Assembly (NCBI GenBank): GCA_016927515.1
Contig: JAFGMN010000287.1
Coordinates: 1 to 47,428 of the forward strand
Source of the DNA: a candidate division CSSED10-310 bacterium
GTDB lineage: Bacteria; CSSED10-310
Length of the DNA: 47,428 bases
Reading direction: 5' to 3'
Shown here: piece by piece, positions 1 through 47,428 of the stretch
Position numbering within the stretch: position 1 is the first letter of the stretch
Layout: each line of letters starts with the position of its first letter
Program-made: the position numbers and the translations under genes
The notes under the pieces: generated by a model
Database searches by the model: none
What the model was told of the DNA's origin: nothing
Seen by the model: only the letters and a program-made list of their open reading frames with translations

Positions 1-645
1 GCATCCATCCAGATTTCGGTCGATGGATCGACATTCGTTTCCATTTGGGAAAACCTGGATGTTGAAACAGCGGACAGCGAATGGATTCTGCAAACACTGG
101 ATATTTCCGCGATCGCCGATGGTCAGCCTGCCGTGTATCTCCGGTGGGTGATGGGCGAAACGGATCAGGGCTGGCGATATTGCGGCTGGAATATCGACGA
201 TGTCGTTTTGACGTCGACTCGGCCCTGTACGATGCCCACACCGACACCCCGACCCACCGCTACACCAGAACCACCCAAAATTCCCGCAACGGGAATTCAT
301 TTGACCATGGCGGATCCCAGCCTGATTCCGGGGGATACGTTCGATCTCACCTATCGCCTCAGAAACGGTATGTCCACTGCCTTAACAGTCGACATTTTCA
401 TCGCATTGGAAGTATACGGTCATTTTTGGTTCTGGCCGACATGGGTCGATATGGACGACGGCATTGCATTCAGCCCGGATGTCACGGTGGGAGCTGCATC
501 GGAAATCACCGGGGACGTTCTCCGGTTCACATGGCCAGATGTCACAGGACCCGCTCCGGGTCTGTTCTTCTATGGACTTCTGCTTGACAGCGTATCCGGC
601 GGCCTGATTGGTGACCTGACTGGTATCTGCTGGGAATTCATGTAA
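1..645 (+). CDS. 3' end of secreted protein with TP-rich linker and shared C-terminal domain (partial)
   Basis: The reading frame is open from base 1, so the gene starts upstream of the window. The first ~75 residues look like a beta-jelly-roll domain ending in GWNIDDVVL, a signature common at the C-terminal side of secreted peptidases (M6/immune-inhibitor-A type) and MAM-like domains. A short linker (PTPTPRPTATPEPP) follows, then a ~115-residue C-terminal domain containing PGDTFDLTYRLRN and ALEVYGHFWFWP. That domain recurs in the products at 9062-10207 and 11714-13519. The catalytic part, if any, lies outside the window, so the function cannot be named. The protein is presumably secreted or surface-exposed. 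A strong terminator follows directly. Confidence 0.8.
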   Translation, partial: ASIQISVDGSTFVSIWENLDVETADSEWILQTLDISAIADGQPAVYLRWVMGETDQGWRYCGWNIDDVVLTSTRPCTMPTPTPRPTATPEPPKIPATGIHLTMADPSLIPGDTFDLTYRLRNGMSTALTVDIFIALEVYGHFWFWPTWVDMDDGIAFSPDVTVGAASEITGDVLRFTWPDVTGPAPGLFFYGLLLDSVSGGLIGDLTGICWEFM

Positions 646-673
646 ACAGGTCATCTAGCTCATCAGCTTCGTG

Positions 674-717
674 CTTCCCCCATGATTGGAATGATCGTGG
701 GGGAAGTTCTTTTTTTT
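674..717 (+). terminator. Rho-independent terminator
   Basis: CTTCCCCC pairs with GGGGGAAG around a loop of ~20 bases that can itself pair in part, and a run of T (TTCTTTTTTTT) follows. It lies just downstream of the first gene and ends its transcript before the aldehyde dehydrogenase gene. Confidence 0.85.
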
Positions 718-795
718 GGTCTCGAATGGGGATTGGATGGTATCATTTAGTCCGATGCTGTGAACCAATCATTCCGTTTTCAGGAGGTTTGGAAA

Positions 796-2169
796 ATGAG
801 CAATATGATCTGCACAGTCAATCCGCTGACGGGTGAAACGCTTGCCCGGTACCAGCAAGATGATATCGAAACGGTCCGCGGCACGATCGATCGGACTGCC
901 GCGCAATATACTGCCTGGTGCCGGACGCCATTTCCGGAACGGGCTGCTCTGTTCAATCGTCTGGCGGAGCGATTGCGGGCGCATGCCGATGAATATGCCC
1001 GGATCATGGCGCTGGAGATGGGTAAACCGGTTCGGGAGGGGCGGGCGGAAATCGAGAAATGCGCGTGGGTATGCGAGTATTATGCTACGCATGCAGCGCG
1101 GTTTTTAGCGGATGTCCCGGTAGACACGGGAGCACGAAAAAGTTACGTTACCTATCGGCCGATGGGTGTTGTCCTGGCGGTTATGCCGTGGAATTTTCCT
1201 TTCTGGCAGGTATTCCGGTGTGCGGTACCGACGATGATGGCCGGGAACACGATGCTGCTCAAGCATGCCTCGAATGTGAGCGGATGTGCTCGGGCAATTG
1301 CTTCGTTGTTTTTAGAATCCGGCGCACCGGACCATCTTTTTTCGTTGCTGGTGATATCCGCTGATCGCGTTGCCGAGGTTATAGCACATCCAGCGGTTCG
1401 GGCAGTGACTCTCACCGGAGGTACGCCAGCCGGTCGTGCGGTGGCCGCAGAAGCGGGACGTCACCTTAAAAAAGTCGTACTCGAATTGGGAGGCAGCGAT
1501 CCGTACATTGTGCTCGCCGATGCCGATCTCGACGAATCCGTTTCGAAATGCATCGCAGGACGCATGCTGAATGCAGGTCAAAGCTGCATCGCAGCGAAAC
1601 GGCTCATCGTCGTCCGCTCCATCCTCGATATCTTTACGCACCGGCTGATCGATGGAATGAGCCGGATCACGTGGGGAGATCCCATGGCTCCCGATACAGG
1701 TATCGGTCCGCTGGCACGCCGTGAGTTGCGGGACGAATTGCATGAACAGGTTACAGAAAGCGTGCGATGCGGTGCACGTCTCCGTCTGGGCGGTGAAATC
1801 CATCCCGGTCCCGGCGCGTTGTATCCTCCAACGGTATTGGACAATGTTCAACCGGGGATGCCAGCATGTGACGAGGAATTGTTCGGGCCCGTGGCGGTCA
1901 TCATTCCTGCGGAAACAACTGAAGACGCTCTGCATCTCGCCAATCAGTCTTCGTTCGGTCTCGGTGGCGCTGTTTTCACAGCCGATACCAACCAGGGTGA
2001 ACAGCTCGCCCGTGACGCCATGGAGGTCGGCTGCTGCTTCGTCAACGACTTCGTCCGTTCCGATCCCCGACTGCTGTTCGGTGGGATCAAAAACAGCGGG
2101 TTCGGTCGGGAACTTGGTATCCATGGAATTCATGAGTTCGTGAATATCAAGACCGTTTATGTCAGGTGA
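796..2169 (+). CDS. gabD: NAD(P)-dependent succinate-semialdehyde dehydrogenase
   Basis: Aldehyde dehydrogenase superfamily, expected to oxidise succinate semialdehyde to succinate in the cytoplasm. The ATG at 796 is preceded by AGGAGG, so I prefer it to the upstream GTG at 760; this gives 457 residues, normal for the GabD1 branch. The N-terminus (INPLTGE-like: VNPLTGETL) and the ending (SDPRLLFGGIKNSGFGRELG, then HEFVNIKTVYV) match the short succinate-semialdehyde dehydrogenase group. The active-site Glu is in VLELGG (about residue 230) and the nucleophile Cys in NAGQSC (about 264). EELFGP is also present. It appears monocistronic, with a terminator upstream. Substrate is inferred from family resemblance; another small aldehyde is possible. 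Confidence 0.85.
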   Translation: MSNMICTVNPLTGETLARYQQDDIETVRGTIDRTAAQYTAWCRTPFPERAALFNRLAERLRAHADEYARIMALEMGKPVREGRAEIEKCAWVCEYYATHAARFLADVPVDTGARKSYVTYRPMGVVLAVMPWNFPFWQVFRCAVPTMMAGNTMLLKHASNVSGCARAIASLFLESGAPDHLFSLLVISADRVAEVIAHPAVRAVTLTGGTPAGRAVAAEAGRHLKKVVLELGGSDPYIVLADADLDESVSKCIAGRMLNAGQSCIAAKRLIVVRSILDIFTHRLIDGMSRITWGDPMAPDTGIGPLARRELRDELHEQVTESVRCGARLRLGGEIHPGPGALYPPTVLDNVQPGMPACDEELFGPVAVIIPAETTEDALHLANQSSFGLGGAVFTADTNQGEQLARDAMEVGCCFVNDFVRSDPRLLFGGIKNSGFGRELGIHGIHEFVNIKTVYVR

Positions 2170-2347
2170 TTCCACCCCCTCACAATCCGACTCCTGCCTC
2201 CCCTGATACTAACGAACCTCAACCGATGACTCCGATCTCGACCTCCACGGAAATTCCTTGATATTGACCGGGCGTTTAACTAGTCTCTCCCTCCACTCCG
2301 GCGAAAGGGCCGGTGATGCCATTCGATTACCGATGAAGGGGGTATAT

Positions 2348-4135
2348 ATGTCTCAAGAGCCACGCGTGCAGTATTCGATCCATCTCGAATCGCCCAAATC
2401 GCATTACATTACAGTCGATCTGTTCATTCCGGAAGCACCAGCAGATCGTTTCGAACTGAAACTTCCGACATGGTTGCCGGGCGCCTATAAATTGAATGAA
2501 TTCTCGGCAAATATCGAGCAGTTCAAAGCATCCAACGGTAGGCAGGAAACCGTATCATGGCATAAAACCGATAAGCTGACTTGGCAAGTTAACGCCAATA
2601 CCGGTCAGCCGGTGCGGATTCAATACAAGGTGTATGCCTTTCAACTGGCCGATGACGCCAGTTACCTGTCCGACGATTTCGCTATCATCAATCCCGGAAC
2701 CATCTGCCTTGCCGTCATTCCACTAATGGAATCTCCGTGTTCATTGGCGGTTATTCTACCGGATCATTGGAAGGACATTGCTACCGGGTTACCGCTGGCT
2801 GATGGAGAAAATCGGCGGTACCGAGCCACCGATTATCATCACCTGATGGATTGTCCGATGCTGATCGGCAATCTCTATCTCCACCGCTTTATAGCCGGAG
2901 GAATTCCTCATGAGGTTGCCATTCAAGGCAAGGGAAACCTCGATTTCGACCAATTCCTCGCCGACCTCGAAAAAATCACTGCCTGCGAAATCGACATGAT
3001 GCAACACATACCGTACGACCGCTATGTTTATCTGTTTCTCATCACCGATCGTGATGCCGGGCTCGAACACTGCAACTCGACGTTAATTTTTGAGCATCAC
3101 TTCAATTTCAAACCGCGGAAAAAATACGCTGAAATGATCAGTATTTTCTCGCACGAACTCTACCATGCCTGGAATGTAAAGGCACTGCGTCCCCAAGAAC
3201 TCGTTCATCCAAATTACTTTACCGAGACCTACACGGATTTGTTATGGGTATCCGAGGGGTTTACGAATTATTACCATTATCAGTTCCTGCTTCGACCGGG
3301 AGTGATTAACCTGAAAGAATATATTGAAGCCGTAACGTACCAGGTCACACGATACCGGCGTTTTCCGGGTTTTGAATACCAGAGCACAGCGGAAGCGTCG
3401 TTTGATGCCTGGATTAAATATTACCGGCAGCACGAAAACACGCCGAATTCGACGATTTCGTATTATCTGAAGGGATCGATGATCGCGTTTTTCCTGGATC
3501 TGGACATTCTCGAGGCGACGAATGGGCGACACCGATTGGATGATGTCATGCGGGAATTGTACCAGGAGCATTATGTCCGGAAATTTGATGGGTTCACGTA
3601 TGACGATGTCGTCCGGACGGCGGAGAAGTATACCGGTCGGAAAATGGACGATTTCTTCCGGAAGTTTGTGTATGGGACAACGGACATGCCGTTTGAATCG
3701 TATTTTCAGAAGGTCGGTTTGGAATTGAAGGCCCAGGATCCGGATGATGATAAAATGAAGAAAGGCAATCTGGGTGTCCGGGTCACGATGAGAGAACATC
3801 GGCCGCATGTTTCTATTGTGCGCAGAAACAGCCCGGCCCAGGATGCTGGCATCCAGCCGAATGATGAGATTGTTGCAATGAATGGTTTGCGCGTCTTTTC
3901 GGATGAGGGTTTTACGGGCCGGTTGGAGCACATGAAGCCGGGGGACACCGTGGAAATCATGCTGGCTCGACAGCATGAAGTCAAAACAGTCACAGCGGTA
4001 CTGGGTGAACCGGTCCCAGTAAAATATACGGCCAAACCGATCAAGAACTCCGGCGACGATCAGCGACGATTGTTCACCATGTGGACCGGTGGGAACATTG
4101 ACGATCTTCGGGAGGTTCCCTGTCCGGATGCCTAA
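2348..4135 (+). CDS. M61 family metallopeptidase (glycyl aminopeptidase type) with PDZ domain
   Basis: The protein has 595 residues from the ATG at 2348, chosen because GAAGGGGG precedes it; the longer ORF start lacks this. The zinc site HELYHAWNVK (H269, E270, H273) and the downstream Glu in LWVSEGFTNYY are the gluzincin signature of M61 enzymes, which also carry the WNVK motif. A beta-sandwich N-terminal domain precedes the catalytic part. A PDZ domain (about residues 470-545: NLGVRV to PGDTVEIML) lies near the C-terminus. There is no signal peptide, so it probably acts in the cytoplasm on peptides. The next gene overlaps its stop codon by 8 bases, suggesting co-transcription. Confidence 0.9.
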   Translation: MSQEPRVQYSIHLESPKSHYITVDLFIPEAPADRFELKLPTWLPGAYKLNEFSANIEQFKASNGRQETVSWHKTDKLTWQVNANTGQPVRIQYKVYAFQLADDASYLSDDFAIINPGTICLAVIPLMESPCSLAVILPDHWKDIATGLPLADGENRRYRATDYHHLMDCPMLIGNLYLHRFIAGGIPHEVAIQGKGNLDFDQFLADLEKITACEIDMMQHIPYDRYVYLFLITDRDAGLEHCNSTLIFEHHFNFKPRKKYAEMISIFSHELYHAWNVKALRPQELVHPNYFTETYTDLLWVSEGFTNYYHYQFLLRPGVINLKEYIEAVTYQVTRYRRFPGFEYQSTAEASFDAWIKYYRQHENTPNSTISYYLKGSMIAFFLDLDILEATNGRHRLDDVMRELYQEHYVRKFDGFTYDDVVRTAEKYTGRKMDDFFRKFVYGTTDMPFESYFQKVGLELKAQDPDDDKMKKGNLGVRVTMREHRPHVSIVRRNSPAQDAGIQPNDEIVAMNGLRVFSDEGFTGRLEHMKPGDTVEIMLARQHEVKTVTAVLGEPVPVKYTAKPIKNSGDDQRRLFTMWTGGNIDDLREVPCPDA

Positions 4136-5012
4136 TACACGTTCTCCTCGGATTCCGTTTTCCCGCTGGCGAAGCGCCGGGGTCTGGCTTTTTGCGCTGG
4201 TAGTGACCCTTGCTATGGCGGTACATCAGCGAAAAACCGGGCCGACTCAGCCAGTGGAAGGAACCGTCCGGATTGATCGAACGGTTTACTCCTACCGGTT
4301 GATTCGGAATCCAACGACGGATGCTCCTCTGACAGTGATGGTGCCGGCACCGGTAGGATACCGGGTTGAGGTCATCTGGCGTGAATACCCGACCACGCGG
4401 CCGTGGAAGCGAATTTCAGCGGATATTCATGAGGGATTCGCTATGGCCGCTATTCCTATTCAACCGTCAGCCGGAAAAGTGGAATATTACGTGGAATTAT
4501 TAGGAGAAACGGAACGGGTACTGATTCCTGGTGCTAGCGGCAGAATCATTGCCCGATACAAAGATCCGGTGCCGGGATGGGCCCTGATTCCTCACATCCT
4601 GTTAATGTTTATTGCCATGGTATTATCCAACCGGTTGGGTGTAGGGATTATTCTCGGTGAACCCACCCGCCCGGATCTGATCATCATGGCGTTCGTTGCG
4701 CTGACGCTGGGGGGACTTATCTTCGGTCCGATTGTGCAAAATGAGGCATTCGGTGCGCCATGGACGGGATGGCCGGTTGGCCACGACCTGACAGACAACA
4801 AAATCGCGGTTACCTGGATTGCTTGGCTGATCGCGATTATACGGCTCCGGCGAGATTCAGCATGCCGCATATGGGTACTAACAGCGGCGATCATCACCTG
4901 TGCTACCTATCTGGTACCCCACAGTTTACTGGGTTCTCAGCATAATTATGACCCGGAACCATCGGTGATACAGGATTCATACGATTCCGCGATTCCGTTG
5001 ATCCGGCCTTGA
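4128..5012 (+). CDS. Membrane protein of unknown function, about five transmembrane segments
   Basis: I do not recognise the family. The start at ATG 4128 is chosen because GGAGGT lies 11 bases upstream; the ORF-track start at 4089 is deeper inside the previous gene. The 294-residue product has an N-terminal hydrophobic segment (VWLFALVVTLAMAV), then a ~110-residue soluble, beta-rich stretch (residues 30-145). Four more hydrophobic segments follow (for example HILLMFIAMVL and IIMAFVALTLGGLIF). The topology suggests an extracytoplasmic domain anchored by a small membrane bundle. It overlaps the M61 peptidase gene by 8 bases and precedes the cobalamin riboswitch. Confidence 0.7.
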   Translation: MPNTRSPRIPFSRWRSAGVWLFALVVTLAMAVHQRKTGPTQPVEGTVRIDRTVYSYRLIRNPTTDAPLTVMVPAPVGYRVEVIWREYPTTRPWKRISADIHEGFAMAAIPIQPSAGKVEYYVELLGETERVLIPGASGRIIARYKDPVPGWALIPHILLMFIAMVLSNRLGVGIILGEPTRPDLIIMAFVALTLGGLIFGPIVQNEAFGAPWTGWPVGHDLTDNKIAVTWIAWLIAIIRLRRDSACRIWVLTAAIITCATYLVPHSLLGSQHNYDPEPSVIQDSYDSAIPLIRP

Positions 5013-5035
5013 CATTTTAAACTAAATTAGTACCA

Positions 5036-5212
5036 TCTGGATTTGCCTCACGGAGAAGCCGGTGTAAATCCGGCACTGTCCCGCAACTGTGACCGGGGAC
5101 GTCTCCCGCACGATATCCATGGGATATCAGCCACTGGAAAAGAACCATCCGGGAAGGCGCAGGAGATTGAATGATCCGGAAGTCAGGATATCCGGGGAGG
5201 CGTTATACCAGC
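5036..5212 (+). promoter_or_regulatory. Cobalamin (B12) riboswitch
   Basis: The conserved core of the cobalamin aptamer is present in order: AAGCCGGTGTAAATCCGGCA, CTGTCCCGCAACTGT, CCACTGG, CCGGGAAGGCG, and GATCCGGAAGTCAGGATATCC, the last being the B12 box. It lies directly upstream of a TonB-dependent receptor gene, the usual target. Binding of adenosyl- or methylcobalamin should lower expression of the downstream uptake genes. The outer boundaries are approximate. Confidence 0.95.
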
Positions 5213-5247
5213 CGTCCTTTCGTGGGGTGAAGGATTGGTTGATTTCC

Positions 5248-5273
5248 GAAAGCCGGCCCCAGTGCCGGCTTTC
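5248..5273 (+). promoter_or_regulatory. Hairpin in the riboswitch expression platform
   Basis: GAAAGCCGG and CCGGCTTTC form a perfect stem with a short loop, between the aptamer and the start codon of the receptor gene. No T-run follows, so it is not a classical terminator. Just downstream, TCACCCC (5280-5286) can pair with GGGGTGA (5224-5230) and abuts the GGGGAAA that may serve as ribosome binding site. Translational control is therefore plausible, but this is inferred. Confidence 0.5.
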
Positions 5274-5302
5274 ATCGTCTCACCCCGGGGAAATGATCGC
5301 GG

Positions 5303-7273
5303 ATGATTCCGTGGTGCAAACGATTACGTGCTTTTTTTATTGCCGGAGCCATCGGTTTCATTATTGCCGGGTGTGGGGTTGATTGCATTGGCGTATCAGC
5401 GAGCGAAGACCCGGATGATACCGAAACAAAACCATTGGAATACAAGGAAACGATCGAAGTGAACGCTCGACGGCCGGATGATCCCAGTGGGATTATCGAT
5501 TTGCCGGCGTTTGTGACGACGATTGAAATTGATGCCCAGGGAACGCGATTCCAGACCCTGCCGGAACTTCTAAGTGGTGTTGTCGGAGTGACAATCAAGG
5601 ATTTTGGGGGACTCGGGAACCTCTCCACTGTGTCCATCCGTGGCAGCGCTGCCAACCAGGTTCTGGTGCTTCTCGATGGGATGCCTCTCAATACCGCTTC
5701 GGATGCGGGGATCAACCTGGCAACACTCCCGCTCGATGCCATTGAAAAAGTCGAGGTGTTGCGCGGAGCAGATTCCGCTGTTTACGGTAGCGGCGCTATG
5801 GGCGGTGTGATTAATCTAATTACGCGTCGTGCCCGTGAAGCTGGTTGGCAGACATCGGGAAGCCTGTCCATGGGGTCATATGATACACTGAATCTCAACA
5901 CAGGATTGTGGCATAGTCTACCCCATTTCGATTGGCGGGTGATTGCGAATTATCGTCGAAGTGTCGGCGATTTTCCGTTTCGAAATAACCGCGGAACCGA
6001 ATTCAATCCCGATGACGACACAATCGATCGCCGGGAAAATAATGCGTTCGATGCGATCGGTTTGACCACGGGTTTTCGACTCAAACCTGCTCAGGATCAA
6101 GAATTCTCGGGAACTTTCGATGGGTTTTATGACGATAAAGGAATCCCCGGAATGATCACGTTCCCATCTCCGCATGCGAAGCAGAAAGACCGTCGTATTA
6201 CCGGAATTCTTCGGTATGAATCGGTCTGGCCCGGCGAAACCGGATACCGATTATTCGCAGAAGCATCGGGGAAATCCATCGCTTTGGATTTCGATGACCC
6301 GCTGGGTGAACAAACGGGGGTTCCCGTTACGACACGGCAACGGACCCGGGTATTGGGTGGGCGGATGGGTCTGGACGTTTATCATCTGGCAGGCAGCGGC
6401 GGCATGACTGTTCATTGGGAAGACGAGCGGCTTGATGATACGCATTTCGGTGTGCCTGACCGGACAACGGTTGCGGTCAATCTTCACCATGATCTGAGCG
6501 TTTTGAACGATTCGCTCTGGCTGACAACGATGCTGCGCTATGACACGATTTCTGATGCCGATGAACACTGGAGTCCCAAATTCGGGGTACGATGGTTTTT
6601 AACCGATCGTGTGTCGGTCCGGGCCAATGCAGGGATCGGATTTCGAGCCCCATCATTCAACGAGTTGTTTATGGAAGCTGGAATGATCGTCGGAAATGCG
6701 GATCTGGTTCCTGAAGAGTCCGTTAGTTACGATCTGGGGATTACGTGGGAAGCGTCGAGGGGACATCTGGAAGCAGCTGTTTTTCAAATAGATTCCGATG
6801 ACCTCATTCAGTACGTGCTCGTTTCGGGTTTCCGATACAAACCGTTTAACATCGGGAAGGCCCGATCACGCGGATTTGAGATTGACGGGAGCTACCGGGT
6901 CGGCGCTGGATTTGTGCTGTCGGGATCCTATACCTGGGATGAAGCGATGGACGAATCCGGTGAACCCAATGTGGATGGAAAACAGATTCCCGGGAGACCG
7001 GAACATGATGTATTCGCTCGAGTTGCCTATGAATACGATCCAGTGACTGTGTGGTCAGAATGGCACTATCTCAGCGGTAATTTTGTGACGCGGGCCAATA
7101 CGAAGGAACTGGATGACCGGAATACCGGTAATCTCGGAATATCGTGGAACATAAATCAATCCATCACCTGTGGAGTCGAAGTGAAGAATATCCTTGATGA
7201 CGATGTCGTGGATATCCGCGGATTTCCTCTCCCACCCCGATCAGTGATGGCAACTGTGCAGGTTATGCGATGA
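5303..7273 (+). CDS. btuB: TonB-dependent outer-membrane receptor, probable cobalamin transporter (BtuB-like)
   Basis: A 656-residue TonB-dependent receptor that should import cobalamin or a related corrinoid across the outer membrane. After a signal sequence it has a plug domain (about residues 45-170). Hallmarks are LPELLSGVVGVTIKDFG, VSIRGSAANQVLVLLDG, and VEVLRGADSAVYGSGAMGGVINLITRR. A ~480-residue beta-barrel follows, including FRAPSFNELF. The size matches BtuB. The specificity call rests on the cobalamin riboswitch immediately upstream. The signal sequence contains IIAGC, which resembles a lipobox and would be unusual for this family. The stop codon overlaps the next gene (ATGA), so the two are translationally coupled. 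Confidence 0.9.
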   Translation: MIPWCKRLRAFFIAGAIGFIIAGCGVDCIGVSASEDPDDTETKPLEYKETIEVNARRPDDPSGIIDLPAFVTTIEIDAQGTRFQTLPELLSGVVGVTIKDFGGLGNLSTVSIRGSAANQVLVLLDGMPLNTASDAGINLATLPLDAIEKVEVLRGADSAVYGSGAMGGVINLITRRAREAGWQTSGSLSMGSYDTLNLNTGLWHSLPHFDWRVIANYRRSVGDFPFRNNRGTEFNPDDDTIDRRENNAFDAIGLTTGFRLKPAQDQEFSGTFDGFYDDKGIPGMITFPSPHAKQKDRRITGILRYESVWPGETGYRLFAEASGKSIALDFDDPLGEQTGVPVTTRQRTRVLGGRMGLDVYHLAGSGGMTVHWEDERLDDTHFGVPDRTTVAVNLHHDLSVLNDSLWLTTMLRYDTISDADEHWSPKFGVRWFLTDRVSVRANAGIGFRAPSFNELFMEAGMIVGNADLVPEESVSYDLGITWEASRGHLEAAVFQIDSDDLIQYVLVSGFRYKPFNIGKARSRGFEIDGSYRVGAGFVLSGSYTWDEAMDESGEPNVDGKQIPGRPEHDVFARVAYEYDPVTVWSEWHYLSGNFVTRANTKELDDRNTGNLGISWNINQSITCGVEVKNILDDDVVDIRGFPLPPRSVMATVQVMR

Positions 7274-9039
7274 AAACAACACGATTGATGAACCCATTCA
7301 CCTCGAAATATGGGCGATGGCTGCCCATAATCCTGGTGCTCTGCGCTGGCTTTGCTGGATCCGGTCCAAAAGCGGCTGCTGCAGTTAGTGTTCTGGATCT
7401 GGAATCCGGCTGGGTAATGGACATAACTGAAATCATGGAAACGATCACCGGACTGGATCAAATCGACGGGATCACTTCCCTGGCGGCGGGAAATGCTGGC
7501 GATGATCTGATGATCGTTGAAGGGGGAGGAGACGTTGTTGTTCTTGATACCCATACATGGGGAATTTTAGCATCCATCAGCGAGATTGATCTCCGCCGTG
7601 TTTTCGGACTCCCCGATGGCGATGGTACAGTATCTTCCCTGCGTCTCGAAACCGCAGCCTCCGATTCACTGATGTACCGGGATGCTACCTACGGCGATTG
7701 GTATCGACTGGACCTGATCAACGGCCATGCCGAATTGTTTACCCTGTTGCCGATGCCTCATACGTTCTATACCGGATTCAGCTTCACATCTCCGTGGGAT
7801 GTTGGAATGATTGTGTGCAGCGCGGGTGGAGCATGGTGGTACGAAACACTGCCTGATCGTCAAGCCATCGATCTGAATCTGGCTGAAATGGTTCACATCA
7901 CCCCGACGCATGTGACAGAGTTTGAAATCGCTGTTTCCGGCAGGTTCTGGCGTTTTCTGATCGCGGTCGGCGCCGGCGGTTCACCCGGAACGCCAACTCC
8001 GACTCCCGGGCCGGGAACGCCGACTGCGACGCCGACGCCCGGAGGCACAGACTATTCCGTTCTGGTCGCCCACGGGGGAAGCAGCGAGGATATCTGGCGG
8101 ATTCGATCCAGTGACTACGGCATCGAGCCGGGTCTGGCCCTGACCGGTGCAGCAGCGAATCAAATCGTGCTGCATGACGGCGAGCTTTACGTCATCAACA
8201 GCCTGTCTCACTCAATAACCGTATATGAAGCCGGATCGGTAGCCTTCAGGCGGGAAATGTCCACTGGGATCGGGAAAAATCCGTTTCTTATGGATTTTGT
8301 GGATAACGATCACATCTATGTGACACAGTTTACCGCCAATGTCGTGACTCGGATGAATTGCCGAACCGGAGCGATTGTGACCGATATTCCGATGCCGGAT
8401 GAATTTCCTGCTGATCCCGGCGACACGACCTGGCCTCGTCCGATGGGTATCGAGGTGGTCGGCGGGATTGCCTATGTCGCGTGTGCCAATTTGAATGATA
8501 CCTATTGTGCCGGTGGTCCGGGGATTCTTGTTCGGATCGATACGGCAACCAACCAGGTGATCGGCTGGACGGAAAGCGGTGGAAGGAATGCTGCCGGAGT
8601 GATCTATGATCCGAGATGGTCTGATTGGCTCTGGATAACGAATGCCGGGGACTACGTCACCGGATCAGGTTTCTCCGAAAACGGGACAATTGCTCTGTAT
8701 TCTCTGACCGGCGGCACAATTGTCGATAGCATTCCGGTGTTTGACGCTCCGTACGAAATCGCATTTGGTGCAACAACGGCCTATTTCTCCAGCGCTGCTG
8801 AGGGTCGCATCGGACGGCTGAGTCTCGATGGTTTATCCCTGTTGACATCGATAGCGCTGCCCACTGCCGGCCATGGTCTGAACTATGTATCCGGCCTGGC
8901 CATGGGGCCTGATCAGCGGCTCTGGATACTCGAGTTCAATCATGATCGGCTGATTACTTTGGATACTCGAACGGGAGACGCTCTTGTCAACGATAGTACT
9001 ATTGGTGATGGTCCGGATGCATTGGTGATCGTTGAATAA
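7270..9039 (+). CDS. Secreted beta-propeller (YncE-like) protein, possible surface cobalamin-binding partner
   Basis: A 589-residue product with a signal peptide (WLPIILVLCAGFAG, cleavage probably near residue 37). The N-terminal part is ~200 residues. A TP-rich linker (GTPTPTPGPGTPTATPTPGG) follows near residues 238-258, then ~330 residues with repeated beta-propeller blade patterns (LVRIDTATNQVIGW, LITLDTRTGDALV). Bacteroides B12 loci encode the surface propeller BtuG next to BtuB. By analogy this protein, coupled to BtuB by a 4-base overlap and behind the same riboswitch, may capture corrinoids at the cell surface. The analogy is by context and fold only. It lacks the C-terminal domain shared by its neighbours. 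Confidence 0.7.
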   Translation: MKTTRLMNPFTSKYGRWLPIILVLCAGFAGSGPKAAAAVSVLDLESGWVMDITEIMETITGLDQIDGITSLAAGNAGDDLMIVEGGGDVVVLDTHTWGILASISEIDLRRVFGLPDGDGTVSSLRLETAASDSLMYRDATYGDWYRLDLINGHAELFTLLPMPHTFYTGFSFTSPWDVGMIVCSAGGAWWYETLPDRQAIDLNLAEMVHITPTHVTEFEIAVSGRFWRFLIAVGAGGSPGTPTPTPGPGTPTATPTPGGTDYSVLVAHGGSSEDIWRIRSSDYGIEPGLALTGAAANQIVLHDGELYVINSLSHSITVYEAGSVAFRREMSTGIGKNPFLMDFVDNDHIYVTQFTANVVTRMNCRTGAIVTDIPMPDEFPADPGDTTWPRPMGIEVVGGIAYVACANLNDTYCAGGPGILVRIDTATNQVIGWTESGGRNAAGVIYDPRWSDWLWITNAGDYVTGSGFSENGTIALYSLTGGTIVDSIPVFDAPYEIAFGATTAYFSSAAEGRIGRLSLDGLSLLTSIALPTAGHGLNYVSGLAMGPDQRLWILEFNHDRLITLDTRTGDALVNDSTIGDGPDALVIVE

Positions 9040-9061
9040 AATGATTGGAAAAGGAAAAACG

Positions 9062-10207
9062 ATGGGTATGAAACGGCTGATTGGATATCTGATTCTGACC
9101 ATCATGGCGATAGGCACCGTATGGGCGGATCCCTTCCCGGACGCCATAATTGAAATTGTTCCGGGAAGCGGCGGGGGATATGGAAGCGGCGGATTACCAG
9201 ACATCGTCCTTGGACCGCCTGTTGGAGCCGGATTATCCGGTGGTTCTCTTGATGTGTTCAGCTTGGGTGACGGCGGTAGCATAACGCTTCAATTCGTCGA
9301 CAACCGGGTTTTCGATGGCCCCGGCACTGACCTCATTATTTTCGAAAATCCGTTCTATGTTGCCGGTAACCCGGAAAACGTGTTCTGTGAAGTTGCTTTC
9401 GTTGAAGTCAGTATGGACGGCGAAACGTTTTTCCGCTTTCCAAATGATTACAATCCCGATGGTCAACCGGTGAACAATCCGGATAACTGGCTGGGATTCG
9501 CCGGCGTTATTCCGGTTATTAGTCATCCCGATAACGGTGTAGACCCAACGGATCCGTTAACGGCCGGTGGAGACTGTTTCGACCTGGCCGATGTCGGGTT
9601 GAGTGAGATCCGTTTTATTCGGATCATCGACACCGGTGAGGGCGATGCAGCCGCAGCTGATGATGATGGAGATACCATTGATGATCCCGGCATGCCGGGT
9701 GGCGATTACGCGGGTTTTGATCTTGATGCGATCGCAGCCGTTCACAGCATCGAGTTGTTCACACCGACACCCGAACCGACAGCGACACCGACACCCGAAC
9801 CAACCACCGAAATGACGCCAACGCCAACGCCAGAACCGACGTTCACTGGGACAGCCACACCGTCCTCCGGGATCGTTTTCGATCTGGCGTTATCGGGTGA
9901 GCGGTTCACGACGGGTGATGCATTTATCCTTTCCACTCGATATCTCAATGAGGGTGAATCGCTCACCGGCATTGCTCGCTACATCATTCTGGATGTGGAG
10001 GGACTCCTGTTTTTCTGCCCGGGATGGACCCAGGAACCGAATTTTGATGTCGTGGCGATCCCTACGGGGGAATCCCTGGATCGCGTACTGGATTTTGTAT
10101 GGCCGGAAGTGTCCAGTCACCTAGACGGCGTTATCGTGTGGGGCGGAATCGTCGCACCTGATGGATGTGTATTGGGGAATGTGGATTGGGTTGAATTCAG
10201 TTTTTGA
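9062..10207 (+). CDS. Cell-surface protein with TP-rich linker and shared C-terminal domain
   Basis: The ATG at 9062 is chosen because AAGGA lies 6 bases upstream; the track's TTG at 9032 lacks a good site. The 381-residue product has a signal peptide (LIGYLILTIMAIGTVWA). A ~210-residue domain follows, with the pattern DVFSLGDGGSITLQF, FENPFY, VEVSMDG, DLADVGLSEIRFIRIID. I recall this type of surface protein from B12-linked loci in other phyla. Next is a TPTPEPT linker and a ~110-residue C-terminal domain (DLALSGERFTTGDAF) shared with the products at 1-645 and 11714-13519. It is likely part of the riboswitch operon (22 bases after the propeller gene). The ligand is unknown. Confidence 0.7.
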   Translation: MGMKRLIGYLILTIMAIGTVWADPFPDAIIEIVPGSGGGYGSGGLPDIVLGPPVGAGLSGGSLDVFSLGDGGSITLQFVDNRVFDGPGTDLIIFENPFYVAGNPENVFCEVAFVEVSMDGETFFRFPNDYNPDGQPVNNPDNWLGFAGVIPVISHPDNGVDPTDPLTAGGDCFDLADVGLSEIRFIRIIDTGEGDAAAADDDGDTIDDPGMPGGDYAGFDLDAIAAVHSIELFTPTPEPTATPTPEPTTEMTPTPTPEPTFTGTATPSSGIVFDLALSGERFTTGDAFILSTRYLNEGESLTGIARYIILDVEGLLFFCPGWTQEPNFDVVAIPTGESLDRVLDFVWPEVSSHLDGVIVWGGIVAPDGCVLGNVDWVEFSF

Positions 10208-10215
10208 ATCCGTTG

Positions 10216-10227
10216 ATTGCGCGCAAT
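10216..10227. repeat. 12-bp perfect palindrome
   Basis: ATTGCGCGCAAT lies 8 bases after the stop of the cell-surface protein gene and ~68 bases before the next start codon. It could be a protein-binding site or a weak hairpin. No T-run follows. Function is unknown. Confidence 0.3.
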
Positions 10228-10294
10228 ACTGGAAATAGATCATCTGAACCGAATGGAGAAAAATACTCGAAGAAATAGATAAAGGAGTCATAAA

Positions 10295-11479
10295 ATGATA
10301 AAGCAACTGTTTGCTGCTTGTTTCGTGCTGATGAGCATTGTCGCAGCGGTGAAAGCCGTGCCAGCGGGTTATATATCGGAGCCAGTTATTCTTTCTGATC
10401 CACCGACGACTCAAAGCGGAGTCTTTAGCGTCGATTCGATGGGGCGGCTTTATTTCGGTCATGCCACAACTGACGATAGCTTGCGGGATCCGCGGACTGG
10501 CCGGGGAGCCAGTTCCGAGATATGGATATGGGACAGTGTGAACGGGGGATATTCGCAATTCTATGATTCTCCTGGTACCAACCCCAGTATCAACAGTGTT
10601 GCCGGAATTTGGATTGATGAAGGAACGAGCCCATGGACATATTTCATTGCCGATCAGCAGCCTGATCCTGCCAATCCCTGGACGACGGGAGCGGTGTGGA
10701 TTGCCCAGGATCTGACCGGGGACGGGGATATTATGGACGGTGGCGATCGGCTGGATTTGCTGACGGTGGATACCAGTGTTCTGGTGTATATCAGCGACAT
10801 CATCCGGGATGATATCACGGGTGAAATCTATGTGACCAATGCTGAAGGGCTCATGGGGAATCCAATGGTTTACCGGCTATTTGACGCCGATTCCAGTGGA
10901 TTTATCGAAGCGAGTGAGATGACGGCATATTATCTTCTTGCCAATAATTCTGCGTATGCCGGCGGGTTGACGTTTGGTGAGGGACTAGACGAAATATACA
11001 CCCATGAAAGCACCGGATCGGTCTATCGGCTCAGGGATCTGAACGATGATGGGGATGCGCTGGATAGCAATGAGGCGATTCTCTTTGCATCGCTCCCCAT
11101 TGCCGGCGCTTTCGATATCGAATCCGATCCCGATGGAGATCTGTTTGTCACGGCGTCCGATTGGTCGACGTACACGCATGCAATCTACGAGATCACCACC
11201 TCGGGTTCTCCCGTTGTTACGGTGTTTGACGATCTGACCTCCGCTGTCGGTTCCATGGGCGGTATTGCATTTGGTCCCGGTCTGCATTTCGAGCCCGCTC
11301 CAGTGACACAAGGGGCTCGCTTATATCTGAATTATACAACCTCATCGTGGACCGATCCGGGACAGATCGGCTGTTATTACGGCCAGCCGACCGGTCCGGT
11401 GGAAACTCCTACCATGGGAACCTGGGGTATTGTGCTGCTGATTGCAGGCATCGGCACAATGCTTATCCGCCGCTCATGA
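10295..11479 (+). CDS. Secreted protein with IPTL-CTERM-like C-terminal sorting signal
   Basis: A 394-residue product; AAAGGAG precedes the ATG. A signal peptide (LFAACFVLMSIVAAVKA) is followed by a ~340-residue beta-rich region. It contains acidic loops resembling calcium-binding EF-hand or dockerin loops, notably DADSSGFIEASEM, plus DLTGDGDIMDGGD and DLNDDGDALDSNE. The C-terminus ETPTMGTWGIVLLIAGIGTMLIRRS has the layout of IPTL-CTERM/PEP-CTERM tails: a Pro-Thr motif, then a transmembrane helix, then a basic end. Such tails are recognised by exosortase or archaeosortase-like enzymes; none is encoded in the window. Its role is unknown. It may be co-transcribed with the B12 surface genes (87-base gap). 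Confidence 0.75.
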   Translation: MIKQLFAACFVLMSIVAAVKAVPAGYISEPVILSDPPTTQSGVFSVDSMGRLYFGHATTDDSLRDPRTGRGASSEIWIWDSVNGGYSQFYDSPGTNPSINSVAGIWIDEGTSPWTYFIADQQPDPANPWTTGAVWIAQDLTGDGDIMDGGDRLDLLTVDTSVLVYISDIIRDDITGEIYVTNAEGLMGNPMVYRLFDADSSGFIEASEMTAYYLLANNSAYAGGLTFGEGLDEIYTHESTGSVYRLRDLNDDGDALDSNEAILFASLPIAGAFDIESDPDGDLFVTASDWSTYTHAIYEITTSGSPVVTVFDDLTSAVGSMGGIAFGPGLHFEPAPVTQGARLYLNYTTSSWTDPGQIGCYYGQPTGPVETPTMGTWGIVLLIAGIGTMLIRRS

Positions 11480-11507
11480 AAGCGTCGGAAAACCTGTCAT
11501 CGCTTGT

Positions 11508-11529
11508 CTGCCAGCCTAGCTGCCAGCCT
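11508..11529. repeat. Two direct copies of a 10-bp unit
   Basis: CTGCCAGCCT occurs twice with a 12-base period in the 234-base gap before the protease gene. An AT-rich stretch containing TAATTAATTA follows, which may hold the promoter for that gene. No clear -35/-10 pair could be fixed. Confidence 0.4.
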
Positions 11530-11595
11530 GCTTGAGCGATCGCGTAATCAATTGATTGTAATTAATTAACTGATTGAGTAATTGAATGACTTTGT

Positions 11596-11627
11596 GCCCT
11601 CCTTCTGTGTTGAGTCAGGAGGAGGGC
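11596..11627 (+). terminator. Strong hairpin, possible terminator
   Basis: GCCCTCCTTCTG pairs with CAGGAGGAGGGC over 12 positions with one G-T pair, around an 8-base loop. It sits between the IPTL-type gene and the protease gene. There is no T-run after it, so it may be a Rho-dependent pause or an mRNA-stabilising structure instead. Confidence 0.45.
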
Positions 11628-11713
11628 ATCAGGATTGGGTGGACAACCGAGTTGAAATTACGCTATGAAGAATCCGGGGTAGATGGTTGGGTTCATTGAC
11701 TGAAGGAGACGAC

Positions 11714-13519
11714 ATGAAGCGAGCGCTGTTGTTTTGCGTATATGTCCTATTTGGCGTGGTGACGGTTTCGGCGGACCGAGGGGTTCCTCCTTCGATGATT
11801 ACCGGCTTGTCGCTAGTGGCAGATTCTTCACGGATCAAACTCGGTCTTCCCGATATCGATCAGTGGGTTGCGGAAGATGAAATGGATGAAACCGCGGGAA
11901 TCCCTTTGCGGATCGGCGCGTTCCGGCCCGTTCCAGAGAATTCTAGCGCTTGGGCCGATTGCGTTGTTGATGTGGACTACGGCGTGATTTGGCGTCTTGC
12001 GATCACATCTCCGGGAGCCCTTGAAATCAAATTGTATCTTACGAACATCAAGCTCACGGAGCGTTGCGAACTGTTTGTTTATCGGGAAGGCGAGGCGGAG
12101 GCCGATCGCTTTTCACGGTCGGATGTGTCCGATGATGCGACATTATGGTCATGGGGGACAACCGGTGATTCCGTTGTTTTGGAATGGCATCACGATCTTG
12201 CGCCGGGCGAAACCTGGACAGATGGAACACCTCCGCCCTTTACTGTCCAGGCGATCAGCCATATTTATCGCGATATGGTTTCCACCATGGGAACCCGTGA
12301 AGGGAGTTGTCATAACGATGCTACGTGTGACGCAGATTACATCAACCAGCGCGATGCATCGGCATACATCGAGTTCAACGATGGTGGTACCTATATCTGT
12401 TCCGGAACCATGCTCAATTCAGCGGTTCAATCGTTTACACCATACTTTTTAACGGCCCATCACTGCATTTCAACCAATACGGTGGCGGCTTCGGTTAAAG
12501 CCTGGTTTTTCTATCATACACTGAATTGCGATGATCCCGCACCGGATCGCGGATACCGGACGGTGATGGGCGGTACGTTACTGGCTACGGGACCGGACCA
12601 GGGAGGCAGCGGGTCGGATTTTAGTCTGCTCCAGTTAAACAACGCTGACTACAGCGGCGTGTTTTTTGCTGGATGGGATCGCACCGCATTAACCACGGGA
12701 ACAGAGGTCACGGGAATTCATCATCCGGATGGAGCATACAAGCGGATCAGCTATGGGACGGTGCGTTCGACGGGGTACAGCGGTCAATGGGGAGTCAATT
12801 GGGACCGGACGTCCAATCCGGGAGTCACCGAAGGTGGATCGTCTGGAAGTGCATTGTTCCATCATGGGACTCACCGCGTTGTGGGACAGTTGTGGGCAGG
12901 TTCATCCTCCTGCAGCTATCAGAACGGCCGGGACTACTATGGTCGGTTCGGCTTATCGTTCCAGAACGGCAGTTTGAGCCAGTGGCTGGGGAATGCCACT
13001 GCTGTGGATGGCGCGTATTACAATAGCTCAAATCCGACTCCAACCCCGCCGCCGACAGCCACACCCACTCCTCCCCATTCAGCCACGTTCACTCCAACAC
13101 CCCGCCCCACGGGAACGTACATTCCGACCAATACGCCGCATGCTTCCTGGACACCGACCCCCAAGCCCGGATTGACAGTGGATCTGGCTATGTCCACCAC
13201 ACTGTTTCACCCCGGCGATTCGTTCTGGTGTCAGGTTCTGATCAGCAACAACGGGACCAGCACATATCCCAGCGTCGCGTTGTTTGCCGTCCTCGATATC
13301 CATGGAAACCTGTTCTTTCTGCCGGATTTTACTGATTTTAGTTACTACGGATTATTTCTCCCGCCGGGTCAGCAGACGATCGTTTTGATTCCTGCTTTCG
13401 AATGGCCGGAAGGTGCCGGGTCAGCCGAAGGCATCCAATGGTATGCAGGAATCACTGACAGTGGGATCAGCCGTTTACTGAGCAATTTCGATACACTTAC
13501 ATTTGGGTGGACGGAGTAG
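11714..13519 (+). CDS. Secreted trypsin-fold serine protease, lysyl-endopeptidase-like, with TP-rich linker and shared C-terminal domain
   Basis: The start at ATG 11714 follows AAGGAG. The 601-residue product has a signal peptide (LLFCVYVLFGVVTVSA) and a pro-region of ~180 residues. The S1-family catalytic domain has triad residues visible as LTAHHC (H250), GSDFSLL (D302) and EGGSSGSAL (S377). GSCHNDATC near the domain start resembles Achromobacter-type lysyl endopeptidases. A long TP-rich linker follows (PTPTPPPTATPTPP onward), then the ~115-residue C-terminal domain (DLAMSTTLFHPGDSFW, LDIHGNLFFLPDF) also seen at 1-645 and 9062-10207. It probably acts outside the cell or bound to the surface. 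Cleavage specificity is not established. Confidence 0.85.
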   Translation: MKRALLFCVYVLFGVVTVSADRGVPPSMITGLSLVADSSRIKLGLPDIDQWVAEDEMDETAGIPLRIGAFRPVPENSSAWADCVVDVDYGVIWRLAITSPGALEIKLYLTNIKLTERCELFVYREGEAEADRFSRSDVSDDATLWSWGTTGDSVVLEWHHDLAPGETWTDGTPPPFTVQAISHIYRDMVSTMGTREGSCHNDATCDADYINQRDASAYIEFNDGGTYICSGTMLNSAVQSFTPYFLTAHHCISTNTVAASVKAWFFYHTLNCDDPAPDRGYRTVMGGTLLATGPDQGGSGSDFSLLQLNNADYSGVFFAGWDRTALTTGTEVTGIHHPDGAYKRISYGTVRSTGYSGQWGVNWDRTSNPGVTEGGSSGSALFHHGTHRVVGQLWAGSSSCSYQNGRDYYGRFGLSFQNGSLSQWLGNATAVDGAYYNSSNPTPTPPPTATPTPPHSATFTPTPRPTGTYIPTNTPHASWTPTPKPGLTVDLAMSTTLFHPGDSFWCQVLISNNGTSTYPSVALFAVLDIHGNLFFLPDFTDFSYYGLFLPPGQQTIVLIPAFEWPEGAGSAEGIQWYAGITDSGISRLLSNFDTLTFGWTE

Positions 13520-13639
13520 CGATTGCGGGGTCTATCCGAGTCCAGAGCACGGCTGTTTATCAAACTGGCTGATCCATGCGATTGTTCGTATGTACCGAAT
13601 GGGTGAGGTGGCGGTGTGATATCAAGGAGGAATTGAATC

Positions 13640-14443
13640 ATGAAGCGAGTTTTTATTTCTGCAGATATCGAGGGTGTAACCGGTGTTGTTCATTTTCATG
13701 AAACCGAGCGGGAAAAAGATGATTATGGCATATTCAGACGATTAATGACGGGTGAGGTCAATGCTGCCATCACCGGTGTTCTGGATGCTGGAGCTGATGA
13801 TGTTGTCGTTCGGGATGCGCATGGAGATGCTCGGAACATACTTCCCGAGGAATTAAATCCCGCAGCACGGCTGATTCGGGGATGGGCGGATACTCCACTG
13901 TGCATGATGGAGGGCATCGGAGCATGCTTCGATGCGGTTGTTTTTATCGGATACCATGCTGCCGCGGATGTGCCAAATGCCACATTGAAACACACGATGA
14001 ATCTGCGGATTGCGGAAGTGCAGGTCAATGGCATTCTGATGGCGGAGGCCGGTTTGAATGCCTTGATTGCCGGGATGTTCGACGTACCGGTAATCTGTAT
14101 TGCCGGTGATCAGGCCATCTGCGACTATGCGAAAAGAACATTTGGAGAGATTGAAGTGGTCGCAGTGAAAGATGGGATAGGAAGCGCAGCACTGAATCTG
14201 CATCCGGAAAAAACGCGGGACTTGATTCGCACCGGGGCTCGAAGAGGGTTGGAACGTCTGGCTGAATTCACTCCGTTCAAACCGGATCCACCCTATGAAT
14301 TTGTTGTTCGCTACCGGTATGAACATTCCGCATTCCGGGCAGCGTTCTATCCCGGCGTTGAACGCCTGGACAACGTCCGCGTCCGGTTTGCTTCGGATGA
14401 TCTAATGGCATGCTTCCATTTCTTCTATTTTTGTCAGGAATAA
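13640..14443 (+). CDS. dppA: D-aminopeptidase, M55 family (DppA-like)
   Basis: A 267-residue zinc peptidase of the DppA (D-Ala-D-Ala aminopeptidase) family; the length is normal. Metal-site residues are visible in order: SADIEG (Asp8 and Glu10), RDAHGD (His), GYHAAA (His) and LMAEAGLNA (Glu). The catalytic His lies in LKHTMN. AAGGAGG precedes the ATG. Members cleave N-terminal D-amino acids from peptides and often sit near dipeptide transporters; here the transporter is ~5 kb downstream. The gene converges with, and overlaps by 10 bases, the minus-strand pseudouridine synthase gene. Confidence 0.92.
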   Translation: MKRVFISADIEGVTGVVHFHETEREKDDYGIFRRLMTGEVNAAITGVLDAGADDVVVRDAHGDARNILPEELNPAARLIRGWADTPLCMMEGIGACFDAVVFIGYHAAADVPNATLKHTMNLRIAEVQVNGILMAEAGLNALIAGMFDVPVICIAGDQAICDYAKRTFGEIEVVAVKDGIGSAALNLHPEKTRDLIRTGARRGLERLAEFTPFKPDPPYEFVVRYRYEHSAFRAAFYPGVERLDNVRVRFASDDLMACFHFFYFCQE

Positions 14444-15387
14444 TTATGCGGTGGTCCATCGCCGAACTGAGCCCGGGTAGGCGGGGCAATACCGGACCAC
14501 GTAAAAAACACCGATGGAACAGGTGCTGAAAACCATCGGCGCTCTCCGGTGCGAGGGCAATCGAATGCAAGTTGCCAGGCATGGAGCATCAAACGGGGAG
14601 ATGCGTCATCAGGAGAACCATACAATCTGTCTCCAGCAACCGGATGTCCCCTTTCACTTAAATGAACCCGTATCTGGTGTTTTCGGCCGGTCAGAATCGT
14701 CACCGTCAGCAGACTAACTTCTCCTGCCGTAGCCAAAACCTCATACTGCGTGACAGCATGTTTTCCCGAGTTTACCCGACTCGTCATTTTTCGCGGATCA
14801 TCTGGATCGCGTTCCAAGTGGTTTTCGATCGATCCGGGTGTTGGATAGGGAACGCCTCGAACGATGGCAACATACTTCTTCTCAACAGAATGATCTCGGA
14901 ATTGCCGGTTCAACTCCCGGGTTGCCGCCGCTTTCCGACTCACAACCATGATTCCCGATGTTCCCATATCCAGCCGATGAACAAGAGCGATATGGGAATA
15001 GCCCAGTGTGGTTTCAAGGATATGGGGCAGTGTTCCCGCCCGGCCCTGCAACGTCTCTTCCGCCGGCATTCCCGCTGGTTTGTGTATCACAAGATACCAA
15101 GGGTCTTCATGAATAATAAGTGATCCAGAAGTACAACGCGAGGCGGTTGACTGTTGGGATGCAGAATCCGAAAGATCCGGATGGACTGGGGTGTAAATAG
15201 CAACAGTCTGCCCAGTAGTGACGATATATGATTGTCTACGAATGCGCATTCCATCAACCTGCACGGCTCCCTCTTCAATCCAACGACGGGCTGTTGACCG
15301 TGAAACACCGGTCAGATGCCGGTGTATCACTTTGTCCAGCCTGTCTTCATCTTCTGTCTTTTTTATTGTGATATATCGTCCTTTCAA
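14434..15387 (-). CDS. rluD: RluA/RluD-family pseudouridine synthase
   Basis: A 317-residue enzyme converting uridine to pseudouridine in rRNA or tRNA. An N-terminal S4 RNA-binding domain (RLDKVIHRHLTGVSRSTARRWIEEGAVQVDG, residues 16-50) precedes the catalytic domain. The latter has HRLDMGTSGIMVV, which includes the catalytic Asp. GRKHQIRVHL is the conserved distal motif. The reading frame begins with TTG at 15387; GGGGAG lies 6 bases upstream on the minus strand and no in-frame ATG is near, so TTG is the likely start. The exact RNA site modified cannot be told from sequence. Divergent from the next gene, with a 58-base shared upstream region. Confidence 0.88.
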   Translation of the reverse strand: MKGRYITIKKTEDEDRLDKVIHRHLTGVSRSTARRWIEEGAVQVDGMRIRRQSYIVTTGQTVAIYTPVHPDLSDSASQQSTASRCTSGSLIIHEDPWYLVIHKPAGMPAEETLQGRAGTLPHILETTLGYSHIALVHRLDMGTSGIMVVSRKAAATRELNRQFRDHSVEKKYVAIVRGVPYPTPGSIENHLERDPDDPRKMTSRVNSGKHAVTQYEVLATAGEVSLLTVTILTGRKHQIRVHLSERGHPVAGDRLYGSPDDASPRLMLHAWQLAFDCPRTGERRWFSAPVPSVFFTWSGIAPPTRAQFGDGPPHNYS

Positions 15388-15445
15388 GGTATACTCCCCA
15401 TGTCCATCCTATATGATTCGGCTATTGTTCGAAAGAGGAGACGAC

Positions 15446-17017
15446 ATGACGGAGCGCGAAACCGGGATCGTTGAATGCAGAACCCTTGTGGCAGAAAAAA
15501 TCAGCAATGATCCCTATCGGGAGGGTCATCCGTGGTCTATTTCGGTTCAGCAGAAACCCTGGCAGAATCGAGTAACGGTCCGGCAGGGAGGCCATGGGGT
15601 CAGACCGGTTTATTTTGCTGATTCTGAGAATCATCGTTTCCTGGGAACGGATTATCAGGAAATCGTTCAGTCATGCCGACGATTAACACCCAATCCGGAT
15701 GGCAGAATGGAGTTGCTGCTGCTTGGGCGATGTATCGGAATGAATACACTTGTCTCTGAGATCCGACGGTTGCCGCCCGGTGATTATCACGAGTTAAATG
15801 GTCCACATGTAATGAGTTCCTGGATAGATGCGCTTGAAGACGGAGGGACTTCAACGGTTGAGTCCGTTGCTGACACGTTCATCGAAGGCGTCAAACAAAG
15901 CATCACATTTGATTCAACGGGCTGGTTACCCCTATCCGGCGGGTTGGATTCTCGTACCATTGCGGCTGCTGTTGGCAGTATACCTGGAGTTCGAGCCTAT
16001 ACCCGCGGCGATTCGCAGGATGGTGAGAGTGTTACGGCGACGCAGGTTGCCCGAAAAATTGGTCTGAGTCACCGGGCGTATCCGATAGAAGACAATTATA
16101 TACAGACGTTTTCCATCCCCATCGTACGGATGACTGCTGGAATGGTCTCGTTTGATCACGGCCATGCCATTTACCCGATCTCAAAGCTAAAGAAGAGCAG
16201 TACCGGAATTGTCATGCCGGGGATCAACGGAGAATACGGGCGTGCATTCTGGCGGAAATCCATACCTCCTGATTCCCGGCCGGCAGTCGAAACCATGGGA
16301 GAAACTCTTTTCGGCATTGAGTCACTCATGCGAAAAAACCGATATCTCGATCTGTTGACCCCCGATGGGCATCGACAAATCGACCGAATTCGAGCAGATT
16401 ATATCAGCGAGTATGTCGAGGCGGCGCAAAGTGCACGGTTTGATCATCCCACCGCCTGGAATGATGAGTTTTATCTCCGACATCGCGTCCGTTCATTTAC
16501 GGCATTTGGAGCGGTCATTTGGGGTTCGTGCTTTTCCCTGGAGTTACCCTTTTTGAATTCTGACTACATCCTGGCTATGCGATCGCTTCCACCGAGCGAG
16601 CGCCAGGCTGCCATAGTTCACGCGGAAATCATCCGGCGGTGCGCTCCAGAACTCAACCGTATCAGGTTGCACCCATCCGGCCAGATGATTCAACCGTCAC
16701 CATATGATCATCTGCGTCGAACCCTCAATCGGGTGATACGCCGATTGCATCCTTCAAAGCACACCCGATCCCATCATGATTATGCCGGTTGGATGCGGAA
16801 TGAACGGCGCTTCGTCGAGCCGTTGATCAAGCGATCGGTTGAGTCGGCCTGTGGACTGGTTCATGAAACTGAGGTACAAAGGCTTTGGCGGGAACATCTG
16901 GCCGGGAAGGATCATCATCGAATTCTGGCCCGCTTGATCACCCTGGCGGTGTTCGACAGCGTGTTTCCCAGGGGAAGGGAACCAGATGAAGATTGTAGAA
17001 ATCATATCGATCGGTGA
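15446..17017 (+). CDS. Asparagine-synthase-like protein without the glutaminase cysteine
   Basis: The start at ATG 15446 follows GAGGAG; the track start at 15218 runs through the neighbouring gene. The 523-residue product has the PP-loop ATP-binding motif LPLSGGLDSRTIAAAV (about residue 170) of the asparagine synthetase B synthetase domain. The first ~130 residues resemble a degenerate class II glutaminase domain (RPVYFADSENHRFLGTD, IRRLPPGDYHEL). The N-terminus is MTERE, so the Cys-2 nucleophile is missing and glutamine hydrolysis is not expected. Such proteins may use ammonia or make other amide or adenylated products. The substrate is unknown. It overlaps cinA by 32 bases. Confidence 0.75.
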   Translation: MTERETGIVECRTLVAEKISNDPYREGHPWSISVQQKPWQNRVTVRQGGHGVRPVYFADSENHRFLGTDYQEIVQSCRRLTPNPDGRMELLLLGRCIGMNTLVSEIRRLPPGDYHELNGPHVMSSWIDALEDGGTSTVESVADTFIEGVKQSITFDSTGWLPLSGGLDSRTIAAAVGSIPGVRAYTRGDSQDGESVTATQVARKIGLSHRAYPIEDNYIQTFSIPIVRMTAGMVSFDHGHAIYPISKLKKSSTGIVMPGINGEYGRAFWRKSIPPDSRPAVETMGETLFGIESLMRKNRYLDLLTPDGHRQIDRIRADYISEYVEAAQSARFDHPTAWNDEFYLRHRVRSFTAFGAVIWGSCFSLELPFLNSDYILAMRSLPPSERQAAIVHAEIIRRCAPELNRIRLHPSGQMIQPSPYDHLRRTLNRVIRRLHPSKHTRSHHDYAGWMRNERRFVEPLIKRSVESACGLVHETEVQRLWREHLAGKDHHRILARLITLAVFDSVFPRGREPDEDCRNHIDR

Positions 17018-18227
17018 TGAAATCCTGATCGGTGATATCGTCAATAACAATGCTGCATTCATGGCCAGGCATCTCAGCCGGATCGACCTGGATGTCGGCT
17101 GGCATTCAGTTGTCGGAGATTCCGTGGATCGGATTGTCCAAGCCATGGAACTGGCGTGGAAACGGGCTGATATCGTACTCACAACGGGGGGTCTGGGACC
17201 GACTCACGATGATGTAACAAAGGATGCTCTGTGTCGCTTTTTCCGAACTGGCTACCAGTTTCATCCAGAAATCGTCGAGGAAGTACGCGCTCGGTTCATC
17301 GCCCGTGGCTATGAGATGCCGGATATTGTCCGAAATCAGGGGTTGATTCCCGCCGAAGCCGACCTGATCCGAAATGATCTCGGATCTGCTTTTGGCATCC
17401 GTTTCGATCGTGACGGGCGAACCCTGATTGCCATGCCCGGCGTTCCCATGGAAATGCAGGATATGTTTGTACGTCAGGTGATTCCTGCTCTTCAAGCTTT
17501 GTCCGATGGATCCGTATTTCTGATGCGCCGCATCAAAACGGCAGGCATCTTTGAATCGCAGCTGGTCACTCAATTCCGGCGTCTGAATGATGTGAGGGTT
17601 CTGGCTGATGTCGCCGTGCTTCCGAAATCCACTGGGGTGGAACTCCGATTCACCGTTCGGGCAAACAACCCGGAACGTGCCGAGAACTGTATGCAGACGA
17701 TTCTTGCGTATGTATGGGAAGATCTCTCCCAATGGATCGTATCGGATGACGAACGCGATCTGGAACAAGTGGTCGGTGATCTTCTGGTTCAGCGGAATGC
17801 TACGGTTGCAACGGCTGAAAGCTGTACGGGGGGACTTATCGCACATATGCTGACCAATGTGCCGGGAAGTTCGCGGTATCTAATCGGAGGCATTGTCAGT
17901 TACGAAAATCGCATTAAAACCGGTTGGGTCGAAGTTCCGGTGGAATTGATCAGCCAATATGGAGCGGTCAGCTTTCCTGTAGCCGAAGCCATGGCCGAAG
18001 GTATCCGACGGGTCATGAAGACGGATTTCGGTGTGGCAACAACGGGGATTGCAGGCCCGGACGGCGGCACAATAGATAAACCTGTGGGGAGTGTGCATGT
18101 TGCCGTTGCCGGACCGGCGGATGTTGTGTCGGAGTATCACCGATTTCCGATGGACAGGCAGGGCAACAAGCAGCGGTTTGCAACCGCGGCTTTAGATTTA
18201 CTTCGCAGGAGATTGGTGGGTCGCTGA
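16986..18227 (+). CDS. cinA: CinA family protein (nicotinamide-nucleotide amidohydrolase)
   Basis: A 413-residue protein of the usual two-domain build. The N-terminal molybdopterin-binding-like (MoCF/COG1058) domain has ISIGDEILIGDIVNNNA, TTGGLGPTHDDVTKDAL and MPGVPMEMQDMF. The C-terminal PncC-type domain has TAESCTGGLIAHMLTNVPGSS and GIAGPDGGT. It deamidates nicotinamide mononucleotide and, in many bacteria, has ADP-ribose pyrophosphatase activity, so it recycles pyridine nucleotides. GGGAAGGGAACC precedes the ATG. It overlaps the asparagine-synthase-like gene and is followed after a short gap by the epimerase gene. Confidence 0.95.
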   Translation: MKIVEIISIGDEILIGDIVNNNAAFMARHLSRIDLDVGWHSVVGDSVDRIVQAMELAWKRADIVLTTGGLGPTHDDVTKDALCRFFRTGYQFHPEIVEEVRARFIARGYEMPDIVRNQGLIPAEADLIRNDLGSAFGIRFDRDGRTLIAMPGVPMEMQDMFVRQVIPALQALSDGSVFLMRRIKTAGIFESQLVTQFRRLNDVRVLADVAVLPKSTGVELRFTVRANNPERAENCMQTILAYVWEDLSQWIVSDDERDLEQVVGDLLVQRNATVATAESCTGGLIAHMLTNVPGSSRYLIGGIVSYENRIKTGWVEVPVELISQYGAVSFPVAEAMAEGIRRVMKTDFGVATTGIAGPDGGTIDKPVGSVHVAVAGPADVVSEYHRFPMDRQGNKQRFATAALDLLRRRLVGR

Positions 18228-18255
18228 TCAAACAGTGCCGGATGGAGTCGTCATA

Positions 18256-19221
18256 ATGGGAAAACTTGTAATAGCCGGAGGCTCCGGATTCATCGGCAGG
18301 CATCTCATCCGATCCCTGAAAGACAACGGACTGGAAATGATCGTTCTAACACGATCTGAGGGTTCGCGGTCCCGCGATCCCGATTACCGCGACGTTCGCT
18401 TCGTACAGTGGACGGCAGATGATCCAGATTGGATCAATGAACTTGCCGGAGCCGATGCGGTTGTCAATCTGGCGGGCAAACCAATTGGTTCCGGGCCTTG
18501 GACGAATCGCTCGAAATCGCTAATTATGTCCAGCCGTGTGGATACGGTCCGAACCCTGGTCAACGCCATTCAATCCGTTTCCTCTCCCCCGCGTTGCTAC
18601 ATTCAGGCATCAGCGGTTGGGTTTTATGGAACCCATACCACGATGAATGTGACTGAAAATGATGGACCCGGACAGGGATTCCTGGCAGATGTTTGCAGAC
18701 AATGGGAATCCGGTATCATCCCGCTGAATACCCTGGGTATTCGCTCGGTTTGTCTCCGTTTTGGCATCGTACTGGGGATTCATGACGGATTTTATCGGCG
18801 GATGGCATGCCTCGTCCGCCATTTTATGGGAACCATCATCGGTTCCGGCCAGAACTGGATTTCCTGGATTCATTACCAGGATGTCGTGAAAATTATCCGA
18901 CGCGCAATCACCGATGCCGGAATGACCGGTGCGTACAATGCGACCGCCCCCCAACCCATCCAAAACGGGCCGTTCATGCATACTCTCGCCCAAACTTGGT
19001 CCCGACCGCTCCTTCCAAGCCCACCGCTTTTCGTGCTTCGAATGACTCTCGGTGATATGCTGGATGAACTTATTCTCGCTTCCCATCATGTCGTTCCGCA
19101 TCGGCTTCTCCAATCCGCTTTCACGTTCCACTATTCAAATTGTGGCAACGCATTGCTCCAATTGCGGGAGGAATGCCGACGACGTAAACATCCCATCTCA
19201 TGCCCGAAAAACCCGCAGTGA
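18256..19221 (+). CDS. TIGR01777-type NAD(P)-binding epimerase (YfcH/SDR39U1-like)
   Basis: A 321-residue atypical short-chain dehydrogenase. The ATG at 18256 follows GGAG with good spacing; the upstream GTG at 18235 is less likely. The Rossmann motif GGSGFIGRHL is at residues 8-17. AVVNLAGKPIGSGPW, followed by SRVDTVRTLV, and the YG motif in SAVGFYGTH are hallmarks of the YfcH group. WISWIHYQDVV and GAYNATAPQP complete the pattern. The physiological substrate of this family is not settled. It probably lies in an operon with cinA (28-base gap). Confidence 0.9.
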   Translation: MGKLVIAGGSGFIGRHLIRSLKDNGLEMIVLTRSEGSRSRDPDYRDVRFVQWTADDPDWINELAGADAVVNLAGKPIGSGPWTNRSKSLIMSSRVDTVRTLVNAIQSVSSPPRCYIQASAVGFYGTHTTMNVTENDGPGQGFLADVCRQWESGIIPLNTLGIRSVCLRFGIVLGIHDGFYRRMACLVRHFMGTIIGSGQNWISWIHYQDVVKIIRRAITDAGMTGAYNATAPQPIQNGPFMHTLAQTWSRPLLPSPPLFVLRMTLGDMLDELILASHHVVPHRLLQSAFTFHYSNCGNALLQLREECRRRKHPISCPKNPQ

Positions 19222-19233
19222 CAGGATTAAACA

Positions 19234-19362
19234 ATGATCGCTCCCGTTCGCGTTTCGCTGAGGGCATCGACCATTATGCTGCTGCTCGTTTTATTGCCTG
19301 TCATTTTAATCATTCAATCCCGCCGATTCGGTATTTCGTTCATTGTGATCGATCATCCGTGA
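19234..19362 (+). CDS. Possible small membrane peptide (42 residues)
   Basis: ATG at 19234 opens a frame too short for the ORF track. It encodes a basic N-terminus, then a strongly hydrophobic run (TIMLLLVLLPVILII), then a basic segment and a short tail: a typical single-pass small membrane protein. AGGA lies 7 bases before the ATG, and it begins 12 bases after the epimerase stop codon. No family is recognised and coding evidence is limited to composition and spacing. Confidence 0.3.
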   Translation: MIAPVRVSLRASTIMLLLVLLPVILIIQSRRFGISFIVIDHP

Positions 19363-19481
19363 CCGATCGGCAGAGTCGCGAAAAACGATAAGGGACTCTC
19401 GGTTTCGATGCCGGAAGAATCGATCGAATATAGATTGAGAAAACGGGGTTCTATCCAGTGAAAAAACACGATGCATCTGGT

Positions 19482-19497
19482 AATCTCTAGAGAGATT
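19482..19497. promoter_or_regulatory. Inverted repeat upstream of the peptide transporter operon
   Basis: AATCTCT and AGAGATT form a perfect 7-bp inverted repeat with a 2-base spacer, 50 bases before the start codon of the peptide-binding protein gene. The two-fold symmetry and position fit a regulator-binding site, but no regulator gene is nearby. Confidence 0.35.
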
Positions 19498-19546
19498 CGA
19501 TCGGGAATTCGGGCTTTTTTGATTGGAGAGAGTGTAGCGGTATTCG

Positions 19547-21172
19547 ATGAAGGCGAATCGACCATTACGTTATAGGGTGACACGCATCTTTTTTATTCTT
19601 TTCATGCTATGGATCCTGCCCCCCACTCTTCCGGTTTTGTCGACGAGCATCAATCAACCCGTGATCTTCCGATACCGACTGGCCACGGATCCACCAACAC
19701 TGGATCCGGCCTTGTCGACGGATACGACGTCCGGCACCGTCATTTTGAAGATTCATGACGGACTGGTTCAGTTTGATCCGGAAACTCTGGAGGTGATCCC
19801 GGCTGTTGCCCGGTCCTGGGATGTGTCTCCGGATGGTCTGCGCTATACGTTCTATCTCCGTGATGATGTTCGTTTTCATAATGGCCGACGCGTGACTGCT
19901 CACGATGTGAAAACGAGTTTTGAACGGGTGCTGAATCCAGCGACCCGATCGGGGCGGACATTTGTTCTGGAGCCTCTGTTGGGGTCTGAGGCATTCATGA
20001 ACCGGCAGGTCGATCACATCGAAGGGATTACCGTGCTGGATGACATGACGGTAAGTTTAGTGCTGAAAGAACCGTTTTCACCCTTTCTCGCTCAGCTTTG
20101 TATGGAAGCCGCGTCCATAATTCCGATTGAAGAATGCGGATCCGGCGAGACCACGTTCAGCTCGCGATCGGTGGGTTGTGGCCCGTTTGTTTTTCGATCA
20201 TGGAAACATGATGTCGAGGTGATCCTGGAAAAAAACCCGGATTATTATGGGAACAAACCGTCCATTGATCGGATAGAATTCAGGATTATTCAGTCGGTTC
20301 CAACGGCATTCGAAGAATACAAGGCGGATGGACTGGATATGCTCGATCAGATACCGACCGGACAGATTCAAGCTCTTCGTAAAACATTCGCCGACGAGAT
20401 TCGTATCTGGCCGTATTTATCGATTTACTACATCGGGTTGAACTTGGACCGGCTACCGTTTAAGGACAATGTGAAACTGAGACAGGCGATGAACCATGCC
20501 GTTGACCGGGAGAAAATGTGCCGGGCGATTAAGGAAGGATTGGCCTATCCCATTGCTGGAGTTCTCCCTCCGGGAATCCCTGGCCACGATCCAGACCTGA
20601 CGGGCTATACCTATGATCCGGAACGAGCGACGCAGTTGCTTGCGGAAGCGGGATATCCCGGAGGCGAGGGGTTGCCGGTGTTGACGCTTTGGCATAATCG
20701 GGATCCGCGCCATGGCCTCATCGGACAATGCATCCAGTATTATCTGGGAAGGATCGGTGTGCGGATCCGGTTGAAAAATGTGGAGTGGGCTGCATACATT
20801 GAGGCAGTGGATGAAGCGGAACCGGACTTGTTTCGAATGGGCTGGGTAGCGGATTACCCGGATGCGGATAATTTTCTGTTTACATTGCTGCACAGCAGTC
20901 AGTTTGGATCGGCTGGGAACTATGCACGATTTAGTCATCCGGAGTTTGATCGCCTGACGTCCGAAGCAAAAAGGATCACGGATCGAGATGTCCGGCTCGC
21001 ACTCTACCGGGAAGCCGAACGCATTGCCATTGAGCAAGCGCCATGGATTTTTATCTATTATGAACGCGAATTGGCCATGATCAAACCCCGGTGGGATAAC
21101 ATTATATTGACGCCTCAAGGGGATTTCGCAATCCCGCTGGAACGGGTTCGTCTGAAAGAAACTAGGCAATGA
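19547..21172 (+). CDS. Peptide ABC transporter substrate-binding protein (family 5)
   Basis: A 541-residue periplasmic binding protein of the DppA/OppA family. A signal peptide (IFFILFMLWILPPTLPVLS) is followed by the family motif LATDPPTLDPALSTDTTSGTVILKIHDGLVQFD. FYLRDDVRFHNGRRVTAHDVKTSFERVLNP is the classical SBP_bac_5 signature, and LRQAMNHAVDREKM and WVADYPDADNF also fit. It would deliver oligopeptides, or another substrate of this broad family, to the permeases encoded next. It overlaps the first permease gene by 4 bases (ATGA). A Shine-Dalgarno GGAGAG lies somewhat far from the chosen ATG, so the start could shift to 19604. Confidence 0.93.
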   Translation: MKANRPLRYRVTRIFFILFMLWILPPTLPVLSTSINQPVIFRYRLATDPPTLDPALSTDTTSGTVILKIHDGLVQFDPETLEVIPAVARSWDVSPDGLRYTFYLRDDVRFHNGRRVTAHDVKTSFERVLNPATRSGRTFVLEPLLGSEAFMNRQVDHIEGITVLDDMTVSLVLKEPFSPFLAQLCMEAASIIPIEECGSGETTFSSRSVGCGPFVFRSWKHDVEVILEKNPDYYGNKPSIDRIEFRIIQSVPTAFEEYKADGLDMLDQIPTGQIQALRKTFADEIRIWPYLSIYYIGLNLDRLPFKDNVKLRQAMNHAVDREKMCRAIKEGLAYPIAGVLPPGIPGHDPDLTGYTYDPERATQLLAEAGYPGGEGLPVLTLWHNRDPRHGLIGQCIQYYLGRIGVRIRLKNVEWAAYIEAVDEAEPDLFRMGWVADYPDADNFLFTLLHSSQFGSAGNYARFSHPEFDRLTSEAKRITDRDVRLALYREAERIAIEQAPWIFIYYERELAMIKPRWDNIILTPQGDFAIPLERVRLKETRQ

Positions 21173-22128
21173 CGGCCTATCTGATTCGCAGGTTATTGTC
21201 GGTTGTTCCGACTATTTTTGGTGTGACGACACTGATCTTCTTTATTCTGTTCCTCATACCGGGTGATCCCGTGAGGGTGATGCTGGGACAGCATGGAGAC
21301 CCCGAAACGCGCCGACGGATCACACAAGAATTAGGGCTCGACAAACCCGCTAGTGTGCAATACTGCATGTACATGACCCGTGTTTTTTCGGGTGATTTGG
21401 GCACTTCGTATCGGAGCGGAGAAAAAGTCGTTGATATTCTGATGGATCGGATGCCGGCGACGATTTTGCTGGCAGTATCTGCGATGATTCTTAGCGTAGT
21501 CCTGGGCATGACCGCCGGTATCCTGGCTGCGGTCCGGCAGAACCAATTCATGGATTTCCTGATCATGATCCTGTCTCTCATCGGTATTTCCACACCGGTT
21601 TTCTGGCTCGGCCTGGTCCTCATTCTGATCTTTGCATCAATCGGTTTTGACGGTTCCGCAATCATTTTCGGATGGCTTCCTGTCAGTGGGTACGGTGATC
21701 CCGGCTGGGATCGAATCAGGCATTTAGCTTTGCCGGCTATCAGCCTTTCGGCTATCGGCATGGGTTATATTGCGCGGATGACCCGATCGAGTATTCTCGA
21801 AGTTATCCGGCAGGACTATATTCGGACGGCGGCGGCGAAAGGACTGCCGACCCGTTTGATTGTTTTCAGACATGCACTGCGAAATGCCCTGATTCCTGTC
21901 GTTACCGTAATCGGAATGAACTTTGCCGCATTGCTGGGTGGGGCCGTCGCGACCGAGACAGTTTTTGCATGGCCTGGCATTGGCAAAGTCATTGTCGATT
22001 CCATCCGACAATTGGATGCGCCGGTGGTGGAAGGGGGGGTCATGATCATGGCCCTTGCCTTCATTTTAATTAATGTCCTGGTTGATATACTGTACATGGC
22101 TATCGATCCGCGGATTCGATTGAATTAA
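21169..22128 (+). CDS. dppB: Peptide ABC transporter permease (DppB-type)
   Basis: A 319-residue inner-membrane permease with six predicted membrane segments. The N-terminus MTAYLIRRLLSVVPTIFGVTTLIFFILFLIPGDPV is characteristic of DppB/OppB. The coupling-helix EAA loop is visible around DYIRTAAAKGLPTRLIVFRHALRNALIP. It should pair with the following permease to form the transmembrane channel. Translation is coupled to the binding-protein gene by the ATGA overlap. Confidence 0.94.
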   Translation: MTAYLIRRLLSVVPTIFGVTTLIFFILFLIPGDPVRVMLGQHGDPETRRRITQELGLDKPASVQYCMYMTRVFSGDLGTSYRSGEKVVDILMDRMPATILLAVSAMILSVVLGMTAGILAAVRQNQFMDFLIMILSLIGISTPVFWLGLVLILIFASIGFDGSAIIFGWLPVSGYGDPGWDRIRHLALPAISLSAIGMGYIARMTRSSILEVIRQDYIRTAAAKGLPTRLIVFRHALRNALIPVVTVIGMNFAALLGGAVATETVFAWPGIGKVIVDSIRQLDAPVVEGGVMIMALAFILINVLVDILYMAIDPRIRLN

Positions 22129-22142
22129 AAAAGGACTCCATA

Positions 22143-22994
22143 ATGGGTATCTGGAAGGAAATCACGTGTTCAAAACTGGCTGTTGCCGGAATGCTCCTTG
22201 TGGGTTCCCTCATTGTTATCGCAGGGATTGGTCCTTTCATCTGTCCGCATGATCCGTTTGAAATCGATCTTGATCGGGTGATTGCAGAACCGTATGGACC
22301 GAAAGCACCTTCCCGGACACATCCGTTTGGAACGGACGATCTTGGGCGGGATCTTTTGGCCCGGATCATTTATGGATCCCGCGTGTCTTTGCAGATCGGC
22401 GTACTGGCCATGGTCATTGCTGTTGGAATCGGTGTCACGATGGGTACGTTAGCGGGTTATTTCGGCGGGTGGGTTGATATGATCATCACCTGGCTGATGG
22501 ATACGGCATTTGCGTTCCCGGCTGCCTTGCTGGCGATCGCTGTGATGGCTATCGTTCCTAATCCCGACATTTTCTGGATTTTCGTTGTGTTGGGCTTAAT
22601 CGGCTGGGCCGGCATCGCACGGATTGTCAGAGGCCGCGTTCTGGCCGTCCGATCGGAAGAATACGCATCCGCTGCCCGTGCACTTGGTGCCGGTCACGTG
22701 CGGATTATGCTCCGGCATATCCTTCCAAATTGCACCGCTCCTTTGATGGTTGCCGCAACGATGAATGTTGCTGGAAACATTCTGACGGAAGCCTGGTTAT
22801 CCTTCCTCGGATTGGGAGCGCAACCTCCGATTCCCAGTTGGGGTCTGATGGTGACCGAGGGACAAGCTTATATGTCCACGCATTACTGGATGTGTCTTTA
22901 TCCCGGCCTGGCGATCGCACTGACGGTTCTCGGATGGAATCTTCTCGGAGATGGCCTCCGGGATGCTCTCGACCCCCGTTTAAAAGATGTATAA
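22143..22994 (+). CDS. dppC: Peptide ABC transporter permease (DppC-type)
   Basis: A 283-residue permease. HPFGTDDLGRDLLARIIYGSRVSLQIG is the standard DppC/OppC signature. The EAA loop is seen as EYASAARALGAGHVRIMLRHILPNC, and SFLGLGAQPPIPSWGLM near the end is also typical. AAAGGA lies upstream of the ATG, 14 bases after the dppB stop. No ATP-binding subunits (DppD/DppF) follow; the next gene is unrelated. The transporter must use ATPases encoded elsewhere. Confidence 0.94.
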   Translation: MGIWKEITCSKLAVAGMLLVGSLIVIAGIGPFICPHDPFEIDLDRVIAEPYGPKAPSRTHPFGTDDLGRDLLARIIYGSRVSLQIGVLAMVIAVGIGVTMGTLAGYFGGWVDMIITWLMDTAFAFPAALLAIAVMAIVPNPDIFWIFVVLGLIGWAGIARIVRGRVLAVRSEEYASAARALGAGHVRIMLRHILPNCTAPLMVAATMNVAGNILTEAWLSFLGLGAQPPIPSWGLMVTEGQAYMSTHYWMCLYPGLAIALTVLGWNLLGDGLRDALDPRLKDV

Positions 22995-23033
22995 TCGTTT
23001 CGATGGATCATTATTTGGTGGATGAGGTACATG

Positions 23034-24014
23034 ATGAAGAAAAATCGTAAAATTCAGATCATCGGCGGGGGATACCTCGAAGTACAGGAAATCCTTGATC
23101 GATTTGGTGAAGCCCGCCTTCCAATTCAAGCAATCCAGATCGCTCAACATGATACCCGTGTGGGTGAAATCCATGAGTTCATGGGTGAACCGATTCTGGT
23201 TGTGAATGTGGATGATTTATCGGATGAAACGTATGATGCCGCAATTCTGCTATCTCCAATCACTCAATGGGAGCGCTTGACACGCGAAAAGGTTCTGGGC
23301 AATACCCCCCTTATCGATATGGCTGGGCATTTTACACCAGGTCCCAATATACCCGTTCTCCTGCCGGATCTTCATTCCGAATCTATTCGATCACTCCCGA
23401 TGATTGGAGTGGTTCCCACCGGTACCGCTCACGCGATCGCATCCATCCTGAAAGCGACCGGCGAATTGGCTTCCTGGCGCTGTATTACCGCTTTTACAGT
23501 CCAGGGCTCAGCACGTCATGGCTCCAGGAAAGCGATGGACGAACTGTTCGATCAAACCCGGGCGATCCTGGGCTTTAAAGATATCGAATGTGAGTGCTTT
23601 CCACGCCAACTCGCTTTCAACGTCTTTCACGCTGATCCGACGGATTATCGCTCTTCCGGTATCCAGGCCGTTGCCCGATTCGTGACCTCCAACCCGGATC
23701 TGAATGTTTATACCGATCATGTTTGGAGTGGTTTCTTTGTCGGAATACTGGGAACGTGTTGGCTTGAATCCAGCCGCACATTCGATCGGAACATGATTAG
23801 AGAGAGATTGTCATCAATAAATCGATTCACATGGGATGATGATTGGGAAGGCGCTCTCTCGTTTGTTGGGTGCGATGAGATTTTTTTGCGTGAATACGAT
23901 GACCGGTCCGAAACTCCAAGCCGCTTGACGCTTCGATTCGGCATGGATAATCTGCGCAGAGGTTTGTCAACGACGCTGGTGAATCTATTTAACGCCGTAT
24001 GGGGGGAAGATTAA
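23034..24014 (+). CDS. Aspartate-semialdehyde-dehydrogenase-like protein lacking the catalytic Cys (USG-1-like)
   Basis: The start at ATG 23034 is preferred because GAGG lies 6 bases upstream; ATGs at 23022 and 23031 are alternatives. The 326-residue product follows the ASADH layout. An N-terminal nucleotide-binding region (GGGYLEVQEILDRFGEARLPIQAIQIAQ) is followed by a dimerisation segment (FTVQGSARHGSRKAMDEL, FPRQLAFNVFH). The ending is LVNLFNAVWGED. Where true enzymes have the Asn-Cys-(Ser/Thr)-Thr active site, this protein reads VVPTGTAHAI, so it should not form the acyl-enzyme. E. coli USG-1 is a comparable non-catalytic relative. Function is unknown. Confidence 0.65.
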   Translation: MKKNRKIQIIGGGYLEVQEILDRFGEARLPIQAIQIAQHDTRVGEIHEFMGEPILVVNVDDLSDETYDAAILLSPITQWERLTREKVLGNTPLIDMAGHFTPGPNIPVLLPDLHSESIRSLPMIGVVPTGTAHAIASILKATGELASWRCITAFTVQGSARHGSRKAMDELFDQTRAILGFKDIECECFPRQLAFNVFHADPTDYRSSGIQAVARFVTSNPDLNVYTDHVWSGFFVGILGTCWLESSRTFDRNMIRERLSSINRFTWDDDWEGALSFVGCDEIFLREYDDRSETPSRLTLRFGMDNLRRGLSTTLVNLFNAVWGED

Positions 24015-24016
24015 AC

Positions 24017-24370
24017 ATGAAACCGGTGAATACTCGTTTCGCATCTGTTATCACCTGCTTGATTGTATGTCTGCTTTTAACGGGGTGCGATGCGTTCAAA
24101 TCATGGTTCGATACCACTGCCACGCAAACAGTCATCGGGTCAAAAGAACGAGCCAATTTGACCAAACTCCAGACGGACTTGCGGACGATCCGCCGTTCTG
24201 TAGAGGTTTTCCATGCGCAGAACGGGCGCTATCCGGATTCCCTCGAGGAACTGGCCGCACGGGGCATCATTCATCGAATTCCGCGGGAAGCCTGCGGTGG
24301 CGAATGGATATATGACCGATATACTGGTGATGTCCGAAGCAGTTCTCATCCGGACATGGTGCTGGAATAG
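24017..24370 (+). CDS. Lipoprotein with type II secretion pseudopilin (GspG)-like domain
   Basis: The ATG at 24017 follows GGGGGGAAG, so the track start at 23999 is rejected. The 117-residue product begins with a lipoprotein signal (LIVCLLLTGC, lipid-bearing Cys at residue 24). The second half matches the C-terminal pattern of major pseudopilins: LQTDLRTIRRSVEVFHAQNGRYPDSLEEL, then GGEWIYDRYTGDV. True pseudopilins are cleaved by prepilin peptidase before a Phe-Thr-Leu helix; here that helix is replaced by the lipobox. It is therefore a membrane-anchored, non-assembling version. It lies 9 bases before the cyclase gene. Role unknown. Confidence 0.7.
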   Translation: MKPVNTRFASVITCLIVCLLLTGCDAFKSWFDTTATQTVIGSKERANLTKLQTDLRTIRRSVEVFHAQNGRYPDSLEELAARGIIHRIPREACGGEWIYDRYTGDVRSSSHPDMVLE

Positions 24371-24379
24371 GAGAAAGGT

Positions 24380-26491
24380 ATGAATAAATTCCTGGTTTTC
24401 GATGAACGGTATCAGATGTACCGGCTTCCCTTGGGATACTCCCTGGGCGATCTCGATACCATCCGCACAATCTTCGGTCGTCAATCCGGTAATGCCTCCG
24501 TCGCGTTGCCCGTTCTTCCGCCACAAACCGATGTGATCAATGATTTCGGAGACAGGGGATACTTGGTTTTTCCTCCCTTCGAATTGTCAGTGCGGATGAC
24601 GGCGTTTATGGAGAAAACCATTGTTCATGTCCGGGAGTTGAAGGGGAAAGGATACGATTACAACCATCCGGACTTCAAGAAATACCTGGAAGCCCGTGAT
24701 GAAATCATCGGCTATATTGCCGATCGGCTGGAAAATGTTATCGAGCAGGAACGCAGGCTGGGTATCTTCAATTTGTTCTGGTTGGTTGTCACTCGAATCG
24801 CCGTGGACAGCCTGAATGAATCGCTCGTCAAACTGAATGCCAGTCAGGGTACTCGCTTTCTCATGCAACCGCATGTGCGAAGTATGCTGAAGCAATCGTT
24901 GGATCAGGTGTATGAAAAGCTGAAATACAAGGATGAGCTGTTTCGGAAAACAGTGCCATTTTACCGGAGTACGGTCCGGACGCGTATGGGTGCGTCATTC
25001 AATTACATGTTTGTCAACGATATGCTGGATATTCAGCTCAGCCTGCTTGAGAATGCCATTCCTCCGGTGGATCCACTGCATATGATCGAAAAATTGATTG
25101 TCGATGAAAACGCAGATTATTTCATCACATACAAAGACTTCGAGGCCGTGTATCACAGTGTAAAATTCTGGGTTGATGAAGCCATCGCTTCGGAAGATGA
25201 CTGGCTGTGTCACGTGATCAATCACACCCTGGGGATGGAAATGGACGTGATCCGACGGATGGACTCCCACATTATCGTTTTCGAACCCAAATTCATCTAC
25301 ACTATGCAGGACCGGTTGCGCCGTATCCCTGTGCTCCGTCCGGGTAAAGGTCTTACAAAGAAAAATCTCGTGACGGAGATCGGTGAAAAAATCTATGACC
25401 AAGTGCTGGTGGACTACATTAAATTGGCCCGGGAACTGCAGAAAACGGAGATCATTACGTTTTTTCGCAATACGATTCGGTTGATGGGTACGGAAACATG
25501 GTCGGGTGAAGATGAGAAGAAAGAAGCCGCTGCGGTGGAGGACAAGATAACCTATAACCTTGATAAGGGAACAATCATCAACGATCTCCGGGATGTGACC
25601 ATCCTGTTCATTGACCTTCGCGCTTCCACGGAACTGTCGTCCGGAACAATTTCCAGTAGTGAGCTGATCAAAACACTGTATGCTTTTTTCGATCCAGCAC
25701 TGGACATAATCGGTTATTTCGGCGGGCAAATCCGGTTTTTCGCTGGTGACGCCATTCTGGCGACATTCAGCGATCAACTCCCCCAGGACAAACGAACGAT
25801 CAATGCAGTGAAATCGGGAATTGCTGTGCAATTAATGCTGACCCGGATGGTGGCGGACAAAAAACTGCCACTGGAAGGCGCTGGCGTTGGCGTGCATGTT
25901 GGTTCGCTGGAGAGTGCATATATATTCCGGGATGAAAACAGCAAATTCAACACGGTGATCGGATGGTCCGCTAACGTGGCGAGCCGGCTGAGCTCCGGTA
26001 AATCATCCAGTCGCGAAAAGCGCGCGGATCCTCTGTTCCGAAGAGAAATCAATGATTTATTGCAGGATATTCTCGAAAATACGAAAAACAGGATCACGCC
26101 GAATGTCCGAGAGGATATTGTCAATATCTTCGAAGGATTCACAAGTGAAGACTCGGAACACGGCATATCGTCCCGGGCGTATCAGAAGTTGCCTGATACA
26201 AAAGAAAAACCAGGTTTTTTCCGGGTGAACGTGATCAGTGGTATTCTGCATAATAACGGGGTCGCCTTATCGGATGCTGCCCTGAAAGATCTCCAACATC
26301 ATGTAACGCTCACCGAAAAGACATGGCGAGAAAGCAACCAGTTTGTCTATAGGAATGAAGGGGACAGTCAGGATATTGTATTCAGACCGGTTGGCGATGC
26401 GCATTTAAAGGGTATTCAAGAGGCGATTATGGTATGGTCTGCTCAACCGGCTGATACGGAATCGCGGCCGAATGGGCGGGACAATGGATAA
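24380..26491 (+). CDS. Class III adenylate/guanylate cyclase domain protein
   Basis: A 703-residue protein with a class III nucleotidyl cyclase domain at about residues 405-545. Metal-binding Asp residues are visible in TILFIDLRASTELSS and FFAGDAILATF. VGVHVGSLESAYI and VIGWSANVASRLSSG complete the catalytic core, including the Asn and Arg of the last motif. The ~400 residues before it contain no domain I recognise; they look largely helical and have no membrane segment, so the enzyme is probably cytoplasmic. AGGAGAAAGG precedes the ATG. It overlaps nadA by 8 bases. Whether the product is cAMP or cGMP cannot be decided by eye. Confidence 0.85.
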   Translation: MNKFLVFDERYQMYRLPLGYSLGDLDTIRTIFGRQSGNASVALPVLPPQTDVINDFGDRGYLVFPPFELSVRMTAFMEKTIVHVRELKGKGYDYNHPDFKKYLEARDEIIGYIADRLENVIEQERRLGIFNLFWLVVTRIAVDSLNESLVKLNASQGTRFLMQPHVRSMLKQSLDQVYEKLKYKDELFRKTVPFYRSTVRTRMGASFNYMFVNDMLDIQLSLLENAIPPVDPLHMIEKLIVDENADYFITYKDFEAVYHSVKFWVDEAIASEDDWLCHVINHTLGMEMDVIRRMDSHIIVFEPKFIYTMQDRLRRIPVLRPGKGLTKKNLVTEIGEKIYDQVLVDYIKLARELQKTEIITFFRNTIRLMGTETWSGEDEKKEAAAVEDKITYNLDKGTIINDLRDVTILFIDLRASTELSSGTISSSELIKTLYAFFDPALDIIGYFGGQIRFFAGDAILATFSDQLPQDKRTINAVKSGIAVQLMLTRMVADKKLPLEGAGVGVHVGSLESAYIFRDENSKFNTVIGWSANVASRLSSGKSSSREKRADPLFRREINDLLQDILENTKNRITPNVREDIVNIFEGFTSEDSEHGISSRAYQKLPDTKEKPGFFRVNVISGILHNNGVALSDAALKDLQHHVTLTEKTWRESNQFVYRNEGDSQDIVFRPVGDAHLKGIQEAIMVWSAQPADTESRPNGRDNG

Positions 26492-27395
26492 CCACCGGAT
26501 TCAACATAAAATTCTTGACTTAAAAAAGCAGCACGATGCAGCCATTCTAGTTCATAATTATCAGCGGCCAGAAATCCAAGAACTGGCGGATTATCTTGGA
26601 GACTCGCTGGATCTGGCCCGTCGGGCAATGATGCTGCCTCAGCCGGTTATCGTATTCTGCGGTGTGCATTTCATGGCGGAAAGTGCCGCAATTCTGGCTC
26701 CCGAAAAGACCATTCTATTGCCGCATCCGGATGCCGGGTGTCCCCTGGCGGACTGCGCTTCTCCGGATAGGGTCCGCGATGCCCGAAAACAGCATCCGGA
26801 CGCCGTGTTTATCGCCTATATCAACACGTCGGCTGCTGTCAAGGCAGAAGTCGATGTTGTTTGCACGTCGGCCAATGCACTGAGAATTATAAAACGACTG
26901 TCCGATCGAGAAATCTGTTACCTTCCCGATAAAAACCTAGCGGCTTATGCTGCGGAGAAACTGGGTATCCGGATGATCCCCTGGCCTGGGCAGTGTTACG
27001 TTCACGATCATTTGATCGATCTCGAGACTGTGGAAAGATTGAAGGAACAGAATCCTGGTGCGGTGGTGATGGCCCACCCCGAAGCGTCGCCGGCTGTTCT
27101 GAAAACAGCCGACATTGTCACGGGAACGAGTGGAATGATTCGAGAGGCGATCAGCAGTCGGAATTCTCATTTTATTGTGGTCACCGAGCGAGGCCTTGTG
27201 GAGCGGATGCGTCGGGAGATACCGGGGAAAACATTTATTCCTATCCCGACGGCCGTGTGTTCCCAGATGAAACTGACAACCCTTGAAACGGTCCTGGATT
27301 CGCTGCAGTATTTTCAGCATGTGATATCGGTACCTGGACCGGTGGCGGTAAAAGCTCGACGATCCTTAGACCGGATGCTGGAGTTATCGGAGTGA
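26484..27395 (+). CDS. nadA: Quinolinate synthase NadA, with one expected cluster Cys replaced
   Basis: A 303-residue enzyme that condenses iminoaspartate with dihydroxyacetone phosphate to quinolinate in NAD synthesis. Family motifs are LVHNYQRPEIQELADYLGDSLDLAR, GVHFMAESAAIL, AGCPLAD, YINTSAAVKAEVDVVCTSANA and GTSGM. The [4Fe-4S] ligands in characterised NadA are three Cys, in AGCPLAD-, HPEC- and AVC-type contexts. Here the first (C86) and third (C259, AVCSQMK) are present. The middle motif reads HPEASP, with Ala201 in place of Cys. The start at ATG 26484 is chosen over 26472 for its ribosome site. Its 4-base overlap with nadB supports the assignment. Confidence 0.9.
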   Translation: MDNHRIQHKILDLKKQHDAAILVHNYQRPEIQELADYLGDSLDLARRAMMLPQPVIVFCGVHFMAESAAILAPEKTILLPHPDAGCPLADCASPDRVRDARKQHPDAVFIAYINTSAAVKAEVDVVCTSANALRIIKRLSDREICYLPDKNLAAYAAEKLGIRMIPWPGQCYVHDHLIDLETVERLKEQNPGAVVMAHPEASPAVLKTADIVTGTSGMIREAISSRNSHFIVVTERGLVERMRREIPGKTFIPIPTAVCSQMKLTTLETVLDSLQYFQHVISVPGPVAVKARRSLDRMLELSE

Positions 27396-28984
27396 AACCG
27401 TCTGTACCGATTGCAGATGTCCTGATTGTCGGATCCGGAGCTGCCGGATTGATGTTTGCTGCACACATTTCCAAGTATCACCAGGTGCATGTCATCACAA
27501 AGGACACGGCAACGGAATCCAATACACGGTATGCTCAGGGCGGAATTGCCGCCGTTCTTTCCATCGACGATTCGTATGCCAAACATATTGATGATACGCT
27601 GCGTGCCGGTGATGGTCTCAGTGATCCGGAAGCTGTTAACATTCTTGTCAAAGAAGCGCCTGCACGAATATTCGATCTCATGTGCATGGGTGTTGATTTC
27701 GACCGCTTGACAGACAACGCCCTTCAGTTTACGCGTGAGGGCGGGCACTCCGGACGGCGTGTGATTCACGTGGGCGATATGACGGGACAGGCGATAGAGT
27801 CTGCACTGTGGAACAGTGTAATCAAAGAAAACATCTGTGTCTCCGACCATCGGATGGTCACGCGTTTACTGGTTCGGGACAATATCTGTTACGGAGTCGA
27901 AAGTCTGGATAAGAGCGGGAAGGTGTGTCGTTCATATGCCAAAAGCGTGTTTTTGGCAACCGGTGGAGCAGGCCAGATGTTTGCCAAGACAACCAATCCC
28001 GAGATTGCAACCGGAGACGGGTTTGTTATGGCTGCGGAGTCCGGGGCAGACATGATGCACCTGGAATTCATCCAGTTTCATCCGACCGCCCTCGCTATGG
28101 AAGGAGCGCCGTGTTTTCTGATCAGCGAGGCGACACGCGGAGAGGGTGGATTGCTGCTGACCATCGATTTGCACCGGTTTATGCACGAATACCATGCAAT
28201 GGCCGAACTCGCTCCCCGGGATATCGTATCCCGTGCCATTGTTGCTGAGATGGAAAAAACAAGCGCGCCCCATGTGTTCCTGGATTTAACCGGACAAGGC
28301 CGAGAATATGTCGAAAAACGATTTCCGACAATTACCCAGACGGTGATGCAGTATGGGTTACATCCCGGGGAAAACCGTCTACCGGTTGCTCCCGCAGCAC
28401 ATTATATGTGCGGTGGAGTGAAAACGGACATTGATGGCAGGACATCGATTCAGGGCCTGTATGCAGGCGGCGAAGTGGCATGTACCGGAGTTCATGGTGC
28501 CAACCGGTTGGCGTCAAATTCGCTTCTTGAATCGGTCGTCTTCGCGTATCGCGCTGCTGTCAATGCGGACCGTCGGATTCGATATCTGCCAGAATCCTGG
28601 TATGACGGAATCAATCCGTTTATCGATGAGGCACCACCGGAATGGAACAGTGGCAGTCCTGAAGACGGCCTAATCGCCGATTTGACCAACCGATTGCAGG
28701 TTACGAACTGGAAACATTGTGGAATCATCCGCTCTGACCGGGGCCTTCAGCAAGGATTGAACGAGATCGAGCGGATTGAGGGAGAGTTCAGAACGGCGGG
28801 CGGACATCGGTCAGGAAAGGGAAAGGCACTTGCACTGGCCAATCTGATCAAATTGTCGAAACGGGTCTATGAATCGGCGGCAGGGAGACGCATCAACGCT
28901 GGCGCTCATTACAACGTGAATTGTGCCAACAGCCAATCCGAACGTGATTTCAAAAACGACAGGGAGGATAATCGTGGAACATGA
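27392..28984 (+). CDS. nadB: L-aspartate oxidase NadB
   Basis: A 530-residue FAD enzyme that oxidises L-aspartate to iminoaspartate, the substrate of NadA. The GTG start at 27392 overlaps the nadA stop (GTGA). The FAD-binding motif VLIVGSGAAGLMFA is at the N-terminus. ESNTRYAQGGIAAV, GHSGRRVIHVGDMTG, EFIQFHPTAL and GGEVACTGVHGANRLASNSLLE are the classical motifs of the NadB / succinate-dehydrogenase flavoprotein family. The C-terminal helical domain is present, so the length is complete. It forms an operon with nadA and the following small membrane protein gene. Confidence 0.95.
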   Translation: MKPSVPIADVLIVGSGAAGLMFAAHISKYHQVHVITKDTATESNTRYAQGGIAAVLSIDDSYAKHIDDTLRAGDGLSDPEAVNILVKEAPARIFDLMCMGVDFDRLTDNALQFTREGGHSGRRVIHVGDMTGQAIESALWNSVIKENICVSDHRMVTRLLVRDNICYGVESLDKSGKVCRSYAKSVFLATGGAGQMFAKTTNPEIATGDGFVMAAESGADMMHLEFIQFHPTALAMEGAPCFLISEATRGEGGLLLTIDLHRFMHEYHAMAELAPRDIVSRAIVAEMEKTSAPHVFLDLTGQGREYVEKRFPTITQTVMQYGLHPGENRLPVAPAAHYMCGGVKTDIDGRTSIQGLYAGGEVACTGVHGANRLASNSLLESVVFAYRAAVNADRRIRYLPESWYDGINPFIDEAPPEWNSGSPEDGLIADLTNRLQVTNWKHCGIIRSDRGLQQGLNEIERIEGEFRTAGGHRSGKGKALALANLIKLSKRVYESAAGRRINAGAHYNVNCANSQSERDFKNDREDNRGT

Positions 28985-29168
28985 GGTATCGACACTGGGA
29001 TCTCTGATGGTGGAAATCGGGTTTTTCGGTTGGATCGGCTGCACACTCGCATTGATCTTTAAGGGGTTCACCGAAGATAATGAACTTGTACCCCGTCGCG
29101 CACTCCTCTGGGGGATTCTCATCGTTGTCTTTTACGGCATGTGGATCGCCGGCCTGAAAATCGCCTGA
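28974..29168 (+). CDS. Small membrane protein of unknown function (64 residues)
   Basis: Start GTG at 28974 is chosen because AGGGAGG lies 7 bases upstream; it overlaps the end of nadB by 11 bases. The product has two hydrophobic segments (LMVEIGFFGWIGCTLALIF and LLWGILIVVFYGMWIAGL) joined by an acidic/basic loop. I do not recognise a family. The good ribosome site and operon position argue that it is real. It precedes a larger membrane protein gene by 21 bases. Confidence 0.65.
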   Translation: MEHEVSTLGSLMVEIGFFGWIGCTLALIFKGFTEDNELVPRRALLWGILIVVFYGMWIAGLKIA

Positions 29169-29189
29169 GATTGAGATGGAACTGACTGT

Positions 29190-30470
29190 ATGAAACGAGC
29201 AATCAACATCGGCCTGGGGATCGTTCTGAGCGTCGCCCTATTCTACCTGTTCATTAAAGATGTCAACCAGATTCCCCTGTCCGCTGACTCCGGGAACGGC
29301 CACGGTTCCGATTCATTCAGGGATCGCGTGCTCTATGTCGCCGACGTTAACAATTTCGAGCCGGGCGATGTTTTCCATATTACGTCTGAGACGGTGAAAG
29401 AACCGATTCGCTGCCAGATCGATACCATCCAACCGGGTTTGCCGAGTCAAAACAAACCATTCCTGGTGACAACCGATACCATACCACAGGAACTGGCAAT
29501 GAAGGATCATCCACGGATTCACTTCCCACGCCTCCAACGAGCGCTTGCGAGAGCTAACTATTGGTGGTTGATTCCGTGTCTGATCTGCACGATGATCGCA
29601 TTAATGATCAGGGCATATCGATGGAAATTTTTCTTCATCGAATACTCCCGCATTCAATTTTCATCTTTGTGGAGGTCTGTCTGTATTGGATATATGGCCA
29701 ACAACGTTCTACCGTTCCGGATCGGCGAAATCGTGAGGGCCTGGTTTTTCGGACACAAGGAAAATCGCCGAACATCGGAAGTTTTCGGAACAATCGTTCT
29801 GGAGCGTGTTTTTGATATCTTGTCCATTCTAATCCTCTATGTCGCGTTCGTGATTTATTTCGCTTCCAATAATTCCGATATCTTGCTGGACTGGATGGTC
29901 TACGGCGCATACATCATGGGAATCGTCGCTGTCGGGTCTCTCGGTGCACTGATCGCACTCCGCTTCTGGACTCGGCCGGCCCGGATCATCATCAATTCAA
30001 TCTTCCGGCCTTTTCCTGCCCGCTTCGGCCGGAAAGTAAACCATATGGTGGATGCTTTCATCGAAGGACTCCGAATCTTTGACTCCTGGCGCTGTATTCT
30101 GTCAGCGTTTGGGCTATCGATGATTATCTGGATTGACCTGGCCGTTGCTTACCTGTTTGTGTTTTACGCTGTCGATATTCACACGTCACTGTTTGTGTCC
30201 CTGTTTCTCATCGTCGCCCTAGCGTTCGCCGTGTCCATACCCTCGATGCCGGGATTCATCGGGACATTTCACTTTGTCGGTGCTCAGGTTTTAATGAGAA
30301 TGAATCTTAGCGGCAACATTGAAGCATATGTGCTACTGGCTCATCTGATGGCCTATATTCCAGTTGTTATTCTAGGTTTTTTCTATCTCAGTCTGGAAAA
30401 TATATCCTGGAAGGAAATGCGCGAAAACGCCATGAAGTTCGCTTCAGAGACAGGTGCTGCGGGGTCATAA
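29190..30470 (+). CDS. Lysylphosphatidylglycerol-synthase-TM-like (UPF0104) membrane protein
   Basis: A 426-residue multi-pass membrane protein of the family that includes the MprF flippase domain and AglD. Signature stretches are RAYRWKFFF, CIGYMANNVLPFRIGEIVRAWFFGHKENRRTSEVFGTIVLERVFDI and SIPSMPGFIGTFHFVG. Such proteins are thought to move or modify lipids in the inner membrane. Between the first membrane segment (residues 5-23) and the second (about 125-142) there is a ~95-residue hydrophilic insert, much longer than the usual short loop, which would face the periplasm. Function in this organism is unknown. Confidence 0.85.
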   Translation: MKRAINIGLGIVLSVALFYLFIKDVNQIPLSADSGNGHGSDSFRDRVLYVADVNNFEPGDVFHITSETVKEPIRCQIDTIQPGLPSQNKPFLVTTDTIPQELAMKDHPRIHFPRLQRALARANYWWLIPCLICTMIALMIRAYRWKFFFIEYSRIQFSSLWRSVCIGYMANNVLPFRIGEIVRAWFFGHKENRRTSEVFGTIVLERVFDILSILILYVAFVIYFASNNSDILLDWMVYGAYIMGIVAVGSLGALIALRFWTRPARIIINSIFRPFPARFGRKVNHMVDAFIEGLRIFDSWRCILSAFGLSMIIWIDLAVAYLFVFYAVDIHTSLFVSLFLIVALAFAVSIPSMPGFIGTFHFVGAQVLMRMNLSGNIEAYVLLAHLMAYIPVVILGFFYLSLENISWKEMRENAMKFASETGAAGS

Positions 30471-30474
30471 AGCG

Positions 30475-31344
30475 ATGACAAGCAGTATACCCGATCCGGT
30501 CTTCACACTGGCGGAAGATCTAGTCTGGACAGGAGTCCGGCCGAATCGAAAAAAAGGCCAGAATTACCTGATATCGCCAACATCACGCGATCGGATTCTT
30601 GAATCTGCAGATGTATCGGATGCTGACCGGGTACTTGAGATCGGACCGGGAACTGGGATTCTCACATGGGGACTCATTCCCCGGGTGAGAGAGCTGATTG
30701 CAGTTGAAACGGAGCCAGCCATGGTCAGATTGCTGAACGAACGATTCCAGGGGATCGGTCATTTTCGAGTCATATGCGGGAACGGATTAGATGCGATGCA
30801 CGATCTCCTTCGCGATTCACCCGTACAACCCATGAAAATAGTCAGTAACTTGCCTTATTCCATAACTTCCCCGCTTCTCATGACCATGTGTTCCCTGGCT
30901 GATTACTACTCCAACGGAACCTTGCTGCTGCAAAAAGACTTGGTGGATCGGGTCACCGCCGCTCCCGGAGACCGCGAACGAGGAGCATTGTCCGTTCTCG
31001 TTCAATCCCGGTTCGAGGTTCGCTGCGCTTTTCGAGTTAAAGCTACACATTTCCGACCGAAACCATCCGTCGAGTCAGCCGTTCTGGTGATGCGGCGCCG
31101 ACCGGATCGATTCGGATCATGCTGGTCACATTTTCTGCACGTTGTTTTAACTTGTTTTCAGCAAAGACGAAAAACCATTTTGAACAATCTTCGCGCAGTC
31201 TGTCCGCACGGATGTGCCGAAAGGCTGCTGAAGGATTCTGGGATTGATCCCGGCCTGCGACCCCAGCAACTCGATGAAGATGCTTTTCTGATAATCACTC
31301 GTTTCCTCGCTGAAAATCACCTGCTATCTTCGACCGGAGTTTGA
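30475..31344 (+). CDS. rsmA: 16S rRNA dimethyladenosine transferase RsmA (KsgA)
   Basis: A 289-residue S-adenosylmethionine-dependent enzyme that dimethylates two adjacent adenines near the 3' end of 16S rRNA. GQNYLISPTSRDRILESA and the AdoMet motif VLEIGPGTGILTWGL are at the N-terminal side. The catalytic motif SNLPYSITSPLL is at about residues 120-130. FRPKPSVESAVL and the C-terminal helical domain are also present. The ATG at 30475 is 4 bases after the preceding stop and in frame with a weaker upstream GTG at 30454. uppP follows after 6 bases, so the two are co-transcribed. Confidence 0.94.
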   Translation: MTSSIPDPVFTLAEDLVWTGVRPNRKKGQNYLISPTSRDRILESADVSDADRVLEIGPGTGILTWGLIPRVRELIAVETEPAMVRLLNERFQGIGHFRVICGNGLDAMHDLLRDSPVQPMKIVSNLPYSITSPLLMTMCSLADYYSNGTLLLQKDLVDRVTAAPGDRERGALSVLVQSRFEVRCAFRVKATHFRPKPSVESAVLVMRRRPDRFGSCWSHFLHVVLTCFQQRRKTILNNLRAVCPHGCAERLLKDSGIDPGLRPQQLDEDAFLIITRFLAENHLLSSTGV

Positions 31345-31350
31345 TAGAAT

Positions 31351-32175
31351 ATGACAATGTTACATGCCATTATACTGGGTATCATCCAAGGAATTACCGA
31401 GTTTCTTCCGATTTCGAGCTCGGGACATCTCGTCTTGGTTCAATCGATTCTTCCCCGTTTTTCAGCTCCGGGTCTCGTTTTCGATATCATCCTGCATGCG
31501 GGAACATTGGTTGCCGTTCTGTTTTATTATGCCCAAGATATCACCCGGTTCGCGAAAGGAATTGCCGGGAAACTGCCGCCAGAGGAGAACCGTTCAGTCA
31601 GATCCTGGCTCATTGCTCTGGCGGTGGCGACTGTACCCGCCGGTATTGTTGCTGCAAGTGTCGGCGATATCATCGAATCCATGTTCGAAAATCCGGCGAT
31701 GACGTCTGTTTTTCTGGGGTTCACAGGTCTCATTCTTTTTTGGGGTGAACGCATGAAGTCTGCCCATCCCGATAGGTCAGCATCTGAACATAGGATCCCA
31801 TGGCGCATGGCCCTCATCATCGGCCTGGCACAAGCACTGGCTCTCCTTCCCGGCATTTCTCGCTCGGGCATGACGATGGCAGCCGGTATTGCACTCGGTT
31901 TGCCAAGGGAAACCGCAACCCGATTTTCATTTCTTCTCATGATTCCAGCAGTAGCCGGAGCCGTTGCACTGAAATCATTAGAAATCCCGTCCCTCATTTC
32001 AACCGGAACGGTCGGCTATTCCGAACTCGCTGTTGGCTTCGTTGCGTCGGCGATCGCAGGATATTTGGCGATTACGGGATTGCTTCGGTTGATTAAAAAA
32101 TACACGTTCAATGTCTTCGCTGTATACTGCTTGATCGCTGGGACGGCATCCCTTTTAGCTCTTACTGCTCATTAA
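31351..32175 (+). CDS. uppP: Undecaprenyl-diphosphatase UppP (BacA)
   Basis: A 274-residue integral membrane enzyme that dephosphorylates undecaprenyl diphosphate to recycle the lipid carrier for peptidoglycan and other envelope polymers. Both active-site motifs are present: GITEFLPISSSGHLVL near the N-terminus and LPGISRSGMTMAAGIALGLPRETATRFSFLLMIP in the second half. Length and hydrophobic profile are normal. ATG 31351 or 31357 could be used. The 3' end overlaps the convergent sirtuin gene by 14 bases. Confidence 0.95.
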   Translation: MTMLHAIILGIIQGITEFLPISSSGHLVLVQSILPRFSAPGLVFDIILHAGTLVAVLFYYAQDITRFAKGIAGKLPPEENRSVRSWLIALAVATVPAGIVAASVGDIIESMFENPAMTSVFLGFTGLILFWGERMKSAHPDRSASEHRIPWRMALIIGLAQALALLPGISRSGMTMAAGIALGLPRETATRFSFLLMIPAVAGAVALKSLEIPSLISTGTVGYSELAVGFVASAIAGYLAITGLLRLIKKYTFNVFAVYCLIAGTASLLALTAH

Positions 32176-32911
32176 ATGCTTCTGCCAGTCGGGTTAAAAC
32201 ATCGTTGGCAAAACCTTGTAGATGGATCATGTCGTATAAACGCGTCAATACCGTGGCATCGGGGTTGATCTCAATCAACCGACAGCCATGCCGCAATGCG
32301 ATTTCTGGAAATTCATTCACAGGATGAACGATCCCGGATGTTCCAATAAATAAAATCGTATCCGCTTTCCGAATCGCTTCCAAACACGCAAAATACCATG
32401 TCGATGGAATCGATTCACCGAACAGTACGGCTTCAGGTTTCAGGATTCCACCGCATCGACACATTGGCGGCAGGTCTACACTGTCGAAAATCATTCCCCG
32501 GCTGTGTATGATCTGACCACATGTCGTGCAGATCAAATTGCGCAAACTGCCATGCACTTCAATCACGTGATGGCTGCCTGCCTGTTGATGCAGATCATCG
32601 ATGTTCTGCGTTATAATGCCCTGCAACAGACCCTTCTGCTCCCATTCAGCCAGTATTGTGTGTGCAGCATTGGGGCGAGCATCGATGAGTTGGTCATACA
32701 GTTCAAGGAAAAACTCCCATGAACGACGCGGGTTTTCACGGAATCCCTCGATACTGGCATATACGGACGGATCGTATGTATTCCATAGCCCCGTGTCTCC
32801 CCGAAATGCCGGAATGCCACTGTCCACAGAAATTCCGGCACCCGTGACGGCAATCATGTGGCGGGAATCGCGGATCAGTTGAATCGCATGATCGAAAACC
32901 GATAGTTGCAT
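32162..32911 (-). CDS. cobB: NAD-dependent protein deacylase, SIR2 family (CobB-like)
   Basis: A 249-residue sirtuin that removes acyl groups from lysines using NAD. AVTGAGISVDSGIPAFRG binds NAD, TQNIDDLHQQAG is the second conserved block, and EVHGSL holds the catalytic His. A zinc site is formed by CTTC and the later CRCGG. FIGTSGIVHPVNEFP completes the Rossmann fold. Length is typical of bacterial enzymes. It is transcribed convergently with uppP and divergently from tldD. Preference for acetyl versus longer acyl groups cannot be judged here. Confidence 0.93.
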   Translation of the reverse strand: MQLSVFDHAIQLIRDSRHMIAVTGAGISVDSGIPAFRGDTGLWNTYDPSVYASIEGFRENPRRSWEFFLELYDQLIDARPNAAHTILAEWEQKGLLQGIITQNIDDLHQQAGSHHVIEVHGSLRNLICTTCGQIIHSRGMIFDSVDLPPMCRCGGILKPEAVLFGESIPSTWYFACLEAIRKADTILFIGTSGIVHPVNEFPEIALRHGCRLIEINPDATVLTRLYDMIHLQGFANDVLTRLAEAFNEQ

Positions 32912-33051
32912 GTTCGTCTCCCTGAATCATTCTAGCCAAGATGACCGGGGTTGGCAAAAACGGGCCTTGGCATTTACGATCCAACGCGATATGGTCAATA
33001 TTATCGTCCGTTCAGCACGTTGACGGAATGGTTGTTAACAGGAGACGCCGT

Positions 33052-34494
33052 GTGAAAGAATTATTGGAATTAGCAGTAGACAGGCTGAGAGAAAAGGGTG
33101 TCGATTACGGAGATGCTCGTATAGGATGGTATCGGTATCAAAACATCCAGGTCAGGGACAGTGTCGCCGTAAATTTGTCAACGCATGGATCGGAGGGTAT
33201 TGGTATCCGGGCACGCGTTGGAGGAGGATGGGGCTTTTTCTCTACTCAAGACCTGACGCAGGATGGTGTCGTTTTGGCTGTTGACAGGGCGCTGGAGATC
33301 GCTCGAGCCAGTGCCATGCTATCGATGAATGCGCCATTCGCACAAGAAGCAACGCATCAGGTTGTTTGGAAAACGCCATATGAGATTGATCCGTTCTCGA
33401 TATCCATTCAGGAGAAAACGGATTTGTTAATGGAGATCAATCGGGTGATCCGGTCGAATCCGGCGGTAGCCAGGGCTGTATCGTTCTTGAATTTCAGCCG
33501 GGAGCATAAAATGTTTATGAGTACGGAAGGAAGCCAGTCCGATCAGTTGCTGATGCGGGTTGATGGAGCTTGCATTGCGACGGCGATTGGTCCGGAGGGT
33601 TTTGAATCTCGGACGTTTTCACTGACACCATTGAACATTGGATATGAGCATGTGTTGAAAGCTCCATGGTTTGATGAAGCAGCTCGGATAGCCGATGAAG
33701 CGGTAGAAAAACTGCATGCCCCTGTATGCCCGGAAGAGCAGACGGATTTGATTCTGTTACCGACCCATACGTGCTTGGTTATTCATGAAACAATCGGGCA
33801 TGCTACGGAATTGGACCGGGTGATGGGTTGGGAAGCGGATATGGCTGGAACAAGTTTCGCGACTACGGACCGGTTGCGACGCCTGCAGTATGGAAGCGAG
33901 ATATTCAACGTTGTAGCGGATCGAACCATGCCCAATGGCCGATCCACCGTGATGGTCGATGATGAAGGTGTGGCGACGGGAGCGTGGCATCTCATTCGTG
34001 ATGGAGTATTGACAGGGTATTCTACGACGCGCAGTACAGCTCATTACATTGGGGAGGAGAGGAGTCGGGGATGCAGTTATGCGGATAGTTGGAGCAATGT
34101 ACCGATTTTGCGGATGCCCAATGTATCGATCGAGCCGGGAATCGGGAACGCACCGTCATACGAGGAGCTTCTGGCCGATACCTCCGATGGAGTGCTTGTA
34201 GATGGTATGGGAAGTTTTTCCATTGATCACCAGCGGATCAATTTTCAGTTTGGCGGGGATGCTGTCTGGCGGATCCGGAATGGTCGAAAAGAACATATGC
34301 TGCGACGGTTTACGTATCAATCGCACAATCCCGTCTTTTGGAATTCCGTTGACACTATATGTCGGCAGGATGAATGGCGGCCGGAAGGCGTCGTCAATTG
34401 CGGAAAAGGCCAACCCATGCAACGCGCGCAGTTGACTCATGGAAGCGCTCCACTTCGACTCCGGAACATTACGATTGGAAGGGCGAAGATATGA
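33052..34494 (+). CDS. tldD: Metalloprotease TldD
   Basis: A 480-residue zinc protease subunit that with TldE degrades unfolded peptides and in some bacteria matures peptide products. The HExxxH motif is seen as VIHETIGHATELDR (about residue 245), and the distal ligand region as RGCSYADSWSNVPILRMPNVSIEPG. The GTG at 33052 preceded by AGGAG is the best start; the track start at 32941 lies in a non-conserved leader. The stop overlaps the tldE start by 4 bases (ATGA), consistent with an obligate heterodimer. Confidence 0.94.
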   Translation: MKELLELAVDRLREKGVDYGDARIGWYRYQNIQVRDSVAVNLSTHGSEGIGIRARVGGGWGFFSTQDLTQDGVVLAVDRALEIARASAMLSMNAPFAQEATHQVVWKTPYEIDPFSISIQEKTDLLMEINRVIRSNPAVARAVSFLNFSREHKMFMSTEGSQSDQLLMRVDGACIATAIGPEGFESRTFSLTPLNIGYEHVLKAPWFDEAARIADEAVEKLHAPVCPEEQTDLILLPTHTCLVIHETIGHATELDRVMGWEADMAGTSFATTDRLRRLQYGSEIFNVVADRTMPNGRSTVMVDDEGVATGAWHLIRDGVLTGYSTTRSTAHYIGEERSRGCSYADSWSNVPILRMPNVSIEPGIGNAPSYEELLADTSDGVLVDGMGSFSIDHQRINFQFGGDAVWRIRNGRKEHMLRRFTYQSHNPVFWNSVDTICRQDEWRPEGVVNCGKGQPMQRAQLTHGSAPLRLRNITIGRAKI

Positions 34495-35888
34495 ATATTG
34501 GTGCAATTCAGACTCAGTCGTTCGATATTATCGAACGTGTCTTAAAAGAAGCAATGACTGCAGGCGCTGACGAATGTGCGGCGGTTCTCGCCGGTGAAGA
34601 CACCGGATTGACACGCTTTGCACGGAATAAAATCATTCAAAATGTTGCCAAAAGCCATCATATATTGACTCTGGCCGTGGCTGTTGGAGGCCGTGAAGCC
34701 GGAGTGTCGACAGATGTTTTGAACGAAGGATCGCTTCGGGATGTTGCGCGGGAAGTAGTGGAGATGGCTCGGATGTACCCAGTCAATCCAGAGCATACCG
34801 GACCATTAGAGCCAGTGGATATTCTGCCTGGGGATGGGTTCGATTTGAGTACGGCGACGTTTACACAGATGGATAAAGCGGAGCGGATTCGGATGATTTG
34901 TGATGAAGCATCCTCACATAAACTGATGGCTTTCGGGACATTGACCACCGGATGGAAGTATGAGGCGTATGGTAATTCTCTGGGGCATCGGGCATGGTAT
35001 CCGGAAACAATTGCCGATTTTTCATTGACCGTACGGACCGAAGGGGGAGAAGGAAGCTGCCGGGAAAATCGTGGATACCATCGAATTGATCGGATCGCTT
35101 TTTCTGAGCTTCTTGATCGGTGTCTTGCCTGGGCTTCCTGGTCTCGAAAAGCTGAACATCTCTCACCGGGTGACTATCCGGTCATTCTGACACCGACTGC
35201 TGCACTGAATTATTTGGCCATGGTATTCTGGACCATGGGTGCCCGCCAGGTGACTGAGAAACGAAGCGCTTTAACGAGTCATTTTGCCGTGGATGATCCA
35301 ATTGGAAAACAGCTATTCAGCCCGTTGGTTTCAGCATATAGCCGTATCCATCATCCGGCATGCCCGAGCATTCCGTTTGGGTCTACGTTTGATATGGATG
35401 GTTTCGGTGGGCAGGGTGTCGTCGGCAACCTGTTCGGTAGCGGTGTTCCATCAGATGATTATCCGATCATCGAAAACGGCATTCAGAGGCACCTCTTCTC
35501 GTCGCTCTTTTGGGCACGAAAGAACGGAGTAAAACCGCGAGCTTTTCCCAGCTTAATCGAATTCACAGGGACGGAAAAAACACTGGCCGATCTGATTGCA
35601 GAAACGGAACGGGCTGTCTTGATTAACAGCTTTTGGTATATCCGGTTCGTCGATCCTAATCATTTATTACTGACCGGATTGACCCGCGATGGCGTGTTTC
35701 TCGTTGAGAACGGAAAAATCGTCAAGCCATTAAAAAACTTGAGATTCAATGAAAGCCCACTGGTCTCGCTGGCCAGCATTACTACGATTGGAAAACCAGA
35801 GCTTCGGAAGGCATGGTTTTACAACGTGCTTATTCCGCCGGTATCAGTGGACACATTCACTTTTTCATCGGAAACCGAAGCGGTTTAA
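34491..35888 (+). CDS. tldE: TldE/PmbA-type metalloprotease partner
   Basis: A 465-residue member of the TldD/PmbA family lacking the HExxxH zinc site, as expected of the TldE subunit. ADECAAVLAGEDTGLTRFARNKIIQNV at the N-terminus parallels the TldD fold. VILTPTAALNYLAMVFWTMGARQV and DMDGFGGQGVVGNLFGSGVPSDDYPIIENG lie in the C-terminal domain. It is translationally coupled to tldD. The 3' end overlaps the convergent nuclease-like gene by 4 bases. Confidence 0.9.
   Translation: MNIGAIQTQSFDIIERVLKEAMTAGADECAAVLAGEDTGLTRFARNKIIQNVAKSHHILTLAVAVGGREAGVSTDVLNEGSLRDVAREVVEMARMYPVNPEHTGPLEPVDILPGDGFDLSTATFTQMDKAERIRMICDEASSHKLMAFGTLTTGWKYEAYGNSLGHRAWYPETIADFSLTVRTEGGEGSCRENRGYHRIDRIAFSELLDRCLAWASWSRKAEHLSPGDYPVILTPTAALNYLAMVFWTMGARQVTEKRSALTSHFAVDDPIGKQLFSPLVSAYSRIHHPACPSIPFGSTFDMDGFGGQGVVGNLFGSGVPSDDYPIIENGIQRHLFSSLFWARKNGVKPRAFPSLIEFTGTEKTLADLIAETERAVLINSFWYIRFVDPNHLLLTGLTRDGVFLVENGKIVKPLKNLRFNESPLVSLASITTIGKPELRKAWFYNVLIPPVSVDTFTFSSETEAV
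35872..35886. terminator. Small hairpin at the convergent gene ends
   Basis: AAACCG and CGGTTT form a 6-bp stem with a 3-base loop across the stop codons of tldE and the opposing gene, and CGGTTTTT follows on the plus strand. It may act as a weak terminator; it is too small to be sure. Confidence 0.25.
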
Positions 35889-36322
35889 TCGGTTTTTCGC
35901 TGCGATTGATCTAGTGTGAAAACTTCCCATCGAATCCGAGAATGATTGACCGCATCTCGGACAAGTCGTTCATTATCCGTAAACGTTCCCCTCAGCCGAC
36001 TTTTCACTTCCACAAAGACGATGTTTCGGATGTAACCTTCGCTGAGACCATCGAAAACGATATAATCCACGGGCTTCCCAAGAAAGCGGGCATCGGCTGG
36101 TGAGCCCGGAAACCCGTGTATTAAAGGAGCCAGTTGTTCAGAAACTAGCCCGGTAATCACTGCCCGTGACCGTCGACGAAACAGCTGTTTGTCTCGATGA
36201 CCGCGTCTGATCTGAACCAACAGGTACATCAAGCCAGCACCGATAACCACCATCACCGGAATCCAGAACGCGGGAACCGGGCGCTCGAAAAAAAGACTGA
36301 GAGAGTGTATCTTTGATACCAT
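35885..36322 (-). CDS. Membrane-anchored Holliday-junction-resolvase-like nuclease
   Basis: A 145-residue protein. An N-terminal membrane segment (FWIPVMVVIGAGLMYLLVQI) is followed by a domain matching the archaeal/bacterial Endonuc_Holl (DUF2318-unrelated, PD-(D/E)XK-like) pattern. Key motifs are SEQLAPLIHGFPGSPADARFLGKPVDYIVFDGLSEG and VFVEVKS. The Asp and the Glu-Val-Lys motif fit a PD-(D/E)XK nuclease core. The DNA substrate and physiological role of this membrane-tethered group are not established. It lies 24 bases upstream of no other gene on its strand except the secreted protein gene behind it, so the two may be co-transcribed. Confidence 0.7.
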   Translation of the reverse strand: MVSKIHSLSLFFERPVPAFWIPVMVVIGAGLMYLLVQIRRGHRDKQLFRRRSRAVITGLVSEQLAPLIHGFPGSPADARFLGKPVDYIVFDGLSEGYIRNIVFVEVKSRLRGTFTDNERLVRDAVNHSRIRWEVFTLDQSQRKTD

Positions 36323-36346
36323 TAAAAGCGACTGTCTTGAAGATAC

Positions 36347-37165
36347 CTAATCAAACGTGATCGATGTGAAATTATGAATATCCGTAGTTCCCTTCGGAAC
36401 GACGTTTCCGTTCAACCGCTTATCAAAATCGATCATGGAACCGTTCATCGAGTGAATCCGGACGGGGAAACGCGATCCGTCTTTCGCAACCGCCTTACCC
36501 CATCGATCGGCGAATATTAAATTCGAAATCTGCCCCGGATTCAGTGCCTGATTGCGTTGTCGATTGCCTTCCCGAAGGACGACATGCAACTGGTTACCAT
36601 CCCAGCGCATAACTCGGGCTTTACGCAAAACGGGCCCACCCTGGATCGTAATTTTATCCACCAGATTTACCGTATTTTGACCGGCATTTATGCCTTGACC
36701 CTGAACTTGGCCACCCTGGACGCCTCCGAGTTGCCCGTTACGTCCATAAAATACCCGGATAAAACGAATCCGGCATCGGTGGCCCCGCTTACCGGAAAAT
36801 TCGATCCGGAAACGGTTCATGTTCGACTGAACAGCCCAACTGGCACGGTTATTTCCACTGATGTCTCGGACCCCAAGCCGCTTATCGCCCGGCATAACAA
36901 CGAGTTCTCCTCGGACTTCCGAACGATTATCCTCCCAATCAACCTGCACAGTATCGACATTTGCACCCATACAGGGCGCGGTCAGATTCAGCGTCGAACC
37001 CTCTGTGTACTCTCCAACATTGCGGATTTCATGGTATCGATTGCCGTCGTCCATGCGGTGAAATGTCCATTCGTATCCATCCACATACTGTGTCGATTCG
37101 CACGCGATCCCCGGCACAGCCATCCAAATTCCAATTACTGCAATTCCCCATAAAACTCTTCTCAT
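36347..37165 (-). CDS. Secreted protein of unknown function
   Basis: A 272-residue product with a signal peptide (VLWGIAVIGIWMAVPGIA). AAGGAG lies upstream of its ATG on the minus strand. The first half is beta-rich and may be a carbohydrate-binding-like sandwich (VDTVQVDWEDNRSEVRGELVV, FRIEFSGKRGHRCRIRFIRVFYG). A Gly-Gln-rich hinge (GGVQGGQVQGQGINAGQN) joins it to a second ~110-residue beta-rich part with ITIQGGPVLRKARVMRWDGNQLHVVL. No family is recognised. It is divergently transcribed from the T3SS operon, so a link to secretion is possible but unproven. Confidence 0.7.
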   Translation of the reverse strand: MRRVLWGIAVIGIWMAVPGIACESTQYVDGYEWTFHRMDDGNRYHEIRNVGEYTEGSTLNLTAPCMGANVDTVQVDWEDNRSEVRGELVVMPGDKRLGVRDISGNNRASWAVQSNMNRFRIEFSGKRGHRCRIRFIRVFYGRNGQLGGVQGGQVQGQGINAGQNTVNLVDKITIQGGPVLRKARVMRWDGNQLHVVLREGNRQRNQALNPGQISNLIFADRWGKAVAKDGSRFPVRIHSMNGSMIDFDKRLNGNVVPKGTTDIHNFTSITFD

Positions 37166-37264
37166 GCGATTCTCCTTTCTTCATTACTCCAACGAACAAA
37201 GTCTAAGGTAAATCACCGGAAAAAGAAACGAAGAAAAAAACTGAAAATCTATATGTAATAAAAT

Positions 37265-37295
37265 TTGACAAAATGCCTTTATCGTGTCATATTAT
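37265..37295 (+). promoter_or_regulatory. Sigma-70-type promoter of the T3SS operon
   Basis: A consensus -35 TTGACA at 37265-37270 is followed by an AT-rich -10 region: CATATT at 17-base spacing or TATTAT at 19. This lies 30-60 bases upstream of the first gene of the secretion operon, in an AT-rich stretch, and there is no other promoter-sized gap until after sctT. Use in vivo is inferred. Confidence 0.6.
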
Positions 37296-37325
37296 TGGTA
37301 GTGCAGGCATGGAAAGGAGTTCCGT

Positions 37326-37928
37326 ATGCAATGGGTTTCGGGAATTGAGAATCGTATAAACGTGCTGATCGGCCGCCTTTCAGGGTCTCTGCCATCGACT
37401 CCCACCCTGTGTTCCGAACGCTGGGATCGACATCAATTGGCACAGGTGATGACGTCGTGGCCGAACGAAGTCATCATGCATGTTCATCCGGAATGGGTTG
37501 AGGAACGGATAGCAAAGATGTCACCGGATGGACGACTGCACCAATTCAATGAACTCAACAATGAACAACAAGCCCGTCTCGCTTCACTTTTCCCATTGAT
37601 GGCATCACGCTCACGTTTTCACCGGTTTTTGATGATTGACCTACCCTGGGTCCACTGGCGGCGGTTAATCGATTGCATGGATCGGCTTGAGCGAGCATTT
37701 CCGGGTATTACCTTGGCGACATGCTATCGATCCGCTTGGTTACGGCAGGATGTAATGGAGCGAAATCGGTCAAGGGAGTGGCTCTCGTATAAGCTTCATC
37801 CCCGGATTTCAGCGGTTTTTTTGCGGGAACTGAACGAAGGAACTCATGAAATCAATGATATTCAACGGGATCAGGTAGAGCGTTTCATTGGTGCCGTGCT
37901 GGAAAGGACGTTCGATTATGCCGAATGA
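37326..37928 (+). CDS. First gene of T3SS operon, unknown protein, possibly SctK-like
   Basis: A 200-residue soluble protein with GGAAAGGAG before the ATG. No motif identifies it clearly. Its composition (many Trp, Arg, His and Leu), its length and its position directly before sctL match the SctK (YscK/OrgA-type) accessory protein of the sorting platform, which varies strongly in sequence. HPRISAVFLREL near the C-terminus stands out. It overlaps sctL by 11 bases. The SctK proposal rests on position and size only. Confidence 0.5.
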   Translation: MQWVSGIENRINVLIGRLSGSLPSTPTLCSERWDRHQLAQVMTSWPNEVIMHVHPEWVEERIAKMSPDGRLHQFNELNNEQQARLASLFPLMASRSRFHRFLMIDLPWVHWRRLIDCMDRLERAFPGITLATCYRSAWLRQDVMERNRSREWLSYKLHPRISAVFLRELNEGTHEINDIQRDQVERFIGAVLERTFDYAE

Positions 37929-38565
37929 ACAAGAATCATCTGTTAAAACAATGGTTCGCTGGGTTTCTCAAACCAGCCGTCAGGCACATCGTGAAGCTGA
38001 AAAAATCATCGAAATGGCCCGGGAAAACGCGAATCGGATTATCGAAGATGCTCACCGGCAATCCAAAGCAATTCATGCAGAAACGAAACGGAAAGCGATG
38101 CTTGAGTGTCGAAAAAAAATGGCTGATCGAATCCTGGAAATACATGCCTATTGCACGCGATTGGAGCAATCCGTGAAACACGAAATCCTTGAATTGGTAA
38201 TTCGAACAGCAGAAGCAGTTCTATTCGAAGCAGTGGCAGTGGATCCATCGATCGTTATGGCTCGAATCGAACGGGGATTGGAATTGAATCGACGACAACG
38301 CTCTGTTCGGCTTTTTGTATCACCTGAAACCGCCCGGCAACTGACCCCCCGAATCAAGGCTGTGTCCCGGGAAATCCTGCTCGATACTCTGCTGACTGTT
38401 GAGTCGGATCCCAGCTTAAAAAACGGTGACTGCCGATTCGTTACGCCTGCGGGCACGATATCCATGACGATTTCAGAGGGATTTCGCATAGTGCGAAAAA
38501 TCCTCTCTCAAACCATTGAAGAATGGAAAGGAGATTTGCAGGATGAGAACAACACGAGAGCGTAA
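37918..38565 (+). CDS. sctL: T3SS stator protein SctL (FliH/YscL-like)
   Basis: A 215-residue product from ATG 37918, chosen over 37888 because AAGGA lies upstream. An N-terminal charged coiled coil (QAHREAEKIIEMARENANRIIEDAHRQSKAIHAETKRKA) is followed by a globular part with a VIRTAEAVLFEAVAVDPSIVMARIERGL-type FliH/V-ATPase-E-like domain. SctL binds and controls the ATPase SctN and links it to SctQ. The order before sctN is consistent. Overlaps both neighbours. Confidence 0.75.
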   Translation: MPNEQESSVKTMVRWVSQTSRQAHREAEKIIEMARENANRIIEDAHRQSKAIHAETKRKAMLECRKKMADRILEIHAYCTRLEQSVKHEILELVIRTAEAVLFEAVAVDPSIVMARIERGLELNRRQRSVRLFVSPETARQLTPRIKAVSREILLDTLLTVESDPSLKNGDCRFVTPAGTISMTISEGFRIVRKILSQTIEEWKGDLQDENNTRA

Positions 38566-38842
38566 AATGATGGATGATGCCGCTGCCATTCCGAGATTCC
38601 CAATCGTGGAATCGGTGATTCAGAATGGCCGCGTCCCGGAAACCATGACTATGATCCGGAAAATGCATCTCAAGCTCCGCGCACTTGAACAAACACACGC
38701 CACTGAAATTGAAAAGAAGCGGCTCCACATTGCTGCTGAAGGGCTCGATGTGCTTGAGAAACTGCTGAATACGTTGGTTGAACTGAGTCAACGGTCCAGC
38801 CGCACCACGCCGTCAGGAGGTTGCTATGGGCGGAAGAATTGA
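38543..38842 (+). CDS. Small coiled-coil protein in T3SS operon, unknown
   Basis: A 99-residue product from ATG 38543, preceded by AAGGAG 9 bases upstream; it overlaps sctL by 23 bases. The middle (MTMIRKMHLKLRALEQTHATEIEKKRLHIAAEGLDVLEKLLNTLVELS) is predicted to form amphipathic helices. Size and helical nature are compatible with a T3SS chaperone or co-chaperone, for example of the needle subunit, but no family motif is seen. Confidence 0.55.
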   Translation: MRTTRERKMMDDAAAIPRFPIVESVIQNGRVPETMTMIRKMHLKLRALEQTHATEIEKKRLHIAAEGLDVLEKLLNTLVELSQRSSRTTPSGGCYGRKN

Positions 38843-39179
38843 TGGAATTACACCCGGAATACCGGTGACCGATGCATCATCCCCTCGCGATTCCAAACAG
38901 GCATCGAAATTCGACCGATTTATGCGAGGACTTGGCACGGTTGCCACTGCCGCAGGAAAAGCCGCATTGAAATTGATTCCCGGAGCAGAGGCTGTGGATA
39001 CATTTTTTAGTGAGTTGGGTGCATCGTCTATGATGGGGCAATATGGCGGAATGTCTCCATATGAGATGCTCGGATTGCAACAGCAGATGCTTCAGGAAGC
39101 ACGTGTTTTTACGGTCCTGTCGAATGTCATGAAAGTTCGGCACGACGCTGCCATGAACGCGATACGGAATATCCGATAA
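38826..39179 (+). CDS. Small T3SS-operon protein, candidate needle or early secreted substrate
   Basis: A 117-residue product with CAGGAGG before the ATG, overlapping the previous gene by 17 bases. The N-terminal half is Gly/Ala/Ser-rich. The C-terminus (GLQQQMLQEARVFTVLSNVMKVRHDAAMNAIRNIR) is an amphipathic helix. T3SS needle and rod subunits end in comparable helices, and no SctF gene is recognised elsewhere in the operon. This is therefore a candidate needle-like or early substrate protein. The resemblance is structural impression, not a family match. Confidence 0.5.
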   Translation: MGGRIDGITPGIPVTDASSPRDSKQASKFDRFMRGLGTVATAAGKAALKLIPGAEAVDTFFSELGASSMMGQYGGMSPYEMLGLQQQMLQEARVFTVLSNVMKVRHDAAMNAIRNIR

Positions 39180-39208
39180 CCCCTAACGATTGTATAAAGG
39201 AGATTACG

Positions 39209-39649
39209 ATGAAGCACATACAGATGGATCAATTGATACCACCGCTAACCGGGCACGAAATAATCGGAATGACCGGAAAGAGCGTCCTCGATTTGATGAT
39301 CGAAGCCGCTTATCTCCTGGGATGTGCGGGGAAATACCGGGATGCCGAGACATGTTTTCGCTCGGTTCTAGCGATTCAACCGGAGCGCGTTGGTGCGGCT
39401 TTGGGGTTGGGAAACGTTCTGCTGATGCAGGGTCGTGTCAAAGAATCGGAGGAAGCGTACGAACAAGTGCTGGAATGGGATCCAAGCGATCCGGCCGCAC
39501 GGGCATTTCTTGGGGAACTGTATCTTTGCTCAGGCAGAATGAATGAAGGAAGAGAAATTCTCGAATCGGTTTACTGGGATTATCCTGAAACTGAGGCAGG
39601 CACCTGGGCATGGAATCTTCTCCAACTCAGCCGGGAGATCGCATCATGA
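39209..39649 (+). CDS. TPR protein, T3SS chaperone-like
   Basis: A 146-residue product; AAAGGAG precedes the ATG. Three tetratricopeptide repeats are visible: AYLLGCAGKYRDAETCFRSVLAIQP, AALGLGNVLLMQGRVKESEEAYEQVLEWDP and ARAFLGELYLCSGRMNEGREILESV. T3SS class II chaperones (SycD/SctG type) are TPR proteins of about this size that bind needle or translocator subunits. The start of sctI overlaps the stop (ATGA), so the two are coupled. The client is unknown. Confidence 0.7.
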   Translation: MKHIQMDQLIPPLTGHEIIGMTGKSVLDLMIEAAYLLGCAGKYRDAETCFRSVLAIQPERVGAALGLGNVLLMQGRVKESEEAYEQVLEWDPSDPAARAFLGELYLCSGRMNEGREILESVYWDYPETEAGTWAWNLLQLSREIAS

Positions 39650-40014
39650 ACCTGACAACCGGCTTAGCACGGCCCAGCATGGCTTCACCTCGAATTCCCC
39701 TAAACAACGGTTCACCTGTTGCATCAACCGGACCCGCTGAATTCGGTAGAATTTTTCAACAGACACTCCAAGAATCCACACGCGGACAAACCATGACTCA
39801 TACATTGATTTCCGTGCTGGATCGGTTGAACGATAAATCAATCAAAGTCACTGAATTGCTCCAAAAAGTCATCTCTGGACAGGAAATGAAACCCTGTGAT
39901 CTGCTCGCTGTCCAGGGTGTCATGCTGAATTTCAACCGGGATCTGACCCTTGTATCCAAACTGCTGGAGCAGATCGTGAACGGTATAAAAAACATTATCC
40001 AGACACAGGTATAA
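39646..40014 (+). CDS. sctI: T3SS inner rod protein SctI (YscI/HrpB-like)
   Basis: A 122-residue product from ATG 39646 after GGGAG. The C-terminal half (MKPCDLLAVQGVMLNFNRDLTLVSKLLEQIVNGIKNIIQTQV) matches the conserved SctI ending, with LLxxQ, SKxxE and a final QTQ. The N-terminus is disordered and Ser/Pro-rich. SctI forms the inner rod linking the export gate to the needle. Position directly before sctJ is common in injectisome operons and supports a non-flagellar T3SS. Confidence 0.75.
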   Translation: MNLTTGLARPSMASPRIPLNNGSPVASTGPAEFGRIFQQTLQESTRGQTMTHTLISVLDRLNDKSIKVTELLQKVISGQEMKPCDLLAVQGVMLNFNRDLTLVSKLLEQIVNGIKNIIQTQV

Positions 40015-40018
40015 AACC

Positions 40019-40849
40019 ATGCCATGGATTCAGCGATACATCTGCCGAACGATCCTCTGCTCGCAGTTTGTGTTCCTGGTTGCATGCCGGGTTGAACTCC
40101 ATCATGGATTGACAGAAAGTCAGGCCAACGAAATTTTACTTTCGTTGATCCAGGTGGGTATCGATGCAGATAAACAGAAGGATTCCACCAACTCGGATCG
40201 CTGGTTGGTGACCGTGCCGGAGAAATCGGAAGCCGAGGCATTGGATCGGTTGATTCGCTTGGAACTGTCCCGGGAGGATCCTCCGGGGTTTTCCGAGCTG
40301 TTTAAAAAAGATGGTTTCATACCATCAGAGTTACAAGAGAACACACGATTCGTAACAGCCTTGGCAGGCGAATTGCAAAAAACACTGGAATCCGATGATT
40401 CGGTTGTCAAAGCACGAGTGCACATTCATTTGCTGCCCGATTCTCCGGCTTATGGGAAAAAAGCATCTCTCTCCGGATCAGCTTCGGTTTTTCTGAAACT
40501 AGCCCCTGGCTTGCCGGAAAGCAGGACACTGTCCGATGAATCCATTCGAAAACTGGTTGCCAACAGCGTGACGAGCCTCAGTGAATCGGATGTTTCCGTC
40601 GTCCGCTCTATCGGATATGCATCCAGAGTCTCAACAGAAACGGAATCAATCGGCGGTGAATCGTTCCGACAGGATTACCCGCCGACGGATTCCATCCACT
40701 TACCGTTCTCCATAATCTACATTTCATTGTTAGTCGGTGGAATCTTTGTTTTGGCAGGTGTTCTATACCTGATCATTCCCCCCGCTCTGCATAGAAGGAG
40801 GTTATCCCGTGTTTCTGCAAGGGAAACCATGGCAAACAATGCTCACTGA
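40019..40849 (+). CDS. sctJ: T3SS inner-membrane ring lipoprotein SctJ
   Basis: A 276-residue YscJ/PrgK-family protein. Signal peptide with lipobox FLVAC (lipid Cys at residue 23), two ring-building domains, for example LTESQANEILLSLIQVGIDADKQK and VKARVHIHLLP, and a C-terminal membrane segment (FSIIYISLLVGGIFVLAGVLYLII). It forms the inner-membrane ring together with SctD. Its size is that of an injectisome SctJ, half of flagellar FliF, which argues against a flagellum. It overlaps sctN by 41 bases. Confidence 0.92.
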   Translation: MPWIQRYICRTILCSQFVFLVACRVELHHGLTESQANEILLSLIQVGIDADKQKDSTNSDRWLVTVPEKSEAEALDRLIRLELSREDPPGFSELFKKDGFIPSELQENTRFVTALAGELQKTLESDDSVVKARVHIHLLPDSPAYGKKASLSGSASVFLKLAPGLPESRTLSDESIRKLVANSVTSLSESDVSVVRSIGYASRVSTETESIGGESFRQDYPPTDSIHLPFSIIYISLLVGGIFVLAGVLYLIIPPALHRRRLSRVSARETMANNAH

Positions 40850-42194
40850 ACTCCAATCCACCCGGATGTTCCACGAGACCGGATGTCTTGAGGCGGTCAA
40901 TGGAGTCATGCTGACGGCACGATTGAACCACGTCCGCATCGGTGAAATATGCACCGTTGATTCACAAGGTGGTCATCTTCAGGCGGAAGTCGTCGGATTT
41001 AGAGACAATCAATGTCTGTTGATGCCTTTCGGTTTCACGGATGGCTTGCATGTGGGTGCAGATGTGAAACCAACTGGCCAACCCTTTTGTTTTCCTTGTG
41101 GATCATTTCTAAAAGGAGCCGTTCTCGATGGTCTGGGATCCCCCATAGAGATTAAACTGAAAAACACACCCCATTTAGGGATACTTGCTTCACCTAAGTC
41201 TACAAAAGCGGCATACCGAAGTGTTCATTCATCGCCGCCTGATCCACTTCGACGCAATCGCATCACGAAACCCTTGTTAACAGGAATTGCAGCCATCGAT
41301 GCATGTCTGACAATTGGCATCGGTCAGCGCGTCGGCATTTTCGCTGCTGCAGGGACCGGAAAAAGCACGTTGTTGGGGCAGATCGCGCGGACAGCTACAG
41401 CGGATGTCATCGTAATCAATCTGATCGGTGAACGGGGAAGAGAAGTCCGAGAATTTATCGAGGACCATCTGACTGATGAAGGGATGCAACGATCGATTGT
41501 TGTTGCCGCTACGTCGGATCAGCCCGCAATCATCCGGATGAAATCCGCGTATATTGCGACGTCAATCGCTGAGTATTTTCGCGATCAGGGATATCATGTC
41601 CTTCTTATCATGGATTCGGTGACGCGGTTTGCTCGTGCCATGAGAGAAATGGGTTTGGCTCGAGGTGAATCACCGGCTCGGTCTGGATACCCGCCCTCGG
41701 TATTCGCGGAGCTTCCACGGCTTCTTGAACGGGCAGGATCGAGTGAAACCGGGTCGATCACCGGGATATATTCCGTTCTCGTTGATGGAGATGACCTGAC
41801 GGAACCCGTTGCGGATGAAGTTCTGTCAATTCTGGATGGGCATATAATCCTGTCCCGGCAATTGGCTGCTGAAAATCATTATCCCGCAATCGATATTCTC
41901 CAGTCAAAAAGCCGAGTGATGCATTACATCGTGTCTTCCACCCAGCGACAAATGGTCAATGAACTGATCGGTATCTACGCAAAGTATATCAACAATCAGG
42001 ATGCTTTGCGCTTCGGATTATACCAAAGCGGAACGAATTCTGAACTGGATCGGGCAGTAGAAATGAAACCTCGAATCGATGATCTGCTTTGCACGGTATG
42101 GGAACGAACGGAATCATTGGAGGTTCTTGAAAACCAGTTGAATAACGTGCTCACAGGACCTGGTGTCGATAGAACAAGGAATGACGCGTCATGA
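40809..42194 (+). CDS. sctN: T3SS ATPase SctN
   Basis: A 461-residue F1/flagellar-type ATPase that powers unfolding and export of substrates. The GTG at 40809 has AAGGAGG at the right distance. Walker A reads FAAAGTGKSTLL (about residues 178-188), with Ala for the first Gly, which the [AG]xxxxGK[ST] pattern allows. NLIGERGREVREFIEDHL, Walker B in VLLIMDSVTRFARAMREMGLARGESPARSGYPPSVFAELPRLLERAG and the GSITGIYSVLVDGDDLTEPVADEVLSILDGHIILSR block are standard. Overlaps sctJ and the SctO-like gene. Confidence 0.95.
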   Translation: MFLQGKPWQTMLTELQSTRMFHETGCLEAVNGVMLTARLNHVRIGEICTVDSQGGHLQAEVVGFRDNQCLLMPFGFTDGLHVGADVKPTGQPFCFPCGSFLKGAVLDGLGSPIEIKLKNTPHLGILASPKSTKAAYRSVHSSPPDPLRRNRITKPLLTGIAAIDACLTIGIGQRVGIFAAAGTGKSTLLGQIARTATADVIVINLIGERGREVREFIEDHLTDEGMQRSIVVAATSDQPAIIRMKSAYIATSIAEYFRDQGYHVLLIMDSVTRFARAMREMGLARGESPARSGYPPSVFAELPRLLERAGSSETGSITGIYSVLVDGDDLTEPVADEVLSILDGHIILSRQLAAENHYPAIDILQSKSRVMHYIVSSTQRQMVNELIGIYAKYINNQDALRFGLYQSGTNSELDRAVEMKPRIDDLLCTVWERTESLEVLENQLNNVLTGPGVDRTRNDAS

Positions 42195-42673
42195 CTTCAT
42201 ATCGATTTCAATTCATGATCGATGAGTTTGAGCGGATTCTGAAGCAGTCTGCGATAGAAGTGGTTCGACTGAAGACTGCTCTCGGCGATACCAGGTGCAA
42301 CCTGGAGCGAGTCATTGAGATGTTGGACCGCATAGACGAAGTCGCCGGATCGCTGCGGAACGATATGACGAATTCCATGGGAATCCGATCCGTCAATGAA
42401 CTGCGAACATCCATCGACCGCATACATGGTTACCGAGTATGGCACGCACACATGAAGAATCGAGCGGTCGAATTGGATGCTCTCCACCAGACATTAGAAC
42501 AACGATGTGATGCAGCTCAATGTCGTCTGATCCATGCCTATCGCCGAATGAAGGGCTTCCAGATACATCGGGATCACAGTCGGAAAAACACGCGGAATAA
42601 GCAACTGAAAACGGAAAAGCGTCAGAATGAAGAGATCCTTGCCATCTACTCCGAAGGAAAGGGAAGCAAATGA
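42191..42673 (+). CDS. sctO: T3SS stalk protein SctO-like (FliJ/YscO-like)
   Basis: A 160-residue protein predicted to be almost entirely helical coiled coil with many charged residues. No sequence motif is diagnostic, but SctO/FliJ proteins are recognised mainly by length, coiled-coil nature and position right after the ATPase gene. All three fit. It starts within the sctN stop (ATGA overlap) and ends with the same arrangement into the next gene. SctO contacts the ATPase hexamer and the export gate SctV. Confidence 0.65.
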   Translation: MTSYRFQFMIDEFERILKQSAIEVVRLKTALGDTRCNLERVIEMLDRIDEVAGSLRNDMTNSMGIRSVNELRTSIDRIHGYRVWHAHMKNRAVELDALHQTLEQRCDAAQCRLIHAYRRMKGFQIHRDHSRKNTRNKQLKTEKRQNEEILAIYSEGKGSK

Positions 42674-43236
42674 AAGTGAGTGATCACAACTCGTGTCCAC
42701 CGATCCAGACGCAACGCCAAACAGAAGGGATAGCCGGAGAAAAGCGGTTTTCTCGCTATCTGCCCGGCATGAAAGACAAACGGTCTCGCCCGAAGGTGCC
42801 GAACGATGGAGCATCCGAAGTAGAGAGGATGATTGCACGGACTGTCACGCGAACGATTCCGGTGCTCCTCGGCGTGCCTTCCGAAATGCACAAAACTCCA
42901 ACGGTCGAACCCCTCGGATTATCTCTTGTTCAATTTCTTCATGAGGTGATTCGGCGTATCCAGACACGAACCGGTTCGAGCGATTCACAGCATCATCTTG
43001 CTTTCGATATTCCAGGATGTGGAACCCTGAGCATCCAGGGCTCCATCCGCTCCGATGCAATATCTTTAGCGATCAGTGGTTTCCGTGCATTGGAACAGCT
43101 TCAAGCAAGCCACCTCCGACACCTCGAACGTCGCCTGACTGGTTTGATCGGTATTTCTGTCAGGCTGCAAATGATCCCCCTTCGGAAACGTGATGACGAG
43201 CGTGAGGGAAGAAATAATGAAAATGATTCGCGCTGA
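42670..43236 (+). CDS. sctP: T3SS needle-length regulator SctP-like (FliK-like)
   Basis: A 188-residue protein. The first ~80 residues are disordered and rich in polar and basic residues. A C-terminal ~90-residue domain follows (AFDIPGCGTLSIQGSIRSDAISLAISGFRALEQLQASHLRHLERRL), resembling the T3S4 substrate-switch domain of FliK/SctP. SctP proteins are secreted rulers that end needle assembly. Position between SctO and SctQ genes supports the call. It is short for the family. Coupled to neighbours by overlaps at both ends. Confidence 0.55.
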   Translation: MKVSDHNSCPPIQTQRQTEGIAGEKRFSRYLPGMKDKRSRPKVPNDGASEVERMIARTVTRTIPVLLGVPSEMHKTPTVEPLGLSLVQFLHEVIRRIQTRTGSSDSQHHLAFDIPGCGTLSIQGSIRSDAISLAISGFRALEQLQASHLRHLERRLTGLIGISVRLQMIPLRKRDDEREGRNNENDSR

Positions 43237-44755
43237 CAGTGAATTCGCCGACTCCTGGATCCAGTTGAACCATGACGATGTGATTCGACGCAATCATTTG
43301 GTCGAAACGATAAATAGAGTGTGGAGTAAATGCCGTTTAGAGCGCGATGAAAGAGAAAATACGGAACACGTTTGTTCCATTGGATTGAAAACACCCGCCA
43401 TGCTGGTTTCTGTTCAAAAACCGAATGCCCCAATAGAAACATTTGGGTTCGATGATGGTCTCCCGAAACTGATTGGACGCAGCCGACGATCGGATATCCG
43501 GTTGCTGGATCCGGAAATCAGTTCAGTTCATGCATGCCTGATACCGGATCGATACGGCTCGGTTTGGATCATGGATCTGGGAAGCCGCAATGGTATCACG
43601 TGCAATAATGCGATGCTGGGACCGTTCCGATCGAGATCAATAGCCCGGAATGATGTCTTGCTTCTGGGTGATAATGCACTATCAGTTGAATATCATTGCG
43701 CTCACGACCAATCGTCAAATGGGTGTTGGTCAAAACCGCTATTCTACTCGTCATATGAAACAGGATTTGTCCCACACGGTCCGATGTTTCGCTGCGAAGA
43801 TACAAAGGGGAAAAGTCTGTTCATTTTTACCTGTGATCCGTTCCAGGTTGTTCAGTGGCTTGTCGCATGTCATGATTTGGCTGTTTCGCACGAATGCTTG
43901 ACACGTCTCCATCCAGAGATTGCGACGCAGATCGCCTCTGTGTGGATTTCATCTGTTGTTTCGCACGAGTTGATTCCCGGACTTCCCCCTTTGACGATTT
44001 TGCGCCAAGACGAGATGCAATATCCAGTGAATCGAGCCTGGACCAAGGTCGAAGTGATGGCATACCAGAGCGATCGGTGTTTCCCGTTACGTTTCGAAAT
44101 ACTGCCTGAAGAGCTGCCTGAATGCACAGCTTTTCATCAATATATCCGAACACATAACCCGGGTTTGCTGGAAATCACGGATGCATTGACATATTCGGTT
44201 TCACTGGTAGTGGAGGTGGAAAACTGTTTTCTACCCGACGATGTGGGGAATCAGTTGACTCCGGGGGATCTTGTGTTGCTTGGGAAACCAGGTCATCTGA
44301 CCCTGGCAGGAGTTATGCCCAGCCGTGTGTTCATTCATCCGGGCAGCGGAAAAAGTCTACCGACACATTGGGTATGTACTACTACTGGCGTCGATGGGCG
44401 GTGTGTTCTGACTGTTTGTGACAATGAAAAGGAGGCTGAAATAATGAAAGGCAATTCACAAGTGAAGACGACTTTTTATGCTCAGGAAGCGTCGCAGATG
44501 TGTGAAACAAAAATGCTATGCATCGCTGAGATTCCCATGATGGATCTGCGCATTGAACTGTGCCGGTTATCGGTGTCAGTCAGGCAATTGATGGATTGGG
44601 GTCCGGGCATGACGATTTTTACTGATCGAAAACCGGATGATCCGGTGGTTTTGCGATGCGGGGATCGATGGGTGGGAAATGGAAGGCTGGTTTTGATTGA
44701 TGGAGAATTAGGAGTGGAAATCACGGAAAGAGTTAAGGAGAGGAATCATGAATGA
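43217..44755 (+). CDS. sctQ: FHA-SctQ fusion: T3SS C-ring/sorting-platform protein with N-terminal FHA domain
   Basis: A 512-residue protein from ATG 43217, after GAGGGA. Residues ~70-160 form an FHA domain with canonical phosphothreonine-binding motifs: PKLIGRSRRSDIRL, SSVHACL and WIMDLGSRNGI. A central SctQ-like region follows. Two SPOA domains then occur: ~310-385 (SVSLVVEVENCFLPDDVGNQLTPGDLVLL) and ~430-505 (ELCRLSVSVRQLMDWGPGMTIF, GRLVLIDGELGVEITE). SctQ normally has no FHA domain; FHA folds are usually in SctD. The fusion is one uninterrupted frame, so it is unlikely to be an assembly artefact. It overlaps the SctP-like and FliO-like genes. Confidence 0.85.
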   Translation: MKMIRADSEFADSWIQLNHDDVIRRNHLVETINRVWSKCRLERDERENTEHVCSIGLKTPAMLVSVQKPNAPIETFGFDDGLPKLIGRSRRSDIRLLDPEISSVHACLIPDRYGSVWIMDLGSRNGITCNNAMLGPFRSRSIARNDVLLLGDNALSVEYHCAHDQSSNGCWSKPLFYSSYETGFVPHGPMFRCEDTKGKSLFIFTCDPFQVVQWLVACHDLAVSHECLTRLHPEIATQIASVWISSVVSHELIPGLPPLTILRQDEMQYPVNRAWTKVEVMAYQSDRCFPLRFEILPEELPECTAFHQYIRTHNPGLLEITDALTYSVSLVVEVENCFLPDDVGNQLTPGDLVLLGKPGHLTLAGVMPSRVFIHPGSGKSLPTHWVCTTTGVDGRCVLTVCDNEKEAEIMKGNSQVKTTFYAQEASQMCETKMLCIAEIPMMDLRIELCRLSVSVRQLMDWGPGMTIFTDRKPDDPVVLRCGDRWVGNGRLVLIDGELGVEITERVKERNHE

Positions 44756-45077
44756 AGTTGGAAGAATGCTGCTGGCCCTGCTCACAGTTCTGGCGTTGAT
44801 TGCTTTGCTTGCAGGAATGCGATGGGTGAAAAGTTACAGAGGATTGTGTGAACGGGAACGAGGGATGTGTGTGATTGGCCGTTTACCCATGACGGCCCGA
44901 GCGCAGGTTGTTATGGTAGCTATCCACAACAAGCAAATCGCAATCGGAATTGCTGGGGATTCACTGACCGTGCTTTCGGTGAGTCAGGCGAATAGCGACA
45001 TGAATGCAAAGGCTGAAATACGGGATGGTTCAAACAATGAATCGCTCGTGTTTCAAGAAAGGAAGGGTGTCGCATGA
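44748..45077 (+). CDS. FliO-like export apparatus protein
   Basis: A 109-residue protein with one N-terminal membrane segment (MLLALLTVLALIALLAGM). A short cytoplasmic beta-rich domain follows: CVIGRLPMTARAQVVMVAIHNKQIAIGIAGDSLTVLSV. This matches the FliO pattern of a single helix followed by a small SH3-like domain. FliO scaffolds FliP assembly in flagella and is generally absent from injectisome operons. Position immediately before sctR (4-base overlap) mirrors fliO-fliP order. AAGGAGAGG precedes the ATG. Confidence 0.7.
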   Translation: MNEVGRMLLALLTVLALIALLAGMRWVKSYRGLCERERGMCVIGRLPMTARAQVVMVAIHNKQIAIGIAGDSLTVLSVSQANSDMNAKAEIRDGSNNESLVFQERKGVA

Positions 45078-45745
45078 CTGGAGATCCAATGATTCAACAG
45101 CCTGGTATTGTCCTTGTTTTTCTTTCAATTGTGTCATTGCTCCCGATTCTCGTGATCGCGACAACGTCGTTCGTCAAGCTTTCAGTTGTGCTTTCCCTCC
45201 TGCGATCAGCACTAGGCACTCCGCAGATTCCCGCTAACACGGTCATTACGGGGCTATCGCTGGTTTTATCATTGATTGTGATGAGTCCGGTCTTGACTGC
45301 GATTCAGGACCGAATGGCGGAAAAAGATCTCTCGCTGCGCATCTTGATGGAGGGTGATTTTCAGAAGCATGCCGATCTATTCGTTGCATGTTCACGGGAA
45401 CCGATGGTCAGCTTTTTACTGAAACATGCTCATGAGCAGGAAGTCACGATGATGCGGGAGATGGTGGTTGCCTCTCATGGTTTGGATGTCGGCCAGGAGG
45501 GATCTCCGGTCCTGGTTGCCGTTGCTGCATTTGTGTTGTCTGAACTAAAGGAGGCATTTCAAATCGGCTTTATTATTTTCTTACCGTTCTTAATCATCGA
45601 CATGGTTGTTGCAAATATTCTTCAGGCCATGGGTATGGTCATGCTTTCGCCGACAACAATTTCCCTGCCGTTTAAGTTGTTGTTGTTTGTCTTGGCGGAT
45701 GGATGGCACTTGTTGATTCAGGGTCTTGTCGCCGGTTATTTATAG
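45074..45745 (+). CDS. sctR: T3SS export gate protein SctR (FliP/YscR-like)
   Basis: A 223-residue membrane protein with four hydrophobic segments. IVLVFLSIVSLLPILVIATTSFVKLSVVLSLLRSALGTPQIPANTVITGLSLVLSLIVMSP is the hallmark of the family, and IGFIIFLPFLIIDMVVANILQAMGMVMLSPTTISLPFKLLLFVLADGW is the C-terminal signature. Five copies form the core of the export gate with SctS and SctT. It has no long signal peptide, unlike flagellar FliP. Confidence 0.96.
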   Translation: MTGDPMIQQPGIVLVFLSIVSLLPILVIATTSFVKLSVVLSLLRSALGTPQIPANTVITGLSLVLSLIVMSPVLTAIQDRMAEKDLSLRILMEGDFQKHADLFVACSREPMVSFLLKHAHEQEVTMMREMVVASHGLDVGQEGSPVLVAVAAFVLSELKEAFQIGFIIFLPFLIIDMVVANILQAMGMVMLSPTTISLPFKLLLFVLADGWHLLIQGLVAGYL

Positions 45746-45756
45746 GAGGAACAAAC

Positions 45757-46026
45757 ATGGTGGTGGTGATCGAGCAGTTGTTAAGGGAATCATTGGTTTT
45801 GTGCTGCGTTGTTTCGGGACCGGTGCTAGGAGCTGCCTTGGTTGTGGGGTTTTCCGTGAGCTTTTTTCAAGCGGTGACGCAGATTCAGGAGCAAACCATG
45901 TCGTATATCCCGAAGCTCGTGGTTGTTTTTGTCGTTTTGTTAATGAGTTTTGGATGGATGGCTCGTTTGCTTGTGGCGTTTTCCCGGAAGCTTTTCTCGA
46001 GTATCGCCGGGTTACCGGTAGGATGA
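45757..46026 (+). CDS. sctS: T3SS export gate protein SctS (FliQ/YscS-like)
   Basis: An 89-residue protein with two membrane helices, standard for the family. The start at ATG 45757 follows AGGAGG. VSGPVLGAALVVGFSVSFFQAVTQIQEQTMSYIPKLVVVFVVLL matches the conserved SctS/FliQ core. It lies 11 bases after the sctR stop. Confidence 0.95.
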   Translation: MVVVIEQLLRESLVLCCVVSGPVLGAALVVGFSVSFFQAVTQIQEQTMSYIPKLVVVFVVLLMSFGWMARLLVAFSRKLFSSIAGLPVG

Positions 46027-46027
46027 T

Positions 46028-46771
46028 ATGGGCGACTCAGTCTCTATACTGTATACATTTTTCCTTGTTTTTGCACGGATAGTCCCCATCAGTGTGATGT
46101 CACCGGTTTTAGGTGCCCACTGGGTTAATGGCAAGGCGCAGATGGTGATGTGCGGCGTGATCAGCGCTTGTATGCTTCCAGCGGTGACTGGCCCATTGCC
46201 TGGGAATCTGGTGGTGGGTCTGATCGTTGAGTGCTTGCGGGGATGTATCTTGGGATTGTTGACATCATTACCGTTTCATGCGATTGAGGCTGCTGGTGAA
46301 TGGCTGGACGTGAATCGTGGAGAGACGTTAGCATCGCTTTTAATTCCTCAGTTTTCGACCCGAACATCTTCGATGGGACGATTGTTTTTAGTCATGGCCA
46401 CCGCATTATTTTTTAGTTCGAATCATCATCTTGTCTTTATCCGGGCGTTGCAGGAGAGTTTTGTGCTAATCCCGATGACTTGCAGTTGGCGCGACGGATT
46501 TAGTCACGATTCGATGGTGGCAGCAACTTGGGTGATCGATGGTGTTTCCGTCTATTTCCGTACAGCGATGCGAATAACGTTGCCCATCGTTTTCCTGTTA
46601 TGGTTGACGGACATTGTACTGGGTTTCATTAATCGGGTAGCTCCGGCGTTGCAGGTTTTTTATCTTGGATTGCCTCTGAAATTGTGGCTTGGAATTGGCA
46701 TGGCTGCATTGATAACCCGGCGGTTAGTCCCGGTTATTCTGGATGTGCTTGTCAGGCCGGTGGTTATGTAA
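46028..46771 (+). CDS. sctT: T3SS export gate protein SctT (FliR/YscT-like)
   Basis: A 247-residue multi-helix membrane protein. FFLVFARIVPISVMSPVLG at the N-terminus, and ECLRGCILGLLTSLPFHAIEAAGEWLDVNRGETLASLLIPQFSTRTSSMGRLFLVMATALFFSSNHHLVFIRALQESF match the family. One base separates it from sctS. The usual next gene, sctU, does not follow; clpX does, so the operon ends here. Confidence 0.94.
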   Translation: MGDSVSILYTFFLVFARIVPISVMSPVLGAHWVNGKAQMVMCGVISACMLPAVTGPLPGNLVVGLIVECLRGCILGLLTSLPFHAIEAAGEWLDVNRGETLASLLIPQFSTRTSSMGRLFLVMATALFFSSNHHLVFIRALQESFVLIPMTCSWRDGFSHDSMVAATWVIDGVSVYFRTAMRITLPIVFLLWLTDIVLGFINRVAPALQVFYLGLPLKLWLGIGMAALITRRLVPVILDVLVRPVVM

Positions 46772-46772
46772 C

Positions 46773-46801
46773 TTGACGAATCGATCACTGCTCTTTACAG
46801 T
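46773..46801 (+). promoter_or_regulatory. Candidate promoter for clpX
   Basis: TTGACG and TACAGT are separated by 17 bases in the gap between sctT and clpX. A 6-bp inverted repeat (TCACTG ... CAGTGA, 46785-46803) overlaps the -10 element and could be an operator. Inference from sequence pattern only. Confidence 0.4.
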
Positions 46802-46816
46802 GAGCCTGCGCTGAAG

Positions 46817-46846
46817 TGTGAAGAAGCGTGAAGAAGCGTGAAGGAG
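46817..46846. repeat. Short tandem repeat in the clpX leader
   Basis: AAGAAGCGTG occurs twice head to tail, flanked by partial copies (TGTG and AAGGAG), ending in the Shine-Dalgarno sequence AAGGAG of clpX. Copy-number change by slippage could alter the leader length. Confidence 0.6.
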
Positions 46847-46853
46847 AAACTGG

Positions 46854-47428
46854 ATGGCTGAAAAACGAAACTTTCTACAGAGGTGCTCATTTTGCGGGAA
46901 ATCGCAGCATGAGATCGAGAAAATGATTGTTGGACCCCGCGTGTATATATGCAATGAATGTGTTGAGCAGTGTTATCGGATGCTTGAAGATGACCGCCGT
47001 GAGATTGGGTCGTTTGCAATGGAAGACATTGATCTGCCGACGCCTTCGGAGATCAAAGCTCATCTGGATGAATATGTCATTGGGCAGGATCAGGCGAAAA
47101 AGATATTGTCAGTGGCAGTGCACAATCATTATCGACGAATTGAGCACAAGGAATCGAAAAAAAGCGATCCGGAAAACTACGTTCATCTCGATAAATCCAA
47201 TATTATGCTACTGGGTCCTACCGGATCGGGTAAGACATTATTGGCTCAAACATTGGCCCGGTATTTAAAGGTTCCGTTCGCGGTTGCAGATGCGACGACG
47301 TTGACGGAAGCAGGATATGTCGGAGAGGATGTCGAGACGATCATCCTGAAGCTGCTTCTGGCTGCAGATATGAAAATTGAGAAGGCTCAGAGGGGAATCA
47401 TCTATATTGATGAGATCGATAAGATTAC
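46854..47428 (+). CDS. clpX: ATP-dependent Clp protease ATPase subunit ClpX (partial, runs off the window)
   Basis: The first 191 codons of clpX; no stop is reached. The N-terminal zinc-binding domain [30 protein letters not shown] is complete. [24 protein letters not shown] and Walker [18 protein letters not shown] follow. The window ends in Walker B ([10 protein letters not shown]). ClpX unfolds substrates and feeds them to ClpP. AAGGAG lies 7 bases before the ATG. It is absent from the ORF track because it is open at the end. Neither tig nor clpP precedes it, so the usual tig-clpP-clpX order is broken. Confidence 0.96.

What the first reader, a model, noticed from the sequence alone, without database searches (positions are those of the whole stretch)
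5036..10207. Cobalamin riboswitch locus with BtuB, a beta-propeller and a cell-surface protein
A canonical B12 aptamer precedes a TonB receptor that is translationally coupled to a secreted beta-propeller, followed by a surface protein. This parallels the BtuB-BtuG arrangement in Bacteroides, where a surface propeller captures cobalamin. Here the partners use TP-rich linkers and a C-terminal domain rather than a lipid anchor. It may be an independent B12 capture system. No BtuC/D/F genes are in the window.
Basis: partly seen in the sequence, partly recalled or inferred. Interest (0 to 1): 0.7.

Follow-up and report, generated by a model that had tools for sequence, protein, structure and literature searches.

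The report
Vitamin B12 capture operon outside Bacteroidota
A bacterium of an uncultured phylum carries a vitamin-B12-controlled set of genes for an outer-membrane B12 importer plus two or three secreted proteins that most likely catch B12 for it, like a system thought to be special to gut Bacteroides, and the same genes sit behind B12 switches in many other phyla.

Summary
In detail: RF00174 at 5052-5193 (80.5 bits), then a BtuB-like receptor whose stop overlaps the start of a secreted propeller (ATGA), then a secreted surface protein. A fourth gene (10295-11479) belongs to the same conserved cassette. The genome is from candidate phylum CSSED10-310.

The propeller resembles BtuG: the 12 best PDB fold matches of its model are all Bacteroides BtuG chains, and its profile matches BtuG by sequence (E 1e-16 to 5e-19). 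The surface protein has no Pfam family; its confident model (pLDDT 90.6) has one PDB match with E<=0.001, B. theta BtuG1, the BtuG that carries a BtuH B12-binding domain.

The B12 link is conserved: all 11 sampled genomes with the propeller, all 12 with the surface domain, and all 17 found with an independent model have a cobalamin riboswitch beside it; so do 61 of 80 named loci. The genome shows no CbiC, 34 B12-binding-domain matches, and a BtuF-D-C-like locus on another contig.

So this is a homologous, cross-phylum BtuB-BtuG(-BtuH-like) capture system, not an independent invention. The C-terminal domain is a generic sorting-type domain (86 matches in the genome). B12 binding itself is untested.

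The parts
5009..5036 (+). sigma-70-like promoter (TTGACA-16-TACCAT, 10/12) just upstream of the aptamer
   Evidence: consensus match only
5052..5193 (+). cobalamin riboswitch aptamer (RF00174)
   Evidence: 80.5 bits, E 2.4e-18
5194..5302 (+). probable expression platform: stable nested hairpins that take in the GGGG before the btuB start codon; fits control of translation start
   Evidence: -60.5 kcal/mol, z -3.75; mechanism inferred
5303..7273 (+). BtuB-like TonB-dependent outer-membrane receptor (656 aa), TonB-box-like ETIEVNA after the signal peptide
   Evidence: TonB box by eye
7270..9039 (+). secreted BtuG-like propeller protein (589 aa), translationally coupled to btuB
7330..7983 (+). 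N-terminal beta-rich domain of the propeller protein, shared with two relatives (G001, G004) only
7984..8052 (+). Thr/Pro-rich linker between the two domains of the propeller protein
   Evidence: model pLDDT below 50 in part of it
8056..9036 (+). beta-propeller domain shared across phyla; closest solved folds are B12-bound BtuG
9062..10207 (+). secreted surface protein (the ORF opens at 9032; likely start ATG 9062)
9122..9748 (+). BtuH-like surface domain (209 aa), no Pfam family, distant relative of NCBIfam LIC_13355
9749..9868 (+). Thr/Pro-rich linker of the surface protein
9869..10204 (+). generic C-terminal domain of the lineage (also at 292-642 and 13169-13516)
10295..11479 (+). fourth gene of the conserved cassette: secreted protein with DxDxDG-type loops and an IPTL-CTERM-like tail, function unknown
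   Evidence: follows the surface gene also in G001, G003 and G004; no Pfam match over cut-off; tail and loops by eye

Best explanation
This is a B12-repressed operon for high-affinity corrinoid capture and outer-membrane import. When cellular B12 is low, the riboswitch lets btuB and the genes after it be expressed. The propeller protein probably sits over BtuB as a B12-binding lid, as BtuG does, and hands the corrinoid to BtuB for TonB-driven import; the separate surface protein probably catches corrinoid further out, as BtuH does, held at the surface by its flexible TP linker and a lineage-wide terminal domain. Import to the cytoplasm would go through the BtuF-D-C-like transporter encoded elsewhere in the genome. 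Shown here: the riboswitch, gene order, folds by prediction, homology of the propeller to BtuG, conserved linkage to B12 riboswitches across phyla, no CbiC found in this genome. Inferred: ligand binding, lid action, surface location, the BtuH-like role, repression by B12.
For: RF00174 in front of the operon. Propeller model: the 12 best PDB matches are all BtuG chains (E 2.5e-17 to 4.8e-15), most of them solved with bound cobalamin; the profile hits BtuG chains by sequence, E 2.8e-16 to 4.7e-19, and a DUF5074 protein in a riboswitch-btuB-btuG-btuF-like locus (L242, E 2.4e-34). Surface domain model pLDDT 90.6, pTM 0.90; only PDB match with E<=0.001 is 8blw_B, B. theta BtuG1 (E 9.3e-5), which carries a BtuH domain (PMC10404256); BtuG chains without that domain are not among the 50 matches listed. 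Linkage: 11/11 propeller genomes and 12/12 surface-domain genomes have RF00174 nearby; 17/17 genomes found with the separate NF033170 model do; 61/80 named loci have it upstream on the same strand within 6 kb. In L032 btuB, propeller, BtuF-like, BtuC-like and surface genes share one region with two riboswitches. Propeller and surface domain are fused in L030, L173 and L246, as BtuG and BtuH are in BtuG1. Need for B12: 34 B12-binding-domain matches in the genome, no CbiC in 8 genomes of the phylum; BtuF-D-C-like locus present.
Against: No binding or expression data. The propeller does not match Pfam DUF5074, and a generic archaeal YVTN propeller (1l0q) scores better by sequence than BtuG. The surface domain has no sequence match to any PDB chain, BtuH included, the fold match is modest (TMq 0.51), which domain of 8blw_B was aligned was not shown, and 7BIZ (BtuH2) was not among the 50 matches listed. 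The nearest named relative of the surface domain, LIC_13355, is described as a laminin/plasminogen binder (PMC11891782). The B12-specific receptor model is far below its cut-off. 19 of 80 surface-domain loci show no riboswitch; six of those have about 2 kb or less of sequence upstream.
Confidence: 0.78

Rival explanations
1. The receptor imports corrinoid, but the propeller and the surface protein do not bind it; they are generic surface proteins (YVTN S-layer-like propeller, F5/8C or CBM32-like adhesion domain) that anchor the receptor or the cell to particles.
For: Generic YVTN propellers match the profile (1l0q, E 6.1e-36); after 8blw_B the surface model matches CBM32 and F5/8C domains; LIC_13355 was reported as a laminin and plasminogen binder (PMC11891782).
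Against: Both domains keep to cobalamin riboswitches across phyla, the surface domain even where no propeller gene was found nearby (L031, L169); BtuG outranks all other propellers by fold.
Confidence: 0.12
2. An independent, convergent B12 capture system, unrelated to BtuG/BtuH.
For: No DUF5074 match, no lipid anchor, different domain architecture and TP linkers.
Against: Profile homology to BtuG, fold matches to BtuG and to BtuH-bearing BtuG1, lipobox-like signals in related propellers of other phyla (L028, L029, L037), and the same propeller-surface domain fusion (L030, L173, L246) as BtuG-BtuH in BtuG1.
Confidence: 0.07
3. The locus takes up another riboswitch-linked substrate such as cobalt, or mainly corrinoid precursors rather than finished B12.
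For: Cobalamin riboswitches also control cobalt transport and corrinoid salvage genes in other bacteria (general knowledge); BtuG2 also binds cobinamide (PMC10404256).
Against: Best receptor model is the B12 receptor; best fold matches are BtuG; a BtuF-like gene accompanies the cassette in L032, L242 and L245 (BtuF assigned by eye).
Confidence: 0.05

Closest known systems
BtuB-BtuG 'pedal bin' complexes of Bacteroides (BT1954, BT2095; PMC6143338, PMC10404256)
   Same: B12 riboswitch, btuB next to a surface propeller; fold and profile match to BtuG
   Different: Not a lipoprotein here, not DUF5074 by Pfam, extra N-terminal domain, TP linker, no btuFCD in the locus; phylum CSSED10-310, while BtuG was reported as exclusive to Bacteroidetes
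BtuH / BtuG1 H-domain (PMC8941943, PMC10404256)
   Same: Separate or propeller-fused accessory domain in B12-riboswitch loci; best PDB fold match of the surface domain is the BtuH-bearing BtuG1
   Different: No sequence match; terminal domain after a TP linker instead of N-terminal PKD (Ig-like) domains; binding not tested
DUF4465 B12-binding jellyrolls (BtuJ; PMC12751083, PMC13398666)
   Same: Secreted beta-rich accessory family in B12 loci of several phyla
   Different: No DUF4465 match for any of the 12 members of the surface domain
LIC_13355 lipoprotein of Leptospira (NF033170; PMC11891782)
   Same: Only named family that the surface domain matches (E 4.6e-20; all 12 members)
   Different: Below the family's cut-off; described as laminin/plasminogen binding; no riboswitch link shown in Leptospira

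Membership tests
Cobalamin riboswitch RF00174 | match over the gathering score | tested here: met
   80.5 against 31.5 bits
BtuB (TIGR01779 equivalog) | score over the family's curated cut-off | tested here: not met
   best NCBIfam hit, but 175.2 against 599.7 bits
BtuB (as a TonB-dependent receptor) | Plug plus TonB-dependent barrel | tested here: met
   PF07715 and PF00593 over cut-off
BtuG | YncE/YVTN beta-propeller with BtuG as nearest solved fold | tested here: met
   12 best PDB fold matches are BtuG; profile hits
BtuG | Pfam DUF5074 (PF16819) | tested here: not met
   no match in the protein or the genome
BtuG | encoded beside btuB behind a B12 riboswitch | tested here: met
   window and the 10 other propeller genomes
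BtuG | surface lipoprotein with lipobox and export signal | tested here: not met
   no lipobox in the window protein by eye; lipobox-like in L028, L029, L037
BtuG | pM-fM corrinoid binding and stable complex with BtuB | not testable with these tools
   needs binding assay and co-purification
BtuH | fold of the B12-binding domain | tested here: inconclusive
   only PDB match with E<=0.001 is BtuH-bearing 8blw_B, TMq 0.51; aligned region not shown
BtuH | sequence homology to BtuH | tested here: not met
   no PDB chain matched at E<=5 with the family profile
DUF4465 (BtuJ) | Pfam match | tested here: not met
   none of 12 members at E<=1
LIC_13355 lipoproteins (NF033170) | score over the family's cut-off | tested here: not met
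   71.9 against 120 bits; homologous but below the cut-off

The most novel reading that the evidence does not exclude
The surface domain defines a new corrinoid-binding family, found at 385 or more loci in many phyla (Myxococcota, Sumerlaeota, Planctomycetes, WOR-3, CSSED10-310 and others), used alone, fused to or beside BtuG-like propellers, and attached to the cell by whatever anchor each lineage has. BtuB-BtuG-type capture would then be a widespread bacterial strategy rather than a Bacteroidetes speciality.
Probability: 0.65. Interest if true: 0.7.

Novelty: new variant of a known kind. Interest (0 to 1): 0.6.

Why it matters
BtuG was reported as exclusive to Bacteroidetes (PMC6143338) and the surface-lipoprotein mode of B12 uptake as a Bacteroidetes trait (PMC10404256). 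The loci here put the same kind of capture set, with a domain family absent from Pfam, in environmental phyla such as Myxococcota, Sumerlaeota, WOR-3 and CSSED10-310. It gives a direct, cheap test (does the domain turn pink with B12?) for hundreds of unannotated 'cell surface proteins', and suggests that relatives of the Leptospira protein LIC_13355, studied as an adhesin, be tested for corrinoid binding.

Tried and rejected
Independent invention: rejected because of homology to BtuG. DUF4465 membership of the surface domain: no match. T9SS origin of the C-terminal domain: no SprA match in G000-G007, although SprA is found in 51 other sampled genomes. A sequence-level comparison of the surface domain with BtuH failed because no Bacteroidota BtuH sequence could be fetched: DUF5074 searches led to loci with BtuG but no BtuH, and the phylum searched from G060 held only 9 genomes. 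A propeller tree was not built: only 8 propellers without btuB or surface gene nearby were on hand as outgroup, some of them duplicates or possibly B12-linked. The Leptospira link was checked in papers: the two cobalamin riboswitches located in PMC3953431 are not at LIC13355, so nothing is claimed there.

Full report
WHAT IS THERE. The window is contig C54 of a 3.46 Mb, 78% complete draft genome. RF00174 lies at 5052-5193 (80.5 bits, E 2.4e-18) and is the only one found in the genome. A promoter-like site stands at 5009-5036. Downstream of the aptamer the RNA folds strongly (z -3.75) and takes in the GGGG before the btuB start, which fits control of translation start, not tested.

The first gene, 5303-7273, is a TonB-dependent receptor (PF07715, PF00593) whose best NCBIfam model is the B12 receptor TIGR01779 at 175 bits, far below its cut-off of 599.7. 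It ends in ATGA, overlapping the start of the propeller gene. The propeller protein has an N-terminal beta-rich domain, a TP linker and a C-terminal propeller; only the propeller part is shared with other phyla. The surface protein has a conserved 209-residue domain, a TP linker and a 112-residue terminal domain. No terminator-like site was found on the + strand between the third and fourth genes.

FOLD EVIDENCE. AlphaFold2 with an alignment of 16 relatives models the propeller domain at pLDDT mostly 90-98. Against 350,542 PDB chains the 12 best Foldseek matches are BtuG chains of Bacteroides (8okv, 8bmz, 3dsm, 8bn0, 8bmy, 8bai, 8bmx), most of them with cobalamin bound. The profile also finds BtuG chains by sequence (E 2.8e-16 to 4.7e-19), though an archaeal YVTN propeller scores better (E 6.1e-36). 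The surface domain model has pLDDT 90.6 and pTM 0.90. Its only PDB match with E<=0.001 is 8blw_B, BtuG1 of B. theta, the BtuG with a C-terminal BtuH domain (PMC10404256). BtuG chains without that domain are not among the 50 matches listed, so the match is presumably to the BtuH part, but the aligned region was not shown. The next matches are CBM32 and F5/8C domains; for BtuH itself only modest resemblance to an alginate lyase and no clear structural homologue was reported (PMC8941943).

CONSERVED LINK TO B12. Of 60 sampled genomes 11 have the propeller and 12 the surface domain. In all of them the region carries RF00174. An independent model, NF033170 from Leptospira lipoproteins, finds the surface domain in 17 of 193 genomes; all 17 have RF00174 in the region (L170 weakly, 39 bits). 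These samples overlap: the window's own genome and nine others are shared between them. Of the 80 best named loci, 61 have a riboswitch upstream on the same strand within 6 kb by a model built here (tally of 60 plus L069, where the script picked another copy). Two of the weak ones were confirmed with Rfam (L086, L095) and one (L071) was not, though that locus holds btuB and two propellers. The 19 loci without a match to the model had none with Rfam either; six of them have about 2 kb or less of upstream sequence. Expected chance matches at the threshold used were about 0.1 in the whole search.

Gene orders vary: riboswitch-btuB-propeller-surface (this lineage), surface-propeller-btuB (L028), propeller-689 aa-surface-btuB (L029), an ATPase-like gene, btuB, two propellers, surface (L033), btuB followed by a fusion of propeller and surface domain (L030, L173, L246), riboswitch-surface alone (L031, L169). 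In a myxobacterial locus (L032) btuB, propeller, BtuF-like and BtuC-like genes follow one riboswitch, and an unknown gene and the surface gene a second one. By eye, relatives show lipobox-like signals (L028, L029, L032, L037) or T9SS-type tails (L030, L034): the cargo is conserved while the anchor changes.

THE TERMINAL DOMAIN. The C-terminal domain of the surface protein is not special to B12. It has 86 matches in this genome and 76, 105 and 90 in G001, G003 and G004, none in three other families of the phylum. Of 18 copies fetched, 17 end within 3 residues of the stop codon. It has no Pfam or NCBIfam family and the phylum's sampled genomes lack SprA. It looks like a lineage-specific sorting or surface-attachment domain. 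In G003 a copy is N-terminal to the propeller.

PHYSIOLOGY. The genome has 34 matches to the B12-binding domain and no CbiC, a marker of corrin-ring synthesis, in any of 8 genomes of the phylum (single marker, incomplete genomes). A BtuF-, BtuD- and BtuC-like trio lies on contig C8 without a riboswitch; its substrate is not proven.

MECHANISM. Most likely the propeller is a B12-binding lid on BtuB and the surface protein an outlying catcher, by analogy with BtuG and BtuH (PMC10404256, PMC8941943). Shown: linkage, order, predicted folds, homology of the propeller. Inferred: binding, lid action, surface location, repression by B12.

NOVELTY. BtuG was reported as found only in Bacteroidetes (PMC6143338); DUF4465 B12 binders are known in several phyla (PMC13398666). 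Searches of the held library for BtuG gave no report of this set in other phyla, judged from titles and abstracts; subscription papers and preprints are not held. This is a new variant of a known kind, with a surface-domain family that appears unnamed apart from LIC_13355.

Noticed in passing
window 292-642, 9869-10204, 13169-13516; 86 matches in G000: A ~112-residue C-terminal domain, often after a Thr/Pro-rich linker, with 76-105 matches per genome in one order-level group of CSSED10-310; 17 of 18 fetched copies end at the stop codon; no Pfam or NCBIfam family and no SprA: a candidate new sorting or surface-anchoring domain.
   Followed up: partly
window 37888-46771: Type III secretion gene cluster: FliH/SctL-like, SctJ (TIGR02544 preferred over FliF), SctN, a FHA plus FliN/SctQ-like protein, SctR, SctT/FliR-like; reads as a non-flagellar system in an uncultured phylum.
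   Followed up: partly
L032:10096-11529 and similar myxobacterial loci: An unknown secreted protein (477 aa, no Pfam match) is the first gene behind the riboswitch in front of the surface gene; the spacing of riboswitch and surface gene suggests the same in many Myxococcus and Corallococcus loci: another possible B12 accessory family.
   Followed up: no
window 9122-9748 against NF033170: The surface domain is a distant relative of Leptospira LIC_13355, studied as a laminin/plasminogen binder; the paper's main text does not mention cobalamin (PMC11891782).
   Followed up: partly
L029:14697-16766, L035:7645-8160: Further unknown lipoprotein-like genes inside riboswitch-led cassettes (689 and 171 aa).
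   Followed up: no
window 7330-7983: N-terminal beta-rich domain of the propeller protein, confidently modelled in most parts but seen only in G000, G001 and G004; role unknown.
   Followed up: partly
G000, 34 places: Very many B12-binding-domain proteins (mostly 450-600 aa frames, possibly B12-dependent radical SAM enzymes) in a genome in which no CbiC was found.
   Followed up: no
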